Source: Nitrospira sp. (lineage in GTDB: Bacteria > Nitrospirota > Nitrospiria > Nitrospirales > Nitrospiraceae). From it: a stretch of DNA of 64,000 nucleotides. Of this stretch, positions 1 to 64,000 are shown in pieces (position 1 is the stretch's first letter; the number at the start of each line of letters is the position of its first letter). The notes under the pieces were generated by a model that ran no database searches, was not told the DNA's origin, and saw only the letters and a program-made list of their open reading frames with translations. Where the stretch lies: positions 62,001-126,000 of the forward strand of contig JAEURX010000018.1 in the NCBI GenBank assembly GCA_016788885.1, written 5' to 3'. The position numbers and the translations under genes are program-made.

Positions 1-704
1 GTCAAGGTACTGTCTTCCCGAACAAAATCAAACACGGCCTCGATGACTTTGAGATCTTTGGCCGTATCCAGTTCGATCGTCCAGCCCAAGTAGCATTGTT
101 CGGGATCGAGATCTTTGAAGGCCGGCAATCGGCTGGCGTCGAGTGTCACGCTGGTCACGGAACCGAGCTCTCCCAGTTCTTTGATGAACTGAGTGGGGTC
201 GAGCCCACGCTGAAACAGGTAACGCGGGGGAACCCATGTGAGTGTAAAGTGGTGGTCGCCCTTGGTGTGTGATGGATTCAGTGCGGCTGGGGCAGCCTCC
301 TGCTTTACTGCAGACGCTCCGCTCTGACAGGCTTCGAGACGGGCCCCCAGGCCGGACACCACTGCATCGTTCGGCGCCTCGCCGGATTTGGCGCAATCGA
401 TCAGCGTCTTGAGGCAATCAAGTGATTGCAGCAACAGATCGGTGACTTCCACGGTCACGACCATCTGGCTGCTGCGGAGTTGATCCAGAACCGACTCCAT
501 TTTGTGCGTAAACTGGGAGACGGCTGTGAAGCCGAACATGCCGCTGTTGCCCTTGATGGAATGCGCACCGCGGAAGATTCGGTTGAGAAGGTCGATGTCC
601 CCCGGACGTTGTTCGAGCTGGAGCAATCCCTCCTCGATGGTCGTCAGGTGTTCCTGCGATTCCTCAAAGAAGGCATCTTTAAAATGGGAAAGGTCAGTGC
701 TCAT
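1..704 (-). CDS. cheA: Chemotaxis histidine kinase CheA, N-terminal part (cut by window start)
   Basis: CheA is the cytoplasmic kinase that phosphorylates CheY and CheB in chemoreceptor arrays. The frame opens with MSTDLSHFKDAFFEES and has an Hpt (P1) domain with the phosphorylatable His at residue 48 in AHSIKGNSG. After a linker, a second domain from about residue 150 (LGELGSVTSV, later CYLGWTIEL and FVREDS) resembles the P2-like domain of non-enteric CheA proteins. The catalytic domains lie outside the window, so about 234 residues are visible. The start is chosen for GGAG five bases upstream of the ATG. It follows STAS, MCP and cheY genes in one transcription unit, so it probably serves that receptor. 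It is distinct from the second cheA near 9.3-11.2 kb. Confidence 0.88.
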   Translation of the reverse strand, partial: MSTDLSHFKDAFFEESQEHLTTIEEGLLQLEQRPGDIDLLNRIFRGAHSIKGNSGMFGFTAVSQFTHKMESVLDQLRSSQMVVTVEVTDLLLQSLDCLKTLIDCAKSGEAPNDAVVSGLGARLEACQSGASAVKQEAAPAALNPSHTKGDHHFTLTWVPPRYLFQRGLDPTQFIKELGELGSVTSVTLDASRLPAFKDLDPEQCYLGWTIELDTAKDLKVIEAVFDFVREDSTL

Positions 705-795
705 GGTCTCTCCGCGTCGGTCTTCGTGCGTCGCGCGTCAGTCGATGTTTGCGTGTCGTTGCATCAATGTCACGATTCGCCTCGACGATGTCCGC

Positions 796-1167
796 TCAGC
801 CGGGTAACACTTTCTTGATCACCGCCATCATCTGCTCGGGGTTGAACGGCTTCACGATCCAGCCCGTGGCGCCAGCCGCCTGCCCTGCTTTCTTTTTGTC
901 ATCGGAGGCTTCCGTGGTCAGCATGAGGATCGGTGTGAACTTCAGAGCCGGCATTTTCCGAATTTCCTTGATTAGCGAAATGCCGTCCATTTCAGGCATG
1001 TTCAAGTCAGTGACGACAAGATCCGGCTTCGTGCCGCCATTGACTTTGCCGACGGCCTCCTTGCCGTTGCCGGCCTCCACAACCTGGTAGCCGGCGCTAC
1101 TCAGTGTAAAAGCCACCATCTGTCGCATCGTGGGGGAATCGTCGACAACCAAGACTGTTTTCGGCAT
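796..1167 (-). CDS. cheY: CheY-type single-domain response regulator
   Basis: A 123-residue receiver domain without an output domain, as in CheY, which carries the signal from CheA to the motor switch or acts as a phosphate sink. Acidic pair D9/D10 (VVDDSP), phospho-acceptor D54 (VVTDLNMP), the Thr pair at 84/85 and Lys106 (VKPF) are all present, so it should be phosphorylatable. It lies between the short MCP and the partial cheA and is likely their dedicated partner. It differs clearly from the other CheY in the window, which is nearer to the enteric form (SDWNMP). Confidence 0.92.
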   Translation of the reverse strand: MPKTVLVVDDSPTMRQMVAFTLSSAGYQVVEAGNGKEAVGKVNGGTKPDLVVTDLNMPEMDGISLIKEIRKMPALKFTPILMLTTEASDDKKKAGQAAGATGWIVKPFNPEQMMAVIKKVLPG

Positions 1168-1204
1168 GACGCACTCCTTAATTACTCTGATGATCCGGCG
1201 TTAC

Positions 1205-2326
1205 TTAAAACAGGGTGACATTCGCATCGTCTGCTGGGGCAGCGGCCTGCGTCGTTGGCGCAAACTGCCCATTCGTGGACTGATGAAACAGGACTCGCTC
1301 CTCTTCCATGGTGTAGGTTTTGTCGAGATTCGCGAGCATATCCAGCTTGTCTGCAACACGGTCGCGGGAATGACCTTGAATCAGCGCGTCCATCAGTTCA
1401 CGTACGTGCGTGAGAGGCTCAATGACATGTTCAAGTTTTTGTCTGGTGATGTCTTGGAACTGCAACGCCATGATGATTTTGCCGACATCCTGTGCGAGTT
1501 CGTCGGCGTGCGCTTTTGAGTTCATGATGGCGAACTGGAGCGTTTTATTACGTTCCGCAAGGCCGTGGGTCATCTGGTCGAGACGATGTTTAATCGAGAG
1601 TGTCTTGCTGAGATCTACCGAGGCGAGGCTCTCAACCGTGCGCATGGCATGGCTGGTGCTTTTCTGCACATCCTTCACCATGCTGTTGATGCTACTGGCG
1701 GCTTGGCCAGACCGGTTTGCCAGTTTCGTGACTTCATCCGCCACGACGGCGAATCCGCGACCATGCTCTCCCGCTCGAGCGGCTTCGATCGCGGCATTGA
1801 GTGCGAGCAACCGCGTCTGGTCGGCAATGAACTCGATCTCGCCGATCATGCCGGTGATGGCCTTCGTACTGCGTTCAACCTCATCCATGATGGTGGCGAC
1901 ATTCAGAGCCATTTCCGACGACTTCATGACGTCACTGACAAACCCTTCGAGCATGGTGTCGGTGGTTTTGAGGACGGTGTCCAGATTGAGTTCGCCGCCG
2001 GCGCCGCCGTACAGCGTCATGAACTCCTTGCCTTGAGCAGTGGCTCGAGCGGCGATCATGCCGAATCGTTGGCCGAGATCGGTCGCGGCTTCTTCGGTTT
2101 GATGAATGACGCTCTTCATTTGCGCATTGAGCACGGTCACGAGTGGGATCATCGAATGCCCGAGTTCTACCCAAAGCGCGTTGTGCTCAGCGTGTTCCTT
2201 GAGCATGACGTCCTGTGCGGAGCGAACCTCGGTGTTATTCGAGGGGTGTTGTCGTCGACACCAAGCCCAGGACAGATAGCCGCCGAGACAGAACGCACAA
2301 ATTACGTACAACCAGTCGAGAATCAT
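1205..2326 (-). CDS. Short membrane-anchored MCP signalling protein with CheZ-like tail motif
   Basis: A 373-residue protein with one N-terminal membrane segment (about residues 4-22) and no periplasmic sensor or HAMP domain. The conserved MCP hairpin tip occupies about residues 163-206 ([13 protein letters not shown], then GFAVVADEV). The rest is helical coiled coil. The C-terminal helix has LQFQDITRQ (D292, Q296), which reproduces the D-x-x-x-Q phosphatase motif of CheZ. It should couple to a CheA/CheY pair, and both genes follow directly. What it senses is not evident; the upstream STAS protein may feed it. The MCP assignment is secure. The phosphatase idea is only inference from a short motif. 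Confidence 0.88.
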
Positions 2327-2363
2327 TGGTGCCTTTTTCCGTACGTACGCATGAGGTCAGAAA

Positions 2364-2594
2364 TTATGCGCCCAACTCGGCCATTCGGGCTCGCATGGAA
2401 TCAGTGATGCCTGTCAACACGAAATGCTCCGATTGTCGCATGGCAATCAATAATTGAATTGCCGATGCGTCAAGCTTATCGACTTCGGAGAGGTCCAGCT
2501 CCACCTGAGGATTGGCGGTGCTTGCCTGCTTCAAATCCTCGCAAAGTGCCCCGACCTCAAATATCGTCAGATCACCAGCCGGTTTCACAGTCAT
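2364..2594 (-). CDS. STAS-domain protein (anti-sigma-factor antagonist type)
   Basis: A 76-residue stand-alone STAS domain. The recognisable core is VELDLSEVDKLDASAIQLL, where anti-sigma antagonists carry D-S-S-G-x-x; here the Ser is kept in DASAIQ, so phosphorylation by a kinase is possible. Such small STAS proteins often sit at the head of chemosensory operons and may bind receptors or kinases. It is the first gene of the STAS-MCP-cheY-cheA unit and has a good sigma-28-type promoter just upstream. The start has AGGA nine bases before the ATG. The partner is unknown. Confidence 0.82.
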   Translation of the reverse strand: MTVKPAGDLTIFEVGALCEDLKQASTANPQVELDLSEVDKLDASAIQLLIAMRQSEHFVLTGITDSMRARMAELGA

Positions 2595-2638
2595 ACACAG
2601 GTTCCTTTCAGAAGACGCACGCTTGCTGGCGTAACGCT

Positions 2639-2666
2639 GTATCGGTCTGTTGCATACGTTTCTTTA
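2639..2666 (-). promoter_or_regulatory. Putative FliA (sigma-28) promoter of the STAS-MCP-cheY-cheA operon
   Basis: On the minus strand TAAAGAAA, 12 bases, ACCGATAC. It fits the sigma-28 consensus (TAAAGTTT, spacer, GCCGATAA) and has the same 28-base geometry as the sites before fliC, flgM, csrA and the HTH gene. The -10 lies about 45 bases before the STAS start codon. Inference by motif only. Confidence 0.65.
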
Positions 2667-2690
2667 CACGTAAGGGTGTGTCCGTAAGAC

Positions 2691-2720
2691 CCATCTGGAG
2701 AGGCTGATCTGCCCAGATGG
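2691..2720 (-). terminator. Inverted repeat after motB, possible terminator or mRNA hairpin
   Basis: CCATCTGG and CCAGATGG form an exact 8-bp stem with a 14-base loop, 16 bases beyond the motB stop. There is no T tract, so Rho-independent termination is uncertain; it may simply separate motAB transcripts from the STAS operon. Confidence 0.35.
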
Positions 2721-2736
2721 CTGCCGACCAGTCGGC

Positions 2737-3516
2737 TCAAAAAGGCATCGCCGGAGGCGGTGCCCCAGGCAGCATAGAATCGAGGGTCTCTTCCGTAAGG
2801 GTTTTTTCCAGAATGATGATTTCTACCCGTCGGTTTTTGGTCCGCCCTTCCGGCGTATCGTTCGTGGCAACCGGTTTCGAATCGGCAAATCCCGTGGCAG
2901 ATAGATGGGTGATGGGTACTTCGTACAGCTCTGAGAAGATTCGGACCACCATCACTGCGCGCACGGCCGACAGTTCCCAGTTCGATGGGAATTGAGCCGT
3001 TCGGATCGGGACATTATCCGTATGGCCAAGGATCCGGACATGGCGATCCATTTCGATCAGAATCTGCGCAAGAGATTTCAGAAAGGGTAATGCCTCGGGC
3101 CGAACACGAGCCTCACCGCTGGCAAACAGAATGGATTCAGGCAAGGAAATCATGATGGTGCCGTTGCCGGTTTCCACGATTTTGATATCCGGCATCTCGA
3201 GAGCCAGTGAGGGGTGAATTTTCTTCAGAATCTCTTTCATCCGTCGAATGACCGGCTCATTGGCACTTGCCATGTCGGTGTTGATCATTTTTGGCTTTGC
3301 GTCGCCTACCGCAAACGGGAGACGGCTGGTGGGAGTACTGTTGACTGGATTCAAGGCGGCTTTAATGGAGTCACTGACGGTTCGATATTTTCCTTCGTTT
3401 ACCGAGGAGACCGAATACATCACCACAAAGAATGCGAACAGCAGCGTGATAAAATCCGCATAGGACACCAACCAGCGTTCATGGTTCTCGTGTTCTTCGT
3501 GTTTCTTCTTCGCCAT
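2737..3516 (-). CDS. motB: Flagellar stator protein MotB
   Basis: MotB anchors the proton-driven stator to peptidoglycan. A short charged cytoplasmic N-terminus is followed by one membrane helix (about residues 16-37) with the proton-carrying Asp21 in SYADF. The C-terminal OmpA-like peptidoglycan-binding domain contains ILGHTDNVPI and a final NRRVEI motif. The length of 259 is typical. It follows motA by 72 bases, the usual stator pair. Confidence 0.95.
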   Translation of the reverse strand: MAKKKHEEHENHERWLVSYADFITLLFAFFVVMYSVSSVNEGKYRTVSDSIKAALNPVNSTPTSRLPFAVGDAKPKMINTDMASANEPVIRRMKEILKKIHPSLALEMPDIKIVETGNGTIMISLPESILFASGEARVRPEALPFLKSLAQILIEMDRHVRILGHTDNVPIRTAQFPSNWELSAVRAVMVVRIFSELYEVPITHLSATGFADSKPVATNDTPEGRTKNRRVEIIILEKTLTEETLDSMLPGAPPPAMPF

Positions 3517-3588
3517 GGCATCAGCCGATACACGTCATCCGTCAGTCGTAAGCCGTTGGTGTGTCGAGGCACAAGGCGACATACCGCG

Positions 3589-4359
3589 TCATTTCTTGTC
3601 GTCCTTGGTGCGTTCGTGCGGAGGGAGGAAGCTTTCGAGTTTTTCCTGTAACAGCCTGGGGTTTTCGCCTTGAGCCAGTCCGACAAGCCCCATAATCACC
3701 ATCGTGCGCAAACCGGCCTCTTCCTTCAACTTGAACTTCATCTTGTTGGCAATGGGGAGAAAAAATAGGTTAGCCAAGCCGACGCCGTAGACGGTGGCGA
3801 CGAAGGCTACCGCAATCCCGCCGCCCAGTTTCGAGGGATCGGCCAGGTTTTCCATCACGTGGATCAGACCAAGGACGGCGCCGAGAATACCGACCGTTGG
3901 CGCGTAGCCACCGGCGGCCTCCCAAACCTTCGCAGCATGAACGCCTTCTTCCTCGTGATGTTCAACCTCGATCTCCAGGATTTCCTGGAGCAGCTTGGGG
4001 TCGGTGCCATCCACAATCAGTTGAATGCCCTTCTTGAAAAAAGGGTCATGCAGGTCCTTGATCTTTCCCTCCAGTGCAAGTAGCCCTTGTTTCCGCGCGA
4101 CATTGGCCAGATCGAGAATCTGCGTGATTGTGCCCTTGACGTCATGCGGGGGATTGGTAATGACGAGGGTGGCGCCCGTCAGTGCTTTGATCACGACAGA
4201 AAGAGGGTTTTGCACGCAACAGGCCCCAAGGGTTCCACCCGCAACGATGATGAAGGCCGTCAACTGAAGAATGGAGCTGAGATGCCCGCCTTCCAGCGCT
4301 TGACCGCCGATGATCGACCCAAGGGCGACGACAATGCCGAGTATTGTGGCGATATCCAC
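3589..4359 (-). CDS. motA: Flagellar stator protein MotA
   Basis: MotA is the multi-pass part of the stator that contacts FliG and passes protons with MotB. The 256-residue protein starts MDIATILGIVVAL, with membrane segments near 3-21, 29-46, about 150-170 and 183-205. Conserved elements include AGGTLGA and the cytoplasmic loop before the third helix (GGYAPTVGILGAVLGL). It begins at GTG with GAGG about ten bases upstream. It is transcribed away from the small plus-strand gene that starts at 4499. Confidence 0.95.
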   Translation of the reverse strand: MDIATILGIVVALGSIIGGQALEGGHLSSILQLTAFIIVAGGTLGACCVQNPLSVVIKALTGATLVITNPPHDVKGTITQILDLANVARKQGLLALEGKIKDLHDPFFKKGIQLIVDGTDPKLLQEILEIEVEHHEEEGVHAAKVWEAAGGYAPTVGILGAVLGLIHVMENLADPSKLGGGIAVAFVATVYGVGLANLFFLPIANKMKFKLKEEAGLRTMVIMGLVGLAQGENPRLLQEKLESFLPPHERTKDDKK

Positions 4360-4384
4360 GGTTCAGTTACCTCGATGCCCTGGG

Positions 4385-4412
4385 CTGTCGGCGTTCCCCA
4401 AAAGTACCTGTA
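4385..4412 (-). promoter_or_regulatory. Weak sigma-28-like site upstream of motA
   Basis: Minus strand TACAGGTA, 12 bases, GCCGACAG. It has the same spacing as the stronger sites in this window but several mismatches in both boxes. It lies 26 bases before the motA start. Listed because class III control of motAB is common; the match alone is marginal. Confidence 0.28.
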
Positions 4413-4498
4413 CCAAGTCGGAATGGTGGGATTGCGCCCCTCGAAATGATTTTGATAGCGTGCAGCCTGTCACAAACGTCTTGCCTGGAGGTGCTCTT

Positions 4499-4741
4499 GT
4501 GGGTCCTGCCGATAGCTTGATGCTCGATGCCAAACAAGCCATCCTCGATGAGCAACACCGAAAGTTTCAGGTCTTGCAGAAGGAAGGTCGTTGGACCGAA
4601 GCCATGCAACAATTTCATGTCACTCTAAATTGCGCGTCGGACGTTCTGGCAGAGTCGATTCAGTTGCTGGAACGGGTCCTCGACGCACGGAATCGTCGAG
4701 GCCCCTCCCTGCCCGATTCTTCTGATCCGAACCAGTCCTAA
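4499..4741 (+). CDS. Small unknown helical protein divergent from motA
   Basis: I do not recognise this 80-residue protein. A GTG start has a perfect GGAGGT six bases upstream, which decides the start; a longer in-frame reading would run into the motA promoter region. The product is acidic to neutral and helical (LMLDAKQAILDEQHRKF, later LAESIQLLERVLDAR), without a signal peptide or membrane segment, and ends in a Ser/Pro-rich tail. It is the only plus-strand gene among flagellar genes here. A small export chaperone or regulator would fit its size, but there is no direct evidence. Confidence 0.6.
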   Translation: MGPADSLMLDAKQAILDEQHRKFQVLQKEGRWTEAMQQFHVTLNCASDVLAESIQLLERVLDARNRRGPSLPDSSDPNQS

Positions 4742-4772
4742 CCCGTACCGCTCACTCCCCTTGGAGAAGGCC

Positions 4773-4799
4773 GGCCATGATGGCCCTTCCCTCTTGCTT
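4773..4799 (+). terminator. Hairpin between the small plus gene and cheW
   Basis: GGCCA-TGA-TGGCC forms a 5-bp stem that can be extended by GAAG/CTTC across a small bulge, followed on the plus strand by a pyrimidine-rich run (CTTCCCTCTTGCTT). It sits between convergent stop codons and may stop transcription from both sides. Confidence 0.4.
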
Positions 4800-5316
4800 A
4801 AGCTGCTTCCCGAGCTAGGAGTAGCCGACTCAGATCTACCAAGATCAGAAGCCGGTCATTGATACGGCCTACTCCCTGGGTAAATTCCGCGCCAGCCATG
4901 GTGCCGACGGAAGGCGGCGGCTCAATCGCGCTTTTGGGTACACGCAGCACTTCTTCCACCGAATCCACGATCAGCCCGACCAATCGTGCCTGCACCGACA
5001 CCACCACGATTCGGGTCTGGGTGGTTTGTTGTGCGCCGGTGAGGCCGAAGAGCTTACGTAGATCCAGCACGGGAATGATGCGGCCCCTCAAATTAATGAC
5101 CCCTTCTACGTAGGGCGGAGTCTTGGGGACTCGCGTCACCTCCACGATCCGGTTGATCTCCTGCACGCTCAAGACATCCACCGCGAATTCTTCACTGCCG
5201 ATCAAGCAGATCACGAACTGCAGCAGATCGTCGGCGGACTTCTCGGCCAGACGGTCCGCAGGGTTGTCTGCGGCCGCCTGGATGTGAGATTGCACTTGCT
5301 GTTCAGTCGCACTCAT
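4798..5316 (-). CDS. cheW: Chemotaxis coupling protein CheW
   Basis: CheW links MCPs to CheA in the receptor array. The 172-residue protein has a flexible N-terminal 30 residues and then one CheW domain: FVICLIGSEEFAVDVLSV, VINLRGRIIPVLDLRK and VDSVEEVLRVP are characteristic. AAGGAG lies six bases before the ATG. It follows the haem-binding MCP by 27 bases, so the two are co-transcribed and probably work together. Confidence 0.95.
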   Translation of the reverse strand: MSATEQQVQSHIQAAADNPADRLAEKSADDLLQFVICLIGSEEFAVDVLSVQEINRIVEVTRVPKTPPYVEGVINLRGRIIPVLDLRKLFGLTGAQQTTQTRIVVVSVQARLVGLIVDSVEEVLRVPKSAIEPPPSVGTMAGAEFTQGVGRINDRLLILVDLSRLLLAREAA

Positions 5317-5343
5317 GCTGGGCTCCTTCTCGTGGTTGGCTGC

Positions 5344-7029
5344 TTACAGCTTGAATCCACCCACGATTCCCTGCAATTCGACTGCCAACTGACTCAGGTC
5401 CTGACTGGCCTTCGCCGATTCATGCGCCCCGGACGAAGACTCTTTCGTGACCTTCGCGACATTTTCGATGTCGCTGGCAATCTGTTGTGTCGCAACCGAT
5501 TGTTCTTCGGAGGCCACAGCAATCTGCCGGATCATATCGGCGCTTTCCGAGACCATCCGCACAATCTGGGAAAGGGCTTCACCGGTCTTATTGACCAGAT
5601 CCACACCTGCCGTCACTTTCTGTGTGCCCTGCTGCATCGAATCGACGGCTCCCCGCGTATCCTGTTGGATCTGGCGGATCATATCGCCGATTTCCTTCGT
5701 AGCTTTGGTCGTCCGCTCTGCGAGCTTCCGGACTTCATCAGCCACGACGGCGAATCCACGTCCTTGTTCGCCGGCTCGTGCCGCTTCGATCGCGGCGTTC
5801 AAAGCCAGCAGGTTGGTCTGGTCGGCGATATCTTCGATCGTGCGGACGATTTCGCCGATTTGATCGGACGACTTGCCCAGATCGGAGATGATGGTCGCCG
5901 AGTTCGACACCGCTTCGGACAACTGTTGCATGCCGGAAATGGTGCTCGACACCACCGTTCCACCTTCTTGCGCGGTCTTGACCGTGTCTTGCGCCAGGCT
6001 GGCGGCCTTCCCGGAATTCTGCGCAACCTGACCGACCGTGGCGTTCATCTCTTCCACCGCGGCAGCGGTTTGTGATGCACGCGACGTCAAGGTATCGGTG
6101 CCTTTCGAAATCTCTTCGGCGGTAGCCGACAATTCGACCGAGGCAGAGGCAACCTTGTCCGTCACGTGGGCCACTTTCTTGATCATGTGCTGCAACTTCT
6201 CGATGAACTCGTTGAAGTATTGGCCCATCTGTGCGATTTCGTCGTGGCCATCAGCCGGCACACGCTTGGTGAGATCGCCTTCACCCTTGGCGATATCGCG
6301 GGAGATCTCGCTCATTTTCGCCATCGGCTGCAAGACAATGTTTCGGAGCAGCAGATAGGTCACGACAAGAATGATCGCGACGATGGCGCCCATTAAGCCG
6401 CCCGTTTGCCACATCGAACGATTTGAGAGCACAATAGCCTCGGTCATCGGCACGGACATGCTCAACATACCCAGGACATCGCCGACCTGGTTACTGGTAT
6501 GGCAGCTCAGACACGCGCTGGAGGTGGCCTTATCCACCGTGGCGCGCCGGAACGTCGGTACCCCGTTTAGTTCGTCCCGGCGTGCATACGATTCGGCTCC
6601 CGCCATGATCGCCCGGATGGCTTCATTCTCGAAGTTGTCTTTCGGTGAATTGGACGGATTCATCGGGTTTTGGCTGATGAGCCGAACGTTGTACAGTCCG
6701 GTGCGATTCGCCTCTTCGCCCATTTCACGAACGGCCGTTGCAGGGAATGGGATTGCATCCGCTACAGCCGTATGGTCTTTGACCACCTGGATCTCATTGC
6801 CGGCTTTGGATTTCTTCACCTTTGCAACATAGTTTTGCGTGATGTACGCGCGGCTGATCATGATTTGGGTGGCCACGACGTTCGCACGCCCGGTCAACAT
6901 CGTGTCCATCTTGGTTTCTTCCTGCTGGTACAGGACAGCGAGGCCGATCGAAATGACGACTAAAGCCACCAACGAGATGGATAAAATGAACTTCGGCCCG
7001 ATAGACATGTGCTTCATCATGCTCCCCAT
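5344..7029 (-). CDS. Methyl-accepting chemotaxis protein with periplasmic c-type haem motif
   Basis: A 561-residue receptor. TM1 is about residues 14-34 and TM2 about 209-228. Between them lies a Tll0287/DUF3365-type sensor domain with ACLSCHT (C173, C176, H177), the CXXCH site for covalent haem. A HAMP domain follows (229-282), then a long signalling coiled coil whose tip contains [13 protein letters not shown] and [14 protein letters not shown]. Related haem sensors respond to redox state or gases. This receptor should therefore couple a periplasmic redox or gas signal to CheA. AGGAGG lies four bases before the first ATG. The sensing role is inference from the domain. Confidence 0.92.
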
Positions 7030-7081
7030 AACTCCTCCTCTTACCCTTTCATGCGTGAACGGTTGACTTGACGAGTTCCTC

Positions 7082-8179
7082 TCACACCATATTCATGATT
7101 TCGCCGATGACTTTTGACAACGACACCACTTTCTCTGCACAGCCTGCCTCAACAACAGCCTTCGGCATGCCGTAGACGACACTCGATGCTTCGTCCTGCG
7201 CCACGGTTCGACCTCCTACTGCCTTGATGGCCTTCATGCCATCCAGTCCGTCATGTCCCATGCCCGTCAAAATCACTCCGATGCTCCGTTCCCCAAACAA
7301 TGCGGCCACGGATTGCAGCATGATATCGACGGAGGGCGCATGAGCATGCTTTTCGTAATTGGGTGCCAATTTGACCACCGATGTCGTGATAGTTTTCTTC
7401 ACGACCCGGAACTGCATGCCGCCTGGAGCCACCAACACCCGTCCCGGTTTCACCTCATCGCCGTCAACTGCCTCCCGCACTTCTAAGGCACACAGATTGT
7501 TCAAGCGTTCGGCGAACGGTTTGGTGAACGAGCTCGGCATGTGTTGCACGATAACGATTCCGGCCGGACAATCGGCGGGAATGGTCGGAATGATTTCAAA
7601 AAGCGCTTGCGGTCCACCGGTGGAACATCCAATCGCGATCAGTTTGGTGCCGCGAGTCACGGAGACGGATCGACTGCTCAACGCCTTGGCCACGGGCACC
7701 GAGAGCTTCGGTGCTCCGGTGACAGTGAGCCGTTTCAGTTTGCTGCCCGCATATCTGGCGGCAAGAACCTTGGGAACCAGGATTTTTTGGATTTCAGCGA
7801 TTTTCGAGGCCACGCCGTCCAATTGTTTGGGGATGAAATCAACCGCACCCCACTCCAACGCCTGCAATGTCTCCTGTGCGCCTTCCACCGTCACGGAGCT
7901 CACCATGATGACCGGGACGGGATTCTTGGCCATGATCTGCTGAAGCGCCTGGAGCCCAGTCATCCCGGGCATCTCGACATCCATCGTGACCACGTCGGGC
8001 TTGAGCTGTTGAACCTGCTGGACGGCTTCCTCGCCGTTGCGCGCCACGCCAACCACCTGAATCTGCTTCCCCTCTTCCAACATTGTGGTGAGGCTTTTGC
8101 GCATGAAGGCGGAATCGTCCACGACCAACACGCGAACCGGGTTCGCGACGCTCTGCGGCTGTGTGAGTGGGAGTGCCAT
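7082..8179 (-). CDS. cheB: Protein-glutamate methylesterase CheB
   Basis: CheB removes methyl groups from MCP glutamates during adaptation and can deamidate glutamines. An N-terminal receiver domain has D21/D22 and phospho-acceptor D67 (VTMDVEMPG). The C-terminal esterase has the Ser-His-Asp triad S186 (GCSTGGP), H213 (QHMPSSF) and D310 (GMGHDG). At 365 residues it is complete. It lies between cheV and the haem MCP, 82 bases after cheV, with a weak sigma-28-like site in that gap. Confidence 0.95.
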
Positions 8180-8193
8180 AGGGTCTTTACCGA

Positions 8194-8221
8194 TACATCG
8201 GCTGTCCGGTGCAAAAGCTTG
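8194..8221 (-). promoter_or_regulatory. Sigma-28-like site upstream of cheB
   Basis: Minus strand TCAAGCTT, 12 bases, GCCGATGT. Six of eight bases match in each box, with the common 28-base length. It falls in the longest gap of the che operon and may give cheB and the MCP their own promoter. Confidence 0.4.
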
Positions 8222-8261
8222 AATCAGCCGTCACCGTCACGAAGGCGTCCGCCGCTGATAC

Positions 8262-9245
8262 TTAGGCGGCTTTTTTCCCCTGGTGATTGGGTTGCTGAAT
8301 ATAGAGCGCCAGTTTCTCGCCCAGCATTTTCGCGTCAAACTTCGTGATATAGTCCGTTGCGCCGACCGTCCGTCCCTTTTCCATATTGCAGGCTCCTGTC
8401 AGGGACGAGTGAAGCATGACCGGCAAATGCGCCAGCCTCGGGTCGGCCCGGATATGCTTGGTCAGCGTGAAGCCGTCCATCTCGGGCATTTCGATATCAC
8501 TCAGAATGCATTGGATCTGATCCACCTTTTCTTTGCCCTCAGCCGTCGCCTGATCAGCCAGGGCCTGCAGCTTTTGCCAGGCTTCCCCGCCGGTCGTGGC
8601 GATCACATAGGACATGGAGAGGCGGTCCAAGGCCTTGCGAATCTGCATTCGAGCCACGGACGAATCGTCGGCAAACAAGACGCACTTCGATCTCAACTCC
8701 GGCGCGATCGTCATGCCCGCGAAGACATCGTCGTCCGTGCGAGGGCAGATATCGTTCAGAACTTTTTCCACATCGAGGATCAGGACCATCCGTCCATCTT
8801 CCAGCATCGTGACGGCGGTCACGGCGCCTTTGTTGTTCTCCCGAACAATGGCCGGTGGTGTCTTAATCGCGGACCAAGAGAACCGGATAATGCGATCCAC
8901 GCCGGCCACAAGAAATCCCTGCAAGCTGCCGTTGTATTCGGAGACGATGAGGTATGGGTTTCCCCCGGGAGTTCCATTTCCCTGCCCATCCGTTTCCACT
9001 CCTAACCCCAAACTACGCTTGAGGCCGACGACGGGGACCATGATTCCCCGGATATTGGCCATGCCGACAATGCGGCTATCGGCTTCCGGAATCTGGGTGA
9101 GCTCCGGCAGTTTCATCACCTCACGCACTTTGAACACATTGATGCCGAATATTTCATTCGTGCCGAGTTTGAACAGCAGCAACTCCATCTGATTTGCGCC
9201 GGCCAGCCTAGTCCTGGCATCAATTTCATTGATCAGTGTGGACAT
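8262..9245 (-). CDS. cheV: CheV-type coupling protein (CheW domain plus receiver)
   Basis: CheV combines receptor coupling with a phosphorylatable receiver that tunes array activity. Residues about 15-165 form the CheW domain (LLFKLGTNEIFGINVFKV, then IRGIMVPVVGL). Residues about 180-315 form the receiver with VLFADDSS, the acceptor Asp in LSDIEMPEMDG and a final ITKFD lysine. It sits between cheA and cheB. The 327-residue length and domain order agree with CheV of proteobacteria. Confidence 0.93.
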   Translation of the reverse strand: MSTLINEIDARTRLAGANQMELLLFKLGTNEIFGINVFKVREVMKLPELTQIPEADSRIVGMANIRGIMVPVVGLKRSLGLGVETDGQGNGTPGGNPYLIVSEYNGSLQGFLVAGVDRIIRFSWSAIKTPPAIVRENNKGAVTAVTMLEDGRMVLILDVEKVLNDICPRTDDDVFAGMTIAPELRSKCVLFADDSSVARMQIRKALDRLSMSYVIATTGGEAWQKLQALADQATAEGKEKVDQIQCILSDIEMPEMDGFTLTKHIRADPRLAHLPVMLHSSLTGACNMEKGRTVGATDYITKFDAKMLGEKLALYIQQPNHQGKKAA

Positions 9246-9332
9246 ACTTCCTCCGATCTCGCGGATACCTGTTCATCTATTTTTCTTGAACACCCGTATT
9301 CTGATGCCACGCCCTGACGCGCACTCCTTGTG

Positions 9333-11228
9333 TCAGGCGGCGATACCCGGGTTGTGCCAAGCTTGCGCATTTTGAACCAACTCCGAGGTATCCAAAATCA
9401 GTACCACCTTGCCTTCGCCGGTGATTGTGGCGCCTGATACGCCTTTGACGGTTTCCAGATAATCCCAGATCGACTTGATCACCACTTCCTCCTGGGATCG
9501 AAGCTCATCGACGACCACCCCCACCCGGCGATCTCCCAACGCTGCGACGACCACGTAAAACCGCTCGCGATTGGAATCCGTCGGGATATCAAACTCCTGT
9601 GCCAAACGAATGAGCGGCAGCACGCGGTCGCGCAGGTGTAACACTTCGCGTCCATTGATCGTTTTGATCTCGGAGCGCGAGATGCGAACGGCTTCGATGA
9701 CGGTGCTCAATGGAATGGCGAAAATCGAACGCTCGACTTCCACCATCAAGGCCTGAATGATGGCGATCGTCAGCGGCAGCTTGATGATGATCTGACTCCC
9801 CTTGCCCGGCTCGGACTCCAGATCCACGCTGCCGTTGATTTTTCGGATGTTCGTACGGACCACATCCATGCCGACGCCCCGGCCTGATACATCTGTCACT
9901 TTTTCGGCCGTGCTGAATCCCGGCAGGAAGATCAGATTGAGAATTTCGCGATGCTCCATCGTTGCGAGTTCAGCTTCGCTGATCAGGCCTTTGGCCAACG
10001 CCTTTTCTTTGATCTTTTCAACCTGAATGCCGCGCCCGTCGTCGTTGATCCGAATGACGATGCTGTTGCCTTCCTGACTTGCGGCAATGGTCAGTTGGCC
10101 TTCTCCCGCCTTCCCTTTCGCCTGGCGCTCGGCCGGAGTTTCGATCCCATGGTCGATCGCATTACGTACCAGGTGCACGAGCGGATCACCGATCTCGTCG
10201 GCGACGGATTTATCGAGCTCTGTTTCTTCGCCGCGCATTTCCAAATGGACCTGTTTGTTGAGTTTCTGGGACAGATCCCGCACCATGCGAGGCAACTTGG
10301 CGAATACTTTTTTGATCGGAAGCATGCGGGTCTTCATCACGGCCAACTGCAGATCGGTCGTCACCAAGTTGAGTTGCGCGAGGGTTTCGCTCAGGACGCG
10401 CACCTGGGGATCGGATTCATGCTGTTGCTCCAATTGCGTGCCGATCTTGATCAGACGGTTCCGCCCCAAGACCAGCTCCCCGACCAGATTCATCACGCTG
10501 TCGAGCCGTTTGGTCTCCACGCGGATGGTGGCATCCTCTTCAACTGGTTTCGGCTGTTTTTCTTGTTTGTGCAGCGCTTGATCCAGGGCGCGCTCGGTAA
10601 TCGCTTTGGCTTGGAGCAAAATTTCGCCCAGTGGCGTCTTGGGCTCCGGTTGATGCTGTTGCGCGGTCAACGCATCGAGGACCTGTTCCTTAGATGCCAA
10701 TCCGTCTGTGACCAAAATTTCGCCCAGTGTCTGCGGCGGGGCGACCGGGGCTGCGGGCGGAGCCGCCGGCGACAGGGCTTCGACCTTTGGAGCAGCCACA
10801 GGTTCTGCAGGCGCGGCCGTCGGCGCCGAAACAGGCGTGGTGCCGTTCAGAATATCGTCGAGCTTTGCCGCAATTGCCCCCGTGGGGACATGACTGTCGG
10901 TGCCTGATTCCCGAATGTCGGCCATGATCGCCTTAATGACGTCGATGGTTTCAAGAATGATGCTGATGATGGCCGGGTTGACGGCCATTTCACCCTGACG
11001 AAGTTTGTTCAGAATGTTTTCGCCGCGATGGGCTACGTCCACGAGGTTGTTGAAACCGAGAAACCCGGCGGATCCCTTCATGCTGTGCATCGCACGAAAG
11101 ATTTCATTGAGCAGATCGGTATTGGTTGGGTCGGATTCCAGCGTGACAAAACGCTGATCAAGGACCTCCAGCATCTCGTTGGATTCGGTCAAAAAGTCGT
11201 TGAGTATTTCCTGCATTTCATCGCTCAT
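9333..11228 (-). CDS. cheA: Chemotaxis histidine kinase CheA with MshEN-like insert
   Basis: The main CheA, 631 residues. Order: Hpt with H48 (MHSMKGSAG); Pro/Ala linker; two tandem LGEIL...Q motifs (167-190 and 199-222) where P2 normally lies; dimerisation domain (about 235-300, MNLVGELVLGRNRL); HATPase (about 300-475, with AIDHG, DDGRGI and GRGVGMDVV); and a C-terminal CheW-like regulatory domain. All kinase motifs are intact. The tandem motifs resemble the MshEN c-di-GMP-binding repeat, but the leading Arg of each is replaced. It sits in a complete che operon with cheZ, cheY and cheR upstream. Confidence 0.94.
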   Translation of the reverse strand: MSDEMQEILNDFLTESNEMLEVLDQRFVTLESDPTNTDLLNEIFRAMHSMKGSAGFLGFNNLVDVAHRGENILNKLRQGEMAVNPAIISIILETIDVIKAIMADIRESGTDSHVPTGAIAAKLDDILNGTTPVSAPTAAPAEPVAAPKVEALSPAAPPAAPVAPPQTLGEILVTDGLASKEQVLDALTAQQHQPEPKTPLGEILLQAKAITERALDQALHKQEKQPKPVEEDATIRVETKRLDSVMNLVGELVLGRNRLIKIGTQLEQQHESDPQVRVLSETLAQLNLVTTDLQLAVMKTRMLPIKKVFAKLPRMVRDLSQKLNKQVHLEMRGEETELDKSVADEIGDPLVHLVRNAIDHGIETPAERQAKGKAGEGQLTIAASQEGNSIVIRINDDGRGIQVEKIKEKALAKGLISEAELATMEHREILNLIFLPGFSTAEKVTDVSGRGVGMDVVRTNIRKINGSVDLESEPGKGSQIIIKLPLTIAIIQALMVEVERSIFAIPLSTVIEAVRISRSEIKTINGREVLHLRDRVLPLIRLAQEFDIPTDSNRERFYVVVAALGDRRVGVVVDELRSQEEVVIKSIWDYLETVKGVSGATITGEGKVVLILDTSELVQNAQAWHNPGIAA

Positions 11229-11236
11229 AGCCCACC

Positions 11237-11887
11237 TCAGTTAAAACCGAATTGCTTCAAAATCTCGTCGGCGAGATCTTGATCCATGGAGGTATTCTTG
11301 GTCGCTTCCAACTGCTTCAGCATTTCGCTCGCCTTGTCCTGGCTCTGTTTCGCTGCCTGCTTCTGGTACGGACCGAAGACGACGACCAGTTGAAGCAGCT
11401 TATGTTCGACTTCCTGTAGAATGGTCACGAGTTTGTTGACACTTTGCGCGACGAGGTCCTGGAAGGAGAGCGCCGTCATGATAGCGAGCAGCCGTTTGTC
11501 GTCGGCGCCGATCGCCTCTCCGATATTCTGAACCTGCTGCAGTATCTCCGGACTCGTCTGCTGCTTCTGAAGCGCTTGGGTCAGATCCTTTAACATCACC
11601 TCGAGCTTGAGATGATGATCCTGAATCGCTTCTACCTGACGCATGACCTCGTGCGTCCCCTGCTCGGTCATGGTCTTGAGATTCGTCAGATGGGTTAGGG
11701 CCTGAGGCAACTGTTCGGTCGACGTGCTGACCGGCGTACTGAATTCGGACAGCGTCTTCATCGTCGTGTCGATAAAACGGGCAAGCTCACCGAGCTCTTC
11801 ATAGAGCTTGCTGTCAGGTGCCTTCTCCGTCTGCTCGCTGTCTTCCACGACCTCTTGCGCCTTTGCCGCCACGCGTGGTTGTGTCAT
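11237..11887 (-). CDS. cheZ: CheY-P phosphatase CheZ
   Basis: CheZ dephosphorylates CheY-P and ends the motor signal. The long helical hairpin carries the active-site motif SFQDLVAQ (D144 and Q148 in the 216-residue form used here). The C-terminal tail DQDLADEILKQFGF matches the CheY-binding peptide of CheZ. The ATG is preferred over an upstream GTG at 11899 because GAGG lies six bases before it. It is placed directly between cheY and cheA. Confidence 0.9.
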   Translation of the reverse strand: MTQPRVAAKAQEVVEDSEQTEKAPDSKLYEELGELARFIDTTMKTLSEFSTPVSTSTEQLPQALTHLTNLKTMTEQGTHEVMRQVEAIQDHHLKLEVMLKDLTQALQKQQTSPEILQQVQNIGEAIGADDKRLLAIMTALSFQDLVAQSVNKLVTILQEVEHKLLQLVVVFGPYQKQAAKQSQDKASEMLKQLEATKNTSMDQDLADEILKQFGFN

Positions 11888-11913
11888 CGTCACCCTCACC
11901 GGTTAAGAGGCGA

Positions 11914-12294
11914 TTACTTGAAGATTTTGTTGATTTTGTCTTGCATCGTCTCTGCGGTGAACGGCTTGACGACGTAGTTGCTGACACCGGCCTGAACGGC
12001 TTCCATGAGGTTTTCCTTTTGCGCTTCGGCCGTGACCATCAGCACCGGAATCTTTTTCAACTTTTCATCGGCGCGAATGGCGCGCAGCATGTCGATCCCC
12101 ATCATCACGGGCATATTCCAGTCCGACACCACAAAGCCATACGTATCGGCATGCAACTTGGTGAGCGCGTCCTGGCCGTTTTCGGCTTCCTCCAGATTGT
12201 TGAAGCCGAGTTGCTTCAGAATGTTCTTCACGATGCGACGCATCGTGGACATGTCATCGACGACAAGAATTTTCATATTTGGATCGGCTGGCAT
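11914..12294 (-). CDS. cheY: Chemotaxis response regulator CheY
   Basis: A 126-residue receiver of the enteric CheY type: acidic pair D13/D14 (VVDDMSTM), phospho-acceptor D58 in SDWNMP, a TAEA segment with the switch Thr, and the invariant Lys in VVKPF. It should bind FliM when phosphorylated. CheZ follows immediately and cheR precedes it, so this is the motor-directed CheY of the main pathway. Confidence 0.95.
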
Positions 12295-12310
12295 GCGATA
12301 TCCTCCTTAC

Positions 12311-13174
12311 TTACTGTTTCTCATGAATAACGGATCGGCCTGCATGAATGGTTTTGAAAAGGCCGGATGTGTCGTGCAAGGTTTCTGAAAATCCGATCAT
12401 CAGATACCCCTTCGGACGCAATGCGTCTCGAAGATCTGACACGATTTGGGCCTTGGCTTTTTCGTCGAAATAGATGAGGCAATTGCGGCAGAAAATGATA
12501 TCAATGCCTCGTACCAGTTTTAACCGCGGACGGTCGTAGAGATTCACGTTCATGAAGCGCACCATGTCCTTCACCGGCTGGACCAGCGTGTGTTCTTCCT
12601 TTTTCCCGGTGAAATAGCGCGCGAGCAGTGCCGGAGGAACTTTGCGCAACGAATGGGATGAATAGGTGGCCGTCCGTGCGATGTTCAGGACATTTTCACT
12701 GATGTCGGTCGCCAGAATATCGATAGTCCACCCGGCAAGCGGCGGATAGTCGCGAAGCAGCAGCGCAAGGGTATAGGGTTCGTCCCCGGTCGAGCAGGCG
12801 GCGCTCCAGATACGAATCTGTTTCGTGCCCGCATTGGTTTTCATCACTTCGGGGATCATCACCTTCATAAAGCTGTCCAGCTGGGCTTCGTCGCGGAAGA
12901 AATACGTCTCATTGGTGGTGATCACCGTATAGAGTTCGGTGACCTCACGGTCACGGTAGGCATCGAAGCGCAGAAAATTCAGATAACTTTCGAAGGTCTG
13001 ACACCGACAGGCCTTCAGTCGCGGCAGGAGCCGGCTCTCGAGGAGATACGTTTTGTTGTCCTGAAAGTGGATGCCGGTCTTTTCGTAGATGAGATCGCGA
13101 AGTTGTTTGAAGGTGTCGGGTACGAGTTTCGGGACGGGCAACTCTGTCTTTCTTACGGCATTGCTGTCGGTCAT
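12311..13174 (-). CDS. cheR: Chemoreceptor methyltransferase CheR
   Basis: CheR methylates MCP glutamates from S-adenosylmethionine. The 287-residue protein has the helical CheR N-terminal domain (about 20-75), the TTNETYFFRD segment and the SAM-binding core IWSAACSTGDEPYTLAL, followed by IDILATDISENVL and IIFCRNCLIYFD. No TPR tail is present. It is the second gene of the unit that begins with the HTH regulator 110 bases upstream. Confidence 0.95.
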   Translation of the reverse strand: MTDSNAVRKTELPVPKLVPDTFKQLRDLIYEKTGIHFQDNKTYLLESRLLPRLKACRCQTFESYLNFLRFDAYRDREVTELYTVITTNETYFFRDEAQLDSFMKVMIPEVMKTNAGTKQIRIWSAACSTGDEPYTLALLLRDYPPLAGWTIDILATDISENVLNIARTATYSSHSLRKVPPALLARYFTGKKEEHTLVQPVKDMVRFMNVNLYDRPRLKLVRGIDIIFCRNCLIYFDEKAKAQIVSDLRDALRPKGYLMIGFSETLHDTSGLFKTIHAGRSVIHEKQ

Positions 13175-13284
13175 CGATAACCTCGTCTGAACCCTGGGTC
13201 GTGATAAGCGAATCCGTCAGGCCGGTCTCAGGCCTCGACGACGAATCAATTCCCGTATGCCGGACCGCCTGTCCCTCGGAGAGA

Positions 13285-13515
13285 TCAGTTGTGCTGCGTC
13301 CGGCTGTGCATCCATTCGTGAATGTCGCGCCGGAGAAACCGCCAATGCTTTCCGATTTTTGAAGCCGGCAATTCACCGAGGCGCGCGAGCTTATACACCG
13401 TGGACTTCGGAACGCGCAGGAAGTGCGCCACTTCCGAGACGGTGAGAATCTCGCCTTCCGAAGGCAATACACTGTCAAGGTTTGTTCTGGTTGCTGTGGC
13501 GATAGTGTCGTTCAT
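13285..13515 (-). CDS. Excisionase-like HTH DNA-binding protein heading the che operon
   Basis: A 76-residue protein with a MerR/excisionase-type helix-turn-helix in residues 22-70: ILTVSEVAHFLRVPKSTVY, then GELPASKIGKHWRF and RRDIHEWM. It probably binds DNA; its target is unknown. The same frame stays open upstream, but that part is antisense to the MinD-like gene and is not used. The ATG has no Shine-Dalgarno, and a good sigma-28-type -10 ends only 11 bases before it, so the mRNA may be nearly leaderless. There are no phage or integrase genes nearby, so it is more likely a flagellar or che regulator than an excisionase. Confidence 0.8.
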   Translation of the reverse strand: MNDTIATATRTNLDSVLPSEGEILTVSEVAHFLRVPKSTVYKLARLGELPASKIGKHWRFLRRDIHEWMHSRTQHN

Positions 13516-13525
13516 AACGGATATG

Positions 13526-13553
13526 GTATCGGTGTGCGCCGTCTCAAACTTTA
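13526..13553 (-). promoter_or_regulatory. Putative FliA (sigma-28) promoter of the HTH-cheR-cheY-cheZ-cheA operon
   Basis: Minus strand TAAAGTTT (exact -35 consensus), 12 bases, ACCGATAC. Predicted transcription would start only a few bases before the HTH start codon. It is the only sigma-28-type motif I found ahead of this che block. Confidence 0.65.
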
Positions 13554-13711
13554 GTTGCCGGTTTTTATACGATGGGGTTAAATAGGCATCATGAGGTGAG
13601 GCCATTGGGCGAGAGAGACTCCGGCCTCTAGTCCCATTCCGCGCAGACGTGTAATCCGAATGGCAGACCGCGTGAACAAGATCCTTAACCAACGGTAAGA
13701 GAGCAACCTGG

Positions 13712-14659
13712 ATGGCTACGATTGTCTCGATCGGCTCAGGAAAAGGCGGGGTTGGAAAAAGCATTCTCGCCGCTAATTTATCCATGTTACTGGCAAAACG
13801 AGGCAAGCGAGTCGTTCTCGCCGATCTCGACGTGGGAGGTGCCGACGCGCATATCCTGTTCGGGATGCTGAATCCTCCCCGCACGCTGACCGACTTTATC
13901 GATCGCCGTGTGGAGCGGCTGGACGAAGTGCTCCAACCAATTTCGGCGCACCCCTTTCTGCAATTGCTGCCAGGGACCGGAGATACGCTGGCTACGGCAA
14001 ATCTGCCGTATGCCAAGAAAAAGCGATTGATTCGCCACTTCGCACAATTGCAGGCAGACGTGATCGTCGTCGATATCGGTGCTGGCACCAGTTACCATGC
14101 GCTCGACTTTTTTCTCATGGCCGATCACTATGTCACTGTGGCGACTCCCGACCCTACCTCAGTCCTCGATCTCTACCGCTTCATCAAGCTTGCGGCCATT
14201 CGCCGAGTCCTCTCGGCATTCCTGTCGCGCGATGCCGTGAGCGAAGCCCTCTCCGAACGCGATTTCTCAAGCATCGAGGAAGTGATTCAGGCCGTCGCCG
14301 AGACGGATCCCAATGCGCGGGAGGTCGCGAGTCGAACCCTGCAAGGATTCCAACCGTACCTGATCGTCAACCGCGTCTCAGGCAAGTCGCGCGTCAACGT
14401 CTTGCACTTGAAGAAACTGTTGCAGGAGTATGTTGGTGGTGACCTGACGACACTGGGAGAGATTCCGGACGATCCGGCTGTCACACGCGCGGTCCGTAGT
14501 TTCTTGCCGGTCGTCGAATGTGAGCCGACCGCGCCCGCAGCCCTCGCCTTAAGTCAGGCGGCCGACGCCCTATTGGCGGCGATGGCGCGTCAGGCAATTC
14601 CTCCTGCCGAGCCTTCCCCCGCCCCGGAACAGGTCGCGCAAATGCCCATTCCCTCCTGA
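13712..14659 (+). CDS. MinD/ParA-family ATPase, FlhG-like paralogue
   Basis: A 315-residue P-loop ATPase of the SIMIBI class. The deviant Walker A GKGGVGKS is at residues 10-17 and is followed by VVLADLDVGGADAHILFG; a Walker B-like VIVVDIGAG lies near residue 115. It differs from the FlhG encoded beside flhF by a longer middle section (about 150-215) and a Pro-rich tail (PPAEPSPAPEQ). Such orphans may position flagella, pili or chemoreceptor arrays. It stands alone on the plus strand, divergent from the che operon and facing the PilZ gene. I cannot assign a specific cargo. Confidence 0.82.
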   Translation: MATIVSIGSGKGGVGKSILAANLSMLLAKRGKRVVLADLDVGGADAHILFGMLNPPRTLTDFIDRRVERLDEVLQPISAHPFLQLLPGTGDTLATANLPYAKKKRLIRHFAQLQADVIVVDIGAGTSYHALDFFLMADHYVTVATPDPTSVLDLYRFIKLAAIRRVLSAFLSRDAVSEALSERDFSSIEEVIQAVAETDPNAREVASRTLQGFQPYLIVNRVSGKSRVNVLHLKKLLQEYVGGDLTTLGEIPDDPAVTRAVRSFLPVVECEPTAPAALALSQAADALLAAMARQAIPPAEPSPAPEQVAQMPIPS

Positions 14660-14678
14660 AGGAGTTTTTGCTCCGCAC

Positions 14679-15290
14679 TCAGATCGCAGCTTTTCTCGCC
14701 CGTAGCCGTTCGGCCTGGACGTGAAGGATATGCCGGATGATGAGTTCCTGTTCGTCTCCTCCCAGTTCGATGAATTGAGTCGCGACGTGAAATTCGGCGG
14801 GAGTCTTCTGCATCGGTGTGACCCGGATGATGCGCGCGGTGGTTTCGATCATGCTGAACGGCGGCAGGATCACTTTGAGCAGCAGCACGTCATCCGCTTC
14901 GAATCGGCGAGGCGTATGAAAGCCCACTCCTCCGGCGCTGATGTCGACGTCGGTGAGTCGGGCAATCGCCACGCTGCCGGGATGACTTTTGACAAGCGAT
15001 TTGAGAATGGTCTCCAGCATCCAATCGATTTTCGATACCCATGGCAACAGCGGAGAACCCGCAAACGTCTCCCCTCCACGGATCAGCAGGTCGAGTGTCG
15101 GCTTCGAGACCGCGGTGGCAATGGTGTCTTCCGTAGCCGGCGGGAGGTACGCATTCATGGCATCTGCCGTTTCATCGATTCGTCGATACTCGAGCAACAG
15201 CCGATCGTCGATGCGTAACCATTCCCGCCGATCTTCATTCTTGATGTCGTTCTGCGGGCGTTGAAACAGCCGGTCGGGCGAGGGCGTCAT
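14679..15290 (-). CDS. PilZ-domain protein, likely c-di-GMP effector
   Basis: A 203-residue protein with the two PilZ c-di-GMP motifs: an Arg-rich start RREWLRIDDR (about residues 21-30) and VDISAGGVGFHTP (about 129-141, D-x-S-x-x-G). The segment between the motifs is longer than usual and helical. It ends the fliC-flaG-fliD-fliS-fliT unit, so a role in flagellar filament control or motility switching is likely. The binding motifs support nucleotide binding; the downstream partner is unknown. Confidence 0.8.
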   Translation of the reverse strand: MTPSPDRLFQRPQNDIKNEDRREWLRIDDRLLLEYRRIDETADAMNAYLPPATEDTIATAVSKPTLDLLIRGGETFAGSPLLPWVSKIDWMLETILKSLVKSHPGSVAIARLTDVDISAGGVGFHTPRRFEADDVLLLKVILPPFSMIETTARIIRVTPMQKTPAEFHVATQFIELGGDEQELIIRHILHVQAERLRARKAAI

Positions 15291-15347
15291 ACCAAACCTC
15301 TACGGTGGAAGATAACGGGTACGCCAGATGCGCTGGCCGTACGATCC

Positions 15348-15692
15348 TCAAGCTTCACGATGTATCGTGACACGGTCAGAGGCGAGTTGTCCGTTACTTT
15401 CGCGCAATCGGTGCAGATGTCGTGTGATCTGAGCCGCCTCCACCAATAAGCCGGAGATCCCTGCTTGAGCAACCAGAATAGCGGTGCGAACTTCTTCGTC
15501 CATGATCAGAAGTCGCTGTGCGAACGTACGGTCGAGGGTGCATGCGGCCAGACTCATCCCACGCGCACGATAGCAGGCGTCGACTTGATCCCAGTCGCCG
15601 GCCCGGGCCGCATCCAGCGCTTGGATGGTAAGCAGTTCGATGGAGCGATAATCGTGAGGTAAGCTGGTATGGGAGGGACTAGCTGCCGACAT
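15348..15692 (-). CDS. FliT-like flagellar export chaperone candidate
   Basis: A 114-residue helical protein whose start overlaps the end of fliS by 14 bases, the position occupied by fliT in many flagellar operons. Features include a helix with ALDAARAGDWDQVDACYRAR and a second amphipathic helix LVEAAQITRHLHRLRES. FliT binds FliD and regulates assembly. Sequence conservation in this family is low, so the call rests mainly on size, helical pattern and gene order. Confidence 0.6.
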   Translation of the reverse strand: MSAASPSHTSLPHDYRSIELLTIQALDAARAGDWDQVDACYRARGMSLAACTLDRTFAQRLLIMDEEVRTAILVAQAGISGLLVEAAQITRHLHRLRESNGQLASDRVTIHREA

Positions 15693-16071
15693 GGGCCACC
15701 GCTTCTTGTCTTGCCACGACCTGCCAGCCTTCCCGTAGAGTTGTCAGACAGCGAATCGGTCCGTCGAGATGTTTTCCATTGTGCCGAAGATTGGCTTGGA
15801 TGCACTGCTGAACCATATAGTCGTACAGACGGTGCAGGGACACGGCGATCTCCCCGCCACGCTCGAAATCCAGGACGCTGGATAACTCTCCGACGATGGC
15901 CATGCCGCGGTCGAGGAATCGGGCCTTATCCTTGTAATTGTTCGTGAGAATGGCTTCCCGGGCGAGCTCCATCGATTGAATCGCAGAATCGTAGAGCATC
16001 ACGATGAGTTGTACCCGGTTGGCGGTCATGACTTGCGTTTGTTGGTAGGCATTGGCTGCAGCAACGATCAT
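15679..16071 (-). CDS. fliS: Flagellin export chaperone FliS
   Basis: FliS binds the disordered C-terminus of flagellin and prevents early polymerisation. The 130-residue protein starts with ANAYQQTQVMTANRVQLIVM, a conserved FliS opening, followed by LYDSAIQ and the RGMAIVGELSSVLDFERGG and LYDYMVQQCI segments. It lies directly downstream of fliD and overlaps the fliT-like gene. Confidence 0.95.
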   Translation of the reverse strand: MIVAAANAYQQTQVMTANRVQLIVMLYDSAIQSMELAREAILTNNYKDKARFLDRGMAIVGELSSVLDFERGGEIAVSLHRLYDYMVQQCIQANLRHNGKHLDGPIRCLTTLREGWQVVARQEAVAHVGS

Positions 16072-16085
16072 AGTAATCCTATGAG

Positions 16086-17480
16086 TTATTGTAATGCTTT
16101 GAGAGCGTTGGTTTGGCTTTGAAGTTGTTGTAGTGTTGAATCAAGTGAGGCGAATTGCAGTCGCAGCCGTTCTTCATATTGCGACGCGATATCTTCCTTG
16201 CGGCCGATTTCGTCGGTGAGCTTGCTGATCTGGCTCGTGATCGCCGTCTTCCTGATCGTAAAAGCACCGGTGTCGACGGCATCGAGAAAATCGACGGCCT
16301 TGACCACCCGGTCTGCAATGCCGCTGGATGTCGGTTGGGTGATAAACAGCGCCTTCGTGGCGCTGTAGTTATTCGCCAATGCTGTATCCAACTTCGCATT
16401 GTCGATCGTGACGGTGCCATCGCGCTCTGTCTTGAACCCGACCTCTCCCAAGGTCGTGTAGGTGAAGAGTCCAGCGACGTTACCGGAAAGCGCAGTACGT
16501 AACTGACTCAGCACATTTTTTGCCGTACTCTCATTGAAAAAAATCCCGCCGGTCTTCGTCGAGATATCATACGTCGTTCGCTCATTGACGAACTTCACAA
16601 TATCGTTGTAAGCGCTCGCCAGAGCCGCGATATTGCTTTTGACGCTCTCGGGGTCGGTGGTGACATTGACCGTGACCGGTTCCGGTGTGGGTGTCGTGAC
16701 AGTCTTGGACTTCAGGGTCAGCGTGACATCCGGAATGGCATCGCTGATCACATTGCTTTCGCGTTCAATGGAAATCGTCGTCTGATCCGGTTCCCCGATG
16801 ACGACAATAGCGTTCTGGCCCGCTTGAAGCGTACTGCTGCCTCCGGATCCACTCGCGTTGGTCAAGTCTAAACTCGTGGTATCCGTGACGACCGTCACGG
16901 CATTGGCGGCGCCGGTTGCAGCGGCGGTGAGGGTCAAGCGATAGGCCGGACTTGCCGTCGTTCCGGTATTGATCACGGAGGCGGTGACACCGGCTCCAAG
17001 ATCGTTAATGGCTGAACGAAGGTCGTCAAGTGTGGCGCCATCATTGAGCGTCACGGTTTGATTCGCACCGCTTCCGACTTTGAATGTAAAGGTGCCTGAG
17101 CCGCCGGACACGATCGCCGTGGTGGTGGAGGCAACCGCCTTGGCAGCGCTGTTGGTAATCTGATGCGCTTTGGCTAATTGAGTGACCTGTACCGTATAAC
17201 TGCCGGGGGCCGCGCCGGCGCCGGCCTGGGCGGTCAATTTGGTCTCGTCGCTGACGGTGGTGGCCGTGCGGTCGAAGCTATTGGGCAACCGAAGCGCGTT
17301 CGCGGCGCTCTGCAACGCGAGCAGCTTCGTGCCCAGGGTCCCGTAGTCGGTCAGTTTGGTCTGCAGGTTATTTTTCTTGGTGTTCAACGCGTCGATGGGC
17401 ACGCGTTGGACTTTAACCAGCTCGGTGACGACCTGGCCAAAGTCCACGCCATTGCCTAACCCGCCGAAACTGATCGCCAT
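16086..17480 (-). CDS. fliD: Flagellar filament cap protein FliD
   Basis: FliD caps the filament and folds incoming flagellin. The 464-residue protein has the N-terminal FliD_N region (ISFGGLGNGVDFGQVVTEL), a flagellin-IN type segment, Ser/Thr/Ala-rich middle domains and a C-terminal coiled coil ending SLDSTLQQLQSQTNALKAL. It is flanked by flaG and fliS as in many polar flagellar operons. Confidence 0.94.
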   Translation of the reverse strand: MAISFGGLGNGVDFGQVVTELVKVQRVPIDALNTKKNNLQTKLTDYGTLGTKLLALQSAANALRLPNSFDRTATTVSDETKLTAQAGAGAAPGSYTVQVTQLAKAHQITNSAAKAVASTTTAIVSGGSGTFTFKVGSGANQTVTLNDGATLDDLRSAINDLGAGVTASVINTGTTASPAYRLTLTAAATGAANAVTVVTDTTSLDLTNASGSGGSSTLQAGQNAIVVIGEPDQTTISIERESNVISDAIPDVTLTLKSKTVTTPTPEPVTVNVTTDPESVKSNIAALASAYNDIVKFVNERTTYDISTKTGGIFFNESTAKNVLSQLRTALSGNVAGLFTYTTLGEVGFKTERDGTVTIDNAKLDTALANNYSATKALFITQPTSSGIADRVVKAVDFLDAVDTGAFTIRKTAITSQISKLTDEIGRKEDIASQYEERLRLQFASLDSTLQQLQSQTNALKALQ

Positions 17481-17507
17481 GACATCCCTTTCATGTGGCG
17501 AAGGAGG

Positions 17508-17867
17508 TTACACCTTGTGGTGCAAGAGCAGCCCGGTGGGCGTCTCCAGCCTCTTGGCCAGATCAATGACTTCCTGCTGTGGAATCTGGCGGATGACAGT
17601 ACCCGAATCCCCATCCATCACCTTAACGACTACCCGGTCGAGATCTGGATCGACGGTAAACTCCAGTCTAGAGTCTGCCTTCTTGAACACCTCACGCACA
17701 CGCGTGAGAGCCTGTTCCAAATCCTTTCCTTTCGTCTCAGCTGTAGACGACTCAGGCTCTGGAGCCTTGGCCTCGACCTTCTTTTCAGTCGAATGCTGTG
17801 GCCCATTCTGCGTCGCTTGAAGCGCGGCTGCGGGGAGGTCTTTATAATTGGAAACATCGTGGACCAT
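17508..17867 (-). CDS. flaG: FlaG family protein
   Basis: FlaG is a small protein affecting filament length in polar flagella. In this 119-residue protein the conserved part is C-terminal (about 55-115): SRLEFTVDPDLDRVVVKVMD, then VIRQIPQQEVIDLAKRL. The N-terminal half is charged and low in complexity. It sits between fliC and fliD, the usual place. Confidence 0.9.
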   Translation of the reverse strand: MVHDVSNYKDLPAAALQATQNGPQHSTEKKVEAKAPEPESSTAETKGKDLEQALTRVREVFKKADSRLEFTVDPDLDRVVVKVMDGDSGTVIRQIPQQEVIDLAKRLETPTGLLLHHKV

Positions 17868-17891
17868 GTTACCCTCCTAGGATCAGTCCGT

Positions 17892-17919
17892 GGGTAGCCC
17901 TCCCTGCGGAGGGCTACCC
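17892..17919 (-). terminator. Perfect 12-bp hairpin after fliC
   Basis: GGGTAGCCCTCC, a 4-base loop and GGAGGGCTACCC form an exact 12-bp stem, 13 bases beyond the fliC stop. No T run follows in the minus direction. It may end most fliC transcripts while allowing some read-through to flaG-fliD, or protect the abundant fliC mRNA 3' end. Confidence 0.6.
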
Positions 17920-17932
17920 GTCGGGTGACGCC

Positions 17933-18760
17933 TTATCCTCGCAGCAGCGCTAACGCTTGCTGTGGCAACGAATTGGCCTGGGCCAAAATTGCGATGCCGG
18001 ATTGGGTGAGGATCTGGTTCTTCGTGAACACAGATGTTTCCTGAGCAATGTCCGCATCTCGAATCCGCGATTCGGCCGCGGTGAAGTTTTCGGCCGTAAC
18101 CGTCAGGTTCTGGATCGCGACTTCGAAGCGGCTCTGGATGGAACCGTAATTCGCGCGGGCGGTTGCCACCGCGCTGATCGCGCTGTCGATCTTGGAAAGC
18201 ATCGATTGCGCGGCTGTCGCCGTCGACACGCTTGCGCCGGTCAAGCCGACCGCCGCTACGTCGAGGTCATCCAAGGCCACGCTCAACGAGTTACCGGATC
18301 CACTCTTGAAGCCGATAAAGACCTCAAACGTGTTGCTGCTTCCGCTCAGAAGCGGCTGACCGTTGTATTCCGTCGTCGTCGAAATGCGATCGATTTCCGA
18401 CCGCAACGCGACAAATTCTTGATCGAGGTAAGAACGCTCGGTCGTTCCCAGCGTCCCGCTGGCCGACTGAGTTGCCAACTCACGCATACGAGACAGCAAG
18501 CTGCCGACCGTCGCCGCGGCACCGTCCGCGACCTGGGTCAAGCTGATGCCGTCACCGGCGTTGCGATTCGCCTGATTGATACTACGAATCTGGGCGCGCA
18601 ACGTTTCCGACACGCCCAATCCGGCCGCGTCATCCGCCGCTCGGGTGATTCGCAGACCAGATGACAACCGCTCAACGGATTTACCCAATTGAGCTTGGTT
18701 GGTCGCCAGGTTTCGCTGAGCTGCCAGTGATGCAACGTTGGTGTTGACTACTAATGCCAT
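17933..18760 (-). CDS. fliC: Flagellin
   Basis: The only flagellin in the window. The 275-residue protein consists almost wholly of the conserved D0/D1 ends: MALVVNTNVASLAAQRNL, then RLSSGLRI; and at the C-terminus ILTQSGIAILAQANSLPQQ. The central variable part (about 140-200) is short and Ser/Thr-rich, with GSSNTFEV and SGSGNSLSVALDD giving possible O-glycosylation sites. The gene has an AGGAGG Shine-Dalgarno, a sigma-28-type promoter and CsrA-type leader sites. The adjacent glycan operon most likely modifies this protein. Confidence 0.97.
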   Translation of the reverse strand: MALVVNTNVASLAAQRNLATNQAQLGKSVERLSSGLRITRAADDAAGLGVSETLRAQIRSINQANRNAGDGISLTQVADGAAATVGSLLSRMRELATQSASGTLGTTERSYLDQEFVALRSEIDRISTTTEYNGQPLLSGSSNTFEVFIGFKSGSGNSLSVALDDLDVAAVGLTGASVSTATAAQSMLSKIDSAISAVATARANYGSIQSRFEVAIQNLTVTAENFTAAESRIRDADIAQETSVFTKNQILTQSGIAILAQANSLPQQALALLRG

Positions 18761-18766
18761 GACGTA

Positions 18767-18776
18767 CTTCCTCCTG
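18767..18776 (-). promoter_or_regulatory. CsrA-type site over the fliC Shine-Dalgarno
   Basis: CAGGAGGAAG on the minus strand contains an A-GGA core that coincides with the ribosome binding site, eight bases before the fliC ATG. CsrA bound here would block translation, as in the Bacillus hag leader. It pairs with the second site about 80 bases upstream. Confidence 0.5.
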
Positions 18777-18848
18777 AAGATTCTGCACTACTCTCGGAGT
18801 CGCCAGCGTCCGTGCCGACGAGGTGGTAAGCAGGTTGGGTGAAGATGT

Positions 18849-18867
18849 GGCCACATCCTCGTTGGCC
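18849..18867 (-). promoter_or_regulatory. Leader hairpin with CsrA-type loop in fliC 5' UTR
   Basis: GGCCA and TGGCC form a perfect 5-bp stem with the 9-base loop ACGAGGATG. The loop plus the next base gives ACGAGGATGT, close to the CsrA consensus RUACARGGAUGU, with the GGA presented in the loop as CsrA prefers. It lies in the roughly 125-base predicted leader. Confidence 0.6.
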
Positions 18868-18890
18868 TGTTTACCGTGTTGCTGTGCCCC

Positions 18891-18918
18891 TTATCGGTAA
18901 TCGACGGGGAAGACTTAA
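18891..18918 (-). promoter_or_regulatory. FliA (sigma-28) promoter of fliC
   Basis: Minus strand TTAAGTCT, 12 bases, ACCGATAA. Fourteen or so positions agree with the sigma-28 consensus, and flagellin is the classic class III target. The predicted transcript leader of about 125 bases contains the CsrA-type hairpin. Confidence 0.75.
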
Positions 18919-18995
18919 GTGCTTCAGGATCTACAGGAAATGTCTGAAACCGGGCGCATTCCGCGCTGCCGAGTCGCAATAGACAACAACGGATA

Positions 18996-19538
18996 CTAAG
19001 CAGCAAGACGGCCCTCGGTCAGCCGAGGCAATAATTCATACTCCAGCAAATCCGCGACATGAATCGCGTCTGCGGTGGTGCGCGCGCCCAACAGTTCTTG
19101 AATCCAAGGTAAGAGCGAGGCTGACGACAGTCCCTCGACACCTTGGGCCTGCCCGGCGTCCAACATTTCCGTGTAGTCAGCCAGGCGTCCCAACCAGGCA
19201 TCAATGGTGCCGATATGGGCGGTGCCGGAACGCAAGGGAGCCAGCAGTACCTGCCCGTCTGTTCGCAGCTCTTTCGCAAAGCGGTCGATGGCCTGTTTCG
19301 CCTCAACGATGATGGTATGCAGCGACTGGGAGACGGCCTGCAGTGCCCCCACATTCCGAGCCGGCTGATTGAGAAACGGCGGAGTGAGATCGCGATCGCT
19401 GATCGGCTTGCCGCCGACGGTCAACGACGTCACAATACGATGTTGGGCATGCGCTCTGTCGCTCAGCGTCGCCAGCACGTTCATCATCGACGTGTCATCC
19501 GACATCTGAAACTGCTCGCCATCAAGGGTGATCAACAT
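18996..19538 (-). CDS. Unknown protein between flagellin and glycan genes
   Basis: I do not recognise this 180-residue protein. It starts MLITLDGEQFQMSDDTSMMN; the ATG has AGGAG seven bases upstream and is preferred to a codon ten residues earlier. It is soluble and mostly helical (LQAVSQSLHTIIVEAKQAID, then SLLPWIQELLGAR), with a beta-rich first 60 residues that include SLTVGGKPISDRDL. No membrane segment or known motif is seen. Lying between the glycosyltransferases and fliC, it could help to present flagellin for glycosylation or regulate filament assembly; this is inference from position only. Confidence 0.75.
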   Translation of the reverse strand: MLITLDGEQFQMSDDTSMMNVLATLSDRAHAQHRIVTSLTVGGKPISDRDLTPPFLNQPARNVGALQAVSQSLHTIIVEAKQAIDRFAKELRTDGQVLLAPLRSGTAHIGTIDAWLGRLADYTEMLDAGQAQGVEGLSSASLLPWIQELLGARTTADAIHVADLLEYELLPRLTEGRLAA

Positions 19539-19580
19539 GGTCAAACTCCTTTGGAAGGTACACAACACTGTCGGGTCACG

Positions 19581-21257
19581 CTACGCAGAGCGCACCATGG
19601 GAAGAGGTCGGGATCCTCCCCGACGGACGAGTCCCTGTGCTCGGTTGAACGAACGGAATCTGCTTGCGACTGCCTGCAGCCGCTTGTGCCATCGTCGATA
19701 GGTGCCCAGCCGGGATTGCGCCAGCTCAGTCAGTTCGCTGCCATCATCATTGTGAGTATCCCGTACCATCGCCACCGCCAGTGAAGCAGTGGCCGGTGTG
19801 TTCATGCTCAGCGCCAGGATCTGTTGCCGTTCCGACGTCTCATCACGTTGCAACTGTTGCAACGCGCTGACCGGCAGCGGGTGTCTGGTCGTAAGGCGGA
19901 CTAGTTCTTCGGCTTTCGCGACCAGCTTTTTTGCGAGAGGCGCCAGATGCTCGAGTACAGCCAGAGCCTCAGCCCAATCGGGAGCCGGTTCGGGATGAGC
20001 AGGAACTTGGCTGGCGCGGCCGGTGAATTCCTCGAACCAGAAGCGGCGCCAAAATCGGCCATACCACTCGATCACCGGATTCTCTCGTCCGGCATGAAGT
20101 TGCGTGCTGCCCAGGCCATCTTCATCGGCGCAGGAGCGATAGATTCTTGCGCCTGTGATCGACTGGGGGAATGCGGCCCCCGCAAGCACGTGCAGGCAGA
20201 GCGAAGCTATCTGCTCAGGCACGAGCCGGTCCTTGCAGGCATGATGAAAACAGACTTTGTCGAACCCGCAGGGAGCGCACCCCAGATCCGGCTGTACCAT
20301 CCAATGGCCTGGTCCATACGGTCCGGTTTCTCGAAAATCGACGTGTCCGACTGACAGGTCGATAACGGGGGTGCCGACTCCCACCGCGAGATGCATCGGG
20401 CCGGTATCGTTGGTCAGCAGGAGCCGGCACTGCGAAAGCACGGCGGCGAGTTGCGGTAACGAGGTCTTTCCCACTGCATCACAGAGCGGAGCGGTTCCCC
20501 CTTGCTGCCGGTACGTTGTCTGAGCGAGGTGGATGGCTTTCCGTTCTTCCTCGGTACCGATAAAGACGTAGCCGACCGGGGCCTGGCGGCTGAGGGCGGC
20601 CAATGTGTGACCGAACAATTCAGGCCGCCATGCTTTCATCGGGTCGCTGGCGCCCACCTGGACCGCCACCCAAGAGATCTGCGCTCCCGCATGAGATGCG
20701 AGAAAGTCGCGCGCCCATTGAGCGGTGTCAGGCGCTAGAGTGAGCGAGAGCGGTGCAAACGGCCCGCTGCCGCTGCCGCCCAGCGCGTAGATGTCGACGA
20801 GATTAAAATGGTTGAAGCGACGCTCATGATGCACATCTGTGAGATACGCCATCCAGGGGTTATGGATGGTCACATCTCCATCCTTCGGGGCCGCGATGCC
20901 GCGTATGTCTTTCGCGCCGACGTATGAGGTCAGCAGTCCGCTCCTGCGGTTGAAGGTCAGGTTCACGACCCGGTCATACCGGGCTTCAACCAACGGTGCG
21001 GCCCACCGGACCATGTCCTGGTAGAGCGTCACGACATCCTTGGTCTGGGCGCGACTTTCATCCACCAGGCGATGAAAATCAAAGCTGACAATGTGCCGCA
21101 GGTGCGGCAGAAGCTTCGCAACGGGAGCGAACCGCTGGTCTACGACCAGATCGACCGCCGCTCCCGGCCATTCGTGCTGGAGGCGCTGAAGCAACGTGCC
21201 CATCTGCACAAGATCGCCCATCCGGGTGATATTGATAAGGAGTACTTGCTGGCTCAT
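19581..21257 (-). CDS. GT9-family (heptosyltransferase-like) glycosyltransferase with helical extension
   Basis: A 558-residue protein. Residues 1-370 resemble GT9 heptosyltransferases: LLINITRMGDLVQMGTLLQR at the N-terminus, WVAVQVGASDPMKAW in the middle, LLTNDTGPMHLAVGVGTPVI for donor binding, then a Cys-containing segment (CAPCGF, CFHHAC). A helical extension of about 190 residues follows that ordinary GT9 enzymes lack. It begins at an ATGA overlap with the preceding gene, so it is translationally coupled. It is a probable flagellin-glycan transferase; the sugar donor is unknown, but heptose fits the HddA/HddC-like genes. Confidence 0.85.
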   Translation of the reverse strand: MSQQVLLINITRMGDLVQMGTLLQRLQHEWPGAAVDLVVDQRFAPVAKLLPHLRHIVSFDFHRLVDESRAQTKDVVTLYQDMVRWAAPLVEARYDRVVNLTFNRRSGLLTSYVGAKDIRGIAAPKDGDVTIHNPWMAYLTDVHHERRFNHFNLVDIYALGGSGSGPFAPLSLTLAPDTAQWARDFLASHAGAQISWVAVQVGASDPMKAWRPELFGHTLAALSRQAPVGYVFIGTEEERKAIHLAQTTYRQQGGTAPLCDAVGKTSLPQLAAVLSQCRLLLTNDTGPMHLAVGVGTPVIDLSVGHVDFRETGPYGPGHWMVQPDLGCAPCGFDKVCFHHACKDRLVPEQIASLCLHVLAGAAFPQSITGARIYRSCADEDGLGSTQLHAGRENPVIEWYGRFWRRFWFEEFTGRASQVPAHPEPAPDWAEALAVLEHLAPLAKKLVAKAEELVRLTTRHPLPVSALQQLQRDETSERQQILALSMNTPATASLAVAMVRDTHNDDGSELTELAQSRLGTYRRWHKRLQAVASRFRSFNRAQGLVRRGGSRPLPMVRSA

Positions 21258-23071
21258 AACAGATCGCGTGTCTCGCTCCGGTATTCATCCAACATCAGCA
21301 CCATCAACTCTTCGCGTTTGAGCGTCGCCGTCGGACCTTTGCCCCGGATGTGCGCCGCCACATCTTTCAATTCGACACGCTGTCCCGCAGGAAGGCCTTT
21401 GAGTAACGTTTCGAGCGGAGTATTCTCAGCACAGCGTTTCAGTAACGAGTCCTGCTGCCGCTCCCCTCGCATCACGGATCCGATGCGGTCCGGCTGAGAC
21501 AACCCGATCTGTCCCAACAAATCGCGCATTCGATGCACATACGTATGGGCGTTCAACACACGTGCGCGAGCGGCATTCGCCATGGCCTGCCGAGCCGCGG
21601 GGTCTGCCAGCCAATGTTGGACCAACCCCGGCACGTCGCCAAAGTCTTTGAATGACACCATCTCCTGTTCACTGAAAAACTCGGGTAGCTGCGAGCGATG
21701 ATCAACCAACTGGAAGGCACCGCAGGCAGCCAGTTCGAAGGTGCGTGGATTCACGAAATCGGCCTGGGGATCCAAGCCTGCGCCAGTGGTGGAGTGCAGA
21801 TTCAGATTGATTGCCGTGGCATTGAATACTTTCATGCAGGTCGCCGTATCGATCCGGGCTCCGTCCAGTTGCAGGACGGAACGGAGATCCCCGGCTCCGT
21901 CCCATTCGTTGCCCCAGAGCTTGAAGGACCAGGGCTGGCTGAGCAGCGCTGGGAACAGTTGGCGGCGATTGGCATACCCGGCACCGACGAACGACACGTC
22001 GGCGCCGAACCGGCGCCGGTCTTCCTCCGACAAGACCAAGGGACAATGCAGATCCGGGTCGGCCGCCATCGGAAGAAAACTGACCTGCCGCGCACCGGCC
22101 TGCCGGAACGCGTCCATACATGCGCCTTGCTGAAACACAAACCAAAATTCGTATCCCGGCGCCATTTGCTGCCAATAGGTCAGATGGCGATAGTTCTCGA
22201 CGAACCACATCGCCGTGAGGAATTTCTTCTTTCGAAGATGTTCGAGGACCTGCAACGTCAACGGAGCCTGTGCCATGGAGAGCACGAGATCCGGAGGTGA
22301 TTCGGCGAGCGTCGCCAAGGTCCATTGGCTCAAGACGTCGGCCATCCGGCCTTGCATCAATTGGCGGTTGCGTGCGTCTTTGAGTGTGCCCATCACCTCA
22401 TAACTCGCCGCATGCACGCTATGATCGATCCACTGCACCTTGTGACCGAGCGTTTCCAATGCCCGTTTCACGTAGCGGGCGATCGGGAGCGATCCTCCGT
22501 AGATCGGGCCCACCAGGGCAATGCTCAGTTGCCCGCCGGCCTGGCGGGCGATCCCCCGTCGCAACGCGTCTTCGAGGGCACAGTGAAACTCGGTATCCCA
22601 GGCGGTCGCCGGTGTATAGGATACACAGCGTAGCGGGCGGCCAGTCGTGCTCAGGCTTTCAGCAATCTCGCTCGGTGATCCCGATAGCCATTGAACCTGT
22701 TCGCTCCAAGACTCGAGTTCGCGTACGGCAAGGGCATCGTGCAATTCACCGAGGTTGGGAATCAGCACAGCCAGCGACACATCAGACGCCAGCGTGTTTC
22801 GAAGGGCCTCGACATGGTAGAGCAACCCTACCCCCGCCACAACGACCGTTTCCCCCGGTTGACAGGCCGGTGCATGGGTCTCAGCCCAGGTTCGCGCTTC
22901 CCGAATGGGATCGTAGGCACTATGAATCCAGCGACCGGCTCGACGCGCTGAAGGGGGACCGCTTTTCGACGGTTCGATCGTGAGCACTCCGCCGGAAGCG
23001 CAGGTGACCGCTGCCGCGAAGTCCTGATTGCGTCTCGCCAGACGCTTGAGATTCTCGTGAAGCAGACTCAT
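21254..23071 (-). CDS. CgeB/GT-B type glycosyltransferase with Maf-like N-terminus
   Basis: A 605-residue protein. The N-terminal part (about 25-110, IHSAYDPIREARTWAE and VVVAGVGLLYHVEAL) recalls the motility-associated factor (Maf) and DUF115 proteins linked to flagellin glycosylation. The C-terminal 400 residues form a GT-B domain of the CgeB/Glyco_trans_1_2 kind, with FVNPRTFELAACGAFQLVD and a helical end. The start at the ATGA overlap with the upstream gene is preferred over a codon eleven residues earlier. It is a likely transferase in the flagellin glycan pathway; acceptor and donor are not evident. Confidence 0.8.
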   Translation of the reverse strand: MSLLHENLKRLARRNQDFAAAVTCASGGVLTIEPSKSGPPSARRAGRWIHSAYDPIREARTWAETHAPACQPGETVVVAGVGLLYHVEALRNTLASDVSLAVLIPNLGELHDALAVRELESWSEQVQWLSGSPSEIAESLSTTGRPLRCVSYTPATAWDTEFHCALEDALRRGIARQAGGQLSIALVGPIYGGSLPIARYVKRALETLGHKVQWIDHSVHAASYEVMGTLKDARNRQLMQGRMADVLSQWTLATLAESPPDLVLSMAQAPLTLQVLEHLRKKKFLTAMWFVENYRHLTYWQQMAPGYEFWFVFQQGACMDAFRQAGARQVSFLPMAADPDLHCPLVLSEEDRRRFGADVSFVGAGYANRRQLFPALLSQPWSFKLWGNEWDGAGDLRSVLQLDGARIDTATCMKVFNATAINLNLHSTTGAGLDPQADFVNPRTFELAACGAFQLVDHRSQLPEFFSEQEMVSFKDFGDVPGLVQHWLADPAARQAMANAARARVLNAHTYVHRMRDLLGQIGLSQPDRIGSVMRGERQQDSLLKRCAENTPLETLLKGLPAGQRVELKDVAAHIRGKGPTATLKREELMVLMLDEYRSETRDLL

Positions 23072-24261
23072 GCGGCCATCGATTCGCAAAGGTCCGGTGC
23101 ACAAGCTCGCCAGATTTCCACTCGCGAGCGTTCGACTGCGTCGTTATCGGAGCCGTCGTCAAAAAATGCTCCCCATCGATCCATCCGACTCCTCCAGAGC
23201 ATCCAATCAGCCGCACTATGATGCTCGTTGCCGCATATCAGCGCGAGACTATCCCTGATCGGCCAGCGTTGAGGTTGTCCATGCGCGGCATGCTGATAGA
23301 CCCAATGCCCTTCGCCATAGGGACCGGTTTCGTGTACGCGGGCACGTGAAAAGTACCATCCTATGGCGCGAGTGCCGACCAGCGTGCCGAGATGAAGCGG
23401 GCCGGTATCGGCGCCGATGACCCAGCGGCATTTCTGAAGGACGCGCATCAACTGGGACACAGTCGTGCGGCCGGTCGCATCCCAGACACGGCCGTGGAGT
23501 AACGTGGGGAGTGAGTCCAGAATCGCTCTCGCTGTTTCACGCTCCGTGCCGCTCCCGATCAGAACGACCTGTCCCTCCCCGGTCTGCGAGAGAAATTCAC
23601 GAATCCATTGGCTCCATACGGTCGGTGGAACACAACGATCCGCCTCCCCTGCTCCCGTGGCCAGCGCAACCCACAATCCGCGGCGCTCACCGATCTCGGT
23701 CAGGTCGTCCGGGAGTTCGACTGCCGGCGGCACATGCAGCGGCGCCTGTCCCCGCGGTCTCACTCCGCACATGCCGCACCAGGCATCAGCGAGATGCACA
23801 CGATTGGCGCCCCGTTCTTTAGCGACGTGTCGCAGATGCTGCGCCCATGGGCGTATGTGCGCCTCGATCAGCTCCTGAGCGGTTTCGCGGGAAGAACGGG
23901 ATGAAAAGAGCTGCGTCATGAGAGAGCTTCGTGCGTGCTGATTGAGTGGATACACCCGTTCATAGGTGGTGTCGCCGAGTGACGCGATATAGGTCTGCAT
24001 GGCCTGCAGGGTATCAGTCGGGTTGTCCTGCCAACGATTGGCCCAGGCCTGCCATTGCGCCCCGTTCCAGGGAATGACGCGGCGGATATGACGGGCTCCC
24101 GTCAGGACTGCGATCAGGGGTGCGGCGCAGACGACATCCAATGTCCGTTCGGGATAGGCTTCCTGCAACGCCTCGATCGCGGGAAGCGTTTGCACCAGAT
24201 CGCCCAATCGGGCCAACTGGATCACCAGATCGTGGTGCTCCGGTGAGACCTCATGCGGCAT
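23068..24261 (-). CDS. GT9-family (heptosyltransferase-like) glycosyltransferase
   Basis: A 397-residue GT9 protein: VIQLARLGDLVQTLPAIEAL at the N-terminus, LWVALATGAGEADRCVP in the middle, and WVIGADTGPLHLGTLVGTRA for donor binding. It lacks the long C-terminal extension of the GT9 protein at 19.6-21.3 kb. Its start overlaps the end of the giant glycosyltransferase gene by 11 bases and its end overlaps the next gene by ATGA, indicating coupled translation. Confidence 0.86.
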   Translation of the reverse strand: MPHEVSPEHHDLVIQLARLGDLVQTLPAIEALQEAYPERTLDVVCAAPLIAVLTGARHIRRVIPWNGAQWQAWANRWQDNPTDTLQAMQTYIASLGDTTYERVYPLNQHARSSLMTQLFSSRSSRETAQELIEAHIRPWAQHLRHVAKERGANRVHLADAWCGMCGVRPRGQAPLHVPPAVELPDDLTEIGERRGLWVALATGAGEADRCVPPTVWSQWIREFLSQTGEGQVVLIGSGTERETARAILDSLPTLLHGRVWDATGRTTVSQLMRVLQKCRWVIGADTGPLHLGTLVGTRAIGWYFSRARVHETGPYGEGHWVYQHAAHGQPQRWPIRDSLALICGNEHHSAADWMLWRSRMDRWGAFFDDGSDNDAVERSRVEIWRACAPDLCESMAA

Positions 24262-27200
24262 GGTTCGGCACCAGGGGGCGTTCGGGTTCGGCGAGGTGTT
24301 TTGCCAACTCGTCCATGCCCTCGAACGTCGGGACTATGGCACGCAACCAGTCATATTCTCGCCGCGCATCTGCTCGACGTCCTGCTCTCAAGAGTACTCC
24401 GGCCAGGGCAAAACGCATAGCGATATTGCCTGGATTGCGGGCAAGAAATGAGGCGAGGCTCGACGCCAGGGCATCCCAGCGTTGGAGCATCGTGCCGCAT
24501 TTGAGCATCCAATGCATGCATTCTTCGTCATCGGGATGATCGGCACACAGATCTGCTACGTGAGACCAGGCGGCCTCAGCCCGATTGTCACCCATCGCCG
24601 CCATGACCAGGCCTAGCATGGCCTTCCGAGGATTCGCGCCGGATTGTTTCGCCCGTTCGAACGCCTGTTCCGCGTCGCGATAGGCATTGAGCTGCATGGC
24701 AAGAATGCCGCGCAGGAGCCACCCTTCCCCATGTGCCGGTTCTGTCTGCAGCAGCGCAGTCACATGATTATCCGCTTCTTTCATGGCGCCGGTTTCCAAT
24801 GCCTGTTTCGCCAAAGCCAATCGAGCCTGCGGATCATTTTTCAACTGAAGCACACGTCTCCAGATAGGAGAGGCCAGTTCTGGATGGCCGATACTTTCAC
24901 TGAGTGACGCCCCCCAGCGAAGAATCCAGACATCGTCAGGCCACTGGTCGACGTGCGAAAGCAACGCGACCATTTTTTGCTGATCCTTGCTCGCCGTCGC
25001 CCGCTGGAGGTCGGCGACGAGTGCCCGTTCCGCCCGAACCGCGGGATCGGTAATGAGGTACAGCGTGTACCCGAGGAGGCGCTCTTTGAGATGGGTATGC
25101 ACAGAATAGCCATCGTCGAAGTGCAACCGATCTTCGTCCGTCACCCACCAGCAACGGCCCCAGCGCTCCCGAAAACGGATGGTGTTCTCTTCGTCGTGTG
25201 TCTTCCGTCCGGGTGTACGGCTTTCCAAATGAATGACCGTGCTCTGAGGCTGGTAGACGATTTTCCAGTTCTTTTCACCCAGTTTGAGACACAGATCGAC
25301 GTCTTCGAATCCGTTCTTGTAGCCCTCATCGAATCCCCCGACCTGCGCGAATGCCTGCCGGCGGATGAGCATGCAGGCGGCGGTGACGCATTGCAGCTCG
25401 CGGCGGCGCGAGACAAAGGGCGCGTCTGCCGGAACTCCCGGATACATATGGTAGGGCATCAGGAACTCACGCGAGAATGCGACTCCCGCATGTTGAATCG
25501 TGCCGTCTTCATACAACAGTTTGCTTCCCACTACCGCCACATCGGAATGGGCCTGTACCTCGTCGACAAGGGCGCTGAGCCATCCAGCCTGCGGAATGGT
25601 ATCGTTGTTCAGGAACACGAGGTATTCACCTTTGGCCGCCCGAGCCCCTTGGTTGCAGGCTTTCGCAAATCCGAGGTTCTCGTCGTTGGTGATCACGGTG
25701 ACATCGCCACTCAGGCCGGCGAGAAACGCCGGAGTTCCGTCCGTCGAGTGGTTATCCACCAGGATGACTTCGTAGGAGACGCCGTGCGTGACCTCCGCCA
25801 GAGCCATCAAACATTGCGTGGTGAGGGCCAGGTTGTTCCATACGGGAATGATAATGGAGCAATCGAACGTCTTGGCTTGGGCGTCGGATCGCATGCCTTC
25901 CAATTTCTTTTGCTGCGCCTCCAGCACGCCGGCTATGCGATCCGTATACGGCCGGTATTTTCTATAGATGATTTCGGTCGTGCGTCGGTAGGTGTCGCTC
26001 GTGCTGCTGGTCATCGATGACCCATCGCGACGCCAAGTGAACGCCGCGGTGGTGTGCTTGATGTGGAGAAACGGATAGATCGTCGCCATCCGGATCCAGA
26101 GATCCCAATCTTCATGCGCGAACAGCGATTCGTCGAACATGCCAACCTGTTCGAGGCAGGCTTTTTCATGCATGACACAAAGCACCGGGAAATAGTTGCA
26201 CAACAGAAGATCGATACAGTTGAAGTCGTGCGAATACGGGATATCTCGTCCGGTCACCACGTATTGATCGCCCTGCCGTACTTCATGGATACGCCAGGCA
26301 TCCGTATAGGCGAACTTATGCTCGCCGCCTTGTAGGGCCGTGACCAGGGTGTGCAGATGGTCCGGGAGGTAGGTGTCATCGTCGTCGAGATAGGCAATAT
26401 AGATGCCTTTGGCTGCCCGAATTCCCGTATTGCGAGCCGCTGCCAGTCCACGGTTGTGATCGTGCCGGATCGTCGTGATACGACCGTTCTTATTGAGCGG
26501 GGCGATCACCTCGTTCACATCAACCGTACCGTCGTTGACGACGATGATCTCAAAATCCTGATACGTTTGGGCCAGCACACTATTGAGCGCGACCTGCAAT
26601 CGCTCAGGCCGATTGTATGTGGGCACGATGACGGAGACCATCGGCGGACGCGTAAACGAAAGCACGGGTGAGGCACCCCGACGCTGACAGGCCCATATCT
26701 GATAGATGGGTACGAGCGTCTGCTTGGCAAAATCGGCCGGGGTCGGCGCAGGGATATATCGCAGCGAGGGAATTTCGCAGTGCACCCGCTCCAGGCCGAG
26801 TTCAGAGAATCCTTGCGTCGTGAAGATGTCACGCAGTTGTGCTTCTGTGACCCAATCCTCAACCGGTTGACTGGGTGGCGCGATCGTTTTCCACTGTTCC
26901 CACATCTCTCCGCGGGGTGTCGTCAGAATGACATAGCCATCCGGCTTCAGGAGCATGCCCAATTCCGCGACAAATTCCTCTTTCCGGCCGTGCGGAATAT
27001 GTTCGATGACTTCGGAGCAGAGGATGACATCGTAGGGCGCAAAATCCGGTCGAGTGAGCACATTCTGAGCAACGCCCACTTCGAACCGTAAGTGCGGAAA
27101 CAACCGCCGCGCGTGCTCGATCACGCCAGCTACGGGCTCGATGCCTTCGCAGGTGCCATACGCCGTCGCCAAGTTCGTCAGCCAACCGCGCCCGCATCCG

Positions 27201-30200
27201 ACATCCAGGATGCGCAGTTGCCGGTCAGGATCCGCCTGACGCACGCGGCGAAGCAGATATTCCAGAAATGCAGCGATCTTGCTCCAACGCGCTGCTTCCT
27301 CATGGTTGGGGCCAGGAGAAGACCACCCCCGACTGTTGACGAACATGTCGATGTAAAATTGATCCTGCTGTTTCTGCTCTTGAGGCGTCGGCGCCGAATC
27401 CGGTAAGGCTCGACGGCCTGCCGAGGCTAGCGGTGCATGATTCAACCCGTCCATCACGACCCCTTTCGTTTCGACCTGTCGCCTTGAAGAGGGCGATGCT
27501 CCTAAGGATTCGGCTCGCGCCAAGAGATGGCGGAATTGTTCACGAAGCGCGTCACGGCGCTGCGCGATGAAAACCGGTGTGGCAAAGGAATGGGAGATCG
27601 GCCGGCCCTCGACCAATGCTTCCCAGGCCGTTAACACGGTCGTCCAATCATGCGATTGCGCCCAGTGCTCTCGACCAAGCCGACCGAGCTCCGCACAGAA
27701 CTCTGGATGCTGCTTGAGCAACCGTACGGCAGGGCCGAAGTGCGACAGAGGAAGCACCAGTCCGCCGGCGTGCTCAGTGGCTGTTCCACAATCCGGCGTG
27801 GCGAGCCATGGTCGGCCAGCGCTCATCGCCTCCAGCAGGCAGAGCGGCGAGACTTCCGCATGCGAGGCCAGCACCACGAGATCAGCTGCAGTCAACGCCG
27901 AGGCGACATCGGCGTAATCCAAGCCTGCAAGCAGCCGGACATCCGGTCGGGACGTCAGGCGGGCCTTCACGGCCTCGACGTACTCGATATCAGGCGTGTC
28001 ATTCCCGATCAAGACCAGTTGAACCCCTTGAGGAAGCTGCTCCAGTGCATCGAGCAACCCCAGATGATTTTTGACGGTGTAGAGATTGGCGAGGTGAATC
28101 ACCAGGAATGTCTCGCGGGCGATCCCGTATCTCTGTCTGAAATCCTCCTTGGGCGCGAGTGTCGCAGTGCCGTTCGGAATGACGCAGGTCGGAATGTTTC
28201 GTTCGCGAAAAAACTGTTCATCGTATCCCTTGCCGCCGAACGTGACGACGGCGTGCACCCGTTTCCCCAATTGGGACAACATGGCCCGCCCCTGCTCGCT
28301 CCCCTGCAACGATTCATCAATTTCTTTGTTGATCGTGGGTTGTAGAATGAATCGCGTGGGGCAATTCTTCGAAATTGCCAGGGGGGCATAAAACATCAGA
28401 TGCAGCGGGGCACCGAGCAGGATACAGGCTCCGTATTGCCCCGATTCAAGCAACCGCTTCACTTCCAGCAGGGAGTGGCGGCTGGTGGTTTCAAAATCGT
28501 CGGGGAAGGTGAGATCAATGATGGGAATGTCACGATGCGATTTCGCCTTGCGCACAGAGAGCGCATAGGTCGCGACTTCGACGGCATGCCCCCGAGATTT
28601 CAAGCCGATGGCGAGTGTCTCCGCCACTTTTTCCACACCGCCTACGGACGGCCAAAAATAGGGCGTGACGATGAGAATGCGCATCGCCGCATGCGTTTTC
28701 GACTGCGGCGATGCGGCAGGACTCACGAGTGTCCGCAGTGTCGACGTTTTCTCGACAGTCGTCTCCTTTTTCCAATGGACTTCCTCTGGCGTCAGAGGTC
28801 TATTCGTGACCGGGGTCGTGCTGCGGTTGGCATCATAGGGCTGGCTCACCGGCGGAGTGTGGCGGAACAGCCGTGAGAAGACGTCCAGTTCCTTCAGAGC
28901 ATAGTCTCGCGCATCTTTTTCACGGTCGACTGAGCGAGGCCCCTCGATAATCCCATGTGCAGCACCAAGCAGGGCAAACAGCGCCAGTTGATCTCCTGTC
29001 GCTCGAAACTGGTCTGCTTTTCGCCGGATGTCGGAGGTCAGGGTATTCCACTGACGGATGTCCTTTTCATACATCGTCTTATACCGACGGTAGATGGTCT
29101 CCGGTGTGTAGACAGTTCCGTGCCGGCCCAGGACCTCCGGATGCAGGATCCAGCGCACGCCGCGCTGACCCATCTGTTCGAGCAAATCCATCTCACTCGC
29201 CTTGACATTCTGGAAGGCGAAGGGCTTCATGGCCGCCGTGCGATAGATTTTGATGCCTTGAATCGGGCAGGCGCGATCCTCATCGAAGAGATGAAAACAG
29301 ATCATACCGACGTCGGCGGGCGCGCGCCGCATCGCGGTTTCCATCGTTGTGACGGCATCGGGATTGAGCATCATGTCTTCATCAACTTGGATGAAGTACT
29401 CGCTCCTGCAATCCGCGATCATTTTCTGAGCCGCTGCGCTGAACGGGGTGACGTTGCGGATGATCTCGACGCGAAACGGACCGCCCTGCTGGGCATCCAC
29501 TGCCGCCTTGCAGGCCGGATACGCCGGATCGTCGACCGTCAGCACATACACCGTGGTGGCCGGCGTTGATGGCAGCTCTCTCGTACCTGGTGCATGTTTC
29601 TGCAGGATCTCTTTCGCCCCCGCTGAGCCGTCCACTCCGGCTGCTGTGTCGGCCCCCTCGCGATTGAAACTGGGCACCTGCCCCGTCTGAATCCATGACA
29701 GCAGTTGCCATGCACGGTATTCCGAGGTATGCGATCGGAGCACTTCTGCCCGCGCTGCGCCGGCGAGTGCTTGTGCGTAGTCGGCATCATCCGCCACCCG
29801 AGCGAGATGGTCTGCCAGTACGGCTGGCTGGTCTTTGGGATACAACAAAATCTCCTGCCCATCCCGGAACAGGCTCTTGGTAAGCGGCCGGCCTTGAATC
29901 TCCCACGAAATTGCCGGCCGCCCTGCTGCCATCGCTTCCACCACACGCCCGGCATAGGCTTGAAAGAGACTCGGGAGATTGACGATCGCGCTCCAGCGTT
30001 TCAGACTTGTCAGCCAATTAACAAAGATCTCCTCCCTCAATTGGCGACACTGACCGACATATTCCGTCAACGCGACCTGATCTGGCCGCCCCCGCTGCAA
30101 CTGTCCGGCCATGCGCTGGTGTAAGAGATCGAACCGTGCAGGGAATTCCGTTCCGGTTTCGGCCGATGGAGGGTGGACCAGTCGATCTTTCAGGCGCGGA

Positions 30201-30784
30201 TGTTTCAGCCAGGTATTCCTCTCCCCATAGAGTTCTCCATAAAACGCCGCTTCACGGCGAACCGGTTGCGCGATGGTCGGTGTGACAAAACGAGCAGGCA
30301 CGGCCTGGAGCCAGAAAGTAGCGCGGGTGCGTCCCGCTTCGTTGAATGCCTCAGCATCCAACTCGTCCGCCGACAGGATATGCGTCATATATCTTGCCTG
30401 ACGCTCCACGAACTCCAGCCGTTCTCCTAAATGAGGCCAGCGGCGGCAGTCTTCCTCGCTATACCGCAGCGACTCCATGAGGACGCCGACTCGCACAGGG
30501 GCTAACCCGGCCACCCATTCCAGAAACCCCTCAGAATAGCGATTATGGACGAGCCAGACCCATACCTGGTCGAACTGTTGACCGGCGAGAAGCGACTTGG
30601 CGTGATACAGCCAAGACTGTGGGGACGTATCCGAGACATGGGCCAGTGCCGGGAGAGTCACACAGTCGCACCCATTGGCTCGAAGTCCGTCCTCGACGGC
30701 GAAATTGCCCACGTAGGACCAGGCTTTCGCTTGCGCCCACGTGTCAAACTCCAATTGCACCAGCAGAATTTTTGGCTGTGCCAT
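24251..30784 (-). CDS. Giant multi-domain glycosyltransferase with internal methyltransferase and TPR tail
   Basis: A single frame of 2177 residues from the ATG with GGAGA five bases upstream (a GTG six codons earlier is less likely). Domains by position: CgeB-like GT-B (about 1-370); GT-A-like domain with VDEDMM (about 410-640); GT4 (about 700-1070, PYFWPSVGGVEK, later EAMSAG); SAM methyltransferase (about 1155-1300, ILDVGCGRG); GT2 (about 1380-1590, VIVPTYNRPE and LDDDD); second GT2 (about 1640-1890, LNNDTIPQAG); TPR-like helices (about 1910-2160). It could build several linkages of one glycan on a single scaffold. No signal or membrane segment is seen, so it acts in the cytoplasm, consistent with flagellin modification before export. 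Confidence 0.88.
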   Translation of the reverse strand: MAQPKILLVQLEFDTWAQAKAWSYVGNFAVEDGLRANGCDCVTLPALAHVSDTSPQSWLYHAKSLLAGQQFDQVWVWLVHNRYSEGFLEWVAGLAPVRVGVLMESLRYSEEDCRRWPHLGERLEFVERQARYMTHILSADELDAEAFNEAGRTRATFWLQAVPARFVTPTIAQPVRREAAFYGELYGERNTWLKHPRLKDRLVHPPSAETGTEFPARFDLLHQRMAGQLQRGRPDQVALTEYVGQCRQLREEIFVNWLTSLKRWSAIVNLPSLFQAYAGRVVEAMAAGRPAISWEIQGRPLTKSLFRDGQEILLYPKDQPAVLADHLARVADDADYAQALAGAARAEVLRSHTSEYRAWQLLSWIQTGQVPSFNREGADTAAGVDGSAGAKEILQKHAPGTRELPSTPATTVYVLTVDDPAYPACKAAVDAQQGGPFRVEIIRNVTPFSAAAQKMIADCRSEYFIQVDEDMMLNPDAVTTMETAMRRAPADVGMICFHLFDEDRACPIQGIKIYRTAAMKPFAFQNVKASEMDLLEQMGQRGVRWILHPEVLGRHGTVYTPETIYRRYKTMYEKDIRQWNTLTSDIRRKADQFRATGDQLALFALLGAAHGIIEGPRSVDREKDARDYALKELDVFSRLFRHTPPVSQPYDANRSTTPVTNRPLTPEEVHWKKETTVEKTSTLRTLVSPAASPQSKTHAAMRILIVTPYFWPSVGGVEKVAETLAIGLKSRGHAVEVATYALSVRKAKSHRDIPIIDLTFPDDFETTSRHSLLEVKRLLESGQYGACILLGAPLHLMFYAPLAISKNCPTRFILQPTINKEIDESLQGSEQGRAMLSQLGKRVHAVVTFGGKGYDEQFFRERNIPTCVIPNGTATLAPKEDFRQRYGIARETFLVIHLANLYTVKNHLGLLDALEQLPQGVQLVLIGNDTPDIEYVEAVKARLTSRPDVRLLAGLDYADVASALTAADLVVLASHAEVSPLCLLEAMSAGRPWLATPDCGTATEHAGGLVLPLSHFGPAVRLLKQHPEFCAELGRLGREHWAQSHDWTTVLTAWEALVEGRPISHSFATPVFIAQRRDALREQFRHLLARAESLGASPSSRRQVETKGVVMDGLNHAPLASAGRRALPDSAPTPQEQKQQDQFYIDMFVNSRGWSSPGPNHEEAARWSKIAAFLEYLLRRVRQADPDRQLRILDVGCGRGWLTNLATAYGTCEGIEPVAGVIEHARRLFPHLRFEVGVAQNVLTRPDFAPYDVILCSEVIEHIPHGRKEEFVAELGMLLKPDGYVILTTPRGEMWEQWKTIAPPSQPVEDWVTEAQLRDIFTTQGFSELGLERVHCEIPSLRYIPAPTPADFAKQTLVPIYQIWACQRRGASPVLSFTRPPMVSVIVPTYNRPERLQVALNSVLAQTYQDFEIIVVNDGTVDVNEVIAPLNKNGRITTIRHDHNRGLAAARNTGIRAAKGIYIAYLDDDDTYLPDHLHTLVTALQGGEHKFAYTDAWRIHEVRQGDQYVVTGRDIPYSHDFNCIDLLLCNYFPVLCVMHEKACLEQVGMFDESLFAHEDWDLWIRMATIYPFLHIKHTTAAFTWRRDGSSMTSSTSDTYRRTTEIIYRKYRPYTDRIAGVLEAQQKKLEGMRSDAQAKTFDCSIIIPVWNNLALTTQCLMALAEVTHGVSYEVILVDNHSTDGTPAFLAGLSGDVTVITNDENLGFAKACNQGARAAKGEYLVFLNNDTIPQAGWLSALVDEVQAHSDVAVVGSKLLYEDGTIQHAGVAFSREFLMPYHMYPGVPADAPFVSRRRELQCVTAACMLIRRQAFAQVGGFDEGYKNGFEDVDLCLKLGEKNWKIVYQPQSTVIHLESRTPGRKTHDEENTIRFRERWGRCWWVTDEDRLHFDDGYSVHTHLKERLLGYTLYLITDPAVRAERALVADLQRATASKDQQKMVALLSHVDQWPDDVWILRWGASLSESIGHPELASPIWRRVLQLKNDPQARLALAKQALETGAMKEADNHVTALLQTEPAHGEGWLLRGILAMQLNAYRDAEQAFERAKQSGANPRKAMLGLVMAAMGDNRAEAAWSHVADLCADHPDDEECMHWMLKCGTMLQRWDALASSLASFLARNPGNIAMRFALAGVLLRAGRRADARREYDWLRAIVPTFEGMDELAKHLAEPERPLVPNHAA

Positions 30785-30808
30785 GAACTCTCCGTCTCTC
30801 ACATCACC

Positions 30809-32698
30809 TTAGGCCGCCATTTTTTGGCGTAGCCGTACCACCATCTGGTCGAATTCAACGAGCGCCGGATCCGGAAGAAGCTGTGGCCGACAGGCATCGT
30901 AATAGGACACTGCCGCGTGGTAGGCCCCTTGCTCACAAAGCCCCACCAAACGCTCCATGAATGCACGCACCTCACCTTGGGCATTGTGACGGACCTCCGC
31001 CTCGACCGATCCTCCCCTAGCAAGACCCGGAGAAGTCAGTGCCACCGGCGCCTCGCCCACCACTTCTTCGGTCTCCAGCGGGACCATCACGCCCTTCTCT
31101 TTTGTAACCGGCACATTGAGCCGGACGCGCTTAGAGCAGTGCGCACACCCTGCCACGACTTGTAGTCCATGCACAGGAACACGCTTCGGCTCTGTCAACT
31201 CCACATAGGAGAAACCACGAAGGCAATGCGGGCACTCTGCGAAAAGCTCCCAGAACTGCCGGGTTCCATTCAGCGTCATGGGATTGGTGATCGCTCGAAT
31301 CAGAATCCGGCTGACATCTACGGTGCGACAGAGCGACAAGGCTTCGAGGGCATGGATGGACCGCACATACCCAACCCACTGCGCATCGGTCATGGTGGTC
31401 ATATTGAATAGTTTTTGATCGATCGTTTTGTAAAACGCTTCCTTATCAGGGATCAGCCCTTTCTCTTGGCACGCGACGTACAATGTACTGCCGGGGTAGG
31501 GTTGGATCGCTGCCAGATAGCAATGGATATCGGCGCAATACTTTCGGTAGAACGTGAGCGTTTCCGAGATCGTTTCCGGAGTTTCTGCCGGGTCGCCAAA
31601 AATAAAATTCCCGCCGAACCCAATTCCCACTTGGTCCGCCAGGGCGATCGCCTCGGCATACTGTTCAGGCTGCGTACCCTTTTTCATGCTCTTGAGTACT
31701 CGCTGACTCGCGCTTTCCATGCCATAGCTAAAGTAGGTACACCCAGCCTGCTGAGCCAATTGCAACGCCTCTAGATTGAGTCTGGCGTTTGCGTGCGTTT
31801 GAAACTGCCAATCGAAATCCCACCCGTATCGCTCACGGTATTCGATTAGCGTACGGCAGAACTCATCCAGTTTCTGCTTGTTGACGGCAAAGAGTTCGTC
31901 GAGAACCATGAGAATGTTGAACGAATGCGATTCATACAGTTGCTTAATTTCCGCCATGACATTTTCAGTCGTTCGGGCGCGGTATTTGGCGCGTCCCCCA
32001 TGCCCATGCAAGCAGAAGGTGCAGGCGAATGGACATTCTCTCGCCGTCACAATCGGCATAATTCGGGGATTGTTACGGGTGTAGCGAAACAGTGGTCTGG
32101 CACCCCATGAGGAATCCAACATCTTTTCAATGTCGAAAATCGTATAGTCCGGAAACGGCTGCTCGTTCAGATCGCCTCCGAACTTGAGATTCTTTTCTGT
32201 AAACACCAGGCGACCATTGTTCGGATAGCAGAGATTAGGAATGGCGTTGAGGTCACCGCGCCCCTGCAGTGCATTCAAGAGCATGACTGCCGTCTCTTCG
32301 GCTTCGCCTGCCAGCGAATAATCCGGCTTGAGCGTGGAATGAATAAACTCCTGGTCGTAGGTGATGATGGAGCCCCCCATGAGCACCGGAACGGTCGGCG
32401 CGTAATGGCGGATGATGCTCATCGCGTCTTGCAAAAACGGATAGTCAGTGCAAATTCCCCCTACGCCGATCATGTCCGGCTTGGTTTCGGCAATGGCCTG
32501 CGCAATTCTGTCGTGGATCATGTCGAATGCCGAGGCATAGCCTGGTGCATTGTTGGGGTTGCAGCCAAACACCTGATGTCCCGCCGCTTTCAACGCCGCG
32601 GCGATGTAGGCAAATCCACAGGAGAAATCAGACGCCGCCAGAAATGAAGGATATTGCGTTGTGTATCGGTAAGTGGGGGGAATCAGTAACACCTTCAT
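30809..32698 (-). CDS. B12-binding-type radical SAM protein with C-terminal zinc-knuckle
   Basis: A 629-residue protein. A cobalamin-binding-type N-terminal domain (about 1-150; GVGGICTDYPFLQ, VLMGG) precedes the radical SAM core with the 4Fe-4S ligands C222, C226 and C229 (CPFACTFC). A later section has paired C489/C492 and C518/C521 (CPHC, CAHC) suggestive of a small zinc ribbon, and the last 70 residues are helical. Such enzymes methylate or rearrange unactivated carbons. Lying directly upstream of the giant glycosyltransferase, it probably modifies a sugar or the glycosylated protein. Substrate unknown. Start chosen by AAGGAGG seven bases upstream. Confidence 0.88.
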   Translation of the reverse strand: MKVLLIPPTYRYTTQYPSFLAASDFSCGFAYIAAALKAAGHQVFGCNPNNAPGYASAFDMIHDRIAQAIAETKPDMIGVGGICTDYPFLQDAMSIIRHYAPTVPVLMGGSIITYDQEFIHSTLKPDYSLAGEAEETAVMLLNALQGRGDLNAIPNLCYPNNGRLVFTEKNLKFGGDLNEQPFPDYTIFDIEKMLDSSWGARPLFRYTRNNPRIMPIVTARECPFACTFCLHGHGGRAKYRARTTENVMAEIKQLYESHSFNILMVLDELFAVNKQKLDEFCRTLIEYRERYGWDFDWQFQTHANARLNLEALQLAQQAGCTYFSYGMESASQRVLKSMKKGTQPEQYAEAIALADQVGIGFGGNFIFGDPAETPETISETLTFYRKYCADIHCYLAAIQPYPGSTLYVACQEKGLIPDKEAFYKTIDQKLFNMTTMTDAQWVGYVRSIHALEALSLCRTVDVSRILIRAITNPMTLNGTRQFWELFAECPHCLRGFSYVELTEPKRVPVHGLQVVAGCAHCSKRVRLNVPVTKEKGVMVPLETEEVVGEAPVALTSPGLARGGSVEAEVRHNAQGEVRAFMERLVGLCEQGAYHAAVSYYDACRPQLLPDPALVEFDQMVVRLRQKMAA

Positions 32699-32767
32699 GC
32701 AACGGCCTCCTTGAAAGGTCTCATGTCGTGTTGCCCCGCTTGACTGTCACAGCATGCGTCGATTGAG

Positions 32768-34303
32768 TCACAGCGTGCGGGACGCGCAGGCTGCCGGAGC
32801 AGATGGTCGACGAATTAACTTGCGTGCCGTCATCGCTTGCACGTGTTGAACTGTCCCTTCATCGAATCGCTCCGCCAACATGGCTCGGTATTCCGGCCGA
32901 TCGAAATACGCCTGGAATGCCTTATCGCGGAAGGCGAGCACCTCCGTTGCCGGGAGATGGCGCGTCGGGAGCGGGAGTGAATCGATGGCATGTTGAGAAT
33001 ATGCCGTCCACGAGTCAGGCAATGGCCATCCCTCGTCCAAGGCGCGTTGGTACAGGGAAGAACCGGGGTACGCCATAGTGCAATAAAAGTTGGCGAACTC
33101 GCAGTTCAGATCGATAGCCAAATCGAGAGTGGCCTGCATCGTCTCATAGTCGTCTTCCGGCAAACCAAAGATGTAATTGGCGATGACATTGATGCCGGCC
33201 GCTCGTACTTTGTGAATTGTCCGTCCAATTTGATCTTGTTCGAACGTTTTCAATACATCGTTTCGCACCTTCGCACTGCCGGACTCGATGCCGAAACAGA
33301 GCCACCGGACGCCGGCACGGACCAGTAGGTCCTCCATGCCGTCCTTCACCGAATCGACCCGGGCATAGGCCCAAATGTTCAGATCGTATCGGCGCTCGAT
33401 CAGGAGCTGACACAGTTCGGCCACATGCCGTCGATTGAGCACAAACATTTCATCAGCAAACTTGATGTTGCGGATCCCGTATTGTATGACCAGTCGATCG
33501 ATGTCGGCCACGATCGTCGCCGGTGACCAAAACCGGTAGCTGTTGACTTCCGTGCGATACCCGAGGGCCGCCTCCCCGCTCTTGAATGGCGCTTGAATAC
33601 AACAGTACGAACAATGATACGGACAGCCCAGAGTGGTGTAGAGCGAGGCATAGGGGCTGCGTCGGTCGAGGGATCCGAAGCAGTGCCAATTGTGGGCGCG
33701 ATACCGATTCATCGGCAGGAGATCCCATGCCAATCCAGGCATCTCTTCGTCTAAGCGTTCGATATTCGGCGCCGGATCTGATTTGAGAATTGCGCTGTCG
33801 CTTCGGTAATACAATCCCCGTACTCGACTCCACTCGCTGGAGCCACCTTTCAAGGCAGCGATCAAGTCGGTGATCGTGTACAGCCCCTCTCCACCGCAAA
33901 CAAAATCAGCGTCCTCTTCGCGCAAGGTGCGTTCCGGAAGCGCTGCAACATGCCCCCCCAACAGCAAGACCTTACTCACAAGACCGTGTGTTTTGATGGC
34001 TCGGCAGATTGCTCCGGCCGACGGCATGATCTGCGTCGAAGCGGAAGGATTGTGTCCGTAGACCAGGACCACCACGAGGCGAGGCGCAAGCGTCTCCACT
34101 CGAGTAGCCACCTCCGTGGGCAGTAGGTCTTCCGCATTGGCGTCGAGAACTTCTACTGTAATCCCCCGACGACGCAGGAATGTGGCGATGAGTCCTCCCC
34201 ATACGGGAGGCTCAATTGCGCTCAGGCTGCTCCCGAGCTCCTGATATATCTGTGTCCGACTTCCGGGATTCACCAAAAGCACATCGAGGACGGGCTGTGA
34301 CAT
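32768..34303 (-). CDS. B12-binding-type radical SAM protein
   Basis: A 511-residue protein with a cobalamin-binding-type N-terminal domain (about 5-150; VLLVNPGSR, LLLGGHVAALPE) and a radical SAM core with C227, C231 and C234 (CPYHCSYC). The TIM-barrel motif FGIESGSAKVR and the C-terminal YPGSSLY segment are typical of class B enzymes. It differs in sequence from the neighbouring radical SAM protein and lacks its Cys knuckles. GGAGG precedes the ATG by nine bases. It is placed between the split transketolase and the other radical SAM gene, so it probably acts on the same sugar pathway. Confidence 0.88.
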   Translation of the reverse strand: MSQPVLDVLLVNPGSRTQIYQELGSSLSAIEPPVWGGLIATFLRRRGITVEVLDANAEDLLPTEVATRVETLAPRLVVVLVYGHNPSASTQIMPSAGAICRAIKTHGLVSKVLLLGGHVAALPERTLREEDADFVCGGEGLYTITDLIAALKGGSSEWSRVRGLYYRSDSAILKSDPAPNIERLDEEMPGLAWDLLPMNRYRAHNWHCFGSLDRRSPYASLYTTLGCPYHCSYCCIQAPFKSGEAALGYRTEVNSYRFWSPATIVADIDRLVIQYGIRNIKFADEMFVLNRRHVAELCQLLIERRYDLNIWAYARVDSVKDGMEDLLVRAGVRWLCFGIESGSAKVRNDVLKTFEQDQIGRTIHKVRAAGINVIANYIFGLPEDDYETMQATLDLAIDLNCEFANFYCTMAYPGSSLYQRALDEGWPLPDSWTAYSQHAIDSLPLPTRHLPATEVLAFRDKAFQAYFDRPEYRAMLAERFDEGTVQHVQAMTARKLIRRPSAPAACASRTL

Positions 34304-34317
34304 GATAGCGCCCCTCC

Positions 34318-35334
34318 TTAGTAGGCGGCGCCGTGTGGCGCCATATGGGTCGAGACTGGCTGCACGCCCTTGGCCTTCTCATGGTCTCCACGCACCCAAC
34401 CGGCAATACGTGAGACGACAGCGCCGACATCCAGGCCATATTTTTCCCAAATCGCCTGGCGCCCGCCGTAATCAAAAACGAATCGATCGTCCTGTCCGAT
34501 TCGCATCGTCGGAATGTGTCTATCCTCATCGATCATCCATTCGGCGACGAGGCTGCCCAAGCCACCAGCCAGCAAATGCTCCTCAAGGGTTACGACGCGG
34601 GCAACATTCTTCAAGTACTGCTTCAAGGCATGGCCATTGAGCGGCTTCAACCGGAACACGTCGATCACTCCCACGTTCAGGCCCGCACTCTCGTGCAGGA
34701 GATCGGCTGCCGCCAACGCCTGATGCACCATCACGCCGGATGTCAGGATGCAGACGTCATCTCCTGACCGCAGCTGTGTCAGTCCCTGCGCGATCTCAAT
34801 ACGGCGTCCCGCGTACACTTCTGGGAGGCCGGCGCGATCAAAGCGGATGTATTGAGGCGATCGGTCGTGATGCACTACCGAGGCGAGCTCGGCTGCGCTA
34901 GTCCCGTCGGCCATGCTGTAGATCTTCAGGTTGGGAAGGGCACGCATGATGGAGACATCCTCCACCGTGTGATGGCTCGGCCCCATAATGTCGTAGGCAT
35001 ACCCGGCCCCCACGCCGATCAGGACGATCGGAAGATTCATGGCGCATACGTCCAATTTGACCTGTTCGTAGCAACGCAAGCTGACGAATGGGGCGATGGC
35101 ATAGACGTACACTTTCTTTCCCTCGAAGGCCATGCCGCAGGCCATGCCGATCAATTGTTGCTCCGCGATCCCGACGTTGAAGAACCGATCGGGAAAGTCG
35201 CGGGCGAACTGATCGAGCGTGGGTGCCCCGTTATCGGCCGTGATGAAAATCGCCTGGGGGTCTTCTTGGAACAACTTATACAATTCGTTGAAGAACTGAT
35301 CCCGCATACCTAATATGAACTTGGTCGATCCCAT
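34318..35334 (-). CDS. Split transketolase, C-terminal (pyrimidine-binding) subunit
   Basis: A 338-residue protein corresponding to the Pyr and C-terminal domains of transketolase. The catalytic Glu is in NVGIAEQQLIGMACG; a His-rich loop IMGPSHHTVEDVS and a terminal domain starting ILTSGVMVHQAL follow. It must pair with the TPP-binding half encoded immediately upstream. The enzyme transfers a two-carbon ketol group, and could supply sedoheptulose 7-phosphate for heptose or add a two-carbon branch to a keto sugar. Its place in the glycan operon shows it is not simply the housekeeping enzyme. Confidence 0.88.
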   Translation of the reverse strand: MGSTKFILGMRDQFFNELYKLFQEDPQAIFITADNGAPTLDQFARDFPDRFFNVGIAEQQLIGMACGMAFEGKKVYVYAIAPFVSLRCYEQVKLDVCAMNLPIVLIGVGAGYAYDIMGPSHHTVEDVSIMRALPNLKIYSMADGTSAAELASVVHHDRSPQYIRFDRAGLPEVYAGRRIEIAQGLTQLRSGDDVCILTSGVMVHQALAAADLLHESAGLNVGVIDVFRLKPLNGHALKQYLKNVARVVTLEEHLLAGGLGSLVAEWMIDEDRHIPTMRIGQDDRFVFDYGGRQAIWEKYGLDVGAVVSRIAGWVRGDHEKAKGVQPVSTHMAPHGAAY

Positions 35335-35405
35335 GGATGCTTCCTTTCGTCATCGACGAGGTTGTCGTAGGGCTGTCCGCCCATGGCGTTCGGATGGTCT
35401 GGGGG

Positions 35406-36293
35406 TCACTTATTATTGATGTCGTGTCTGGTCAATTCGAGATCCGCCCCTTCCGGCACCCGGTAATGCCACAAGCGCTTTCCCTCCATGAGCGACGCCC
35501 CATGCCCCTTCTGGGTGTTGGCAATGATCATCAATGGTTTCTTGCGTTTCGGCGAGCGCACATCGCGAAACGCCTCGAAGATCTCAGCGAAAGAATGGCC
35601 GTCGATCACGCGAGTCTCGAACCCGAACGCCTTGAATTTTTTATCGAGTGGATTGAGACGCGGGTTGTCGGAGGCCAGCCGTCGGTCGGCAGGGTCCGTG
35701 GGACCAAGCACGCCCTGTCCGTTCCGGTCTACAATGCAGACCAGATTCCGGTAGCCGCGATGCCCGGCATAGATGGCCGCTTCCCAATTGGAGCCCTCGA
35801 ATAATTCGGCGTCTCCGAGGAAGCAGACCACCATGTGTTCCTCTCGGTTGATCAGGGCCGCTTCGGCCATCCCCGTCGCGATCGGAAGCCCATGACCCAG
35901 GGAGCCGGTGATGACTTCGATTCCCGGGATGTTCCATTCGGCATGGACGCCAAGGAGATTTCCAACACCGGCAAAATTCTCCAGTTCGGACAACGGGAAA
36001 TACCCCAGGTCCGCCAGAATCGGATACAAGCCGATTCCACCCTGCCCCTTACTGAGGATGAACCGGTCTCGCCCGTTCCATTTGGGATTCTGCGCATCAA
36101 ATCGCAGGAGGCCGCCGTAATACAGTGCAACCAACAGTTCGGTCTGCGAATATGCTGTACTGATGTGACCGCTGTGCGCCTTGACCGCCATCTCCAGGAC
36201 CGTCGAGCGAACCCATTGCGCCTTCCGTCGCAACCGAACTTCCATGTCCGAAGATTTGGCCTGCGAACCCGATGTGAGTTGTGCTGTTTTCAT
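35406..36293 (-). CDS. Split transketolase, N-terminal (TPP-binding) subunit
   Basis: A 295-residue protein with the transketolase PP domain: GHISTAYSQTELLVALYYGG, a TPP/Mg motif starting GDAELFEGSNWEAA and ending near VDRNGQG. The start is chosen for a strong GGAGG six bases before this ATG; an upstream in-frame codon would overlap the nucleotidyltransferase gene. It forms a complete enzyme with the following C-terminal subunit gene. Confidence 0.88.
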   Translation of the reverse strand: MKTAQLTSGSQAKSSDMEVRLRRKAQWVRSTVLEMAVKAHSGHISTAYSQTELLVALYYGGLLRFDAQNPKWNGRDRFILSKGQGGIGLYPILADLGYFPLSELENFAGVGNLLGVHAEWNIPGIEVITGSLGHGLPIATGMAEAALINREEHMVVCFLGDAELFEGSNWEAAIYAGHRGYRNLVCIVDRNGQGVLGPTDPADRRLASDNPRLNPLDKKFKAFGFETRVIDGHSFAEIFEAFRDVRSPKRKKPLMIIANTQKGHGASLMEGKRLWHYRVPEGADLELTRHDINNK

Positions 36294-36303
36294 TGATGTC
36301 CTC

Positions 36304-37038
36304 CTAAAGTTTCTGCAACGATCCACATAGGCCCATCCTGTGTGTAAACACCGCCAGCCGTTCAGGAGTTCCGATATCGAACAGCGGGCTGGCGGTCACA
36401 AATCCATACAGTGACTCCGAAACTAACCGCGGAATGAACTCTCGCTCGAGCGACCACACGTGAGTCTCCGGGAACAGTGTCTCAACGGACTGCTCAAACA
36501 CATACACACCCGCATTGAAATAGCCTCGTGTGCCCCGCCCAGGTTTCTCCACCATCGACAAGACCCGGTCGTCGCGTCCCAGCACGACGTTTCCCGCATC
36601 ACATCGGTCATCGGGAATTGTCACGACCATTGTGCCCTGCGTCCGTTTCATCACATGAAACCGCAAAAGTCTTGCAGGATCGACGTCGCAGAACGAATCA
36701 CCGTTGACAACGAACATCCGTTGACTGCGCGCCACACTAAACGCCTGGGCCAAGGCTCCCCCGGTTCCCAGCGGCTGAGGATCTCGTACAAACGAGGCTT
36801 GATAGAGACCCCCTTCTGCCCGAACCCACGATTCGATCTGATCGCCCATGTATCCCGTGCTGAAAATGAACCGACGCGCCCCATGTCGAACCCAATGTTC
36901 GAGGAGGAACGACAGGAATGGTCTGCCGTGGATGTCCGCCATTGATTTCGGACGATCCGCCACGACGGATTGCAGACGACTGCCGAGGCCGCCACAGAGA
37001 ATGATCACATCACAATCCTCAACACGGCTCATCGTCAC
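36304..37038 (-). CDS. Sugar-phosphate nucleotidyltransferase, HddC-like
   Basis: A 244-residue NTP-transferase with the signature IILCGGLGSRLQSVVADRPK near the N-terminus, a metal-binding GDSFCDVD segment (about 115) and VEKPGRG. It resembles HddC (GDP-D-glycero-alpha-D-manno-heptose guanylyltransferase) and RmlA-like enzymes. The HddA-like kinase gene directly upstream supports a heptose-1-phosphate substrate; the nucleotide specificity is not evident. A GTG start overlaps the kinase stop; ATG two codons later is the alternative. Confidence 0.8.
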   Translation of the reverse strand: MTMSRVEDCDVIILCGGLGSRLQSVVADRPKSMADIHGRPFLSFLLEHWVRHGARRFIFSTGYMGDQIESWVRAEGGLYQASFVRDPQPLGTGGALAQAFSVARSQRMFVVNGDSFCDVDPARLLRFHVMKRTQGTMVVTIPDDRCDAGNVVLGRDDRVLSMVEKPGRGTRGYFNAGVYVFEQSVETLFPETHVWSLEREFIPRLVSESLYGFVTASPLFDIGTPERLAVFTHRMGLCGSLQKL

Positions 37039-38105
37039 GCTGCCTTTCCGATAAGCGCGGATTTGAGTTGCGTGGCGGTCTGTGCCGAGCTTTGTGCCCA
37101 GACATCGTCCAACATGAGTTGATCTTCCTGATAGAACACGATCTGTGTGCCCAGACCTTCAAACTTGAAAGGCACTTGTAAGAGCCCCGGGAGGGCCAAT
37201 CGAATACGCTCATGGTCTTGGGGCCTGGCAAAGAACAACATGAACCCACCCCCTCCGGCTCCGAGCAGCTTCCCGCCGAGTGCGCCCGCTTCCCTTGCCG
37301 CCGTGTAGATCTCGTCGATGGCCGGAGTGGTAATGCGCGAGGTCAACCGTCGTTTGAGCATCCAGGCCTCGTGCAGCATGGTGCCGAAGTCGGCGATGTC
37401 GCGATCACCGGTGAGGATCGCAATGCCCTCCTCCACCATCTGCAACATGGCCGAGAGTTCGACTTGCCGATGTTTCGTGCGATCGATCTGCTCGCGGGCC
37501 ACTTCGGAAGCGATCCGCGAAAACCCCGTGAAGTACAGTTGCAGGTGGCTTTGGAACGACGCCAGGCGCTCTGGACGCATGATGATCGGGGTATGTCCGA
37601 TGTCCCCGTTCTGGGAAAACGTGGCCTTGCATAGCCCGCCATGAGCCGCCAGGACCTGGTCTTGGCAGCCGACGGCTTCACCCAACACATCCTGCTCGAC
37701 ATGAATCGCGGCCTGCGCTAACTGGGCCTTGCTAGGCATAATGTGCTGCAAGGCATACAGGGTATGCAGCAACCCCACGGTGAAGGAGGAACTGGAACCC
37801 AACCCGGTTCGCGCCGGCAAATCACCGTCGTGATGAATTTCCAACCCGTCGTCGATATTGAGGTACTTGAGCACGCCGCGCACCGCCGGATGTTCGATCT
37901 CTTGATTGTTGTTCACGAGTTCGATGCGCGAATAGGCAATGCGGGTGCGATGTTCAAAGAACGGCGGCAACTGCCGGCAGCTGATGTAGCAATATTTGTC
38001 GATGGTCGTCGCGAGCACCGCTCCGCCATGTTCGCGGAACCAGACAGGATAATCAGTGCCGCCACCGAAAAAGGAGATACGGAATGGCGTTCGGCTGATG
38101 ATCAT
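37035..38105 (-). CDS. GHMP-family sugar kinase, HddA-like
   Basis: A 356-residue GHMP kinase. Motif 1 is RTPFRISFFGGGTDYP, motif 2 (ATP loop) is LPARTGLGSSSSFTVGLLH (about residue 100-118) and motif 3 is LLGAGGGGFMLFF. The FGGGTD start is characteristic of D-glycero-D-manno-heptose 7-phosphate kinase (HddA) and relatives. It would phosphorylate C1 of a heptose 7-phosphate before nucleotide transfer by the next gene product. GmhA and GmhB partners are not in this window. Confidence 0.83.
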   Translation of the reverse strand: MIISRTPFRISFFGGGTDYPVWFREHGGAVLATTIDKYCYISCRQLPPFFEHRTRIAYSRIELVNNNQEIEHPAVRGVLKYLNIDDGLEIHHDGDLPARTGLGSSSSFTVGLLHTLYALQHIMPSKAQLAQAAIHVEQDVLGEAVGCQDQVLAAHGGLCKATFSQNGDIGHTPIIMRPERLASFQSHLQLYFTGFSRIASEVAREQIDRTKHRQVELSAMLQMVEEGIAILTGDRDIADFGTMLHEAWMLKRRLTSRITTPAIDEIYTAAREAGALGGKLLGAGGGGFMLFFARPQDHERIRLALPGLLQVPFKFEGLGTQIVFYQEDQLMLDDVWAQSSAQTATQLKSALIGKAA

Positions 38106-38135
38106 CCTCGCCCTCCCTGACGGTTCGCGGGGGAC

Positions 38136-39083
38136 TCACACATTGGCGTATTGCCCCGCTTTGACGACGGTGTAGCACTTGATCAGCTCGCGAATGCCCC
38201 GCTCCAGCGACCATTCCGGCTTAAACCCGGTGTGCAGCAGTCGTTGATTCGAGACGATGTAGTCGCGTTTGTCGGGGTCTTCGCCGATGGGCGCCTCGAA
38301 TGACACGAACTGCGGGAGCACGCGCTGGATTTCCCGGCAGAGCTCCAACTTCGAGAGATTGGCGTCGTCCAATCCGACGTTGTATGGCCGGTCTTTCATC
38401 TCCTCGAAATGATCGATCGCATGCAGGAAGGTGCGCACGACATCGCGAATATGGATGTAGTTCCGCTTGCAATGGCCTTCAAACACGACCACTGCTCGAT
38501 CGTGCACGGCTCGCCAGACAAAATCGTTGACCAGCAAATCCATGCGCATCCTCGGCGACACGCCGAACACGGTCGCCAGTCGCAGTGTAATGGCGTTGCC
38601 GCGATCCAACACGACACGCTCCGCCTTGACCTTTGTTTCGCCGTACAGGCTGATAGGGCGAAGCGGCGAATCTTCGGTACACGGCACGCCGGGTTGGCCG
38701 ATGCCATACCCGCTGTTGGTGACGGGAAAGATAATCCGCTGGCGAGGCGACGAGAGTTTGCAGAGCAGCTGGACGGCTTCGAAATTTACCGTATAGGCCC
38801 CTACCCGGTCTCTGTCGCACAGAGGTGCTCCGACTAAAGCGGCGAGCGGAATGATGAGGTCGGCCTTGCGCAGCAGGTCTGTCAGCAGCCGTTCATCTCG
38901 GCAGTCGCCTCGCACGACCTGAAACTGCTCTTCGGCGCAACAGTCCATCAAGCTGTTTTGCCGGTAGAGGAAATTGTCGAGGACGGTGACCGCATAACCC
39001 CGGTCGAGCAGTTGTCTGGTCAGTACGGAGCCGAGGTATCCGGCTCCACCGGTGATGAGGACTTGTGTTGAACCTGTCGTCAT
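38136..39083 (-). CDS. NAD-dependent sugar epimerase/dehydratase (extended SDR)
   Basis: A 315-residue extended short-chain dehydrogenase. The Rossmann motif GGAGYLGS is near residue 12, and the catalytic Y-x-x-x-K is LYGETKVKAE (about residue 145). It modifies a nucleotide sugar, by epimerisation, dehydration or reduction. The ATG at 39083 is preferred because the longer form would run inside the preceding gene. It lies between the sugar dehydratase-like PLP enzyme and the kinase. Confidence 0.83.
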   Translation of the reverse strand: MTTGSTQVLITGGAGYLGSVLTRQLLDRGYAVTVLDNFLYRQNSLMDCCAEEQFQVVRGDCRDERLLTDLLRKADLIIPLAALVGAPLCDRDRVGAYTVNFEAVQLLCKLSSPRQRIIFPVTNSGYGIGQPGVPCTEDSPLRPISLYGETKVKAERVVLDRGNAITLRLATVFGVSPRMRMDLLVNDFVWRAVHDRAVVVFEGHCKRNYIHIRDVVRTFLHAIDHFEEMKDRPYNVGLDDANLSKLELCREIQRVLPQFVSFEAPIGEDPDKRDYIVSNQRLLHTGFKPEWSLERGIRELIKCYTVVKAGQYANV

Positions 39084-39129
39084 GACTGTACGAGCTCCCC
39101 TTGAGTCTGCCGATGTGTCACTCCCCTCC

Positions 39130-40323
39130 TCATGCAGCTTCCAGGACGATCCGGGAAATATGCAGAACATCCTGGTCGGTCATCGAGGCGTGGTTCGGCA
39201 GAAAAAATCCGCAGTGATGGACCCGGTCCGCCACGGGAAAACTGGCCTTCCCGTAACGATTCATCCAGAACGGGTGCAGGCCCAGATTGCCGGCCGAGAA
39301 AATTCTCGTTTCCACGCCCTCGGCGACCAGTGCCCGGACGATGCGTTTGCGTTGATCAGAGGAATCGGCGAGCAGGCCGAACGAAATACTTGCGACTTTG
39401 CTGTGCTGAGGGGGACGTTGTGTGTAAAACCGCTTCCCCAATTGTTCGAGGTACCGATTGTGATTGGCCTGTCGCCGCCCTGTCATCCAATCGAGCTTGC
39501 GCAGCTGTTCGATGCCGAGAAAGGCATTGAGATCCGTCGAACGGAGGTTAAATCCCGGCTCGTAAAAGACAAAGGGTGAGTGAAAGTCGTCGATCTGGTA
39601 TTCGTCGACCAGTTCCTGATGCCGTGCGGACGGCACGTCCTTGCTCCATCCGTGGCTGCGAAGCATCAGCAGGAGATCGGCAAACTGTCGGTCGCTGCAC
39701 GACACCATGCCGCCCTCGATCGTGGACATCTGGTGGCCGAAGTAGAAGGAGAAACTGGCCATGTCGCCGAAGGTGCCGACTTTCTTGCCTTCATATTCGG
39801 CGCCGATCGCCGCACAGGCGTCTTCGAGAAGATAAAACCCATAACGATCTTTCAAGGTTTGCAATTCGCGCATGCGATGGGGAACGCCCAGGACCTGCAC
39901 CAGCAGGACGGTCTGCGCCTGGTGCCGCTTCAGCAGGTCTTCAAGATGATTCAGGTCGAGTCCGAAGGTGTCCGGGTCTGCCTCGCACATCAACGGCGTG
40001 AAGCCGAATTGCATGGCCGGGGCAATCGACGTCACCCACCCGACGCTGGGAACGACAACCTGTGTATTTCGCAGTTTTCCTGAACGCAGCAAGGCGTAAT
40101 ACATGAGCAAGTTGGCGGATGAGCCGGAATTGCAATGTACGGCATAGGGGCGCCCCAACCACTCGGCCCATTGCCGCTCAAAATCCAACGTGAGCGCCCC
40201 CTTGGTGAGGCGTGGATAGGTTTTCAGCCAGTCGATCAACCGGTCGATGTCCTGACGGTCGATCGTGTCCTGCGCAAGGCTCCATCGTGGATTCAACTTG
40301 GCACTCTGGGCATGAAGCGTCAT
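39130..40323 (-). CDS. DegT/RfbH-family PLP enzyme with His in place of the catalytic Lys
   Basis: A 397-residue fold-type I PLP protein of the DegT/DnrJ/EryC1 family. Cofactor contacts are visible in NSGSSANLLMYYAL (about 65-78) and ED at 167-168. Where sugar aminotransferases have the Schiff-base Lys in an S-F-x-x-x-K pattern, this protein reads SFYFGHQMSTIEGG with His197. His at this site characterises the PMP-dependent 3-dehydratases RfbH (E1) and ColD that make 3-deoxy sugars. It is therefore more likely a C-3 dehydratase than an aminotransferase. It is the first gene of the glycan operon. Confidence 0.85.
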   Translation of the reverse strand: MTLHAQSAKLNPRWSLAQDTIDRQDIDRLIDWLKTYPRLTKGALTLDFERQWAEWLGRPYAVHCNSGSSANLLMYYALLRSGKLRNTQVVVPSVGWVTSIAPAMQFGFTPLMCEADPDTFGLDLNHLEDLLKRHQAQTVLLVQVLGVPHRMRELQTLKDRYGFYLLEDACAAIGAEYEGKKVGTFGDMASFSFYFGHQMSTIEGGMVSCSDRQFADLLLMLRSHGWSKDVPSARHQELVDEYQIDDFHSPFVFYEPGFNLRSTDLNAFLGIEQLRKLDWMTGRRQANHNRYLEQLGKRFYTQRPPQHSKVASISFGLLADSSDQRKRIVRALVAEGVETRIFSAGNLGLHPFWMNRYGKASFPVADRVHHCGFFLPNHASMTDQDVLHISRIVLEAA

Positions 40324-40518
40324 GGTGATCGTCCCCTCCGCGTCAAATCAGGCTCAGCCTCGTCACAGGACGAGGGGTGACATGAGGAGACTAATCAAGA
40401 TGCATGCCATCCCCCGGAGCGGGCGGCACATGCGAAAACAGGGGTGTTTCAGGAGTTCAGAGGAGATCGGCAGAGAAGGCCGGGCAAAAAATTCCCAGTC
40501 GCTGGAAGCCGCTGCAGT

Positions 40519-41232
40519 CTAGGCGGATTCGAAGGAGTGTTTTTGCAGCACGAAAGATTCGAGGGCTTTTCTGACCGATCCGCCCCACCCGCGGTACTCG
40601 ATGGTTTCTTTTCCATCGAAACGGAATTCCAGCCCCAGGACTGTTCCGTCGGCCTGCATTGACACGTTTCGCACGACTGCCGTCAGATTGTTGACGTGGC
40701 CGGTCCCAACGATTTCGAATTCTACGCGCAAGACCAGACCGGGGAAAAAGTCCTGCATCGGCCGCTGCAGACGTATCGCGCATCCCGATGCGCTCAGGTC
40801 CGTCAGGAGTCCACCGATACGCGGTTGATGAGCGGCTTGCGGATCGCGCGAGCCACCGGTCAGCTGCAATACCACCACCGGTTCCTGCGCCACCACCCGT
40901 CCATGCTTGCGGAGCGAGACGGCTTCGATCGTCGAAGGAAATGCCAGAAGGAGAAATGGAAACGGCTGCATCAGCGCCTGCAACACCTCAGTGCGGTACC
41001 CGATGATACGTCCGGCATGGATATACCGCAGCAGACACGACGTTCCGGCCGCACAGGGAATCGGTTGCCCGAAATGAAACGGCCATTCACAGATGATCCA
41101 ACTTCGATGTTTCCAGCCGAGTACCGTGGAGCCATATTGCGCTCCCGTGTCTTCCCCGACCAGGCTCAGCTGAAGCGCAAGTCCGACCTCGAGAAACGAC
41201 GCGGGGTGACGATGCACGATCAGGTCGGTCAT
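40519..41232 (-). CDS. YcgR-like PilZ flagellar brake protein
   Basis: A 237-residue two-domain protein: an N-terminal YcgR_2-like beta domain (about 1-110, with GTSCLLRYIHAGRIIGYRTE) and a C-terminal PilZ domain with SLRKHGRV (R-x-x-x-R) and DLSASGCAI (D-x-S-x-x-G). YcgR binds c-di-GMP and slows the motor through MotA/FliG. GGGGAG seven bases before this ATG decides the start; the longer in-frame form has no support. It is divergent from the HD-GYP gene, each with a sigma-28-like site. Confidence 0.8.
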   Translation of the reverse strand: MTDLIVHRHPASFLEVGLALQLSLVGEDTGAQYGSTVLGWKHRSWIICEWPFHFGQPIPCAAGTSCLLRYIHAGRIIGYRTEVLQALMQPFPFLLLAFPSTIEAVSLRKHGRVVAQEPVVVLQLTGGSRDPQAAHQPRIGGLLTDLSASGCAIRLQRPMQDFFPGLVLRVEFEIVGTGHVNNLTAVVRNVSMQADGTVLGLEFRFDGKETIEYRGWGGSVRKALESFVLQKHSFESA

Positions 41233-41282
41233 TCTTCTGCTCCCCACATGTACGGTACGGCACAGACACACCCTCATCACCG

Positions 41283-41310
41283 GTATCGGTCGAGACGTGC
41301 ACAACCTGAA
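41283..41310 (-). promoter_or_regulatory. Weak sigma-28-like site upstream of the YcgR-like gene
   Basis: Minus strand TTCAGGTT, 12 bases, ACCGATAC. The -10 is good, the -35 has three mismatches and the 28-base length is kept. It lies 51 bases before the start codon. Confidence 0.35.
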
Positions 41311-41341
41311 GTGCGCAGGGCGTGTGGCGCTGCCTGTCCGG

Positions 41342-41369
41342 TAAAGGACCTCCTCAGATCTACCGATAT
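41342..41369 (+). promoter_or_regulatory. Sigma-28-like site upstream of the HD-GYP gene
   Basis: Plus strand TAAAGGAC, 12 bases, ACCGATAT, with the usual 28-base length. It would give a leader of about 70 bases to the HD-GYP and hybrid kinase genes. Confidence 0.45.
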
Positions 41370-41446
41370 ATATTCCGCGACAACTGAACGCACCGATACC
41401 GTTTACCGACGACGCCGTCCCTGCGCGGATTCAGCCTGACTCGGAT

Positions 41447-42703
41447 ATGGACTCGACTAAACGCATTTCCATTGATCAGCTCACGGTCGGCATGTTTATC
41501 GCGGGCCTCGATCAACCCTGGTACCGAACGCCGTTTTTGCTCCACAAATGGCTGGTCACCAACCCCGACGACATTGTTCAACTCAAACGGCACGGCATTC
41601 ACATCGTCACCATCGATACGAAGCGCGGACTGGACGTGGGCGCAGCCCCTGCGCCGGAGTCGAGTGCGGCAGTCGTCGAAGAGCAGGCGTCCCCTGCTCC
41701 TGCAGAGCCTACGACTCCTCAGAGCAACGAGCCTCCATCTCCAGCCGCGGCGGCTGCGGCGGTGTACCGACAAGCGATGGAAGCGGTCGAACGCGTCTTC
41801 CTCGATATCGAGGCCGGTCAACCACCCAAGATTGTGGCCTTGAAGCCGGTTGTGCGCGACCTGCTGAAGCAGATTATCGAACAGCCGGAAGCGATGATGA
41901 TTCAGTTCTGTCTGGATAAGATGCGCCGCTTTGACGGCACGCTCGCCAACCACGGTATGGACGTGTGCGTCCTGACGCTCATTCTGGCGGTGGAAAATAA
42001 GTGTACGGAAGATGAGATGGAAGCGCTCGGACTGGGCGCGCTCATGCACGATATCGGATTTGTCCGGCTACCGCGGAACCTCTATCGGAAGACCTCCGCG
42101 CTCACGGAGCAGGAACAGGTGCTGATGCGGCAACATCCGCAATTGGCGGCCAGTGTTTTGGCGCAAGTCGACCGAGTGCCGGAGACGGTCACCAGAATCA
42201 TTGCCGAACATCACGAATTTCAGGACGGAACCGGCTTTCCCAAACTGGTGAAGGCCGGCGCGATTTCCCCCCTCACTCAACTGATGGCACTGGCGGATGC
42301 GTATGATGATCTGGTCACGACCAGATATGGCCGCCCGCCCCTGCTACCCCACGATGCCATTCGACAGCTCTTCGTGCTGGGCGCCAAAGGCCGGTACGAT
42401 AAGACCCTGGTTGAGGTGGCGATCAAAGTGTTGGGTGTCTATCCCTTGGGAAGTCTCATCAAGCTCAACACCAACGAATGCGCGGTGGTGATCGGTCTGA
42501 ACCATGAAGATCGATTACGGCCGCGAATCCGTATCATCAAGGGTGTCGATGGAGAACGTCAGCACCAGCCCGTGGATATCGATCTTCAAAACCAACCGTC
42601 CGATCAGCCGACTCGATCCATTCTCCGAGCGCTGGATCCCGGCACGGAACATATAGACCTACCGCAATACCTCGATCTTGCGGTGGGTGGAGCGTCCGTA
42701 TGA
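41447..42703 (+). CDS. HD-GYP domain protein, likely c-di-GMP phosphodiesterase
   Basis: A 418-residue protein. The N-terminal DUF3391-type region (about 1-65, ISIDQLTVGMFIAGLD) is followed by a Pro/Ala linker and an HD-GYP domain (about 160-350) with HD at 201-202, HHE at 255-257 and DGTGFP at 260-265, so the GYP motif reads GFP. Metal ligands look complete, so hydrolysis of c-di-GMP is plausible. The stop codon overlaps the start of the hybrid kinase (ATGA), suggesting a functional pair. Confidence 0.88.
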   Translation: MDSTKRISIDQLTVGMFIAGLDQPWYRTPFLLHKWLVTNPDDIVQLKRHGIHIVTIDTKRGLDVGAAPAPESSAAVVEEQASPAPAEPTTPQSNEPPSPAAAAAAVYRQAMEAVERVFLDIEAGQPPKIVALKPVVRDLLKQIIEQPEAMMIQFCLDKMRRFDGTLANHGMDVCVLTLILAVENKCTEDEMEALGLGALMHDIGFVRLPRNLYRKTSALTEQEQVLMRQHPQLAASVLAQVDRVPETVTRIIAEHHEFQDGTGFPKLVKAGAISPLTQLMALADAYDDLVTTRYGRPPLLPHDAIRQLFVLGAKGRYDKTLVEVAIKVLGVYPLGSLIKLNTNECAVVIGLNHEDRLRPRIRIIKGVDGERQHQPVDIDLQNQPSDQPTRSILRALDPGTEHIDLPQYLDLAVGGASV

Positions 42704-45540
42704 GTCCTCGGTCACAGTCCCCGTTTCCGCATGCGCAACCTCCCGGCGGCCCTGACCTTCCCATTGAAGCATTGTATCTCCTCTGGGATGCCGTGCCTCT
42801 GGGGGTCTGTCTTCTGGCAGCCGATTCGCGCGTCATATTCGCAAACCGTACGGCCGCCCGCCTTTTTCACCGGAAGCCGGAAGACTGCGCACACTATACC
42901 CTCTCCGATCTCCTGGGACAGACGGTCGAACTACACGATTCACTGCGATCGTCGGGTGTGTGGAAAGTGCCGGGAAGTGCGGGTGCCGATTCGATGGGGG
43001 CGACCGCGACGAATGACACCGACTCCCCTGCATTTGCCTTGATCGAATGGGAGCAACTACGGGTATCCGGCATCCCGGGTGTCGCCGCACTGCTGACGCT
43101 TTGCGATGTGACTCGCGAATGCGAATTGGAAACGGATCGTGACCGGCTCGCCACTGTGGCCGATGAAAGTCCCTACCCGATCGTCGAAATCGATCGGGAT
43201 GGAAACATCCTCTACGTGAACCCTGCCATGGTGGAGGTGCTCTGTCGGTTCGGATACGACCTGAGCGGCAGACCGGACATTCTTCCGGACAACCTTCCCA
43301 CTCTGGTTGCCACCTGTTTACTCGAGGGACGGACGCTCCGTTCGCAAGACGTAGTCCGTGGCGAGGTCTGCTACAGTTGGACACTCTGCCCGGTGCCCAG
43401 CAATCATCTCGTGCGCGCGTACGGCATCGATCTCACGGAAGTCTACGCCACCCATCGCGCGTTGAACGCCACAGCCGATCATCTTCGAGAAAGTAATCGG
43501 CAATTGGATCAGGCATTGCAACAGGCCCAATCGGCGGCGCTAGCGAAATCCTCGTTCCTGGCCATGATTACGCATGAACTGCGGACGCCGATGAACGGTG
43601 TCATCGGCATGGCGAGCTTGCTCCTGGACACGCCGTTGACGGAAGAACAACGCTCCTTCACACACACGATCCAACAATGTGGTGAAGCCCAACTGTCGCT
43701 GATCAATGATGTGCTCGAATGCAGCAAAATCGAAGCCGGCAAACTGGAACTCGAAAGCCTCGACTTTCACCTGCGTACCACGGTCGAAGACGTCTTGTCT
43801 CAATTCGCCGAACGCGCTCAGCGGAAGGGGCTCGAGATCACCGGTCTGGTGCATGCGTCCGTCCCGAATGCCCTTCGAGGCGACCCAGGCCGCCTGCGGC
43901 AAGTGCTGACGAATTTCGTAGGGAATGCGGTCAAATTCACCGAAAAGGGCGAAGTCACGTTACAGGCATTTCTGGAAAGCGACACTCCGGCCGGCGTGAC
44001 GATCAAGTTCGAGGTGACCGACTCCGGCATCGGCATCAGTGAAGAAGTCCAGGGACGACTGTTCCAAGCCTTTGCGCAAGCCGACAGCTCCACCACGCGT
44101 AAGTATGGCGGCACCGGCCTGGGTCTCGCGATTTCCAAGCAGCTGGTGGAGTTGATGGGCGGTCAGGTCGGCTTACGCAGTCGGCCCGGGGAAGGAACGA
44201 CCTTCTGGTGCACGGCTCTCTTCCAGAAGCAACTCGTCTGCGCACCCGCCATCGTCCCGTCTGCTGAATTGAGTGGCCGTCGCATTCTGATCGTCGATGA
44301 CAATGAGTCGAATCGTACGATTCTGCATCATCTGGTCTCAGGATGGGGCATGCAAGACAGTCAGGCTCGCAATGCAGCCGAAGCGATGGAGCTGCTGACG
44401 CAAGCCGCGGCCAAGGGACAACCCTACGATGCGGCCGTGCTGGACATGCTGATGCCTGATAAAGACGGCCTGCAATTGGCGCAAGACATCAAGACCCATC
44501 CACAGGGCGCGGGTGTTCGGTTGATCGTCTTGACCTCGCTGATTCAACCCGGACATGCAGAGCGGGCTCGTCGTGCAGGGTTTGCTGCGTATTTGACGAA
44601 GCCGGTTCGTCACGATCAACTCCAGGGCTGCCTCAGAGTCGTATTCGGGTTACAGCAGGGATCCGGACCGGTCACATCCGGAACCGGAAAACTCCAGCCG
44701 GCCGCCCCGCCTCTCATCACCAGGCATACGTTGGCTGAGCAGGCTCCACGCCCGAGAATTCTGGTCGCAGAAGACAACGTCGTCAATCAGAAGTTGGCTG
44801 TCCGCATGCTGGATCGACTCGGCTATCAGCCGGACGTCGTGTCCAACGGCCAGGAAGCGGTTACGGCGTTCGAACGGGAATCGTATGCCGCAATCGTGAT
44901 GGATTGTCAGATGCCCACGATGGACGGCTATGCAGCGACGAGGAGCATTCGCAAGCAAGAGCAGGAATCGGGTGATGCCCAGAAGCGAGCGCACATCCCC
45001 ATCATCGCGTTGACCGCGAATGCCATGCCCGGGGATCGAGAGCGATGCAAAGCTGCGGGCATGGACGACTATTTGAGCAAGCCGGTGAAGACGGATGATC
45101 TCGGTCTTATCCTGCAGCGATGGGCGCCGTTGCCGACTGCTGCCGACGCCCCTGCCCCGATGCCGCGACGGGAAATGTCCATGGGCGACGCACGCGTGTT
45201 TGACGCGGCGGCGATGTTGGCCAACATCGGCGGGGATGCCGAATTGTTTGACCAGTTGATTCGACTGTTTCTGGATCGGCATGGCATCTTGATGAAAGAC
45301 ATCGAAACCGCAATCGGGCAAGCCGATGCATCCGCCCTGGAGCGGGCGGCTCACAGCCTTAAGGGCACCGCCGCCAACCTCTGCGCGCCGGACGTCGTCT
45401 TGGTGGCGGGCCAACTGGAAGCGACCGGTCGCCTGGGGACGCTGACTGAAGCCCCTTCCCTCCTGGTCCAACTCGACCGCACTGTTCAAGAACTGCTTCC
45501 TGTCCTGTCACGCCAAGTCACGCCTCCTGCCTCACACTAA
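42700..45540 (+). CDS. Tripartite hybrid histidine kinase (PAS-HisKA-HATPase-REC-REC-Hpt)
   Basis: A 946-residue soluble kinase without membrane segments. Order: PAS-like domain (about 20-140), second PAS (about 150-245), coiled coil, HisKA with H292 (ITHELRTPMNG), HATPase (about 395-510; GTGLGLAISK), receiver 1 with D582 (VLDMLMPDKDG), receiver 2 with D735 (VMDCQMPTMDG), Hpt with H885 (AAHSLKGTAANL). The layout is that of BarA-type kinases. Final phosphotransfer probably goes to an external receiver that is not adjacent. The PAS signals are unknown. Confidence 0.92.
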   Translation: MSPRSQSPFPHAQPPGGPDLPIEALYLLWDAVPLGVCLLAADSRVIFANRTAARLFHRKPEDCAHYTLSDLLGQTVELHDSLRSSGVWKVPGSAGADSMGATATNDTDSPAFALIEWEQLRVSGIPGVAALLTLCDVTRECELETDRDRLATVADESPYPIVEIDRDGNILYVNPAMVEVLCRFGYDLSGRPDILPDNLPTLVATCLLEGRTLRSQDVVRGEVCYSWTLCPVPSNHLVRAYGIDLTEVYATHRALNATADHLRESNRQLDQALQQAQSAALAKSSFLAMITHELRTPMNGVIGMASLLLDTPLTEEQRSFTHTIQQCGEAQLSLINDVLECSKIEAGKLELESLDFHLRTTVEDVLSQFAERAQRKGLEITGLVHASVPNALRGDPGRLRQVLTNFVGNAVKFTEKGEVTLQAFLESDTPAGVTIKFEVTDSGIGISEEVQGRLFQAFAQADSSTTRKYGGTGLGLAISKQLVELMGGQVGLRSRPGEGTTFWCTALFQKQLVCAPAIVPSAELSGRRILIVDDNESNRTILHHLVSGWGMQDSQARNAAEAMELLTQAAAKGQPYDAAVLDMLMPDKDGLQLAQDIKTHPQGAGVRLIVLTSLIQPGHAERARRAGFAAYLTKPVRHDQLQGCLRVVFGLQQGSGPVTSGTGKLQPAAPPLITRHTLAEQAPRPRILVAEDNVVNQKLAVRMLDRLGYQPDVVSNGQEAVTAFERESYAAIVMDCQMPTMDGYAATRSIRKQEQESGDAQKRAHIPIIALTANAMPGDRERCKAAGMDDYLSKPVKTDDLGLILQRWAPLPTAADAPAPMPRREMSMGDARVFDAAAMLANIGGDAELFDQLIRLFLDRHGILMKDIETAIGQADASALERAAHSLKGTAANLCAPDVVLVAGQLEATGRLGTLTEAPSLLVQLDRTVQELLPVLSRQVTPPASH

Positions 45541-45661
45541 CCTCGTTGTCCACTGGCACCAGTCGGACGACGCTTGGACCGATCGCCTCGTCGCCATACG
45601 ACGACATGCCGAAACGATCATGTGTCACGAAATCAGACGCGTGTTGGTCTGAAGCGATGAG

Positions 45662-46135
45662 TTAGCGGACGGATGCCGGTATGGCTGCAGAAGAGGTCTG
45701 ATTCTGTGCAGAGGAAGCAAAGAGAGGGTAGCGCGTAGGCAGATCTTCAGAGAGCACCAATTGTTTGCAGAGTCTGGTCCGGTGATTCATGATCAGCGGG
45801 CCCCGCAGGTTGGCAGTTACTGCGGTGGGATCATCAGAGGGAATGGTGAGAATTGTCACGACCGACAACTCGTCCTCTTCCGCTTTTTGAATCTCGATCA
45901 AGGCATCCGTCGTAATCGTAATCTGATAATCCGACTTAAAGTACGCCGGATCCATCACGACGAAGGCCAGTTCCGGCGCGTCGACGCATTGCAGCCATTT
46001 GAACGGGGCATCCGTATCATGGTCCAGCATCACATACGTGGTCCAGTCTGGAAAGCCCAGGATGCCGGAGGGAAACACCAGCAGCGTGTCGTCCTTGACC
46101 TCAAACGTGCCGAATCTGGTCGACTGACACTTCAT
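45662..46135 (-). CDS. fliW: Flagellar assembly factor FliW
   Basis: FliW binds flagellin or CsrA and frees translation of flagellin when flagellin is exported. The 157-residue protein has the FliW opening TRFGTFEVKDDTLLVFPSGI and an internal LQCVDAPELAFVVMDP. It lies nine bases after csrA, the standard pairing. The C-terminal 25 residues are Ser/Ala-rich and may be disordered. Confidence 0.95.
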   Translation of the reverse strand: MKCQSTRFGTFEVKDDTLLVFPSGILGFPDWTTYVMLDHDTDAPFKWLQCVDAPELAFVVMDPAYFKSDYQITITTDALIEIQKAEEDELSVVTILTIPSDDPTAVTANLRGPLIMNHRTRLCKQLVLSEDLPTRYPLFASSAQNQTSSAAIPASVR

Positions 46136-46144
46136 AAATAGCGT

Positions 46145-46390
46145 TCAGCCTCCCCGGCGGCTGGTTTTGTTGGACAATTGGCGGAAGGCTTCCAGGGGAA
46201 TGACTCCTGGCCCTGCCGCGATGCGATTCTCATCCTGGATTCTCGCATGTACTTCATCTCGATGGACTTGCACATTGGGTGGTGCCTCGATGCCAAGCCG
46301 AACCTGTCCGCCTTTGATGCCCAGCACCACGATGCGGACATCGGGCCCGATGGTAACACCCTCTCCCCGACGTCGTGTTAAGACCAGCAT
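46145..46390 (-). CDS. csrA: Translational regulator CsrA
   Basis: CsrA binds GGA motifs in mRNA leaders and represses translation. This 81-residue protein starts MLVLTRRRGEGVTIG, contains VLGIKGGQVRLGI and APPNVQVHRDEV, and has the extended C-terminal helix found with FliW-regulated CsrA. The flagellin leader in this window has two matching sites. It follows flgL but also has its own sigma-28-type promoter. Confidence 0.96.
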   Translation of the reverse strand: MLVLTRRRGEGVTIGPDVRIVVLGIKGGQVRLGIEAPPNVQVHRDEVHARIQDENRIAAGPGVIPLEAFRQLSNKTSRRGG

Positions 46391-46429
46391 ACAAGCCTTC
46401 CTTGGCGTGTGAATACGGGTACATTGGGT

Positions 46430-46457
46430 ATATCGGTTGAGATAGGGATGAACTTAA
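46430..46457 (-). promoter_or_regulatory. FliA (sigma-28) promoter of csrA-fliW
   Basis: Minus strand TTAAGTTC, 12 bases, ACCGATAT, 40 bases before the csrA ATG and just after the flgL stop. It has the same architecture as the fliC promoter, so the flagellin repressor and its antagonist could be co-expressed with flagellin. Confidence 0.65.
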
Positions 46458-46464
46458 GCGTTAG

Positions 46465-47355
46465 TTACGGCAGATAGTTCAGTAACGAGGCATCAAAAAT
46501 CTTGCTGAATGTCTGGCTGGCAGCCTGTACCGCAACTTGCTGGAGACTCAACTGGCTGATCGCTGTGGCAAGATCGGCATCCTGATTGTCGGAGATCGCT
46601 TTGGAAATCGTCAATGTGGCTGTATCCAGCGCGTCGTGGGTCACTTGCAGGCGGTTGGCCAGCGCTCCGACCGTCCCCTGCGCATCACTGATCTGTGCCG
46701 TGGCCAGGTCAAGATTGCCGATTCCGGCTTGAATGCTCGAGCGATTGTTGCTTTCGAGTGCGGCAAGCAAGTCTCGAAGCGAATCGAACATGTTCGTGGT
46801 GCCGCCCGTGAAGATGCTGCTTCCCGGAACGAGAATTTGCACGGTTTGGTTTTCACCGACGGAGATCGATTGGGTCTCGGTGTTGCCCTGATAGGTCACC
46901 GTATCGCCGGTGGTGACCACAAAGGGGCTGACGTTGGTTTTGGTTCCGCCGAACACGGCTTGCCCTGCAACTTCCGTGTTGCCGAGCTGAACCAATTGTC
47001 GCTGCAGCTGCCGGACTTCCTTCGCAATGCTTTGACGTCCTTCTGCGGAAGTCGTATCGCTACTTGCTTGAATGGTCAGTTCGCGAACCCGGGTGATGAG
47101 AGTCTGGACTTGCCCCAATGCCTGATCGGCAGCGTTCACGCGCGACGTCCCAAAATTGATATTACGAATCCATTGGTTGGTTTGTGACAACGCAGATTTG
47201 TCGAGCACGATCTGGCCGTACGAACTTGGATCGTCTTCCGGCGTAGCGACGCGTTTTTGACTGGAGATCTGCTCCTGTGAGGTCAGCATCTGTAGCCGGG
47301 AACGTTGGAGATTGCCGAGCAGGGTGTTGTACATCTGTTGATCGGCGACTCTCAT
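46465..47355 (-). CDS. flgL: Hook-filament junction protein FlgL
   Basis: FlgL joins hook to filament with FlgK. The 296-residue protein is flagellin-like: N-terminal MRVADQQMYNTLLGNLQRS with SSQKRVATPEDDP, a central FliC-like D2 section and a C-terminal coiled coil ending AASQTFSKIFDASLLNYLP. It follows flgK by 31 bases. Confidence 0.95.
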   Translation of the reverse strand: MRVADQQMYNTLLGNLQRSRLQMLTSQEQISSQKRVATPEDDPSSYGQIVLDKSALSQTNQWIRNINFGTSRVNAADQALGQVQTLITRVRELTIQASSDTTSAEGRQSIAKEVRQLQRQLVQLGNTEVAGQAVFGGTKTNVSPFVVTTGDTVTYQGNTETQSISVGENQTVQILVPGSSIFTGGTTNMFDSLRDLLAALESNNRSSIQAGIGNLDLATAQISDAQGTVGALANRLQVTHDALDTATLTISKAISDNQDADLATAISQLSLQQVAVQAASQTFSKIFDASLLNYLP

Positions 47356-47386
47356 AATACCTGCTCCCGGTGAGGTGAGAAAACGG

Positions 47387-48781
47387 TTACCGCTTCAAAG
47401 ATATAATCGTCTGCAACATCTCATCACTGGTGGTGATGAGCTTTGAGGCGGCTTGAAACGCCCGCTGATACTTCAACAGGTTGATAAGTTCTTCGTCCAT
47501 GGAGACACCGGAGATCTCGGCCCGATGAGCCAGCAGTTGGTCATTCAGAATTTCCTGTCCCTGCAAATCACGTGTAGCACCCTGGAGCGTGGCGCCGAAG
47601 CTTCCGGCCATCGCGCTGTAGTAGCCTTGAAACGTCGTATTGCCCAACCCCGACACTGCGGCTGTTTGGAGATTCGCAACGGCGAGGGCATTCACATTGT
47701 TGCCAGGCAAGCCGGTGGCGGTCGACGACGCGGCGATTTTTTGCCGATCGGTCAGCGCCAGACTGATGGTCCCGGCGGTTGTTCCGGAGGCCGTAAAAAA
47801 ATCTTGCGTGGTGGAGCCATCGAGCCCGTAGCCTAAGCGATGTTGCGTATTCACCTGCGACACGAGTTGCGACGTGAGTGTGTTCAGGGACGTTTGCAAG
47901 CCGGCGGCGGTGGTATCCCGCGCATCAATCAATCCCTTGAGCCGACCGCCGTTGATAGAAGAGGTGATATCCGTATTGGGCCCAGTTCCGCCGTCGTATC
48001 GTACGTCGAGGAGCCCGTTGTTGGTCGCGTCGGGAACGCCTGTGAGTTTAAACGCTGTGTGATCTGTCACCAGAACCTGCCCGATTCCGACAAATACGGT
48101 CACCTGCCCGCTTCCATCTTCGATGGAGGAAATATCAATCAGGCCGGAAAGTTCGTTCAGGAAGCGGCCTCGTTGGTCCCGTAGATCATTGGCTTGCTGC
48201 CCGCTGACTTCCGTCAACTTGATCTGGGCATTCAGGTCCGCGATCTTGCTCGCCAACGCATTGATGTCGTTGATACCGCTCCCGATTTGGCTATCGAGCG
48301 AGAGACGCTGCGCCGAGAGCTGCGACGAGGCCTGGTTCAACTGTTTCGTCAACGCGTCGGCTTTGGTCAGAAGCACGGTGCGCGAGGTGAGGTCAGCGGG
48401 ATTGGTCGCCACATCCTGCCAGGCTTTGAAGAAATCGTTCAGCCCCGCAGCAATACCCTGGTCGTTCGAATCGTTAAACAGGATTTGGATTTGAGAGAGC
48501 GCTTTCTGTGATGCATCGAATTGCCCGATGCGTTCGCTGGAACCCAGCAGTTGCTGTTCCACAAAGCTATCGACGGAGCGGCGGATTTCCGACACCTGAA
48601 CGCCGGTTCCGATCTGACCCGGGCGCCCATTTTCCGGCAGGGTTTCGGTGAGCACCGCCTCCTGGCGCGAATAGCCTGGGGTGCTGACGTTGGCGATGTT
48701 TTGGCTGGTGACGGACATGGCGCGCTGGAAACTCGCCAGTGCGTTGGAGCCGACGCCGAATAATCCATTGAGTCCAGACAT
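47387..48781 (-). CDS. flgK: Hook-filament junction protein FlgK
   Basis: FlgK is the hook-proximal junction protein. The 464-residue protein starts LFGVGSNALASFQRAMSVTS with the conserved NVSTPGYSRQEA and ends YQRAFQAASKLITTSDEMLQ, both standard. The middle, GGTGPNTDITSSI and similar, is variable. It is between flgN and flgL. Confidence 0.95.
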   Translation of the reverse strand: MSGLNGLFGVGSNALASFQRAMSVTSQNIANVSTPGYSRQEAVLTETLPENGRPGQIGTGVQVSEIRRSVDSFVEQQLLGSSERIGQFDASQKALSQIQILFNDSNDQGIAAGLNDFFKAWQDVATNPADLTSRTVLLTKADALTKQLNQASSQLSAQRLSLDSQIGSGINDINALASKIADLNAQIKLTEVSGQQANDLRDQRGRFLNELSGLIDISSIEDGSGQVTVFVGIGQVLVTDHTAFKLTGVPDATNNGLLDVRYDGGTGPNTDITSSINGGRLKGLIDARDTTAAGLQTSLNTLTSQLVSQVNTQHRLGYGLDGSTTQDFFTASGTTAGTISLALTDRQKIAASSTATGLPGNNVNALAVANLQTAAVSGLGNTTFQGYYSAMAGSFGATLQGATRDLQGQEILNDQLLAHRAEISGVSMDEELINLLKYQRAFQAASKLITTSDEMLQTIISLKR

Positions 48782-48792
48782 ACGATTGCTCG

Positions 48793-49242
48793 TTATCCTT
48801 TGGCTCTCACCATGCCTGTACCAGCCGCCACTGCTGTGCCGGATGACGAATACAGTGCGGCTGATTCGGGGGACTTTTGCCAGCGCTTGAGTGCTCCGTG
48901 CAAGAATTCGAGGGACTGCCCGATGAGAGTGGCGTTCAATCGATTCAAGCGATCCGTCTCCCCGATTGCTGCAACCAGCTCGCGTTCTTGCCGACTCTGG
49001 CGTGCCTGTCCCGCCAGGGCGCCTTCCGGAACTGGTCGTGCTCGCCGTGTGTGCTCCAACTCACGAATCTCATCCAACAGTTGAGCTTTTCGCATCGTGA
49101 CGGACGTGAACTGGCCAAACGACAGGCAGCGAATCGCTTCCTGTTCTTCACGCAATAATGCCTGGAATGCAAGGATGTGCTCGAGCATGCGCTGTATGAG
49201 CGCGTCGGCTTCAGTCGCGATGCCTTGTGAAACGGTCGACAC
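48793..49242 (-). CDS. flgN: FlgN-family export chaperone
   Basis: FlgN guards FlgK and FlgL before export. This 149-residue helical protein (LIQRMLEHILAFQALLREEQ, then TDRLNRLNATLIGQSLEFL) fits the FlgN pattern and lies directly before flgK. The tail is Ala/Gly-rich. Family sequence conservation is low, so position strengthens the call. Confidence 0.85.
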   Translation of the reverse strand: MSTVSQGIATEADALIQRMLEHILAFQALLREEQEAIRCLSFGQFTSVTMRKAQLLDEIRELEHTRRARPVPEGALAGQARQSRQERELVAAIGETDRLNRLNATLIGQSLEFLHGALKRWQKSPESAALYSSSGTAVAAGTGMVRAKG

Positions 49243-49318
49243 CTTGTCTCCTCCCCGACGATATGATTCCGGCCTGCGAGGACACGTGCGTGAAGGGTGC
49301 GACCGTCGGTGTGGTTGG

Positions 49319-49624
49319 CTACAGGACCGCGTCCGTCAAGACGTGACGGATCATGGCGTCCGCGACCTTTTTCCCGTCGACGGTATAGGTGCCCCCTTCA
49401 ACTGATTGCTGAATCTTGCCGACTCTGGCGTCTCTCTCGGTATCCGGTTGTTCAGCGTTCGCCCTCAGACGCTGAAGTTCTTTGGCTCGCTCGGAAATCT
49501 GAACGCGATCTTGCGACTGCGTCTGCTGAGATGCGGTCTTCTTATTGTGCGTCCGATCCGTTTCCTGAACGCCCAACAAAATCTTTGCGAGATCCGCCGC
49601 CCGGCCGTTGTGTGAGATCTCCAT
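49319..49624 (-). CDS. flgM: Anti-sigma-28 factor FlgM
   Basis: FlgM holds FliA inactive until it is exported through the finished hook. The 101-residue protein has a disordered Gln/Thr-rich N-terminus and the conserved C-terminal FliA-binding part: VQISERAKELQRLR, then DARVGKIQQSVEGGTYTVDG and VADAMIRHVL. GGAGGAG precedes the ATG. A sigma-28-type promoter lies 60-90 bases upstream, so FlgM may be part of its own feedback loop. Confidence 0.93.
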   Translation of the reverse strand: MEISHNGRAADLAKILLGVQETDRTHNKKTASQQTQSQDRVQISERAKELQRLRANAEQPDTERDARVGKIQQSVEGGTYTVDGKKVADAMIRHVLTDAVL

Positions 49625-49682
49625 AACTGCTTCTCCTCCCCTTACCAGGGTGTTCCGATAGGCTTTCCCCTAGTCGAGTACT

Positions 49683-49710
49683 CTATCGGCGAGGACGGAA
49701 CGGAACTTTA
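49683..49710 (-). promoter_or_regulatory. FliA (sigma-28) promoter of flgM-flgN-flgK-flgL
   Basis: Minus strand TAAAGTTC, 12 bases, GCCGATAG. Only two or three mismatches to the enteric consensus. It sits in the longest gap of the flg operon, exactly before flgM. Confidence 0.7.
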
Positions 49711-49725
49711 GGACAAGCCGTCGAA

Positions 49726-50055
49726 TTATCGGTTTTTTTCTATATATGCGTCGACAAAGGAGGTAATTCCGATACCTCCGGCCTGAGTCGCCAATTTGGC
49801 AATCTCCTGGTCGTAGAAGGAATACCAGACCTGTTCCCCCTTGCGATCCAAGAGGCCTTTCGGGACAGTTTCTCTCATCTTTCCAATAAGATACGAAATG
49901 AAATAGGCCTCAAACTCGTGCCCGGCTTTGTGCAGATCCTTATTGGACGCCTGTGCGAGCGCTCCCTGCTCGTTTGTTCGATCAAGCCCGGCCGGCTGTG
50001 TGGCGGACATTTGGGCCAGATCCATCTGTCCGGCAAGAAAATCCCGTATTTCCAT
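49726..50055 (-). CDS. flgJ: Rod-binding protein, FlgJ N-terminal domain only
   Basis: The 109-residue protein matches the rod-binding half of FlgJ (EFEAYFISYLIGKMRETVP, then EQVWYSFYDQEIA). The muramidase half of enteric FlgJ is absent, as in many non-enteric species, so wall cutting must come from another protein. It follows flgI by 18 bases. Confidence 0.9.
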   Translation of the reverse strand: MEIRDFLAGQMDLAQMSATQPAGLDRTNEQGALAQASNKDLHKAGHEFEAYFISYLIGKMRETVPKGLLDRKGEQVWYSFYDQEIAKLATQAGGIGITSFVDAYIEKNR

Positions 50056-50073
50056 AGGGGGCAGTATCCTCTC

Positions 50074-51384
50074 TTAGACAATCTCAAGATTCGCTTGCAG
50101 CGCTCCGGCGGCCCGGAGAGCGGACAGAATCGCGACTAGGTCTCGTGGCGTCACCCCCACGGCATTGAGCGCCCGTACCACTTCTCCAAGCGTGACTGTT
50201 TGATCCACCACGATCAAACGCGACTCCTGCTCGGCCACCTCGGTTTGCACGTCAGGCGTCACCGTCGTCTGACCTTGGGTCGAGCCAATCAACGGTGCGG
50301 GAGGCTGCGACACGTTGAGTGTGTTCTTCACGGAAATCGTGAGGTTGCCATGCGAAATGGCGCAAGTGGAGAGCCGGACATGTTCACCGAGCACGACCGT
50401 GCCGGTGCGTTCGTTCACCACGACCTTGGCGGCGACGTCGACGCTGACATCCAGTCCTTCCATGGTCGCGATATATTCCACCACCCGCCCATGGAACGCG
50501 GAGGGAAGCGTCGTCTTCACCATACCGGCATTCACCGGGACCGCGGTTCCCTTCCCGAAGGTCCCGTCGATGGCCTCTGCCGTGCGAATGGCCGTGGTGA
50601 AATCAGGATGCCGCAACAACACCGACACGGTATCCCAGGTATCGATGTCCACAGCGACTTCCTTTTCCACGATGGCGCCTGCGGGAACCACGCCGGCTGC
50701 CTGATGGTTCTTCGTCACCGTCGCACCCCCTGCGCCTCCTGTTCCGCCCAGAAACCCGCCGATCGAGACCGGCCCTTGGGCCACGGCAAACACCTGCTGG
50801 TTCGGAGCCTTCAACGGGGTCGAGAGCAAGGTCCCGCCTTGGAGGCTTTTCGCATTCGCCATGGAGGACACCACTGCATCGAGCGTCATACCGGGCTTCA
50901 CAAACGGAGGCAATTTGGCGGTAACCATGACCGACGCAATGTTGCGCGTCAGCAATTGGATCGGATCGATCACTAGGTTGATGCCCATCTTGTTCAACAT
51001 CGACATCATGGCCTGAATGGTGAATTGTCCGCCGATGACCTGGTCGCCGGTCCGATCCAGACCGACCACCAAACCGTACCCGATCAATTGGTTTTCCCGC
51101 ACGCCCTCGATGGTGGCCACATCTTTTACGCGCACGGCATGGGCCATCGAGACGCTGAAGAGCGACAGCGTCAGAAATGCGATCATGCCGACCACGGTTC
51201 GACGCAGCCAGGGACTCACGGACGGGCGCGGCGCCGGTGCGGGAGTCGTTTGCGGCTGAGGAGACAGCCAGGAGCGGGTGAGTTGCTCCGGATCCACTGC
51301 CGGTGTTCGCAGCACGCCGCTGGACATCATCAGACGAAAACATTGCATGATCATCGCTCGTTGTTGTTTGCGTGGCATCGACAT
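50074..51384 (-). CDS. flgI: Flagellar P-ring protein FlgI
   Basis: FlgI forms the periplasmic P ring. The mature part is clear: VRVKDVATIEGVRENQLIGY, then GLVVGLDRTGDQ, and the C-terminal ending LRAAGALQANLEIV. The ATG with AGGAG five bases upstream gives 436 residues, but the signal peptide core (MIAFLTLSLFSVSMAHA) lies about 66 residues in, after a Pro/Thr-rich stretch. A GTG at 51219 would give a normal signal peptide but has no Shine-Dalgarno. Confidence 0.93.
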   Translation of the reverse strand: MSMPRKQQRAMIMQCFRLMMSSGVLRTPAVDPEQLTRSWLSPQPQTTPAPAPRPSVSPWLRRTVVGMIAFLTLSLFSVSMAHAVRVKDVATIEGVRENQLIGYGLVVGLDRTGDQVIGGQFTIQAMMSMLNKMGINLVIDPIQLLTRNIASVMVTAKLPPFVKPGMTLDAVVSSMANAKSLQGGTLLSTPLKAPNQQVFAVAQGPVSIGGFLGGTGGAGGATVTKNHQAAGVVPAGAIVEKEVAVDIDTWDTVSVLLRHPDFTTAIRTAEAIDGTFGKGTAVPVNAGMVKTTLPSAFHGRVVEYIATMEGLDVSVDVAAKVVVNERTGTVVLGEHVRLSTCAISHGNLTISVKNTLNVSQPPAPLIGSTQGQTTVTPDVQTEVAEQESRLIVVDQTVTLGEVVRALNAVGVTPRDLVAILSALRAAGALQANLEIV

Positions 51385-51427
51385 GATGACTCCTGTCTGA
51401 CCCAATGCTCTTGCCCTGATCCTGCGA

Positions 51428-52120
51428 TTAGAATGGATAGACCCAGTCCAGTATCCTGACGAACCAACCCGGCCGTTGCACATCGTCCACGACCCCCAAG
51501 CCGGAGTATTCGATTTTGGCGTCGGCGATCGCGCTGGATTGCACCGTGTTCTTCGTATTCACATCCACCCGTCGAACGATGCCGCCGATCGTCATGATCT
51601 GCCGTTCGGAATTGACCGTGACTTCGCGTCGCCCTTCGATCCGCAAGTCTCCGTTCGGGAGTACCTCGGTCACGGTGGCCGAAATGGTCCCGGTCAACGT
51701 ATCCTCGCGATTCGTCGCGCCCTTCCCGCCGAACTTGTTCTTCGCGCTGGCATCGATCCCAAATCCACGTTTGGCTTCTCCGCCAAGCCGGATGCCCGGA
51801 AGCCCGAGATACCCCATGCCTGTGCCGCCGATTCCATTCGATACCGTGGAATCTTTTTCCGCGCTGGTGTCGGCGCTCTTCGACCCTTTATGTTTTTCGG
51901 AAATCAGAATCGTGATGATGTCGCCCGCCCGCATGGCGCGGAGATCTTCATAGAGATAGGCTCGGCCGTTTTCCTCCTGCCAGAGTGATCCCGTCGTTTT
52001 CGGGGGCGGCAACTTGGCCACATCGGTCTTGGTAGGCTTCGCGGCAGGTGAACTGGAGCAGCCGGTGTGGGCGCAGAGCGCCACAAGGCACACCAGCATG
52101 GCGGCACTGCGAGATCCCAT
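51428..52120 (-). CDS. flgH: Flagellar L-ring lipoprotein FlgH
   Basis: FlgH forms the outer-membrane L ring. With the start used here it has 230 residues: a signal peptide with lipobox ending HTGC (acylated Cys near residue 20), then SLWQEENGRAYLYEDLRAMR, the GDIITILISE segment and the C-terminal IVRRVDVNTKNTVQSS and YSGLGVVDD. A longer in-frame form would overlap flgA and is rejected. No clear Shine-Dalgarno; it starts 10 bases after the flgA stop. Confidence 0.94.
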   Translation of the reverse strand: MGSRSAAMLVCLVALCAHTGCSSSPAAKPTKTDVAKLPPPKTTGSLWQEENGRAYLYEDLRAMRAGDIITILISEKHKGSKSADTSAEKDSTVSNGIGGTGMGYLGLPGIRLGGEAKRGFGIDASAKNKFGGKGATNREDTLTGTISATVTEVLPNGDLRIEGRREVTVNSERQIMTIGGIVRRVDVNTKNTVQSSAIADAKIEYSGLGVVDDVQRPGWFVRILDWVYPF

Positions 52121-52130
52121 GGACAATAAC

Positions 52131-52937
52131 TTAAAAGCTAACACGGACCACCCCCGGAGCGACGACCGTCGCCCGCAAGTCTTTCCCGGAATCGACATTG
52201 GAAACAGTGATGGTCTGGCCCAACTCGCCGTGCGACTTGGTGACTCCCACGGTTTGAATCGAAAGCCCTCCCTGCCGGGCTTCAATCGTGACCCGATCGC
52301 CTTTGTGCACGGCGAAGGGGCGTCGGACCGAAGTGAGCCGGATCGCATTCTGTGGCGGCAACGGACGGATGGCGGCTTTCCCGATCACGTCGGCCGGATT
52401 GATTGCGAACGGCTGCTTCAGGTCGTACAGCACGATACGCTCGGTGGCGACATCGTCGGCCGCAATCTCCTCATCGGCCTTGATGGAGCGAACCGGCACC
52501 ACCACGTCGACGAGCGCGGCCACATCAGCCGTGGCCTCGACGGTCTTGATGAAGCGGCCGTTCACCGCCAAGTGAACCTGAAACACTCGTCGTCCGAGCG
52601 GCTCATCCGAGCGGCCACCGCTCACCTGTATGTCGACGGTTCCCGACGGCAGCGCAATCGGCTGTTGCGGCTCGCCTAGCATCACCTGGCAATCAGCGGC
52701 GCGACCCGCGAGCTCTCGCTTCACGAAATCGTGAATGACGCCGCGGATCTGCTCCGGATAGATGAGGCGTTTTGCACGTGCGTGCGGAAGCCCCTGCGCA
52801 CTGTGTACGAGCGCTTCGTGCACGCGAAACAGCGGCCGAACCGGCGCCTTCTCCCCTGCCGATGCAGGCAGCACCGCGCCTGTGATCAGGCTGAGCGTGA
52901 CGACACTGACGAGGCCGATTCGATTCACGGGTGTCAC
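52131..52937 (-). CDS. flgA: P-ring assembly chaperone FlgA
   Basis: FlgA helps FlgI assemble in the periplasm. The 268-residue protein has a signal peptide (VSVVTLSLITGAVLPASA), a variable N-terminal half and a C-terminal SAF domain (VPVRSIKADEEIAADDVA, then VHKGDRVTIEARQGG and SVRRPFAV). It lies between flgG and flgH, the usual order. Confidence 0.93.
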   Translation of the reverse strand: MTPVNRIGLVSVVTLSLITGAVLPASAGEKAPVRPLFRVHEALVHSAQGLPHARAKRLIYPEQIRGVIHDFVKRELAGRAADCQVMLGEPQQPIALPSGTVDIQVSGGRSDEPLGRRVFQVHLAVNGRFIKTVEATADVAALVDVVVPVRSIKADEEIAADDVATERIVLYDLKQPFAINPADVIGKAAIRPLPPQNAIRLTSVRRPFAVHKGDRVTIEARQGGLSIQTVGVTKSHGELGQTITVSNVDSGKDLRATVVAPGVVRVSF

Positions 52938-52961
52938 CCTTCGTTGAAAGTACGGCGCCGA

Positions 52962-53753
52962 TTATCGGCGCAAGTTGTTCGCGATCTGCATCATTTCGTC
53001 GGATGCCTGGATCGTCTTGGAGTTAATTTCGTAACTCCGTTGGGCGATGATCATGTTGACCATTTCTTCCGCCAGATTGACGTTCGAGCTTTCTAAAAAT
53101 CCCTGCTGCAAGGTGCCGAAGCCGGTAGAGAATCCGCCGGTGCCCTGCTGTGCCGGGCCCGAGGCAAAACTGTCCAGAAACAGATTGCCGCCCATGGCCA
53201 CCAGACCGGACGGATTGTCGAAACGCACCAGTTGAATCTGTCCCACCTGTGACGCCTGGGTCACACCAGGCAGCAGCACGGAGACGGTCCCATCCTGGCC
53301 GATATCGATCTTGAGGGCGCCGGACGGGATGGTGATGACGGGGGTGAGTTGGTCGCCGTCGCCGGTCACGAGATTGCCCACGTTGTCCCGTTTGAATGAG
53401 CCGTTGCGGGTATACATGATGGTGCCGTCCGGTCGGGCGACCTGAAAGAAGCCGGCTCCGTCGATGGCCAGGTCGAGATCGTTACTCGTCTGGCGCATGT
53501 TGCCCTGCATCCACTCCTTGGCCACGGTAATGGGACGCACGCCTCCTCCGACCTGGACGCCGACGGGAAACACCCCGACGTTCGACGCGTTGGTACCGGG
53601 CAAGCGTTGGATTTGATACAGCAGGTCGCCGAATTCTGCGCGGCTCCGCTTGAACGCGTTCGTGTTGACGTTCGCCAAGTTGTTGGCGATGGTGTCCACA
53701 TTAAGTTGCTGGGCCGTCATGCCCGTCGCCGCGGTCCACATTGCGCGAATCAT
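52962..53753 (-). CDS. flgG: Distal rod protein FlgG
   Basis: FlgG builds the distal rod. The 263-residue protein begins MIRAMWTAATGMTAQQLNVD with the rod signature NNLANVNTNAFKRSRAEF, and ends with the axial coiled-coil ISYEI-like pattern ESSNVNLAEEMVNMIIAQRS. Length is normal. It follows flgF by ten bases. Confidence 0.96.
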   Translation of the reverse strand: MIRAMWTAATGMTAQQLNVDTIANNLANVNTNAFKRSRAEFGDLLYQIQRLPGTNASNVGVFPVGVQVGGGVRPITVAKEWMQGNMRQTSNDLDLAIDGAGFFQVARPDGTIMYTRNGSFKRDNVGNLVTGDGDQLTPVITIPSGALKIDIGQDGTVSVLLPGVTQASQVGQIQLVRFDNPSGLVAMGGNLFLDSFASGPAQQGTGGFSTGFGTLQQGFLESSNVNLAEEMVNMIIAQRSYEINSKTIQASDEMMQIANNLRR

Positions 53754-53763
53754 AGAACCCCTC

Positions 53764-54531
53764 CTATTGCACCCGGCCCAGATCCTGGATGGCCGTCTCC
53801 GTCATACGATCAAGCGTCTGAATCAGCTTCTGCGCCGACTCATAACTCCGCATCCCCTGAATCATCTTCACCATTTCGGTGAGCGAATTCACGTTCGATT
53901 CTTCAATATGTCCCGGCTGCAGCCGCGGCTTGACCGAGGTGCTGGGCTTGCCCCCGGCAAACAATCCTTCGGTATATTTTTGTGGCATGTCGGACTCAGG
54001 AAACTCGACCACCTTGATGTTGCCGATCGTGTTCCCATCGACTTGAATCGCGCCTTCCGTGTTGATCTGGATGTTTCCGGGCGGGACCTTGATCTCGCCT
54101 TTGGTCCCCATCACGGGATGACCGAGGTTCGTCACCAGTCGGCGCTGGCTGTCGAGGGAGAAAATACCGTTCCTGGTGTAGCGGGCTCCTTCCGGAGTCT
54201 TGACCTCAAAAAATCCGTCGGTCTGGATTGCCACATCGAGCGGGTTGCCCGTGATGCGGATCCGGCCTGGCTCAAACGTGGTGCGCACACCATGCGCTTC
54301 CGCGAAGACCCGTTCGCTCGGACCCGCCGGACGCGTGGAGATGGTGGACACGATGCCGTTCGAGGGCGACCCCATTGCAACCGAATTGGCACGGGCAAAG
54401 AGCCCACGGAACCCCTGCTGGTCCTGTTTGAAGCCGGAAGTATTGACGTTCGCCAAATTGTTGGCGAACACCTGCAACTGCTTTTCTTGAGCAACTGCGC
54501 CGGAAAGAATTGGATAGATGGCTCGATTCAT
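53764..54531 (-). CDS. flgF: Proximal rod protein FlgF
   Basis: FlgF is a proximal rod protein homologous to FlgG. With the start at MNRAIYPILSG the protein has 255 residues and the rod signature NNLANVNTSGFKQDQQGF, and its C-terminus has ESNVNSLTEMVKMIQGMRSY. The 18 codons upstream in the same frame are not used because they give no rod-like sequence. First gene of the long flg operon, 43 bases after a sigma-54-type promoter. Confidence 0.94.
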   Translation of the reverse strand: MNRAIYPILSGAVAQEKQLQVFANNLANVNTSGFKQDQQGFRGLFARANSVAMGSPSNGIVSTISTRPAGPSERVFAEAHGVRTTFEPGRIRITGNPLDVAIQTDGFFEVKTPEGARYTRNGIFSLDSQRRLVTNLGHPVMGTKGEIKVPPGNIQINTEGAIQVDGNTIGNIKVVEFPESDMPQKYTEGLFAGGKPSTSVKPRLQPGHIEESNVNSLTEMVKMIQGMRSYESAQKLIQTLDRMTETAIQDLGRVQ

Positions 54532-54573
54532 GTGTTTCTCGTCCTGCCTTCCTGCTACTCCACCAGGAGAGAT

Positions 54574-54589
54574 AGCAATGCACATGCCA
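54574..54589 (-). promoter_or_regulatory. Putative sigma-54 (RpoN) promoter of the flgF operon
   Basis: Minus strand TGGCATG, 4 bases, TTGCT. GG (-24) and GC (-12) are separated by the required ten bases; only one base differs from TGGCACG-N4-TTGCW. Predicted leader about 30 bases. Class II rod genes under sigma-54 are usual in polar flagellates. Confidence 0.65.
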
Positions 54590-54801
54590 TCCCCTTCCGA
54601 TGCGCTTCACAAAACGCACACCGCCGTCGTCATCACAAAATGCGAATGATTGTCGATAGATGCGAACGGGAACGAAACAAGGAGCATAAGAGAGGTTCGA
54701 GGGGCACTCAGCAGAGGCCGTCAACGACAGAAGGTGGCTGGAAGTCTTTTCCGCTACCTAGGAAAGTCTTGCCTAGAGAAGGAAGAGGGGCGTGCGAAGA
54801 G

Positions 54802-55677
54802 TTAGGCTGCAATCGTGGAAGCAGAATCAGCGGCCGACATGTCCTGCGCACCGGCAATCCCGCCCAGGGTGCCGCCTTGTGCCAGTGCGCGCTCCAAGGC
54901 GTGCACGGCAGCCTCAATCAATGCCGGCGCATCGACTCCATCCTGACCTGAGAGGCTGATGCCGATCCGGCTGCTGAGGAACAACTCGTGGCAATCGAGG
55001 GTGACTGGCTGGGCGATCGTGCGCTGCATCTTTTTCGCAATCGCCAGCACCTCATCCTGTGTCATCACCTGCTCTAACAGCACCGCAAACCGCGACTCTG
55101 TGAGCCTGGCGACGACATCGACGGTCCGCAACGCGCTTTTCACCCGTGCGGCCTGAACACGGTACATCAGATTCCGGTTCAGCATCGCATAGGCATCGGT
55201 TTCCGCCGTGAAGTGCTCAAGCTCGATGACGAGAATGGCAGCCTGGCGCCCTTCCCTCTGAGCACGGCCTACCGCTTGGGTCAGGAGTGAGAGAAACAAC
55301 CGCTGCCTTGGGAGCCCCGTTACCGGATCGTACGTATGTGCCGCACCGACCAGCGAGAGCGTTGCCGGCGTATCAGGTGTGGATGCGGCCACCGGTTGCC
55401 GAATGGACCAATTCGCCGCTCCAAATACCAAGAGGGAGAAGCCCATTCCCAACATCACCATGACGGGATAGGCAGTCAACGCCGAAACCGTGAGCAACCC
55501 CACGGAGGCCGTCCAGTACAACCCGCCCGCCATAAACATGACACAGGCCACAACACCGACTCGGGCAATATCATGGGATTCTACGGGGTGGGACGCGCCG
55601 GAATGCTCGCACCCGTGGCTGGTTCCCGATCCATCATGATCGCCGCCGTCGGGTGATGCAGGTGGGGGCACGCTCAT
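54802..55677 (-). CDS. Membrane protein with degenerate GGDEF domain
   Basis: A 291-residue protein. A His/Gly/Ser-rich N-terminus precedes two membrane segments (about 40-58 and 70-88); a GGDEF-type domain follows (about 110-275), with its normal DPVTGLPRQRLF opening. The active-site loop reads ARLTESRFAVLLE, so GGDEF is replaced by TESRF (193-197), and the metal-binding Asp is IELEHF. It should not make c-di-GMP; it may bind nucleotide or act as a scaffold. A sigma-28-type site lies 50 bases upstream. Confidence 0.82.
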   Translation of the reverse strand: MSVPPPASPDGGDHDGSGTSHGCEHSGASHPVESHDIARVGVVACVMFMAGGLYWTASVGLLTVSALTAYPVMVMLGMGFSLLVFGAANWSIRQPVAASTPDTPATLSLVGAAHTYDPVTGLPRQRLFLSLLTQAVGRAQREGRQAAILVIELEHFTAETDAYAMLNRNLMYRVQAARVKSALRTVDVVARLTESRFAVLLEQVMTQDEVLAIAKKMQRTIAQPVTLDCHELFLSSRIGISLSGQDGVDAPALIEAAVHALERALAQGGTLGGIAGAQDMSAADSASTIAA

Positions 55678-55726
55678 AGGCGACGATACACAGGATTGAT
55701 AGACGTGAGACCACAGGGTCTAAACC

Positions 55727-55754
55727 GTATCGGAGGAGTCGTGGGGAAACTGTA
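55727..55754 (-). promoter_or_regulatory. Sigma-28-type promoter of the degenerate GGDEF gene
   Basis: Minus strand TACAGTTT, 12 bases, TCCGATAC. Seven of eight -35 bases agree with the consensus; the spacing is identical to the other sites. It lies between fliA and the GGDEF gene, giving the latter its own transcript. Confidence 0.6.
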
Positions 55755-55835
55755 GGACAGAGTGTCGGCGTGAAGCCTTACGAAGAGAGTCGGCAAGAAC
55801 GGACAGCAACGGCAAGCAGGACCTCGAGATGTCTC

Positions 55836-56606
55836 CTATACATCGACCGGTTCCAGCCGTGCCTTGAGATGCAGAATGGCCTTCGAATGGATCTGGCAGA
55901 CCCGAGATTCAGTGACCTTGAGCGCCTGCCCGATTTCTTTCATCGTCAGTTCTTCGAAGTAATATAGCGACAACACGAGCCGTTCTTTTTCCGGAAGATC
56001 CTGGATGGCGGTTTCGAGCACGTGACGCGCACGCTCACTCACCAACATGGAGAGTGGATCCGGTTGATTGGAGTCGGTCAGCATGCTGATGATCTTGTGG
56101 CCGTCCGCATCTTGGACGCCCAGGTCGTCAAGACTGATGACAACCGCACCCCGAGAGCGAGTGAGAAACTCATCCAGTTCCTCCTGCGACATCTTGAGCT
56201 CTTTGCCGACTTCCTGGTCCGATGGTGGACGGCCGAGGCGATGGAGGAGTTCGGAATAGGTCTTTTGCAACAAGGTAATACGCTCATGGACGGAGCGCGG
56301 AATCCAGTCCATGGAACGGATCTCGTCGAGCATGGCACCTCGGATGCGAAACTCCGCGTAGGTTTTAAATTTTGCCTCACGGGTCGGATCGTACTTATCC
56401 ATCGCATCCATGAGTCCCATGATTCCGACGGACATCAAGTCTTCAGCGTCCATGTACGCCGGCAGTCGAAACGCCAACCGATGCGCCATGGCTTTGACGA
56501 CATGAGTAAACTCTTGAATCACCCGTTCACGATCGGATTCCTCAATCACTCGGCGCTGGGCATTTCCGACTGCAAGCGTTTTACGAGCGTGCGTCATTCG
56601 CGACAA
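55836..56606 (-). CDS. fliA: Flagellar sigma factor FliA (sigma-28)
   Basis: FliA directs RNA polymerase to late flagellar genes. The 256-residue protein has region 2 (YMDAEDLMSVGIMGLMDAMD, then FKTYAEFRIRGAMLDEIR), region 3 (RLGRPPSDQEVGKELKMS) and region 4 (LPEKERLVLSLYYFEELTMK, ending with the HTH VTESRVCQIHSKA). It follows flhG by nine bases. Its candidate sites are scattered through this window, and its antagonist FlgM is at 49.3-49.6 kb. Confidence 0.97.
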   Translation of the reverse strand: MSRMTHARKTLAVGNAQRRVIEESDRERVIQEFTHVVKAMAHRLAFRLPAYMDAEDLMSVGIMGLMDAMDKYDPTREAKFKTYAEFRIRGAMLDEIRSMDWIPRSVHERITLLQKTYSELLHRLGRPPSDQEVGKELKMSQEELDEFLTRSRGAVVISLDDLGVQDADGHKIISMLTDSNQPDPLSMLVSERARHVLETAIQDLPEKERLVLSLYYFEELTMKEIGQALKVTESRVCQIHSKAILHLKARLEPVDV

Positions 56607-56615
56607 TCCTTTCGC

Positions 56616-57482
56616 TCAATGCGTCCGCAGAAGTTGTTGCCACAGGAACTGGACGGTTCCCTTGGGGATCGCCGGTGGCGTCAATTGCGACACCGCTTCC
56701 GTCAATTCTCGAAACGCGCGGCTAGCCGGCGCATGAGGGAACAGATCGATGACGGCCCGCTGCTGGGTCACCGCCATCGGGACATAGTCGTCCTGCGGAA
56801 TAGCCCCCAAGTAATCAAGTGAAATGTGGAGGAATCGGCTCACCGCGACCTCCAGCTTTCGATAGATGCGGGCCGCATCCCGAGGCGACTTCACCATGTT
56901 CACCAAAACGTAAAACCGGCGCTCGCGGTATTGCCGGAGCAACACCTTCATCAAGGCATAGGCATCGGTCAGCGAGGTGGGCTCAGGAGACACGACGACA
57001 ACGATCGATTGTGCCGCTGCGGCGAAATAGGTCACGGTCGACGAGATCCCTGCGCCGGTGTCGATCAGCAGCACATCCATCGTCGAGGCCAATCGTTCCA
57101 ACTCTTCCTGCAGGATGAGCTGTTGTGCTTCCGTCAGAACGGTGAGCTGCGAAATTCCTGTACTGGCTGGCAGGACGGTGATGCCGCTGGGGCCGGTCAA
57201 GGCAATGTCTTCGAGCCGACAGGTCTTGGCGAGCACGTGCTCCAGTGTGTATTTCGGTGTCAGCCCGAGCAGGATGTCGACGTTGCCCAATCCGAGGTCC
57301 GCATCGAGCACCAGGACTTTTTTGCCGGTTTGAGCCAAGGCGATCGCCGTGTTGGCGACCACGTTGCTTTTCCCCACTCCGCCTTTGCCGCTGGTGACCG
57401 TGATCACCTGTGTTCGGGAGGGACCGACGCCGCCGTCACAGGCTCTCAGTTGCGGATCCAAAATTCCTGGTTGCATCGCCAT
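56616..57482 (-). CDS. flhG: Flagellar number regulator FlhG (MinD-like ATPase)
   Basis: FlhG limits flagellar number and works with FlhF at the pole. In the 288-residue form used here the deviant Walker A is VTSGKGGVGKSNVVAN, followed by LVLDADLGLGNVDILLG; Walker B-like LLIDTGAGIS and the MinD-type membrane or regulatory C-terminus follow. The ATG with GGGGAG five bases upstream is preferred to much longer in-frame forms overlapping flhF, although another ATG one codon earlier is possible. Confidence 0.93.
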   Translation of the reverse strand: MAMQPGILDPQLRACDGGVGPSRTQVITVTSGKGGVGKSNVVANTAIALAQTGKKVLVLDADLGLGNVDILLGLTPKYTLEHVLAKTCRLEDIALTGPSGITVLPASTGISQLTVLTEAQQLILQEELERLASTMDVLLIDTGAGISSTVTYFAAAAQSIVVVVSPEPTSLTDAYALMKVLLRQYRERRFYVLVNMVKSPRDAARIYRKLEVAVSRFLHISLDYLGAIPQDDYVPMAVTQQRAVIDLFPHAPASRAFRELTEAVSQLTPPAIPKGTVQFLWQQLLRTH

Positions 57483-57510
57483 CATCTCTCCCCTCTTGTT
57501 CGACCACCGA

Positions 57511-58812
57511 CTACCGCGCGTACGACCGATTTCCCGGCACAACCGGAGATGTTCCCTGCGCATCCCATGCAGTGTTGGTGCCACCGCCTGGTGTACGCAC
57601 TTGCCCGCCCAAGAGGAGGTCTCCCAGGCGATTGACATGAGCCTGAACCAGGTCGTCGGGAACCCGTTGCCCGGTCCCCCAGTAAGACAACGGAATGCCG
57701 GTGCGGTGAGTGGCCTCGAAGATCCCCCCGTACCCGGTGGTTTCATCCAGCTTGGTGAACAGTAGTCGCAATGACGGGACATCCACACACTGACTCGTGC
57801 TGACCACGAGATCAGGCACACGTGTGGCCGCGGCCAGGACCAGATGCACTTCCATGGGAAGCCCGCGATTCAGCAGCCCTCTCCAGCGTTGAGCGGCGAT
57901 CGGTTCATAGGGATTGAATCCCGCCGTGTCGATCAAGATCAGTTCCGCTTCCCGCGCCAGATCGATCGCCTCCTGGGCTTCCTCGCAGGATGCCGCCACC
58001 GACAATTCCACCCCCAAGACTTCCGCATAGAGCCGGAGATGTTCCACTGCAGCCGGACGATAGGTGTCCATCGTGATCAAGGCCACGCTCCGCTGTTCCA
58101 CGATGCCGTAGTGTGTCGCCAATTTGGCGATCGTGGAGGTTTTACCGACGCCGCTGGGACCGACGAACAAGGCGATTTTCTGTTCACCGGTCGTGCTCAA
58201 AAGCGGGCCGGCCGTGGTCACTCGATCGAGCAACACCGTGCGTAGCAACTGGAGCGATGAGTGACGCTGAGACGTCCCCTGCTCGACGAGGGTTTCCCGC
58301 AGTTCTCGCAGACAGGCCTCAGCCGTCGCATGTTCGACGCCCTGCGCGAGGAGATCCTCATAGACACGTTGGAAGGACTGAAACGCCGTGCCCTGGGCGT
58401 GATGCTGTGTCTGCGCCTGGCTCTGTGGCGCTGAAGCCACCCCGGCCGTCTTGGCCTGACGAGGCGCTGTCAGGAGTGGGTGATTCGCGAATTTCGCGTT
58501 GTCGGTCCTCTGCTCCATTGCGCCCTGAAGCGTTTTTTGGAAGCGCGATTCCTCCGCCGGCACCGTCGGAGCCGAAAGGCTCACCGGAGCGACGTGCTCG
58601 GCGTCAGCGAGGATCGGTGCTGCGTCCGGCACGGCTACGTCGTCCTCGATCGCCGCCATGACTTCCAGCACAGAGCCCCCCAGCAGGCCGAATCCGTTGT
58701 CCCATGACCGCACCCGCTTGGTGGACAAAATGACGGCGTCCGGACCAAGGGTCTCCTTGATGGAGCGGATGGCCTCATGCATCGACGCGACGTGAAAGGT
58801 CCGTACCTTCAT
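57511..58812 (-). CDS. flhF: Flagellar placement GTPase FlhF
   Basis: FlhF is an SRP-type GTPase setting the site of polar flagella. A short B domain (1-60, VRTFHVASMHEAIRSIKETL), a low-complexity linker and an NG domain follow; G1 is FVGPSGVGKTSTIAK (residues 217-230), with ALITMDTYRPAAVEHLRLYA and LILIDTAGFNP as G2/G3. Length 433. It is translationally coupled to flhA through an ATGA overlap. Confidence 0.95.
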   Translation of the reverse strand: MKVRTFHVASMHEAIRSIKETLGPDAVILSTKRVRSWDNGFGLLGGSVLEVMAAIEDDVAVPDAAPILADAEHVAPVSLSAPTVPAEESRFQKTLQGAMEQRTDNAKFANHPLLTAPRQAKTAGVASAPQSQAQTQHHAQGTAFQSFQRVYEDLLAQGVEHATAEACLRELRETLVEQGTSQRHSSLQLLRTVLLDRVTTAGPLLSTTGEQKIALFVGPSGVGKTSTIAKLATHYGIVEQRSVALITMDTYRPAAVEHLRLYAEVLGVELSVAASCEEAQEAIDLAREAELILIDTAGFNPYEPIAAQRWRGLLNRGLPMEVHLVLAAATRVPDLVVSTSQCVDVPSLRLLFTKLDETTGYGGIFEATHRTGIPLSYWGTGQRVPDDLVQAHVNRLGDLLLGGQVRTPGGGTNTAWDAQGTSPVVPGNRSYAR

Positions 58813-60923
58813 GCCAAGCTCCTGGTATCACTGCCTTCGAGATCCAAACGAACCGTTTCCAATGCCTGCAGTCGTGTCACGCTGTCGACCTCGTTCAGGC
58901 CGAGTATCGGAACTGAGTGCAAAATCCGATCCGTGAGTTTCCGCAGATGTCGCCGCAGCGAAGGTGAGCACAGAATCACTGGCTGATGTCCTCGCCCGAC
59001 CATTCGTTCGGCCGCTTGCTTCAATGCAGCGAGCAGTTTCTGTGCCACCAGCGGGTCGGGAGCCCACTGACTACCCTGCCCGGCAGCATTGGCCTGGTCG
59101 GCAAGGGTTCGATCCAGCCGCGGATCGAGTCCGATGATCGGCAACGACCCATCAGGCGCGAGATACTGCTTGGTAATCGTCCGGCCGAGCGATTGCCGCA
59201 CCACTTCCGTGAGGATATCCGGATCCTTCGTCGTGGCAGCGTGGTCAGCGATCGTTTCGAGAATGGTCCGCAAGTCTCGAATCGGCACTCCTTCACGCAG
59301 AAGGTGCGACAACACCCGGACCAGGCTGCCAAGCGGAATCAGGTTAGGAATCACTTCTTCCACGAGCTTGGGGTGATTTTTTCCCAGTTGATCGAGCAGA
59401 CCCTGCACTTCCTGCCGACCCAGCAACTCGTGCGCATGCCGCTTGATGAGTTCGGACAGATGGGTGGCGATGGCCGACCCGGGATCGACCACGGTATAGC
59501 CGGCCATTTGAGCCTGTTCCCGCTGTTGTTCAGGAACCCAGAGTGCCGGCAACCCGAACGCCGGCTCCTTGGTCGGCAAACCATGGATGATGCCCCGTTG
59601 CGCCGTGCCAGGGTCGATAGCCAGCACATGAGCCGGCATGACTTCGGACTTGGCCAGTTCGACGCCTTTGAGCAACGCCGCATATTCATTCGGCCGCAGT
59701 TGCAGATTGTCTCGAATATGAATCGGCGGAAGGACGAATCCCATGTGTTCGGCGAATTGCCGCCGTAATCCTTTGATGCGATCGAGGAGTGCCCCCCCCT
59801 GTCCTCCGTCGACCAGGCCGATGAGGCCGTAGCCCACCTGTACTTCCATGAGATCCAATGGCACCACCTGCGTCGCGGCGTCCTCGGCCTTGGTCTGCGG
59901 AGATGCCTGCTCAGGTTGCGCGGCGGCACCTTTTTGCTGCTCATTGATTTGGAAGGCCATCCAGCCGGTCAGGCTGCCGAGTGCCAAAAACGCGAGATGC
60001 GGCAATCCAGGAACCAGTCCCATGGCGAGGAGAATGCCGGAGGCCGTCCCGATGGCCTTTGGCGAAATGAGGACCTGTCTCGTGACTTCGAATCCGAGGT
60101 TCACCTCAGACGCAGCCCGAGTGATCACGATACCGGCAGCGGTCGACACGATGAGCGCCGGCACCTGCGCGACCAGGCCTTCACCGACCGTCAGCAGGGT
60201 GTATGTTTGCGCGGCGGCCGACAGCGACATGCCCTGCTGCAGCACACCGATCGTCAAACCGCCGAGGATATTGACGAGGGTGATGACCACTGCCGCCACA
60301 GCATCACCTCGTACGAATTTGCTCGAACCGTCCATCGCTCCGTAGAAATCGGCTTCCTGCGCGATTTCCTTTCGGCGCTGGCGGGCCTCCTTATCGTTGA
60401 TCAGACCGGCGTTCAAATCGGCATCAATCGCCATTTGTTTCCCGGGCATGGCATCCAAGGTAAACCGTGCGGCGACCTCCGCGACACGGCCCGCACCTTT
60501 GGTGATGACGACGAAGTTGATAATGACCAGGATCGTGAACACCACCAGACCGACGGTGTAGTTTCCGCCGACGACGAAATTGCCAAAGGCCCGGATGACT
60601 TCACCCGCCGCCGCCGCCCCTTCATTCCCGTGCAGTAAAATCAATCGGGTGGACGCAATGTTGAGGGCGAGGCGAAGCAGCGTCACCATGAGGAGGATCG
60701 ACGGAAAAACGGAGAATTCGAGCGGCCGGCGAACCTGCATACCAACCAGGAGGATGATGATCGAGAGCGTAATGTTGAAGCTCAGCAGCAGGTCCAGAAA
60801 GAATCGCGGGAGCGGGACCAGCATCACCATTAGAATGCCGACCACGCCCACGGACATCAAAATATCCGGGTGTTTGACCAGGGAGCTGCTGGGAATCGAT
60901 GTATTCTCAGATGCCATCGCCAC
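58809..60923 (-). CDS. flhA: Flagellar export gate protein FlhA
   Basis: FlhA is the large export-gate subunit that receives substrates. The 704-residue protein has about eight membrane segments in residues 20-330 (LPRFFLDLLLSFNITLSIII and the FHIPEP loop MPGKQMAIDADLNAGLI), and a cytoplasmic domain (about 350-700) for chaperone docking. Its end overlaps the flhF start. Confidence 0.97.
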   Translation of the reverse strand: MAMASENTSIPSSSLVKHPDILMSVGVVGILMVMLVPLPRFFLDLLLSFNITLSIIILLVGMQVRRPLEFSVFPSILLMVTLLRLALNIASTRLILLHGNEGAAAAGEVIRAFGNFVVGGNYTVGLVVFTILVIINFVVITKGAGRVAEVAARFTLDAMPGKQMAIDADLNAGLINDKEARQRRKEIAQEADFYGAMDGSSKFVRGDAVAAVVITLVNILGGLTIGVLQQGMSLSAAAQTYTLLTVGEGLVAQVPALIVSTAAGIVITRAASEVNLGFEVTRQVLISPKAIGTASGILLAMGLVPGLPHLAFLALGSLTGWMAFQINEQQKGAAAQPEQASPQTKAEDAATQVVPLDLMEVQVGYGLIGLVDGGQGGALLDRIKGLRRQFAEHMGFVLPPIHIRDNLQLRPNEYAALLKGVELAKSEVMPAHVLAIDPGTAQRGIIHGLPTKEPAFGLPALWVPEQQREQAQMAGYTVVDPGSAIATHLSELIKRHAHELLGRQEVQGLLDQLGKNHPKLVEEVIPNLIPLGSLVRVLSHLLREGVPIRDLRTILETIADHAATTKDPDILTEVVRQSLGRTITKQYLAPDGSLPIIGLDPRLDRTLADQANAAGQGSQWAPDPLVAQKLLAALKQAAERMVGRGHQPVILCSPSLRRHLRKLTDRILHSVPILGLNEVDSVTRLQALETVRLDLEGSDTRSLA

Positions 60924-60938
60924 TCCTACCGACTTGGA

Positions 60939-62021
60939 TTATGCGGGCGGCAGTTTGCCGCGTACGCGATACACAAAGGCCAGGATTTCCGCGACGGCGC
61001 GGTACAGGTCTTCAGGCACCTCGCGGCCGACGTCGACCAACTTGTAGAGGGTCCGCGCCACCAACTTGTTTTCCACGATCATGACGCCGTGTTGGCGACC
61101 GATCTCTCGAATCTTCTCGGCGATGAATCCTGCGCCCTTGGCCACGACGACCGGTGCGCCATTGGCTTTCGCGTCGTATTTCAGCGCCACCGCCAGGTGT
61201 GTCGGGTTGGTGATGATCACGTCGGCTGTAGGCACGGCCGCCATCATGCGCTTGCGGGACATTTCGCGTTGCGTGCTGCGGATCTTCGATTTGACCGCCG
61301 GGTCTCCTTCCGCCGCGCGACTTTCTTCCTTGATTTCATCGCGCGACATCCGGAGGTCCCGCTCCCATTGGAAACGCTGATACCCATAGTCCGCGGCACC
61401 GATCACCAACTCGGCGCCGCTGATGGTGAGCGCGGCCTTGATGGTCGCCCAACCCACCGTCGGCAGCAGGGACTCCATGCCGAATTGCGTCAGCGCCAGG
61501 AATTCCAGCATGTCCTGCTTGATGGTGAGATAGCCCACCGCGCCGATGACTAATATCTTGAGCCAGGATTTGATCAGTTCGACGACAGATCGCGGCGAAA
61601 AGAGGCGCGAGAAGCCTCCCATCGGGCTAATGCGCGACCAGTCCAGGCTGAACCCATCTTGTTTCCAGAGAAACCCAGTCTGCATGAGATTGGCGCCGAC
61701 ACCCACTACGGCGATCCCGGCTACGACCGGTCCCAGCATGAAAAAGACATCCAGGCCGATCTGGCGGAGAATCACATGCAGATGATCGAGGTTGAGTGCC
61801 TGATACGTCGTCTCCTCCATTGAACGAGAGAGCCACGCCTGGAGACTGGCACGCAGTCTGTTCATGATCGCCGGCGTCATCCAATACAGTGCACCGAAAC
61901 TGCCCAACAGCGCGATCGCCATGGCGGCATCGCGGCTGAGCGCGATTTGACCCTTCGCTCTCGCTTCAGATTTGCGTTTCGGTGTCGCCTGTTCTGTACG
62001 GTTTTGCGAGCTGTCAGCCAT
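60939..62021 (-). CDS. flhB: Flagellar export switch protein FlhB
   Basis: FlhB switches export from hook to filament proteins. The 360-residue protein has four membrane segments (about 33-53, 90-110, 145-170, 185-210) and the autocleavage motif NPTH at 272-275. It starts TEQATPKRKSEARAKGQ, the usual cytoplasmic tail. It overlaps the end of fliR by eight bases. Confidence 0.97.
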   Translation of the reverse strand: MADSSQNRTEQATPKRKSEARAKGQIALSRDAAMAIALLGSFGALYWMTPAIMNRLRASLQAWLSRSMEETTYQALNLDHLHVILRQIGLDVFFMLGPVVAGIAVVGVGANLMQTGFLWKQDGFSLDWSRISPMGGFSRLFSPRSVVELIKSWLKILVIGAVGYLTIKQDMLEFLALTQFGMESLLPTVGWATIKAALTISGAELVIGAADYGYQRFQWERDLRMSRDEIKEESRAAEGDPAVKSKIRSTQREMSRKRMMAAVPTADVIITNPTHLAVALKYDAKANGAPVVVAKGAGFIAEKIREIGRQHGVMIVENKLVARTLYKLVDVGREVPEDLYRAVAEILAFVYRVRGKLPPA

Positions 62022-62802
62022 GGCCCAACGCTTTCAGGAGCCCGAGAATCGTCTCCACCAGCATCTCAAATTCTTTCTCGAACAAACCGAGCGTAAAGGG
62101 TAAGGCCAGACTCATCGCCAGCAGCCCTGCCCCGATCGTGATCGGAAAACTCTGCACAAATACGTTCATCTGCGGCACGGCTCGTCCCATAATGGCCAGC
62201 ACCGTATTGACGATCACGAGCGTCGCAAACACGGGGGCGGCCATCTTGAGCGCCACCCGCAGCATGTTTTGCGCGAGTTGAATAATGTCCGTTGCGATAC
62301 TGTCGGACAGCTTCGCCCCGAACGGTGGAACGAATTCGTAGCTCATGCCGATGGCATGCACCACCAACAAATGCGCATTCAGGGCGAGAAACACCAAGGA
62401 ACCCAACGTGAGTTGGAATTGTGCAATGATCGGCGCATTTTGATGGCTCATCGGGTCGATCATCTGAATCGCGCTGAATCCCATTTGAGTCCCGATCATG
62501 TCCCCGGCGACCTGGAATCCTGAAAAGAGCAGCCTGACCGCCAACCCGATCGTCAACCCGATCAGAAATTCACTGCCGATCCCCGCGACGACCAAGACCG
62601 GATCTGTGGGCAGGTTCGGCAATTGGATGATCGGCGCCAGAACGAGTCCCAACATCGTGACGAGCCCGGCCTTCACTGGCGTGGGAATTGTCCGGGTGTT
62701 CAGAATGGGAAACACGCTGATGATGCCGGCGATCCGCACCAGTAGAATGGAAAAGGCCTGAAACTGAGGCAGTGCCAGATGAAGGGTCTGTACGGCGTTC
62801 AT
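62014..62802 (-). CDS. fliR: Flagellar export protein FliR
   Basis: FliR is a membrane component of the export core. The start at MNAVQTLHLALPQFQAF gives 262 residues with six membrane segments and a conserved FETVIL-like tail; longer in-frame forms would run into fliQ and are not used. FliPQR order is conserved here. Confidence 0.93.
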   Translation of the reverse strand: MNAVQTLHLALPQFQAFSILLVRIAGIISVFPILNTRTIPTPVKAGLVTMLGLVLAPIIQLPNLPTDPVLVVAGIGSEFLIGLTIGLAVRLLFSGFQVAGDMIGTQMGFSAIQMIDPMSHQNAPIIAQFQLTLGSLVFLALNAHLLVVHAIGMSYEFVPPFGAKLSDSIATDIIQLAQNMLRVALKMAAPVFATLVIVNTVLAIMGRAVPQMNVFVQSFPITIGAGLLAMSLALPFTLGLFEKEFEMLVETILGLLKALGHG

Positions 62803-62816
62803 GTAGTGGCCCTGTC

Positions 62817-63089
62817 TCAGCGAATCAGCGTCGGAATACTGGTGATGATGTGAGTCATAAACGCAATCAAGACGCCCAACATCCACGGGAGAAATAGGAG
62901 GGTGGCGGCAAAGACTGCCAGCACTTTCGGCACGAACGTCAGGGTCGCTTCGTTGATCTGGGTCATGGCTTGAAACGTACTGACGATCAACCCCACCACG
63001 AGGCTCAGTCCAAGGATGGGAGCAGACACGAGCATGCACGTTTCGATCGCCTGACGCCCAATTTCCGTCACGGTTTCAATCGTCATCAT
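62817..63089 (-). CDS. fliQ: Flagellar export protein FliQ
   Basis: The 90-residue protein has two membrane helices (about 17-37 and 53-73) separated by a STFQAMTQINEATLTFVPK loop, diagnostic of FliQ. It lies eight bases after fliP. Confidence 0.96.
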   Translation of the reverse strand: MMTIETVTEIGRQAIETCMLVSAPILGLSLVVGLIVSTFQAMTQINEATLTFVPKVLAVFAATLLFLPWMLGVLIAFMTHIITSIPTLIR

Positions 63090-63097
63090 GACTGGTC

Positions 63098-63895
63098 CTA
63101 TTGAAAGCTTTTGACCATGGAACCGACGACCAGATACCAGCCGTCGGCCAACACAAAGAGAATCAATTTGAACGGCAGTGAGATCATGACCGGCGGCAGG
63201 AGCATCATGCCCATGGACATCAGGACGCTGGCGACGACCATGTCCACGATCAGAAAAGGAATGTACAGCAGGAATCCAATCTGGAAGGAAATACGCAACT
63301 CACTCAGCACGAATGCCGGAATGATGACATGGGTCGGCACGTCATCCACCTTGGCCGGTTTCTGCGCATGCGAGAGTTCCAAAAACAGTTCCAAATCCTT
63401 ATCGCGCATCTGCTTCAACATGAAGGCGCGAATCGGTTGAATACCCTTGTTCCACGCTTCGTCGTAGCCGATTTGCTCCGCGAGCAACGGCTGGAGCGCA
63501 TCCTTGTAGACAGACTGGCCAACCGGGGCCATGACGAACATCGTCAGAAACAGCGCCAAGCTGATGAGAACTTGATTGGGTGGCACCTGCTGCGTGCCCA
63601 GGGCCTGACGGAGAAACGACAAGACAATCACCATACGGGTGAACGACGTCACCATGATGAACATGGCTGGCGCCAGCGACAGCACGGTCAGCAGTGCGAG
63701 GATTTGGAGCACGACGGCGGTTTGCTTGGTTCCACCGCTCCCAAGATCGAGGGTGAGCGTGGGCCCTTCGGCTTGCGCGGACGAGGCTCCGACGAGACAG
63801 GCCAGTACGGCCAGGAGCACGATGCCGGCTCCCCATCGAGCGGCGCAGGGCCGCGGGGATTGTCTACGCATACCTAGGTTGTTAGCGGGTCGCAC
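63098..63895 (-). CDS. fliP: Flagellar export protein FliP
   Basis: FliP forms the export pore with FliQ and FliR. The 265-residue form has a signal peptide (GIVLLAVLACLVGASSAQA) and FliP motifs MVIVLSFLRQALGTQQVPPN and FLLYIPFLIVDMVVASVLMS. A GTG start is chosen because AGGAGG lies six bases upstream; the next ATG, eight codons on, has no such site. It overlaps the fliO end. Confidence 0.94.
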   Translation of the reverse strand: MRPANNLGMRRQSPRPCAARWGAGIVLLAVLACLVGASSAQAEGPTLTLDLGSGGTKQTAVVLQILALLTVLSLAPAMFIMVTSFTRMVIVLSFLRQALGTQQVPPNQVLISLALFLTMFVMAPVGQSVYKDALQPLLAEQIGYDEAWNKGIQPIRAFMLKQMRDKDLELFLELSHAQKPAKVDDVPTHVIIPAFVLSELRISFQIGFLLYIPFLIVDMVVASVLMSMGMMLLPPVMISLPFKLILFVLADGWYLVVGSMVKSFQ

Positions 63896-64000
63896 GGAAC
63901 CCCTCCTGAACGCTGCCTTGATGATCCCCTGACGACGCGGCCATGAACGCGGGCGCAGCATTTGCCATCAATCGTTTCACCTGCTCGGGATCGGTGACTT
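63882..64000 (-). CDS. fliO: Probable FliO, C-terminal end (cut by window end)
   Basis: The last 38 codons of a gene that runs off the window: VTDPEQVKRLMANAAPAFMA up to a TAA stop inside the fliP start region. Position directly before fliPQR and the DPEQV-type tail fit FliO, a small export-gate assembly factor. Too little sequence is seen for certainty; FliN is less likely, as its usual C-terminus is different. Confidence 0.55.
   Translation of the reverse strand, partial: VTDPEQVKRLMANAAPAFMAASSGDHQGSVQEGFRATR

Follow-up and report, generated by a model that had tools for sequence, protein, structure and literature searches.

The giant gene and its flagellar neighbourhood

The window analysed here is the whole stretch of 64,000 nucleotides, whose source genome was identified as Nitrospira from its named relatives. 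On its minus strand lies a single unbroken frame of 2177 aa, which runs from an ATG at position 30784 to a stop at 24251. A GGAG-type ribosome site precedes this ATG, and a GTG at 30802, six codons upstream, is another possible start. Relatives from the same genus match the protein at full length with 77-80% identity and without frameshifts, which confirms the frameshift-free frame of 2177 residues claimed in the preliminary description. The same-strand neighbours (radical SAM, giant glycosyltransferase, GT9, CgeB and GT9) overlap or nearly touch, and the second GT9 gene is followed downstream by genes for a 190-aa protein, flagellin, FliD and FliS. The principal genes, with the evidence for each, are:

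30809-32698, minus strand: B12-binding radical SAM enzyme, directly upstream of the giant gene, tracks the type A N-terminal module described below (Pfam; Fisher p 2.6e-4)
24251-30784, minus strand: giant glycosyltransferase gene, 2177 aa (open frame, full-length relatives, ribosome site)
23068-24261, minus strand: GT9-type glycosyltransferase, overlaps the stop of the giant gene (Pfam; synteny)
21254-23104, minus strand: second CgeB-like GT-B glycosyltransferase, 616 aa (Pfam; synteny)
19581-21257, minus strand: second GT9-type glycosyltransferase, 558 aa (Pfam; synteny)
18996-19568, minus strand: conserved 190-aa protein (u190), located between the second GT9 and flagellin in most Nitrospira loci
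17933-18760, minus strand: flagellin, 275 aa, D0-D1 only, presumed acceptor (Pfam; alignment)

The u190 protein has no match in Pfam or NCBIfam. In the alignment, the central part of the flagellin is short and contains conserved Ser/Thr residues. Since this flagellin is short and consists of D0-D1 only, the part that D2/D3 domains would play at the surface could fall to glycans. Sugar-nucleotide genes upstream of the giant gene encode an HddA-like kinase, an HddC-like nucleotidyltransferase, a transketolase in two parts, an SDR of the epimerase type and an aminotransferase similar to PseC. The split transketolase pair (34318-36326, minus strand), which may serve to make a longer or branched sugar, is patchy among relatives (seen in loci L033, L039 and L077). 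Two B12-binding radical SAM enzymes adjoin the giant gene (30809-34303, minus strand).

The block of giant glycosyltransferase, GT9, CgeB, GT9, u190, flagellin, FliD and FliS is kept across Nitrospira. Among the loci with enough sequence, flagellin is found downstream of the giant gene in 39 of 40, nearly always at a distance of 5.2-5.8 kb (9.1 kb in one locus). In 61 genomes of the order, the core of the giant protein (residues 1380-2177) and flagellin occur together in 33 genomes and are both missing from 23, with four genomes having flagellin only and one the core only; these counts are not independent, because the genomes are related. Two of the 33 genomes were counted through a match to the TPR region inside a frame of ~1.4 kaa. 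Flagellin thus accompanies the core in 33 of 34 core-bearing genomes, and the contig of the single core-only genome stops before the expected flagellin position. The four genomes with flagellin alone are small or fragmented.

This linkage bears on a reading in which the product is a surface polysaccharide or a lipid-linked glycan and the protein owes its place in a flagellar cluster to history. Several modules do come from polysaccharide-making families, and the flanks examined around distantly related GT2a-GT2b proteins of Ignavibacteria and Bacteroidetes contain no flagellar genes. However, the synteny with flagellin, FliD and FliS is fixed across Nitrospira, presence and absence follow flagellin, a giant glycosyltransferase of Brocadia also lies beside FlgK-FlgL-FliW, and we noticed no gene for membrane export within the Nitrospira block. 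We regard this reading as improbable.

Module structure and active sites

The giant protein is composed of seven modules, in the N- to C-terminal order CgeB-like GT-B, GT-A, GT4, methyltransferase, GT2a, GT2b and TPR (all on the minus strand):

29651-30784 (aa 1-378): module 1, CgeB-like GT-B, exchangeable N-terminal module of type A (Pfam PF13524; identity break at 375-400; incongruent trees)
28865-29572 (aa 405-640): module 2, GT-A fold glycosyltransferase, DED 468-470, H555 (model, fold search, invariant motif)
27599-28672 (aa 705-1062): module 3, GT4-type GT-B, E977-x7-E985 (Pfam PF13692/PF00534; conserved Glu pair)
26750-27397 (aa 1130-1345): module 4, class I SAM methyltransferase (Pfam PF13489; conserved glycine motif)
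25880-26647 (aa 1380-1635): module 5, GT2a, GT-A, DDDD 1467-1470, HEDWD 1557-1561 (Pfam PF00535; model; closest to oligosaccharide-type GT2)
25085-25864 (aa 1641-1900): module 6, GT2b, GT-A, NND 1726-1728, EDVD 1827-1830 (Pfam PF00535/PF13641; polypeptide GalNAc-T/GmaR-like)
24290-25045 (aa 1914-2165): module 7, TPR-like helical superhelix, proposed flagellin-binding tail (model; TPR matches in PDB profile search)

The Pfam matches to Glyco_trans_1_2 (CgeB-like), Glyco_trans_1_4, Methyltransf_23 and two copies of Glycos_transf_2 were all above the cut-off. Together with a GT-A fold at residues 405-640 and a modelled TPR superhelix, they establish the previously claimed set of five glycosyltransferases, one methyltransferase and one TPR region. 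Residues 405-640 have no Pfam match, and no glycosyltransferase turned up when the sequence of module 2 was compared with PDB, so that its identity is visible by fold search alone. The model of this module (mean pLDDT 74.6, best over the first 160 residues) has a GT-A fold, with a Foldseek E value of 1.5e-8 to a fucosyltransferase and a best Z of 17.2 in VIA (150 residues, 2.2 Å rmsd). Its VDEDMM metal motif had been called atypical, which proved incorrect: the QVDEDM segment contains an ordinary DXD motif (D468-E469-D470), and this canonical Asp-Glu-Asp is invariant in 25/25 aligned sequences.

The model of the core (mean pLDDT 90.7, pTM 0.68) contains two GT-A domains followed by a superhelix of helical hairpins (residues 1914-2165), and the protein ends ~12 residues past it. 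The TPR tail falls below the Pfam cut-off, yet the superhelix is clear in the model (pLDDT ~95 over the helices) and the profile of the region matches solved TPR proteins in PDB. The TPR-like tail is therefore real, as had been proposed, and may bind flagellin.

Catalytic residues are at least 97% identical among 25-86 sequences per module. The conserved sites include E283 in the N-terminal module, the DED and H555 of the GT-A module, E977 and E985 of GT4, the glycine motif of the methyltransferase, DDDD and HEDWD in GT2a, and NND and ED (1827-1828) in GT2b. The active site of every module is intact, and from sequence all modules look live.

The two GT2 modules differ in their kinship. The GT2b profile matched polypeptide GalNAc-transferases (E 1e-10), the flagellin GlcNAc-transferase GmaR (2e-8) and the peptide S-glucosyltransferase SunS (4e-5), whereas the GT2a profile favoured oligosaccharide transferases and found GmaR and GalNAc-transferases only at 2e-3 or weaker. 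For residues 259-528 of the core model, most of the listed structure matches were GalNAc-transferases (Z 21.5-23.2, ~240 residues), with some non-protein glycosyltransferases within 1-2 Z units of them. By profile and model, GT2b is the module closest to protein-modifying enzymes. Because it resembles protein O-glycosyltransferases, GT2b plausibly primes flagellin, and with the TPR region alongside it is the strongest candidate for transferring the first sugar, as GmaR does.

The same two modules could instead alternate as a polymerase in the manner of K4CP, heparosan synthase and Klebsiella O7 ORF6 and synthesise a chain of repeats on flagellin or a lipid, with the methyltransferase as cap and the other modules adding a primer or side groups. 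Indeed, the chain has two GT-A domains, as in the dual-GT2 polymerases. Foldseek ranked K4CP and heparosan synthase highest for the GT2a-GT2b core, and the GT2b sequence has its strongest match in K4CP, a polysaccharide-making chondroitin polymerase. GT2a-GT2b pairs also occur repeatedly in other phyla, where they lack the Nitrospira TPR tail, and the single chain of Klebsiella O7 ORF6 carries a methyltransferase followed by two polymerase GT2 modules (PMC11231755). Nevertheless, the placement of the two domains appears to differ from K4CP and heparosan synthase (rmsd 12-23 Å over both domains, the domain placement in the model being uncertain at pTM 0.68), GT2b leans to protein-modifying enzymes, and neither a coiled-coil ruler nor a kinase was seen. 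The flagellin linkage and the TPR tail better fit a protein acceptor, and we consider a polymerase unlikely.

Variation and exchange of modules among relatives

The C-terminal GT2a-GT2b-TPR part is common to nearly all Nitrospira versions of the protein, and the modules preceding it differ:

CgeB-GTA-GT4-MT before the core: 2.15-2.2 kaa (window protein)
CgeB-MT before the core: ~1.45 kaa
MT24-CgeB-MT before the core: ~1.8 kaa
CgeB-GT2-MT before the core: 1.8 kaa (N. defluvii, locus L059)
without methyltransferase: 1.6 kaa (N. moscoviensis, locus L091)

The family is thus a mix-and-match one, with a constant GT2a-GT2b-TPR end and varying N-terminal modules. The GTA cassette occurs in 10 of the 148 genomes drawn from the phylum, always within a frame of 2146-2196 aa. 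Locus L093 encodes, beside flagellin, a 3496-aa protein with three tandem GT2b-TPR units (12500-22987), as well as a separate stand-alone GT-A module (9974-11128). Natural splits between GT4 and the methyltransferase are found in L078 and L080, and L089 may be either a natural split or a frameshift; the overlapping frames of L085 are probably a frameshift and were left out of the natural splits. The methyltransferase is missing from L083 and L091.

The splits, the stand-alone GT-A gene and the methyltransferase-free relatives show that the modules need not be fused. Flagellin might then be the substrate of a scaffold, with certain modules silent or acting in trans, rather than of a one-protein assembly line. 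The near-invariant catalytic residues in all modules speak against silent modules, and we give this version little credence.

Related proteins outside Nitrospira carry other domains. In other phyla, a B12-radical SAM domain is fused to a three-GT2 protein related to the core (L096, L097), and a sulfotransferase domain precedes three related GT2 domains in L107 (8187-11726). Brocadia, from another phylum, has giant CgeB-GT2x4-TPR proteins with a similar module set (L101, 43-18268) and a FlgK-FlgL-FliW cluster with TPR and methyltransferase genes (L103, 1029-13555). Phage relatives were uninformative, with matches to the GT2 part at 28-30% only among the matches listed.

The N-terminal glycosyltransferase of the window protein shares 67-70% identity with that of distant Nitrospira (cores ~55%) and only 43% with that of near relatives (cores ~90%). 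In loci L005-L010, which are near relatives, identity to the window protein rises from ~25-58% before residues 375-400 to mostly 70-100% after them. Type A N-terminal modules form one clade of 13 sequences (support 95) in the N-module tree and are scattered over the core tree with seven changes, all forced by well-supported branches. AU tests rejected two constrained trees: an N-module tree that keeps a core-defined group of eight together (p 1e-42) and a core tree that does the same for type A (p 1.4e-5). The N-terminal module and the core therefore do not share a history, with at least seven changes between them. An assembly chimera is an unlikely source of the break, since many genomes show the same pattern, among them one complete chromosome (L040, CP092081) and one independent MAG (L033). 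The GTA cassette required five changes on the core tree and had no clear association with the type of N-terminal module (carried by 6/12 type A and 13/36 other relatives).

The upstream radical SAM gene is present in 7/10 type A loci versus 1/22 others (Fisher p 2.6e-4), two of the seven being short matches. A functional need of this enzyme for the type A module is weakened by these short matches, by three type A loci without the gene and by L041, which has the gene with another module type. The pairing may be a simple joint transfer of neighbouring DNA. Whole-module exchange within a flagellin-linked giant glycosyltransferase is an additional finding that we did not find described in our literature search, and it looks new.

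A proposed flagellin glycosylation system

Bacterial protein O-glycans are usually built by separate enzymes. The modules, their adjacency to flagellin and the single-domain swaps among relatives suggest that the giant protein probably builds a varying sugar chain on the flagellum. The preliminary description of a flagellin oligosaccharide assembly line agrees with the linkage to flagellin, FliD and FliS, the co-occurrence across 61 genomes, the intact sites and the kinship of GT2b; its atypical motif did not stand. We infer flagellin as the acceptor, the TPR tail as its binding site, GT2b as the priming enzyme, a C-to-N order of action and the sugars; hook-associated proteins may be other acceptors. 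The C-terminal TPR tail would hold flagellin, as in FlmG, GT2b would add the first sugar to Ser/Thr and GT2a the next, and the methyltransferase would methylate. The GT4, GT-A and N-terminal CgeB modules would add outer sugars, aided by the operon's own GT9 and CgeB enzymes. In this order, the constant C-terminal part would make the inner glycan and the exchangeable N-terminal part the outer glycan, which would vary between lineages because recombination adds, removes and swaps N-terminal modules. A cytoplasmic multi-module glycosyltransferase dedicated to flagellin, with constant inner and exchangeable outer modules working from C to N, is as a whole the explanation we find reasonably probable. 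The stricter proposal, that one chain primes, extends, methylates and caps a flagellin oligosaccharide which Nitrospira diversify by recombining glycosyltransferase modules together with matching sugar-tailoring genes, is put forward tentatively, at slightly less than even chances.

Several known systems contain parts of this design. FlmG of Caulobacter is a cytoplasmic flagellin glycosyltransferase that also combines TPR and a separate GT domain in one chain, and the TPR domain binds flagellin for the GT domain (PMC7591256). However, FlmG has 596 aa, one GT-B domain and an N-terminal TPR and transfers one pseudaminic acid, in contrast to the five glycosyltransferases, methyltransferase and C-terminal TPR of the giant protein. 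In GmaR of Listeria (PMC9638930), a GT2-fold flagellin GlcNAc-transferase domain akin to GT2b is likewise followed by TPR, but this 637-aa protein has a single GT and a C-terminal antirepressor domain for MogR, of which we noticed no counterpart in the giant protein. The C. difficile type B flagellin GT2, CDR20291_0242, joins a GT2 and a methyltransferase in one protein; it adds two rhamnoses to flagellin-bound GlcNAc and is proposed to methylate them, whereas a separate enzyme, GT1, adds the first sugar and neither GT-B modules nor TPR are reported (PMC5207246). In Klebsiella O7 ORF6, a single chain has a methyltransferase ahead of two GT2 modules at the C-terminal end, and module inactivation shows the separate action of each (PMC11231755); it makes a lipid-linked O-polysaccharide and has a kinase and a coiled-coil without TPR. 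Enterobacterial flagellin GT41 enzymes include GT-methyltransferase fusions within flagellin glycosylation islands, but have a GT41 (SPINDLY-type) fold and a single GT (PMC4875605). The single elements are thus known from FlmG, GmaR, the C. difficile GT2 and Klebsiella O7, and their combination with module exchange appears to be new.

In the literature searched, no paper on flagellin glycosylation in Nitrospira was found. The host of this giant protein, encoded beside the flagellin gene, is a nitrite-oxidising Nitrospira bacterium, and the module list differs between cultured Nitrospira, which makes the relation of module order to glycan structure directly testable. The protein also offers natural parts for programmable protein glycosylation. 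The module differences suggest that nitrifier flagella are under diversifying pressure from phage or grazing. If the assembly-line reading is true, module recombination would diversify the flagellar glycan, much like the products of modular megasynthases.

Follow-up and report, generated by a model that had tools for sequence, protein, structure and literature searches.

The window, a stretch of 64,000 nucleotides from a Nitrospira sp. genome, carries a tightly packed series of genes on its minus strand that ends toward the genes for flagellin and FliD. The first gene of the run, here termed DEH (39130 to 40323), is predicted from Pfam, alignment, tree and model to encode a 397-residue, DegT-fold nucleotide-sugar C3-dehydratase of the histidine-type, PMP-dependent kind; it starts at an ATG with GGAGGGG a few bases ahead. 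Behind it, on the same strand, lie a predicted Cj1427-type NAD-dependent GDP-heptose C4-dehydrogenase, EPI (38136 to 39083; the open reading frame reaches 39170, and we take Met30 of the frame as the start), an HddA-like GHMP kinase of the D-glycero-D-manno-heptose 7-phosphate 1-kinase type (37035 to 38105) and a nucleotidyltransferase resembling HddC and mannose-1-phosphate guanylyltransferase (36304 to 37038). The fourth and fifth genes downstream of DEH encode the N-terminal, ThDP-binding chain (35406 to 36326) and the C-terminal, pyrimidine-binding chain (34318 to 35334) of a split transketolase. Two B12-binding radical SAM proteins recognized by domain search (32768 to 34303 and 30809 to 32698) may methylate the sugar or deoxygenate it further. 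The remaining minus-strand genes encode a 2183-residue multidomain protein with GT1- and GT2-type glycosyltransferase and methyltransferase domains (24251 to 30802), a family 9 glycosyltransferase (heptosyltransferase family; 23068 to 24261), a glycosyltransferase-like protein (21254 to 23104), a second family 9 glycosyltransferase (heptosyltransferase family; 19581 to 21257) and flagellin (17933 to 18760), by its position a possible sugar acceptor. FlgK, FliW and an FlgL-like protein, the last so named by sequence only, are encoded on the opposite side of the operon.

A copy of TGGCAY-N5-TTGA, which we take to be a sigma-54-like -24/-12 element, lies on the minus strand 71 to 86 bases before the DEH start (40394 to 40409). 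The pattern, written after the copy in the window had been seen, occurs upstream of 22 of the 29 Nitrospira dehydratase genes, at 72 to 101 bases, and those 22 are its only matches on either strand in about 564 kb of the 29 loci. One further match is found in the window (54574 to 54589), with 0.16 expected by chance. Scans for sigma-70 promoters and terminators gave results no better than shuffled sequences.

DEH matched the Pfam family PF01041 (DegT/DnrJ/EryC1) with 240.8 bits, which places it in the DegT kind of aminotransferase fold. Its AlphaFold model (pLDDT 93.4) is nearest to ColD (Z 49.6, 2.1 Å over 373 residues), which also ranked first in Foldseek. Alignment with RfbH, ColD and aminotransferases, a check named beforehand in the preliminary description, put a histidine and not a lysine at the catalytic position: His197 (codon 39733 to 39735, minus strand, counted from the DEH start) replaces the Schiff-base lysine and shares the column of the catalytic histidine of ColD (2gms) and E1 (3bcx), the other aligned DegT proteins having lysine. 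The preliminary description had likened this substitution to that in RfbH (E1) and ColD. A search found 72 loci, three of which (L069 to L071) encode DegT proteins with the lysine and were dropped; the histidine is present in all 69 remaining relatives, whose record titles span about ten phylum-level groups, and lysine is present in the best DegT match of all 40 control loci, so His197 is not a chance replacement. Four other full-length DegT paralogues in the same genome each have the lysine.

The four-cysteine [2Fe-2S] motif of E1 is absent from DEH in the alignment; its five cysteines are scattered (positions 64, 113, 170, 209 and 371), and a CxC..C cluster motif was found in none of the 75 DegT proteins aligned, of which 67 belong to the His type. 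No reductase gene was found among the operon genes scanned, and the three FAD_binding_6 matches in the genome are all on other contigs. In a 43-row tree, midpoint-rooted and with long-branch warnings, so that its grouping alone counts, the DEH family is united in a single clade (100/100) on a long branch, next to the ColD clade and apart from RfbH/E1 and the Lys-type proteins. DEH itself falls outside the ColD clade and so does not group as a ColD orthologue. The preliminary description had seen neither a Cys-rich cluster motif nor an adjacent reductase gene and had favored a ColD-like route, with which the model, the missing cluster cysteines and the distance from RfbH in the tree agree.

By far the best reading of sequence and model is that DEH would be not a standard aminotransferase but a PMP-dependent C3-dehydratase of the ColD type, free of cluster and reductase; that it is a C3-dehydratase at all is very probable. 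The label of DegT aminotransferase, to which the preliminary description had objected, would then be wrong. Two other assignments were rejected, a plain aminotransferase on the missing lysine, and the E1/RfbH type on the missing cysteines, the separate clade and the lack of any RfbH match at 1e-100 across the genome. The closest relatives of the genome by the DEH gene are Nitrospira; the gene was found in 27 of 29 genomes of the genus, and the distant His-type plasmid relatives that we viewed are annotated as aminotransferases, so mislabeling is probably widespread.

EPI is 54.5% identical to Cj1427 (6vo6; 169 of 310 columns), both having the TNSGYG and Y...K motifs, and its model fits 6vo8, Cj1427 with NADH and GDP-D-glycero-D-mannoheptose, with a Foldseek rmsd of 1.3 Å; the next listed protein is 26% identical. 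TNSGYG recurs in 63 and Y...K in all of 64 EPI relatives. 4,6-Dehydratases have a T-x-E type motif where EPI has TNS, and a 4,6-dehydratase was rejected for EPI on this motif and because Cj1427 matches it far better. The nearest solved structures of the kinase (3k85, 127 bits) and the nucleotidyltransferase (6jq8/5xhw, about 126 bits) are HddA- and HddC-type proteins, respectively. Scores against the family models are under the cut-offs: 118.9 bits for the kinase against the NCBIfam HddA model (cut-off 600), and 103 and 116.9 bits for the nucleotidyltransferase against the HddC and mannose-1-phosphate guanylyltransferase models (cut-offs 300 and 440). GmhA and GmhB are not encoded in the operon; their matches in the genome fall just under the cut-offs (192 versus 209 and 143 versus 150 bits), and a GmhA gene near the dehydratase was seen in just 3 of 69 loci, compared with 1 of 40 controls.

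Recurrence of the partners was computed over the 69 dehydratase loci, from many phyla, and the 40 controls, from one phylum, which are Lys-type DegT loci, hand-picked and not random, with dehydratase orthologues and RfbH-type rows left out; near-identical loci in the counts are not independent. Identity thresholds were at least 45% for the Cj1427-type gene, 40% for the kinase and 35% for the radical SAM protein. Loci count as long from 15 kb of DNA upward (47 dehydratase and 29 control loci; 22 and 11 are shorter). The Cj1427-type gene is present in 46/47 long dehydratase loci and 0/29 long controls (64/69 and 0/40 at all lengths), the HddA-type kinase in 42/47 and 0/29 (54/69 and 0/40), and relatives of the first radical SAM protein in 33/47 and 0/29 (40/69 and 0/40). 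A ThDP enzyme was found in 44/47 long dehydratase loci and 1/29 long controls (55/69 and 1/40 at all lengths), using queries taken from these same dehydratase loci and hence biased toward finding ThDP genes there; the three long loci in which none was found are L056, L058 and L063. Among the 22 long loci outside the genus Nitrospira, hand-listed from record titles, 19 keep a ThDP gene. The preliminary description mentioned neither the split transketolase nor the ThDP enzymes of the relatives, and gave no strand.

The split transketolase matches the Carboxydothermus split enzyme (6yak, 169 bits, for the N chain; 6yaj, 188 bits, for the C chain), and its two chains have the ThDP-binding residues and the catalytic Glu. 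The N chain (35406 to 36326) reads GDA, not GDG, in the ThDP motif, and Gln replaces the His of SKGH. In the C chain the classical EDGxSHQ motif has become IMGPSHH, with the catalytic Glu kept. The Asp of this motif contacts the transketolase substrate, and it is missing from 8 of 10 linked C chains, that of the window included (the exceptions are L049 and L062). The genome also has two further transketolase/DXS-like ORFs, each about 650 residues long, so the split enzyme looks dedicated; a housekeeping role was rejected for it on account of these ORFs and of the swapping of partners.

The swap is seen directly among closely related Nitrospira operons, where the stretch after the nucleotidyltransferase gene encodes the split transketolase in the window, L001, L035 and L016, and E1-alpha/beta in L020, L021, L023, L057, L064 and L067. 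Most of the remaining operons in this group have, in that stretch, an aminotransferase and an ALS-type enzyme flanking the radical SAM gene. Over the 40 labelled rows of the dehydratase tree, at least 11 switches occur between kinds of ThDP enzyme (transketolase, E1-alpha/beta or acetolactate-synthase type), and strongly supported branches alone force 5 changes per ThDP kind; this tree covers 41 of the 69 loci and the window, with L054 and L065, which have two kinds each, left unlabelled, and ThDP-bearing loci outside it include L036, L040, L048, L055, L061 and L068. In 14 of 27 E1-bearing loci, 200 bases or fewer separate the E1-type gene from the dehydratase gene. The simplest account of the swapping is one acceptor that receives different donors. 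A fucose-synthase-like SDR gene, lacking from the window, sits directly behind the dehydratase gene in several relatives (L016 to L024 and others) and nearby in 25 of 69 loci; its product could reduce the branch ketone.

We take the ALS-like partners to belong to the DC superfamily and E1-alpha/beta to alpha-KADH2, an assignment drawn in part from a review. According to that review, ketone acceptors are known for only three of the nine ThDP superfamilies, DC, TK and alpha-KADH2 (PMC12247030), and the three partner kinds match these three. Branching by ThDP enzymes at C4 of a 4-keto sugar has been described for YerE, and AviB1/B2, Pau11/12 and split transketolases have been proposed to branch keto sugars as well (PMC12247030, PMC4753412, PMC4425429, PMC10338323). 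The review lists 13 further candidate transketolases, all from Streptomycetes, and treats the branching role of transketolases as a proposal (PMC12247030).

From these partners we infer the activities, the substrate, the branching step and the flagellin target of the following route. EPI (38136 to 39083) would oxidize C4 of a GDP-heptose. In ColD, the C4 ketone condenses with PMP to a Schiff base; once the histidine has taken a proton, the C3 hydroxyl departs, and after hydrolysis of the enamine PMP is restored by glutamate (PMC8987622). On DEH, likewise, PMP and the C4 ketone would condense to a Schiff base and His197 would remove a proton from PMP; loss of the C3 hydroxyl and hydrolysis would then give GDP-3-deoxy-4-keto-heptose and ammonia, with glutamate restoring PMP. 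The split transketolase (34318 to 36326), acting as a ThDP carboligase, would attach a two-carbon branch to that ketone and so yield a C4-branched 3-deoxy-heptose, which the glycosyltransferases between operon and flagellin gene may transfer to flagellin. We assign a probability of roughly 55% to the reading that DEH is a ColD-type C3-dehydratase, in a clade of its own, acting on GDP-4-keto-heptose, and that a ThDP carboligase then branches C4. Taken singly, a 4-keto-heptose is the probable substrate of DEH; the gene context leans toward an action of the ThDP enzyme on the DEH product; and flagellin, judged by gene position, is a tentative target at slightly below even odds.

It is also conceivable, if unlikely, that DEH acts on GDP-4-keto-heptose and that the ThDP genes have nothing to do with its product, the transketolase supplying sedoheptulose 7-phosphate or another precursor and C4 being later reduced or left as it is. 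Transketolase makes sedoheptulose 7-phosphate. This compound is the root of the heptose route (PMC10680097), and heptose modification in Campylobacter is described, in the accessible part of the source, without any ThDP step (PMC10440746). However, sister genomes have E1-alpha/beta or ALS-type enzymes instead, neither of which would be expected to make sedoheptulose 7-phosphate, the genome already has the two transketolase/DXS-like ORFs of about 650 residues, and the loss of the EDGxSHQ Asp from 8 of 10 linked C chains, the window's among them, argues against a precursor role.

Somewhat more doubtful is an ordinary ColD-like DEH that takes GDP-4-keto-6-deoxymannose from a GMD (GDP-mannose 4,6-dehydratase) encoded elsewhere, for a colitose-like sugar. 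The fold and the active-site histidine are those of ColD, and three GMD genes score over the cut-off elsewhere in the genome, one of them on the same contig about 54 kb away. Moreover, 4 of 5 distant His-type relatives that we viewed (L091, L092, L094 and L145, but not L093) adjoin gmd and another SDR gene. Against this, a long branch with full support keeps DEH out of the ColD clade, the operon genes scanned include no gmd and no ColC-like or fucose-synthase-like gene, and the Cj1427-type gene recurs in 46 of 47 long loci whereas a GMD-like 4,6-dehydratase gene is near the dehydratase in only 10 of 47 (1 of 29 controls; a TSE/SSE motif is present in 9 of the 10 clustered copies). Those ten loci mean that some relatives may use 6-deoxy substrates. 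For the window, GDP-4-keto-6-deoxy-mannose, the substrate named in the preliminary description, is probably wrong, the operon having no GMD gene but Cj1427-type, HddA-like and HddC-like genes; the enzyme type given there, a ColD-like C3-dehydratase, stands, and its substrate gives way to one that suits the heptose partners, which recur in 46/47 (Cj1427-type) and 42/47 (HddA-type) long loci.

An E1/RfbH-like, electron-requiring DEH served by a general ferredoxin/flavodoxin reductase encoded elsewhere is very improbable: the NCBIfam RfbH model matches at 194.5 bits, SpnQ may draw on general reductases (PMC8987622) and three FAD_binding_6 proteins are encoded elsewhere in the genome, but the score is far under the cut-off of 423 bits, the family lacks the cluster cysteines, RfbH forms a separate clade and the genome has no RfbH match at 1e-100. 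Just as improbable is a sugar aminotransferase in which another residue has assumed the role of the lysine, as the DegT fold and the aminotransferase activity of SpnQ in the absence of its reductase might suggest, since position 197 is His and not Lys in 69 of 69 relatives and ColD and E1 showed no such activity under like conditions (PMC8987622).

The wider find is what appears from the sequences to be a heptose 3-deoxygenation module with exchangeable ThDP partners, scattered over many phyla. It may reflect a widespread, unrecognized pathway in which a further His-type clade makes GDP-3-deoxy-4-keto-heptose and three kinds of ThDP enzyme swap to add different C4 branches, giving branched 3-deoxy-heptoses on the flagella and envelopes of Nitrospira, Elusimicrobia, Patescibacteria and others; this extension is more tentative than the reading of the window and, in our estimate, falls short of an even chance. 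In literature mostly outside subscription papers, we found no account that puts a C3-dehydratase for heptoses together with a ThDP enzyme, and no branched sugar of the proposed kind from Nitrospira. DEH would be a source in nature of a nucleotide sugar for which we found reports only from in vitro enzyme mixes (PMC10680097). The operon also offers a compact case for the question, raised in PMC12247030 around candidates from Streptomycetes, of whether split transketolases transfer carbon to keto sugars; sister species keep the dehydratase and exchange the ThDP enzyme, so the donor preferences of these enzymes could be compared with the acceptor held constant.

Among known 3-dehydratases, ColD (GDP-4-keto-6-deoxy-D-mannose 3-dehydratase; 2gms, and 3b8x for the H188N variant) is like DEH in fold, catalytic histidine and lack of a [2Fe-2S] motif, with about 28% identity in the structural alignment. 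The two differ in clade and in partners, which are GMD and ColC for ColD and, for DEH, a heptose C4-dehydrogenase and heptose-activation-like genes, with a ThDP enzyme near. E1/RfbH (CDP-6-deoxy-4-hexulose 3-dehydrase; 3bcx) shares the fold and the catalytic histidine; unlike DEH it has cluster cysteines and needs a reductase, and it belongs to another clade. Two distant relatives show other contexts. In L093, an Azospirillum ramasamyi plasmid, a His-type DegT gene that groups with ColD lies directly behind an E1-alpha/beta ThDP pair (1811 to 5164), so the pairing of dehydratase and ThDP enzyme reaches beyond the DEH clade. In L145, the Synechococcus phage ACG-2014f, positions 4050 to 7167 hold gmd, an epimerase/dehydratase gene and a "hypothetical" protein that is His-type 3-dehydratase-like and 34% identical to DEH.

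The ALS-like, E1-like and split-transketolase kinds found beside DEH and its relatives are also those of yersiniose (YerE), avilamycin and paulomycin (AviB1/B2, Pau11/12) and miharamycin and amipurimycin (split transketolase), none of which, in the accessible accounts, involves branching on a heptose as proposed here. Similar in proposed chemistry is the C3-dehydratase of Campylobacter jejuni HS:5/HS:11, a PLP/glutamate enzyme that acts on a GDP-4-keto-heptose, as DEH is proposed to do, by a ColD-type reaction on GDP-4-keto-6-deoxyheptose (PMC10440746). That enzyme works after a 4,6-dehydratase and is 62 to 67% identical to two characterized enzymes of E. coli and Yersinia (PMC10440746), a description that sets it apart from the clade of the window, which is far from ColD and paired with a C4-dehydrogenase. 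Cj1427 in Campylobacter feeds epimerases and reductases (PMC10680097), whereas EPI is encoded alongside a C3-dehydratase and a ThDP enzyme. In vitro, the HS:5 C3-dehydratase and Cj1427 together gave GDP-D-glycero-3-deoxy-4-keto-heptose, for which m/z 616.08 was reported, and the heptoses derived from it appear under a heading that calls them novel (PMC10680097). By analogy, the operon in the window seems to combine these two steps in nature.
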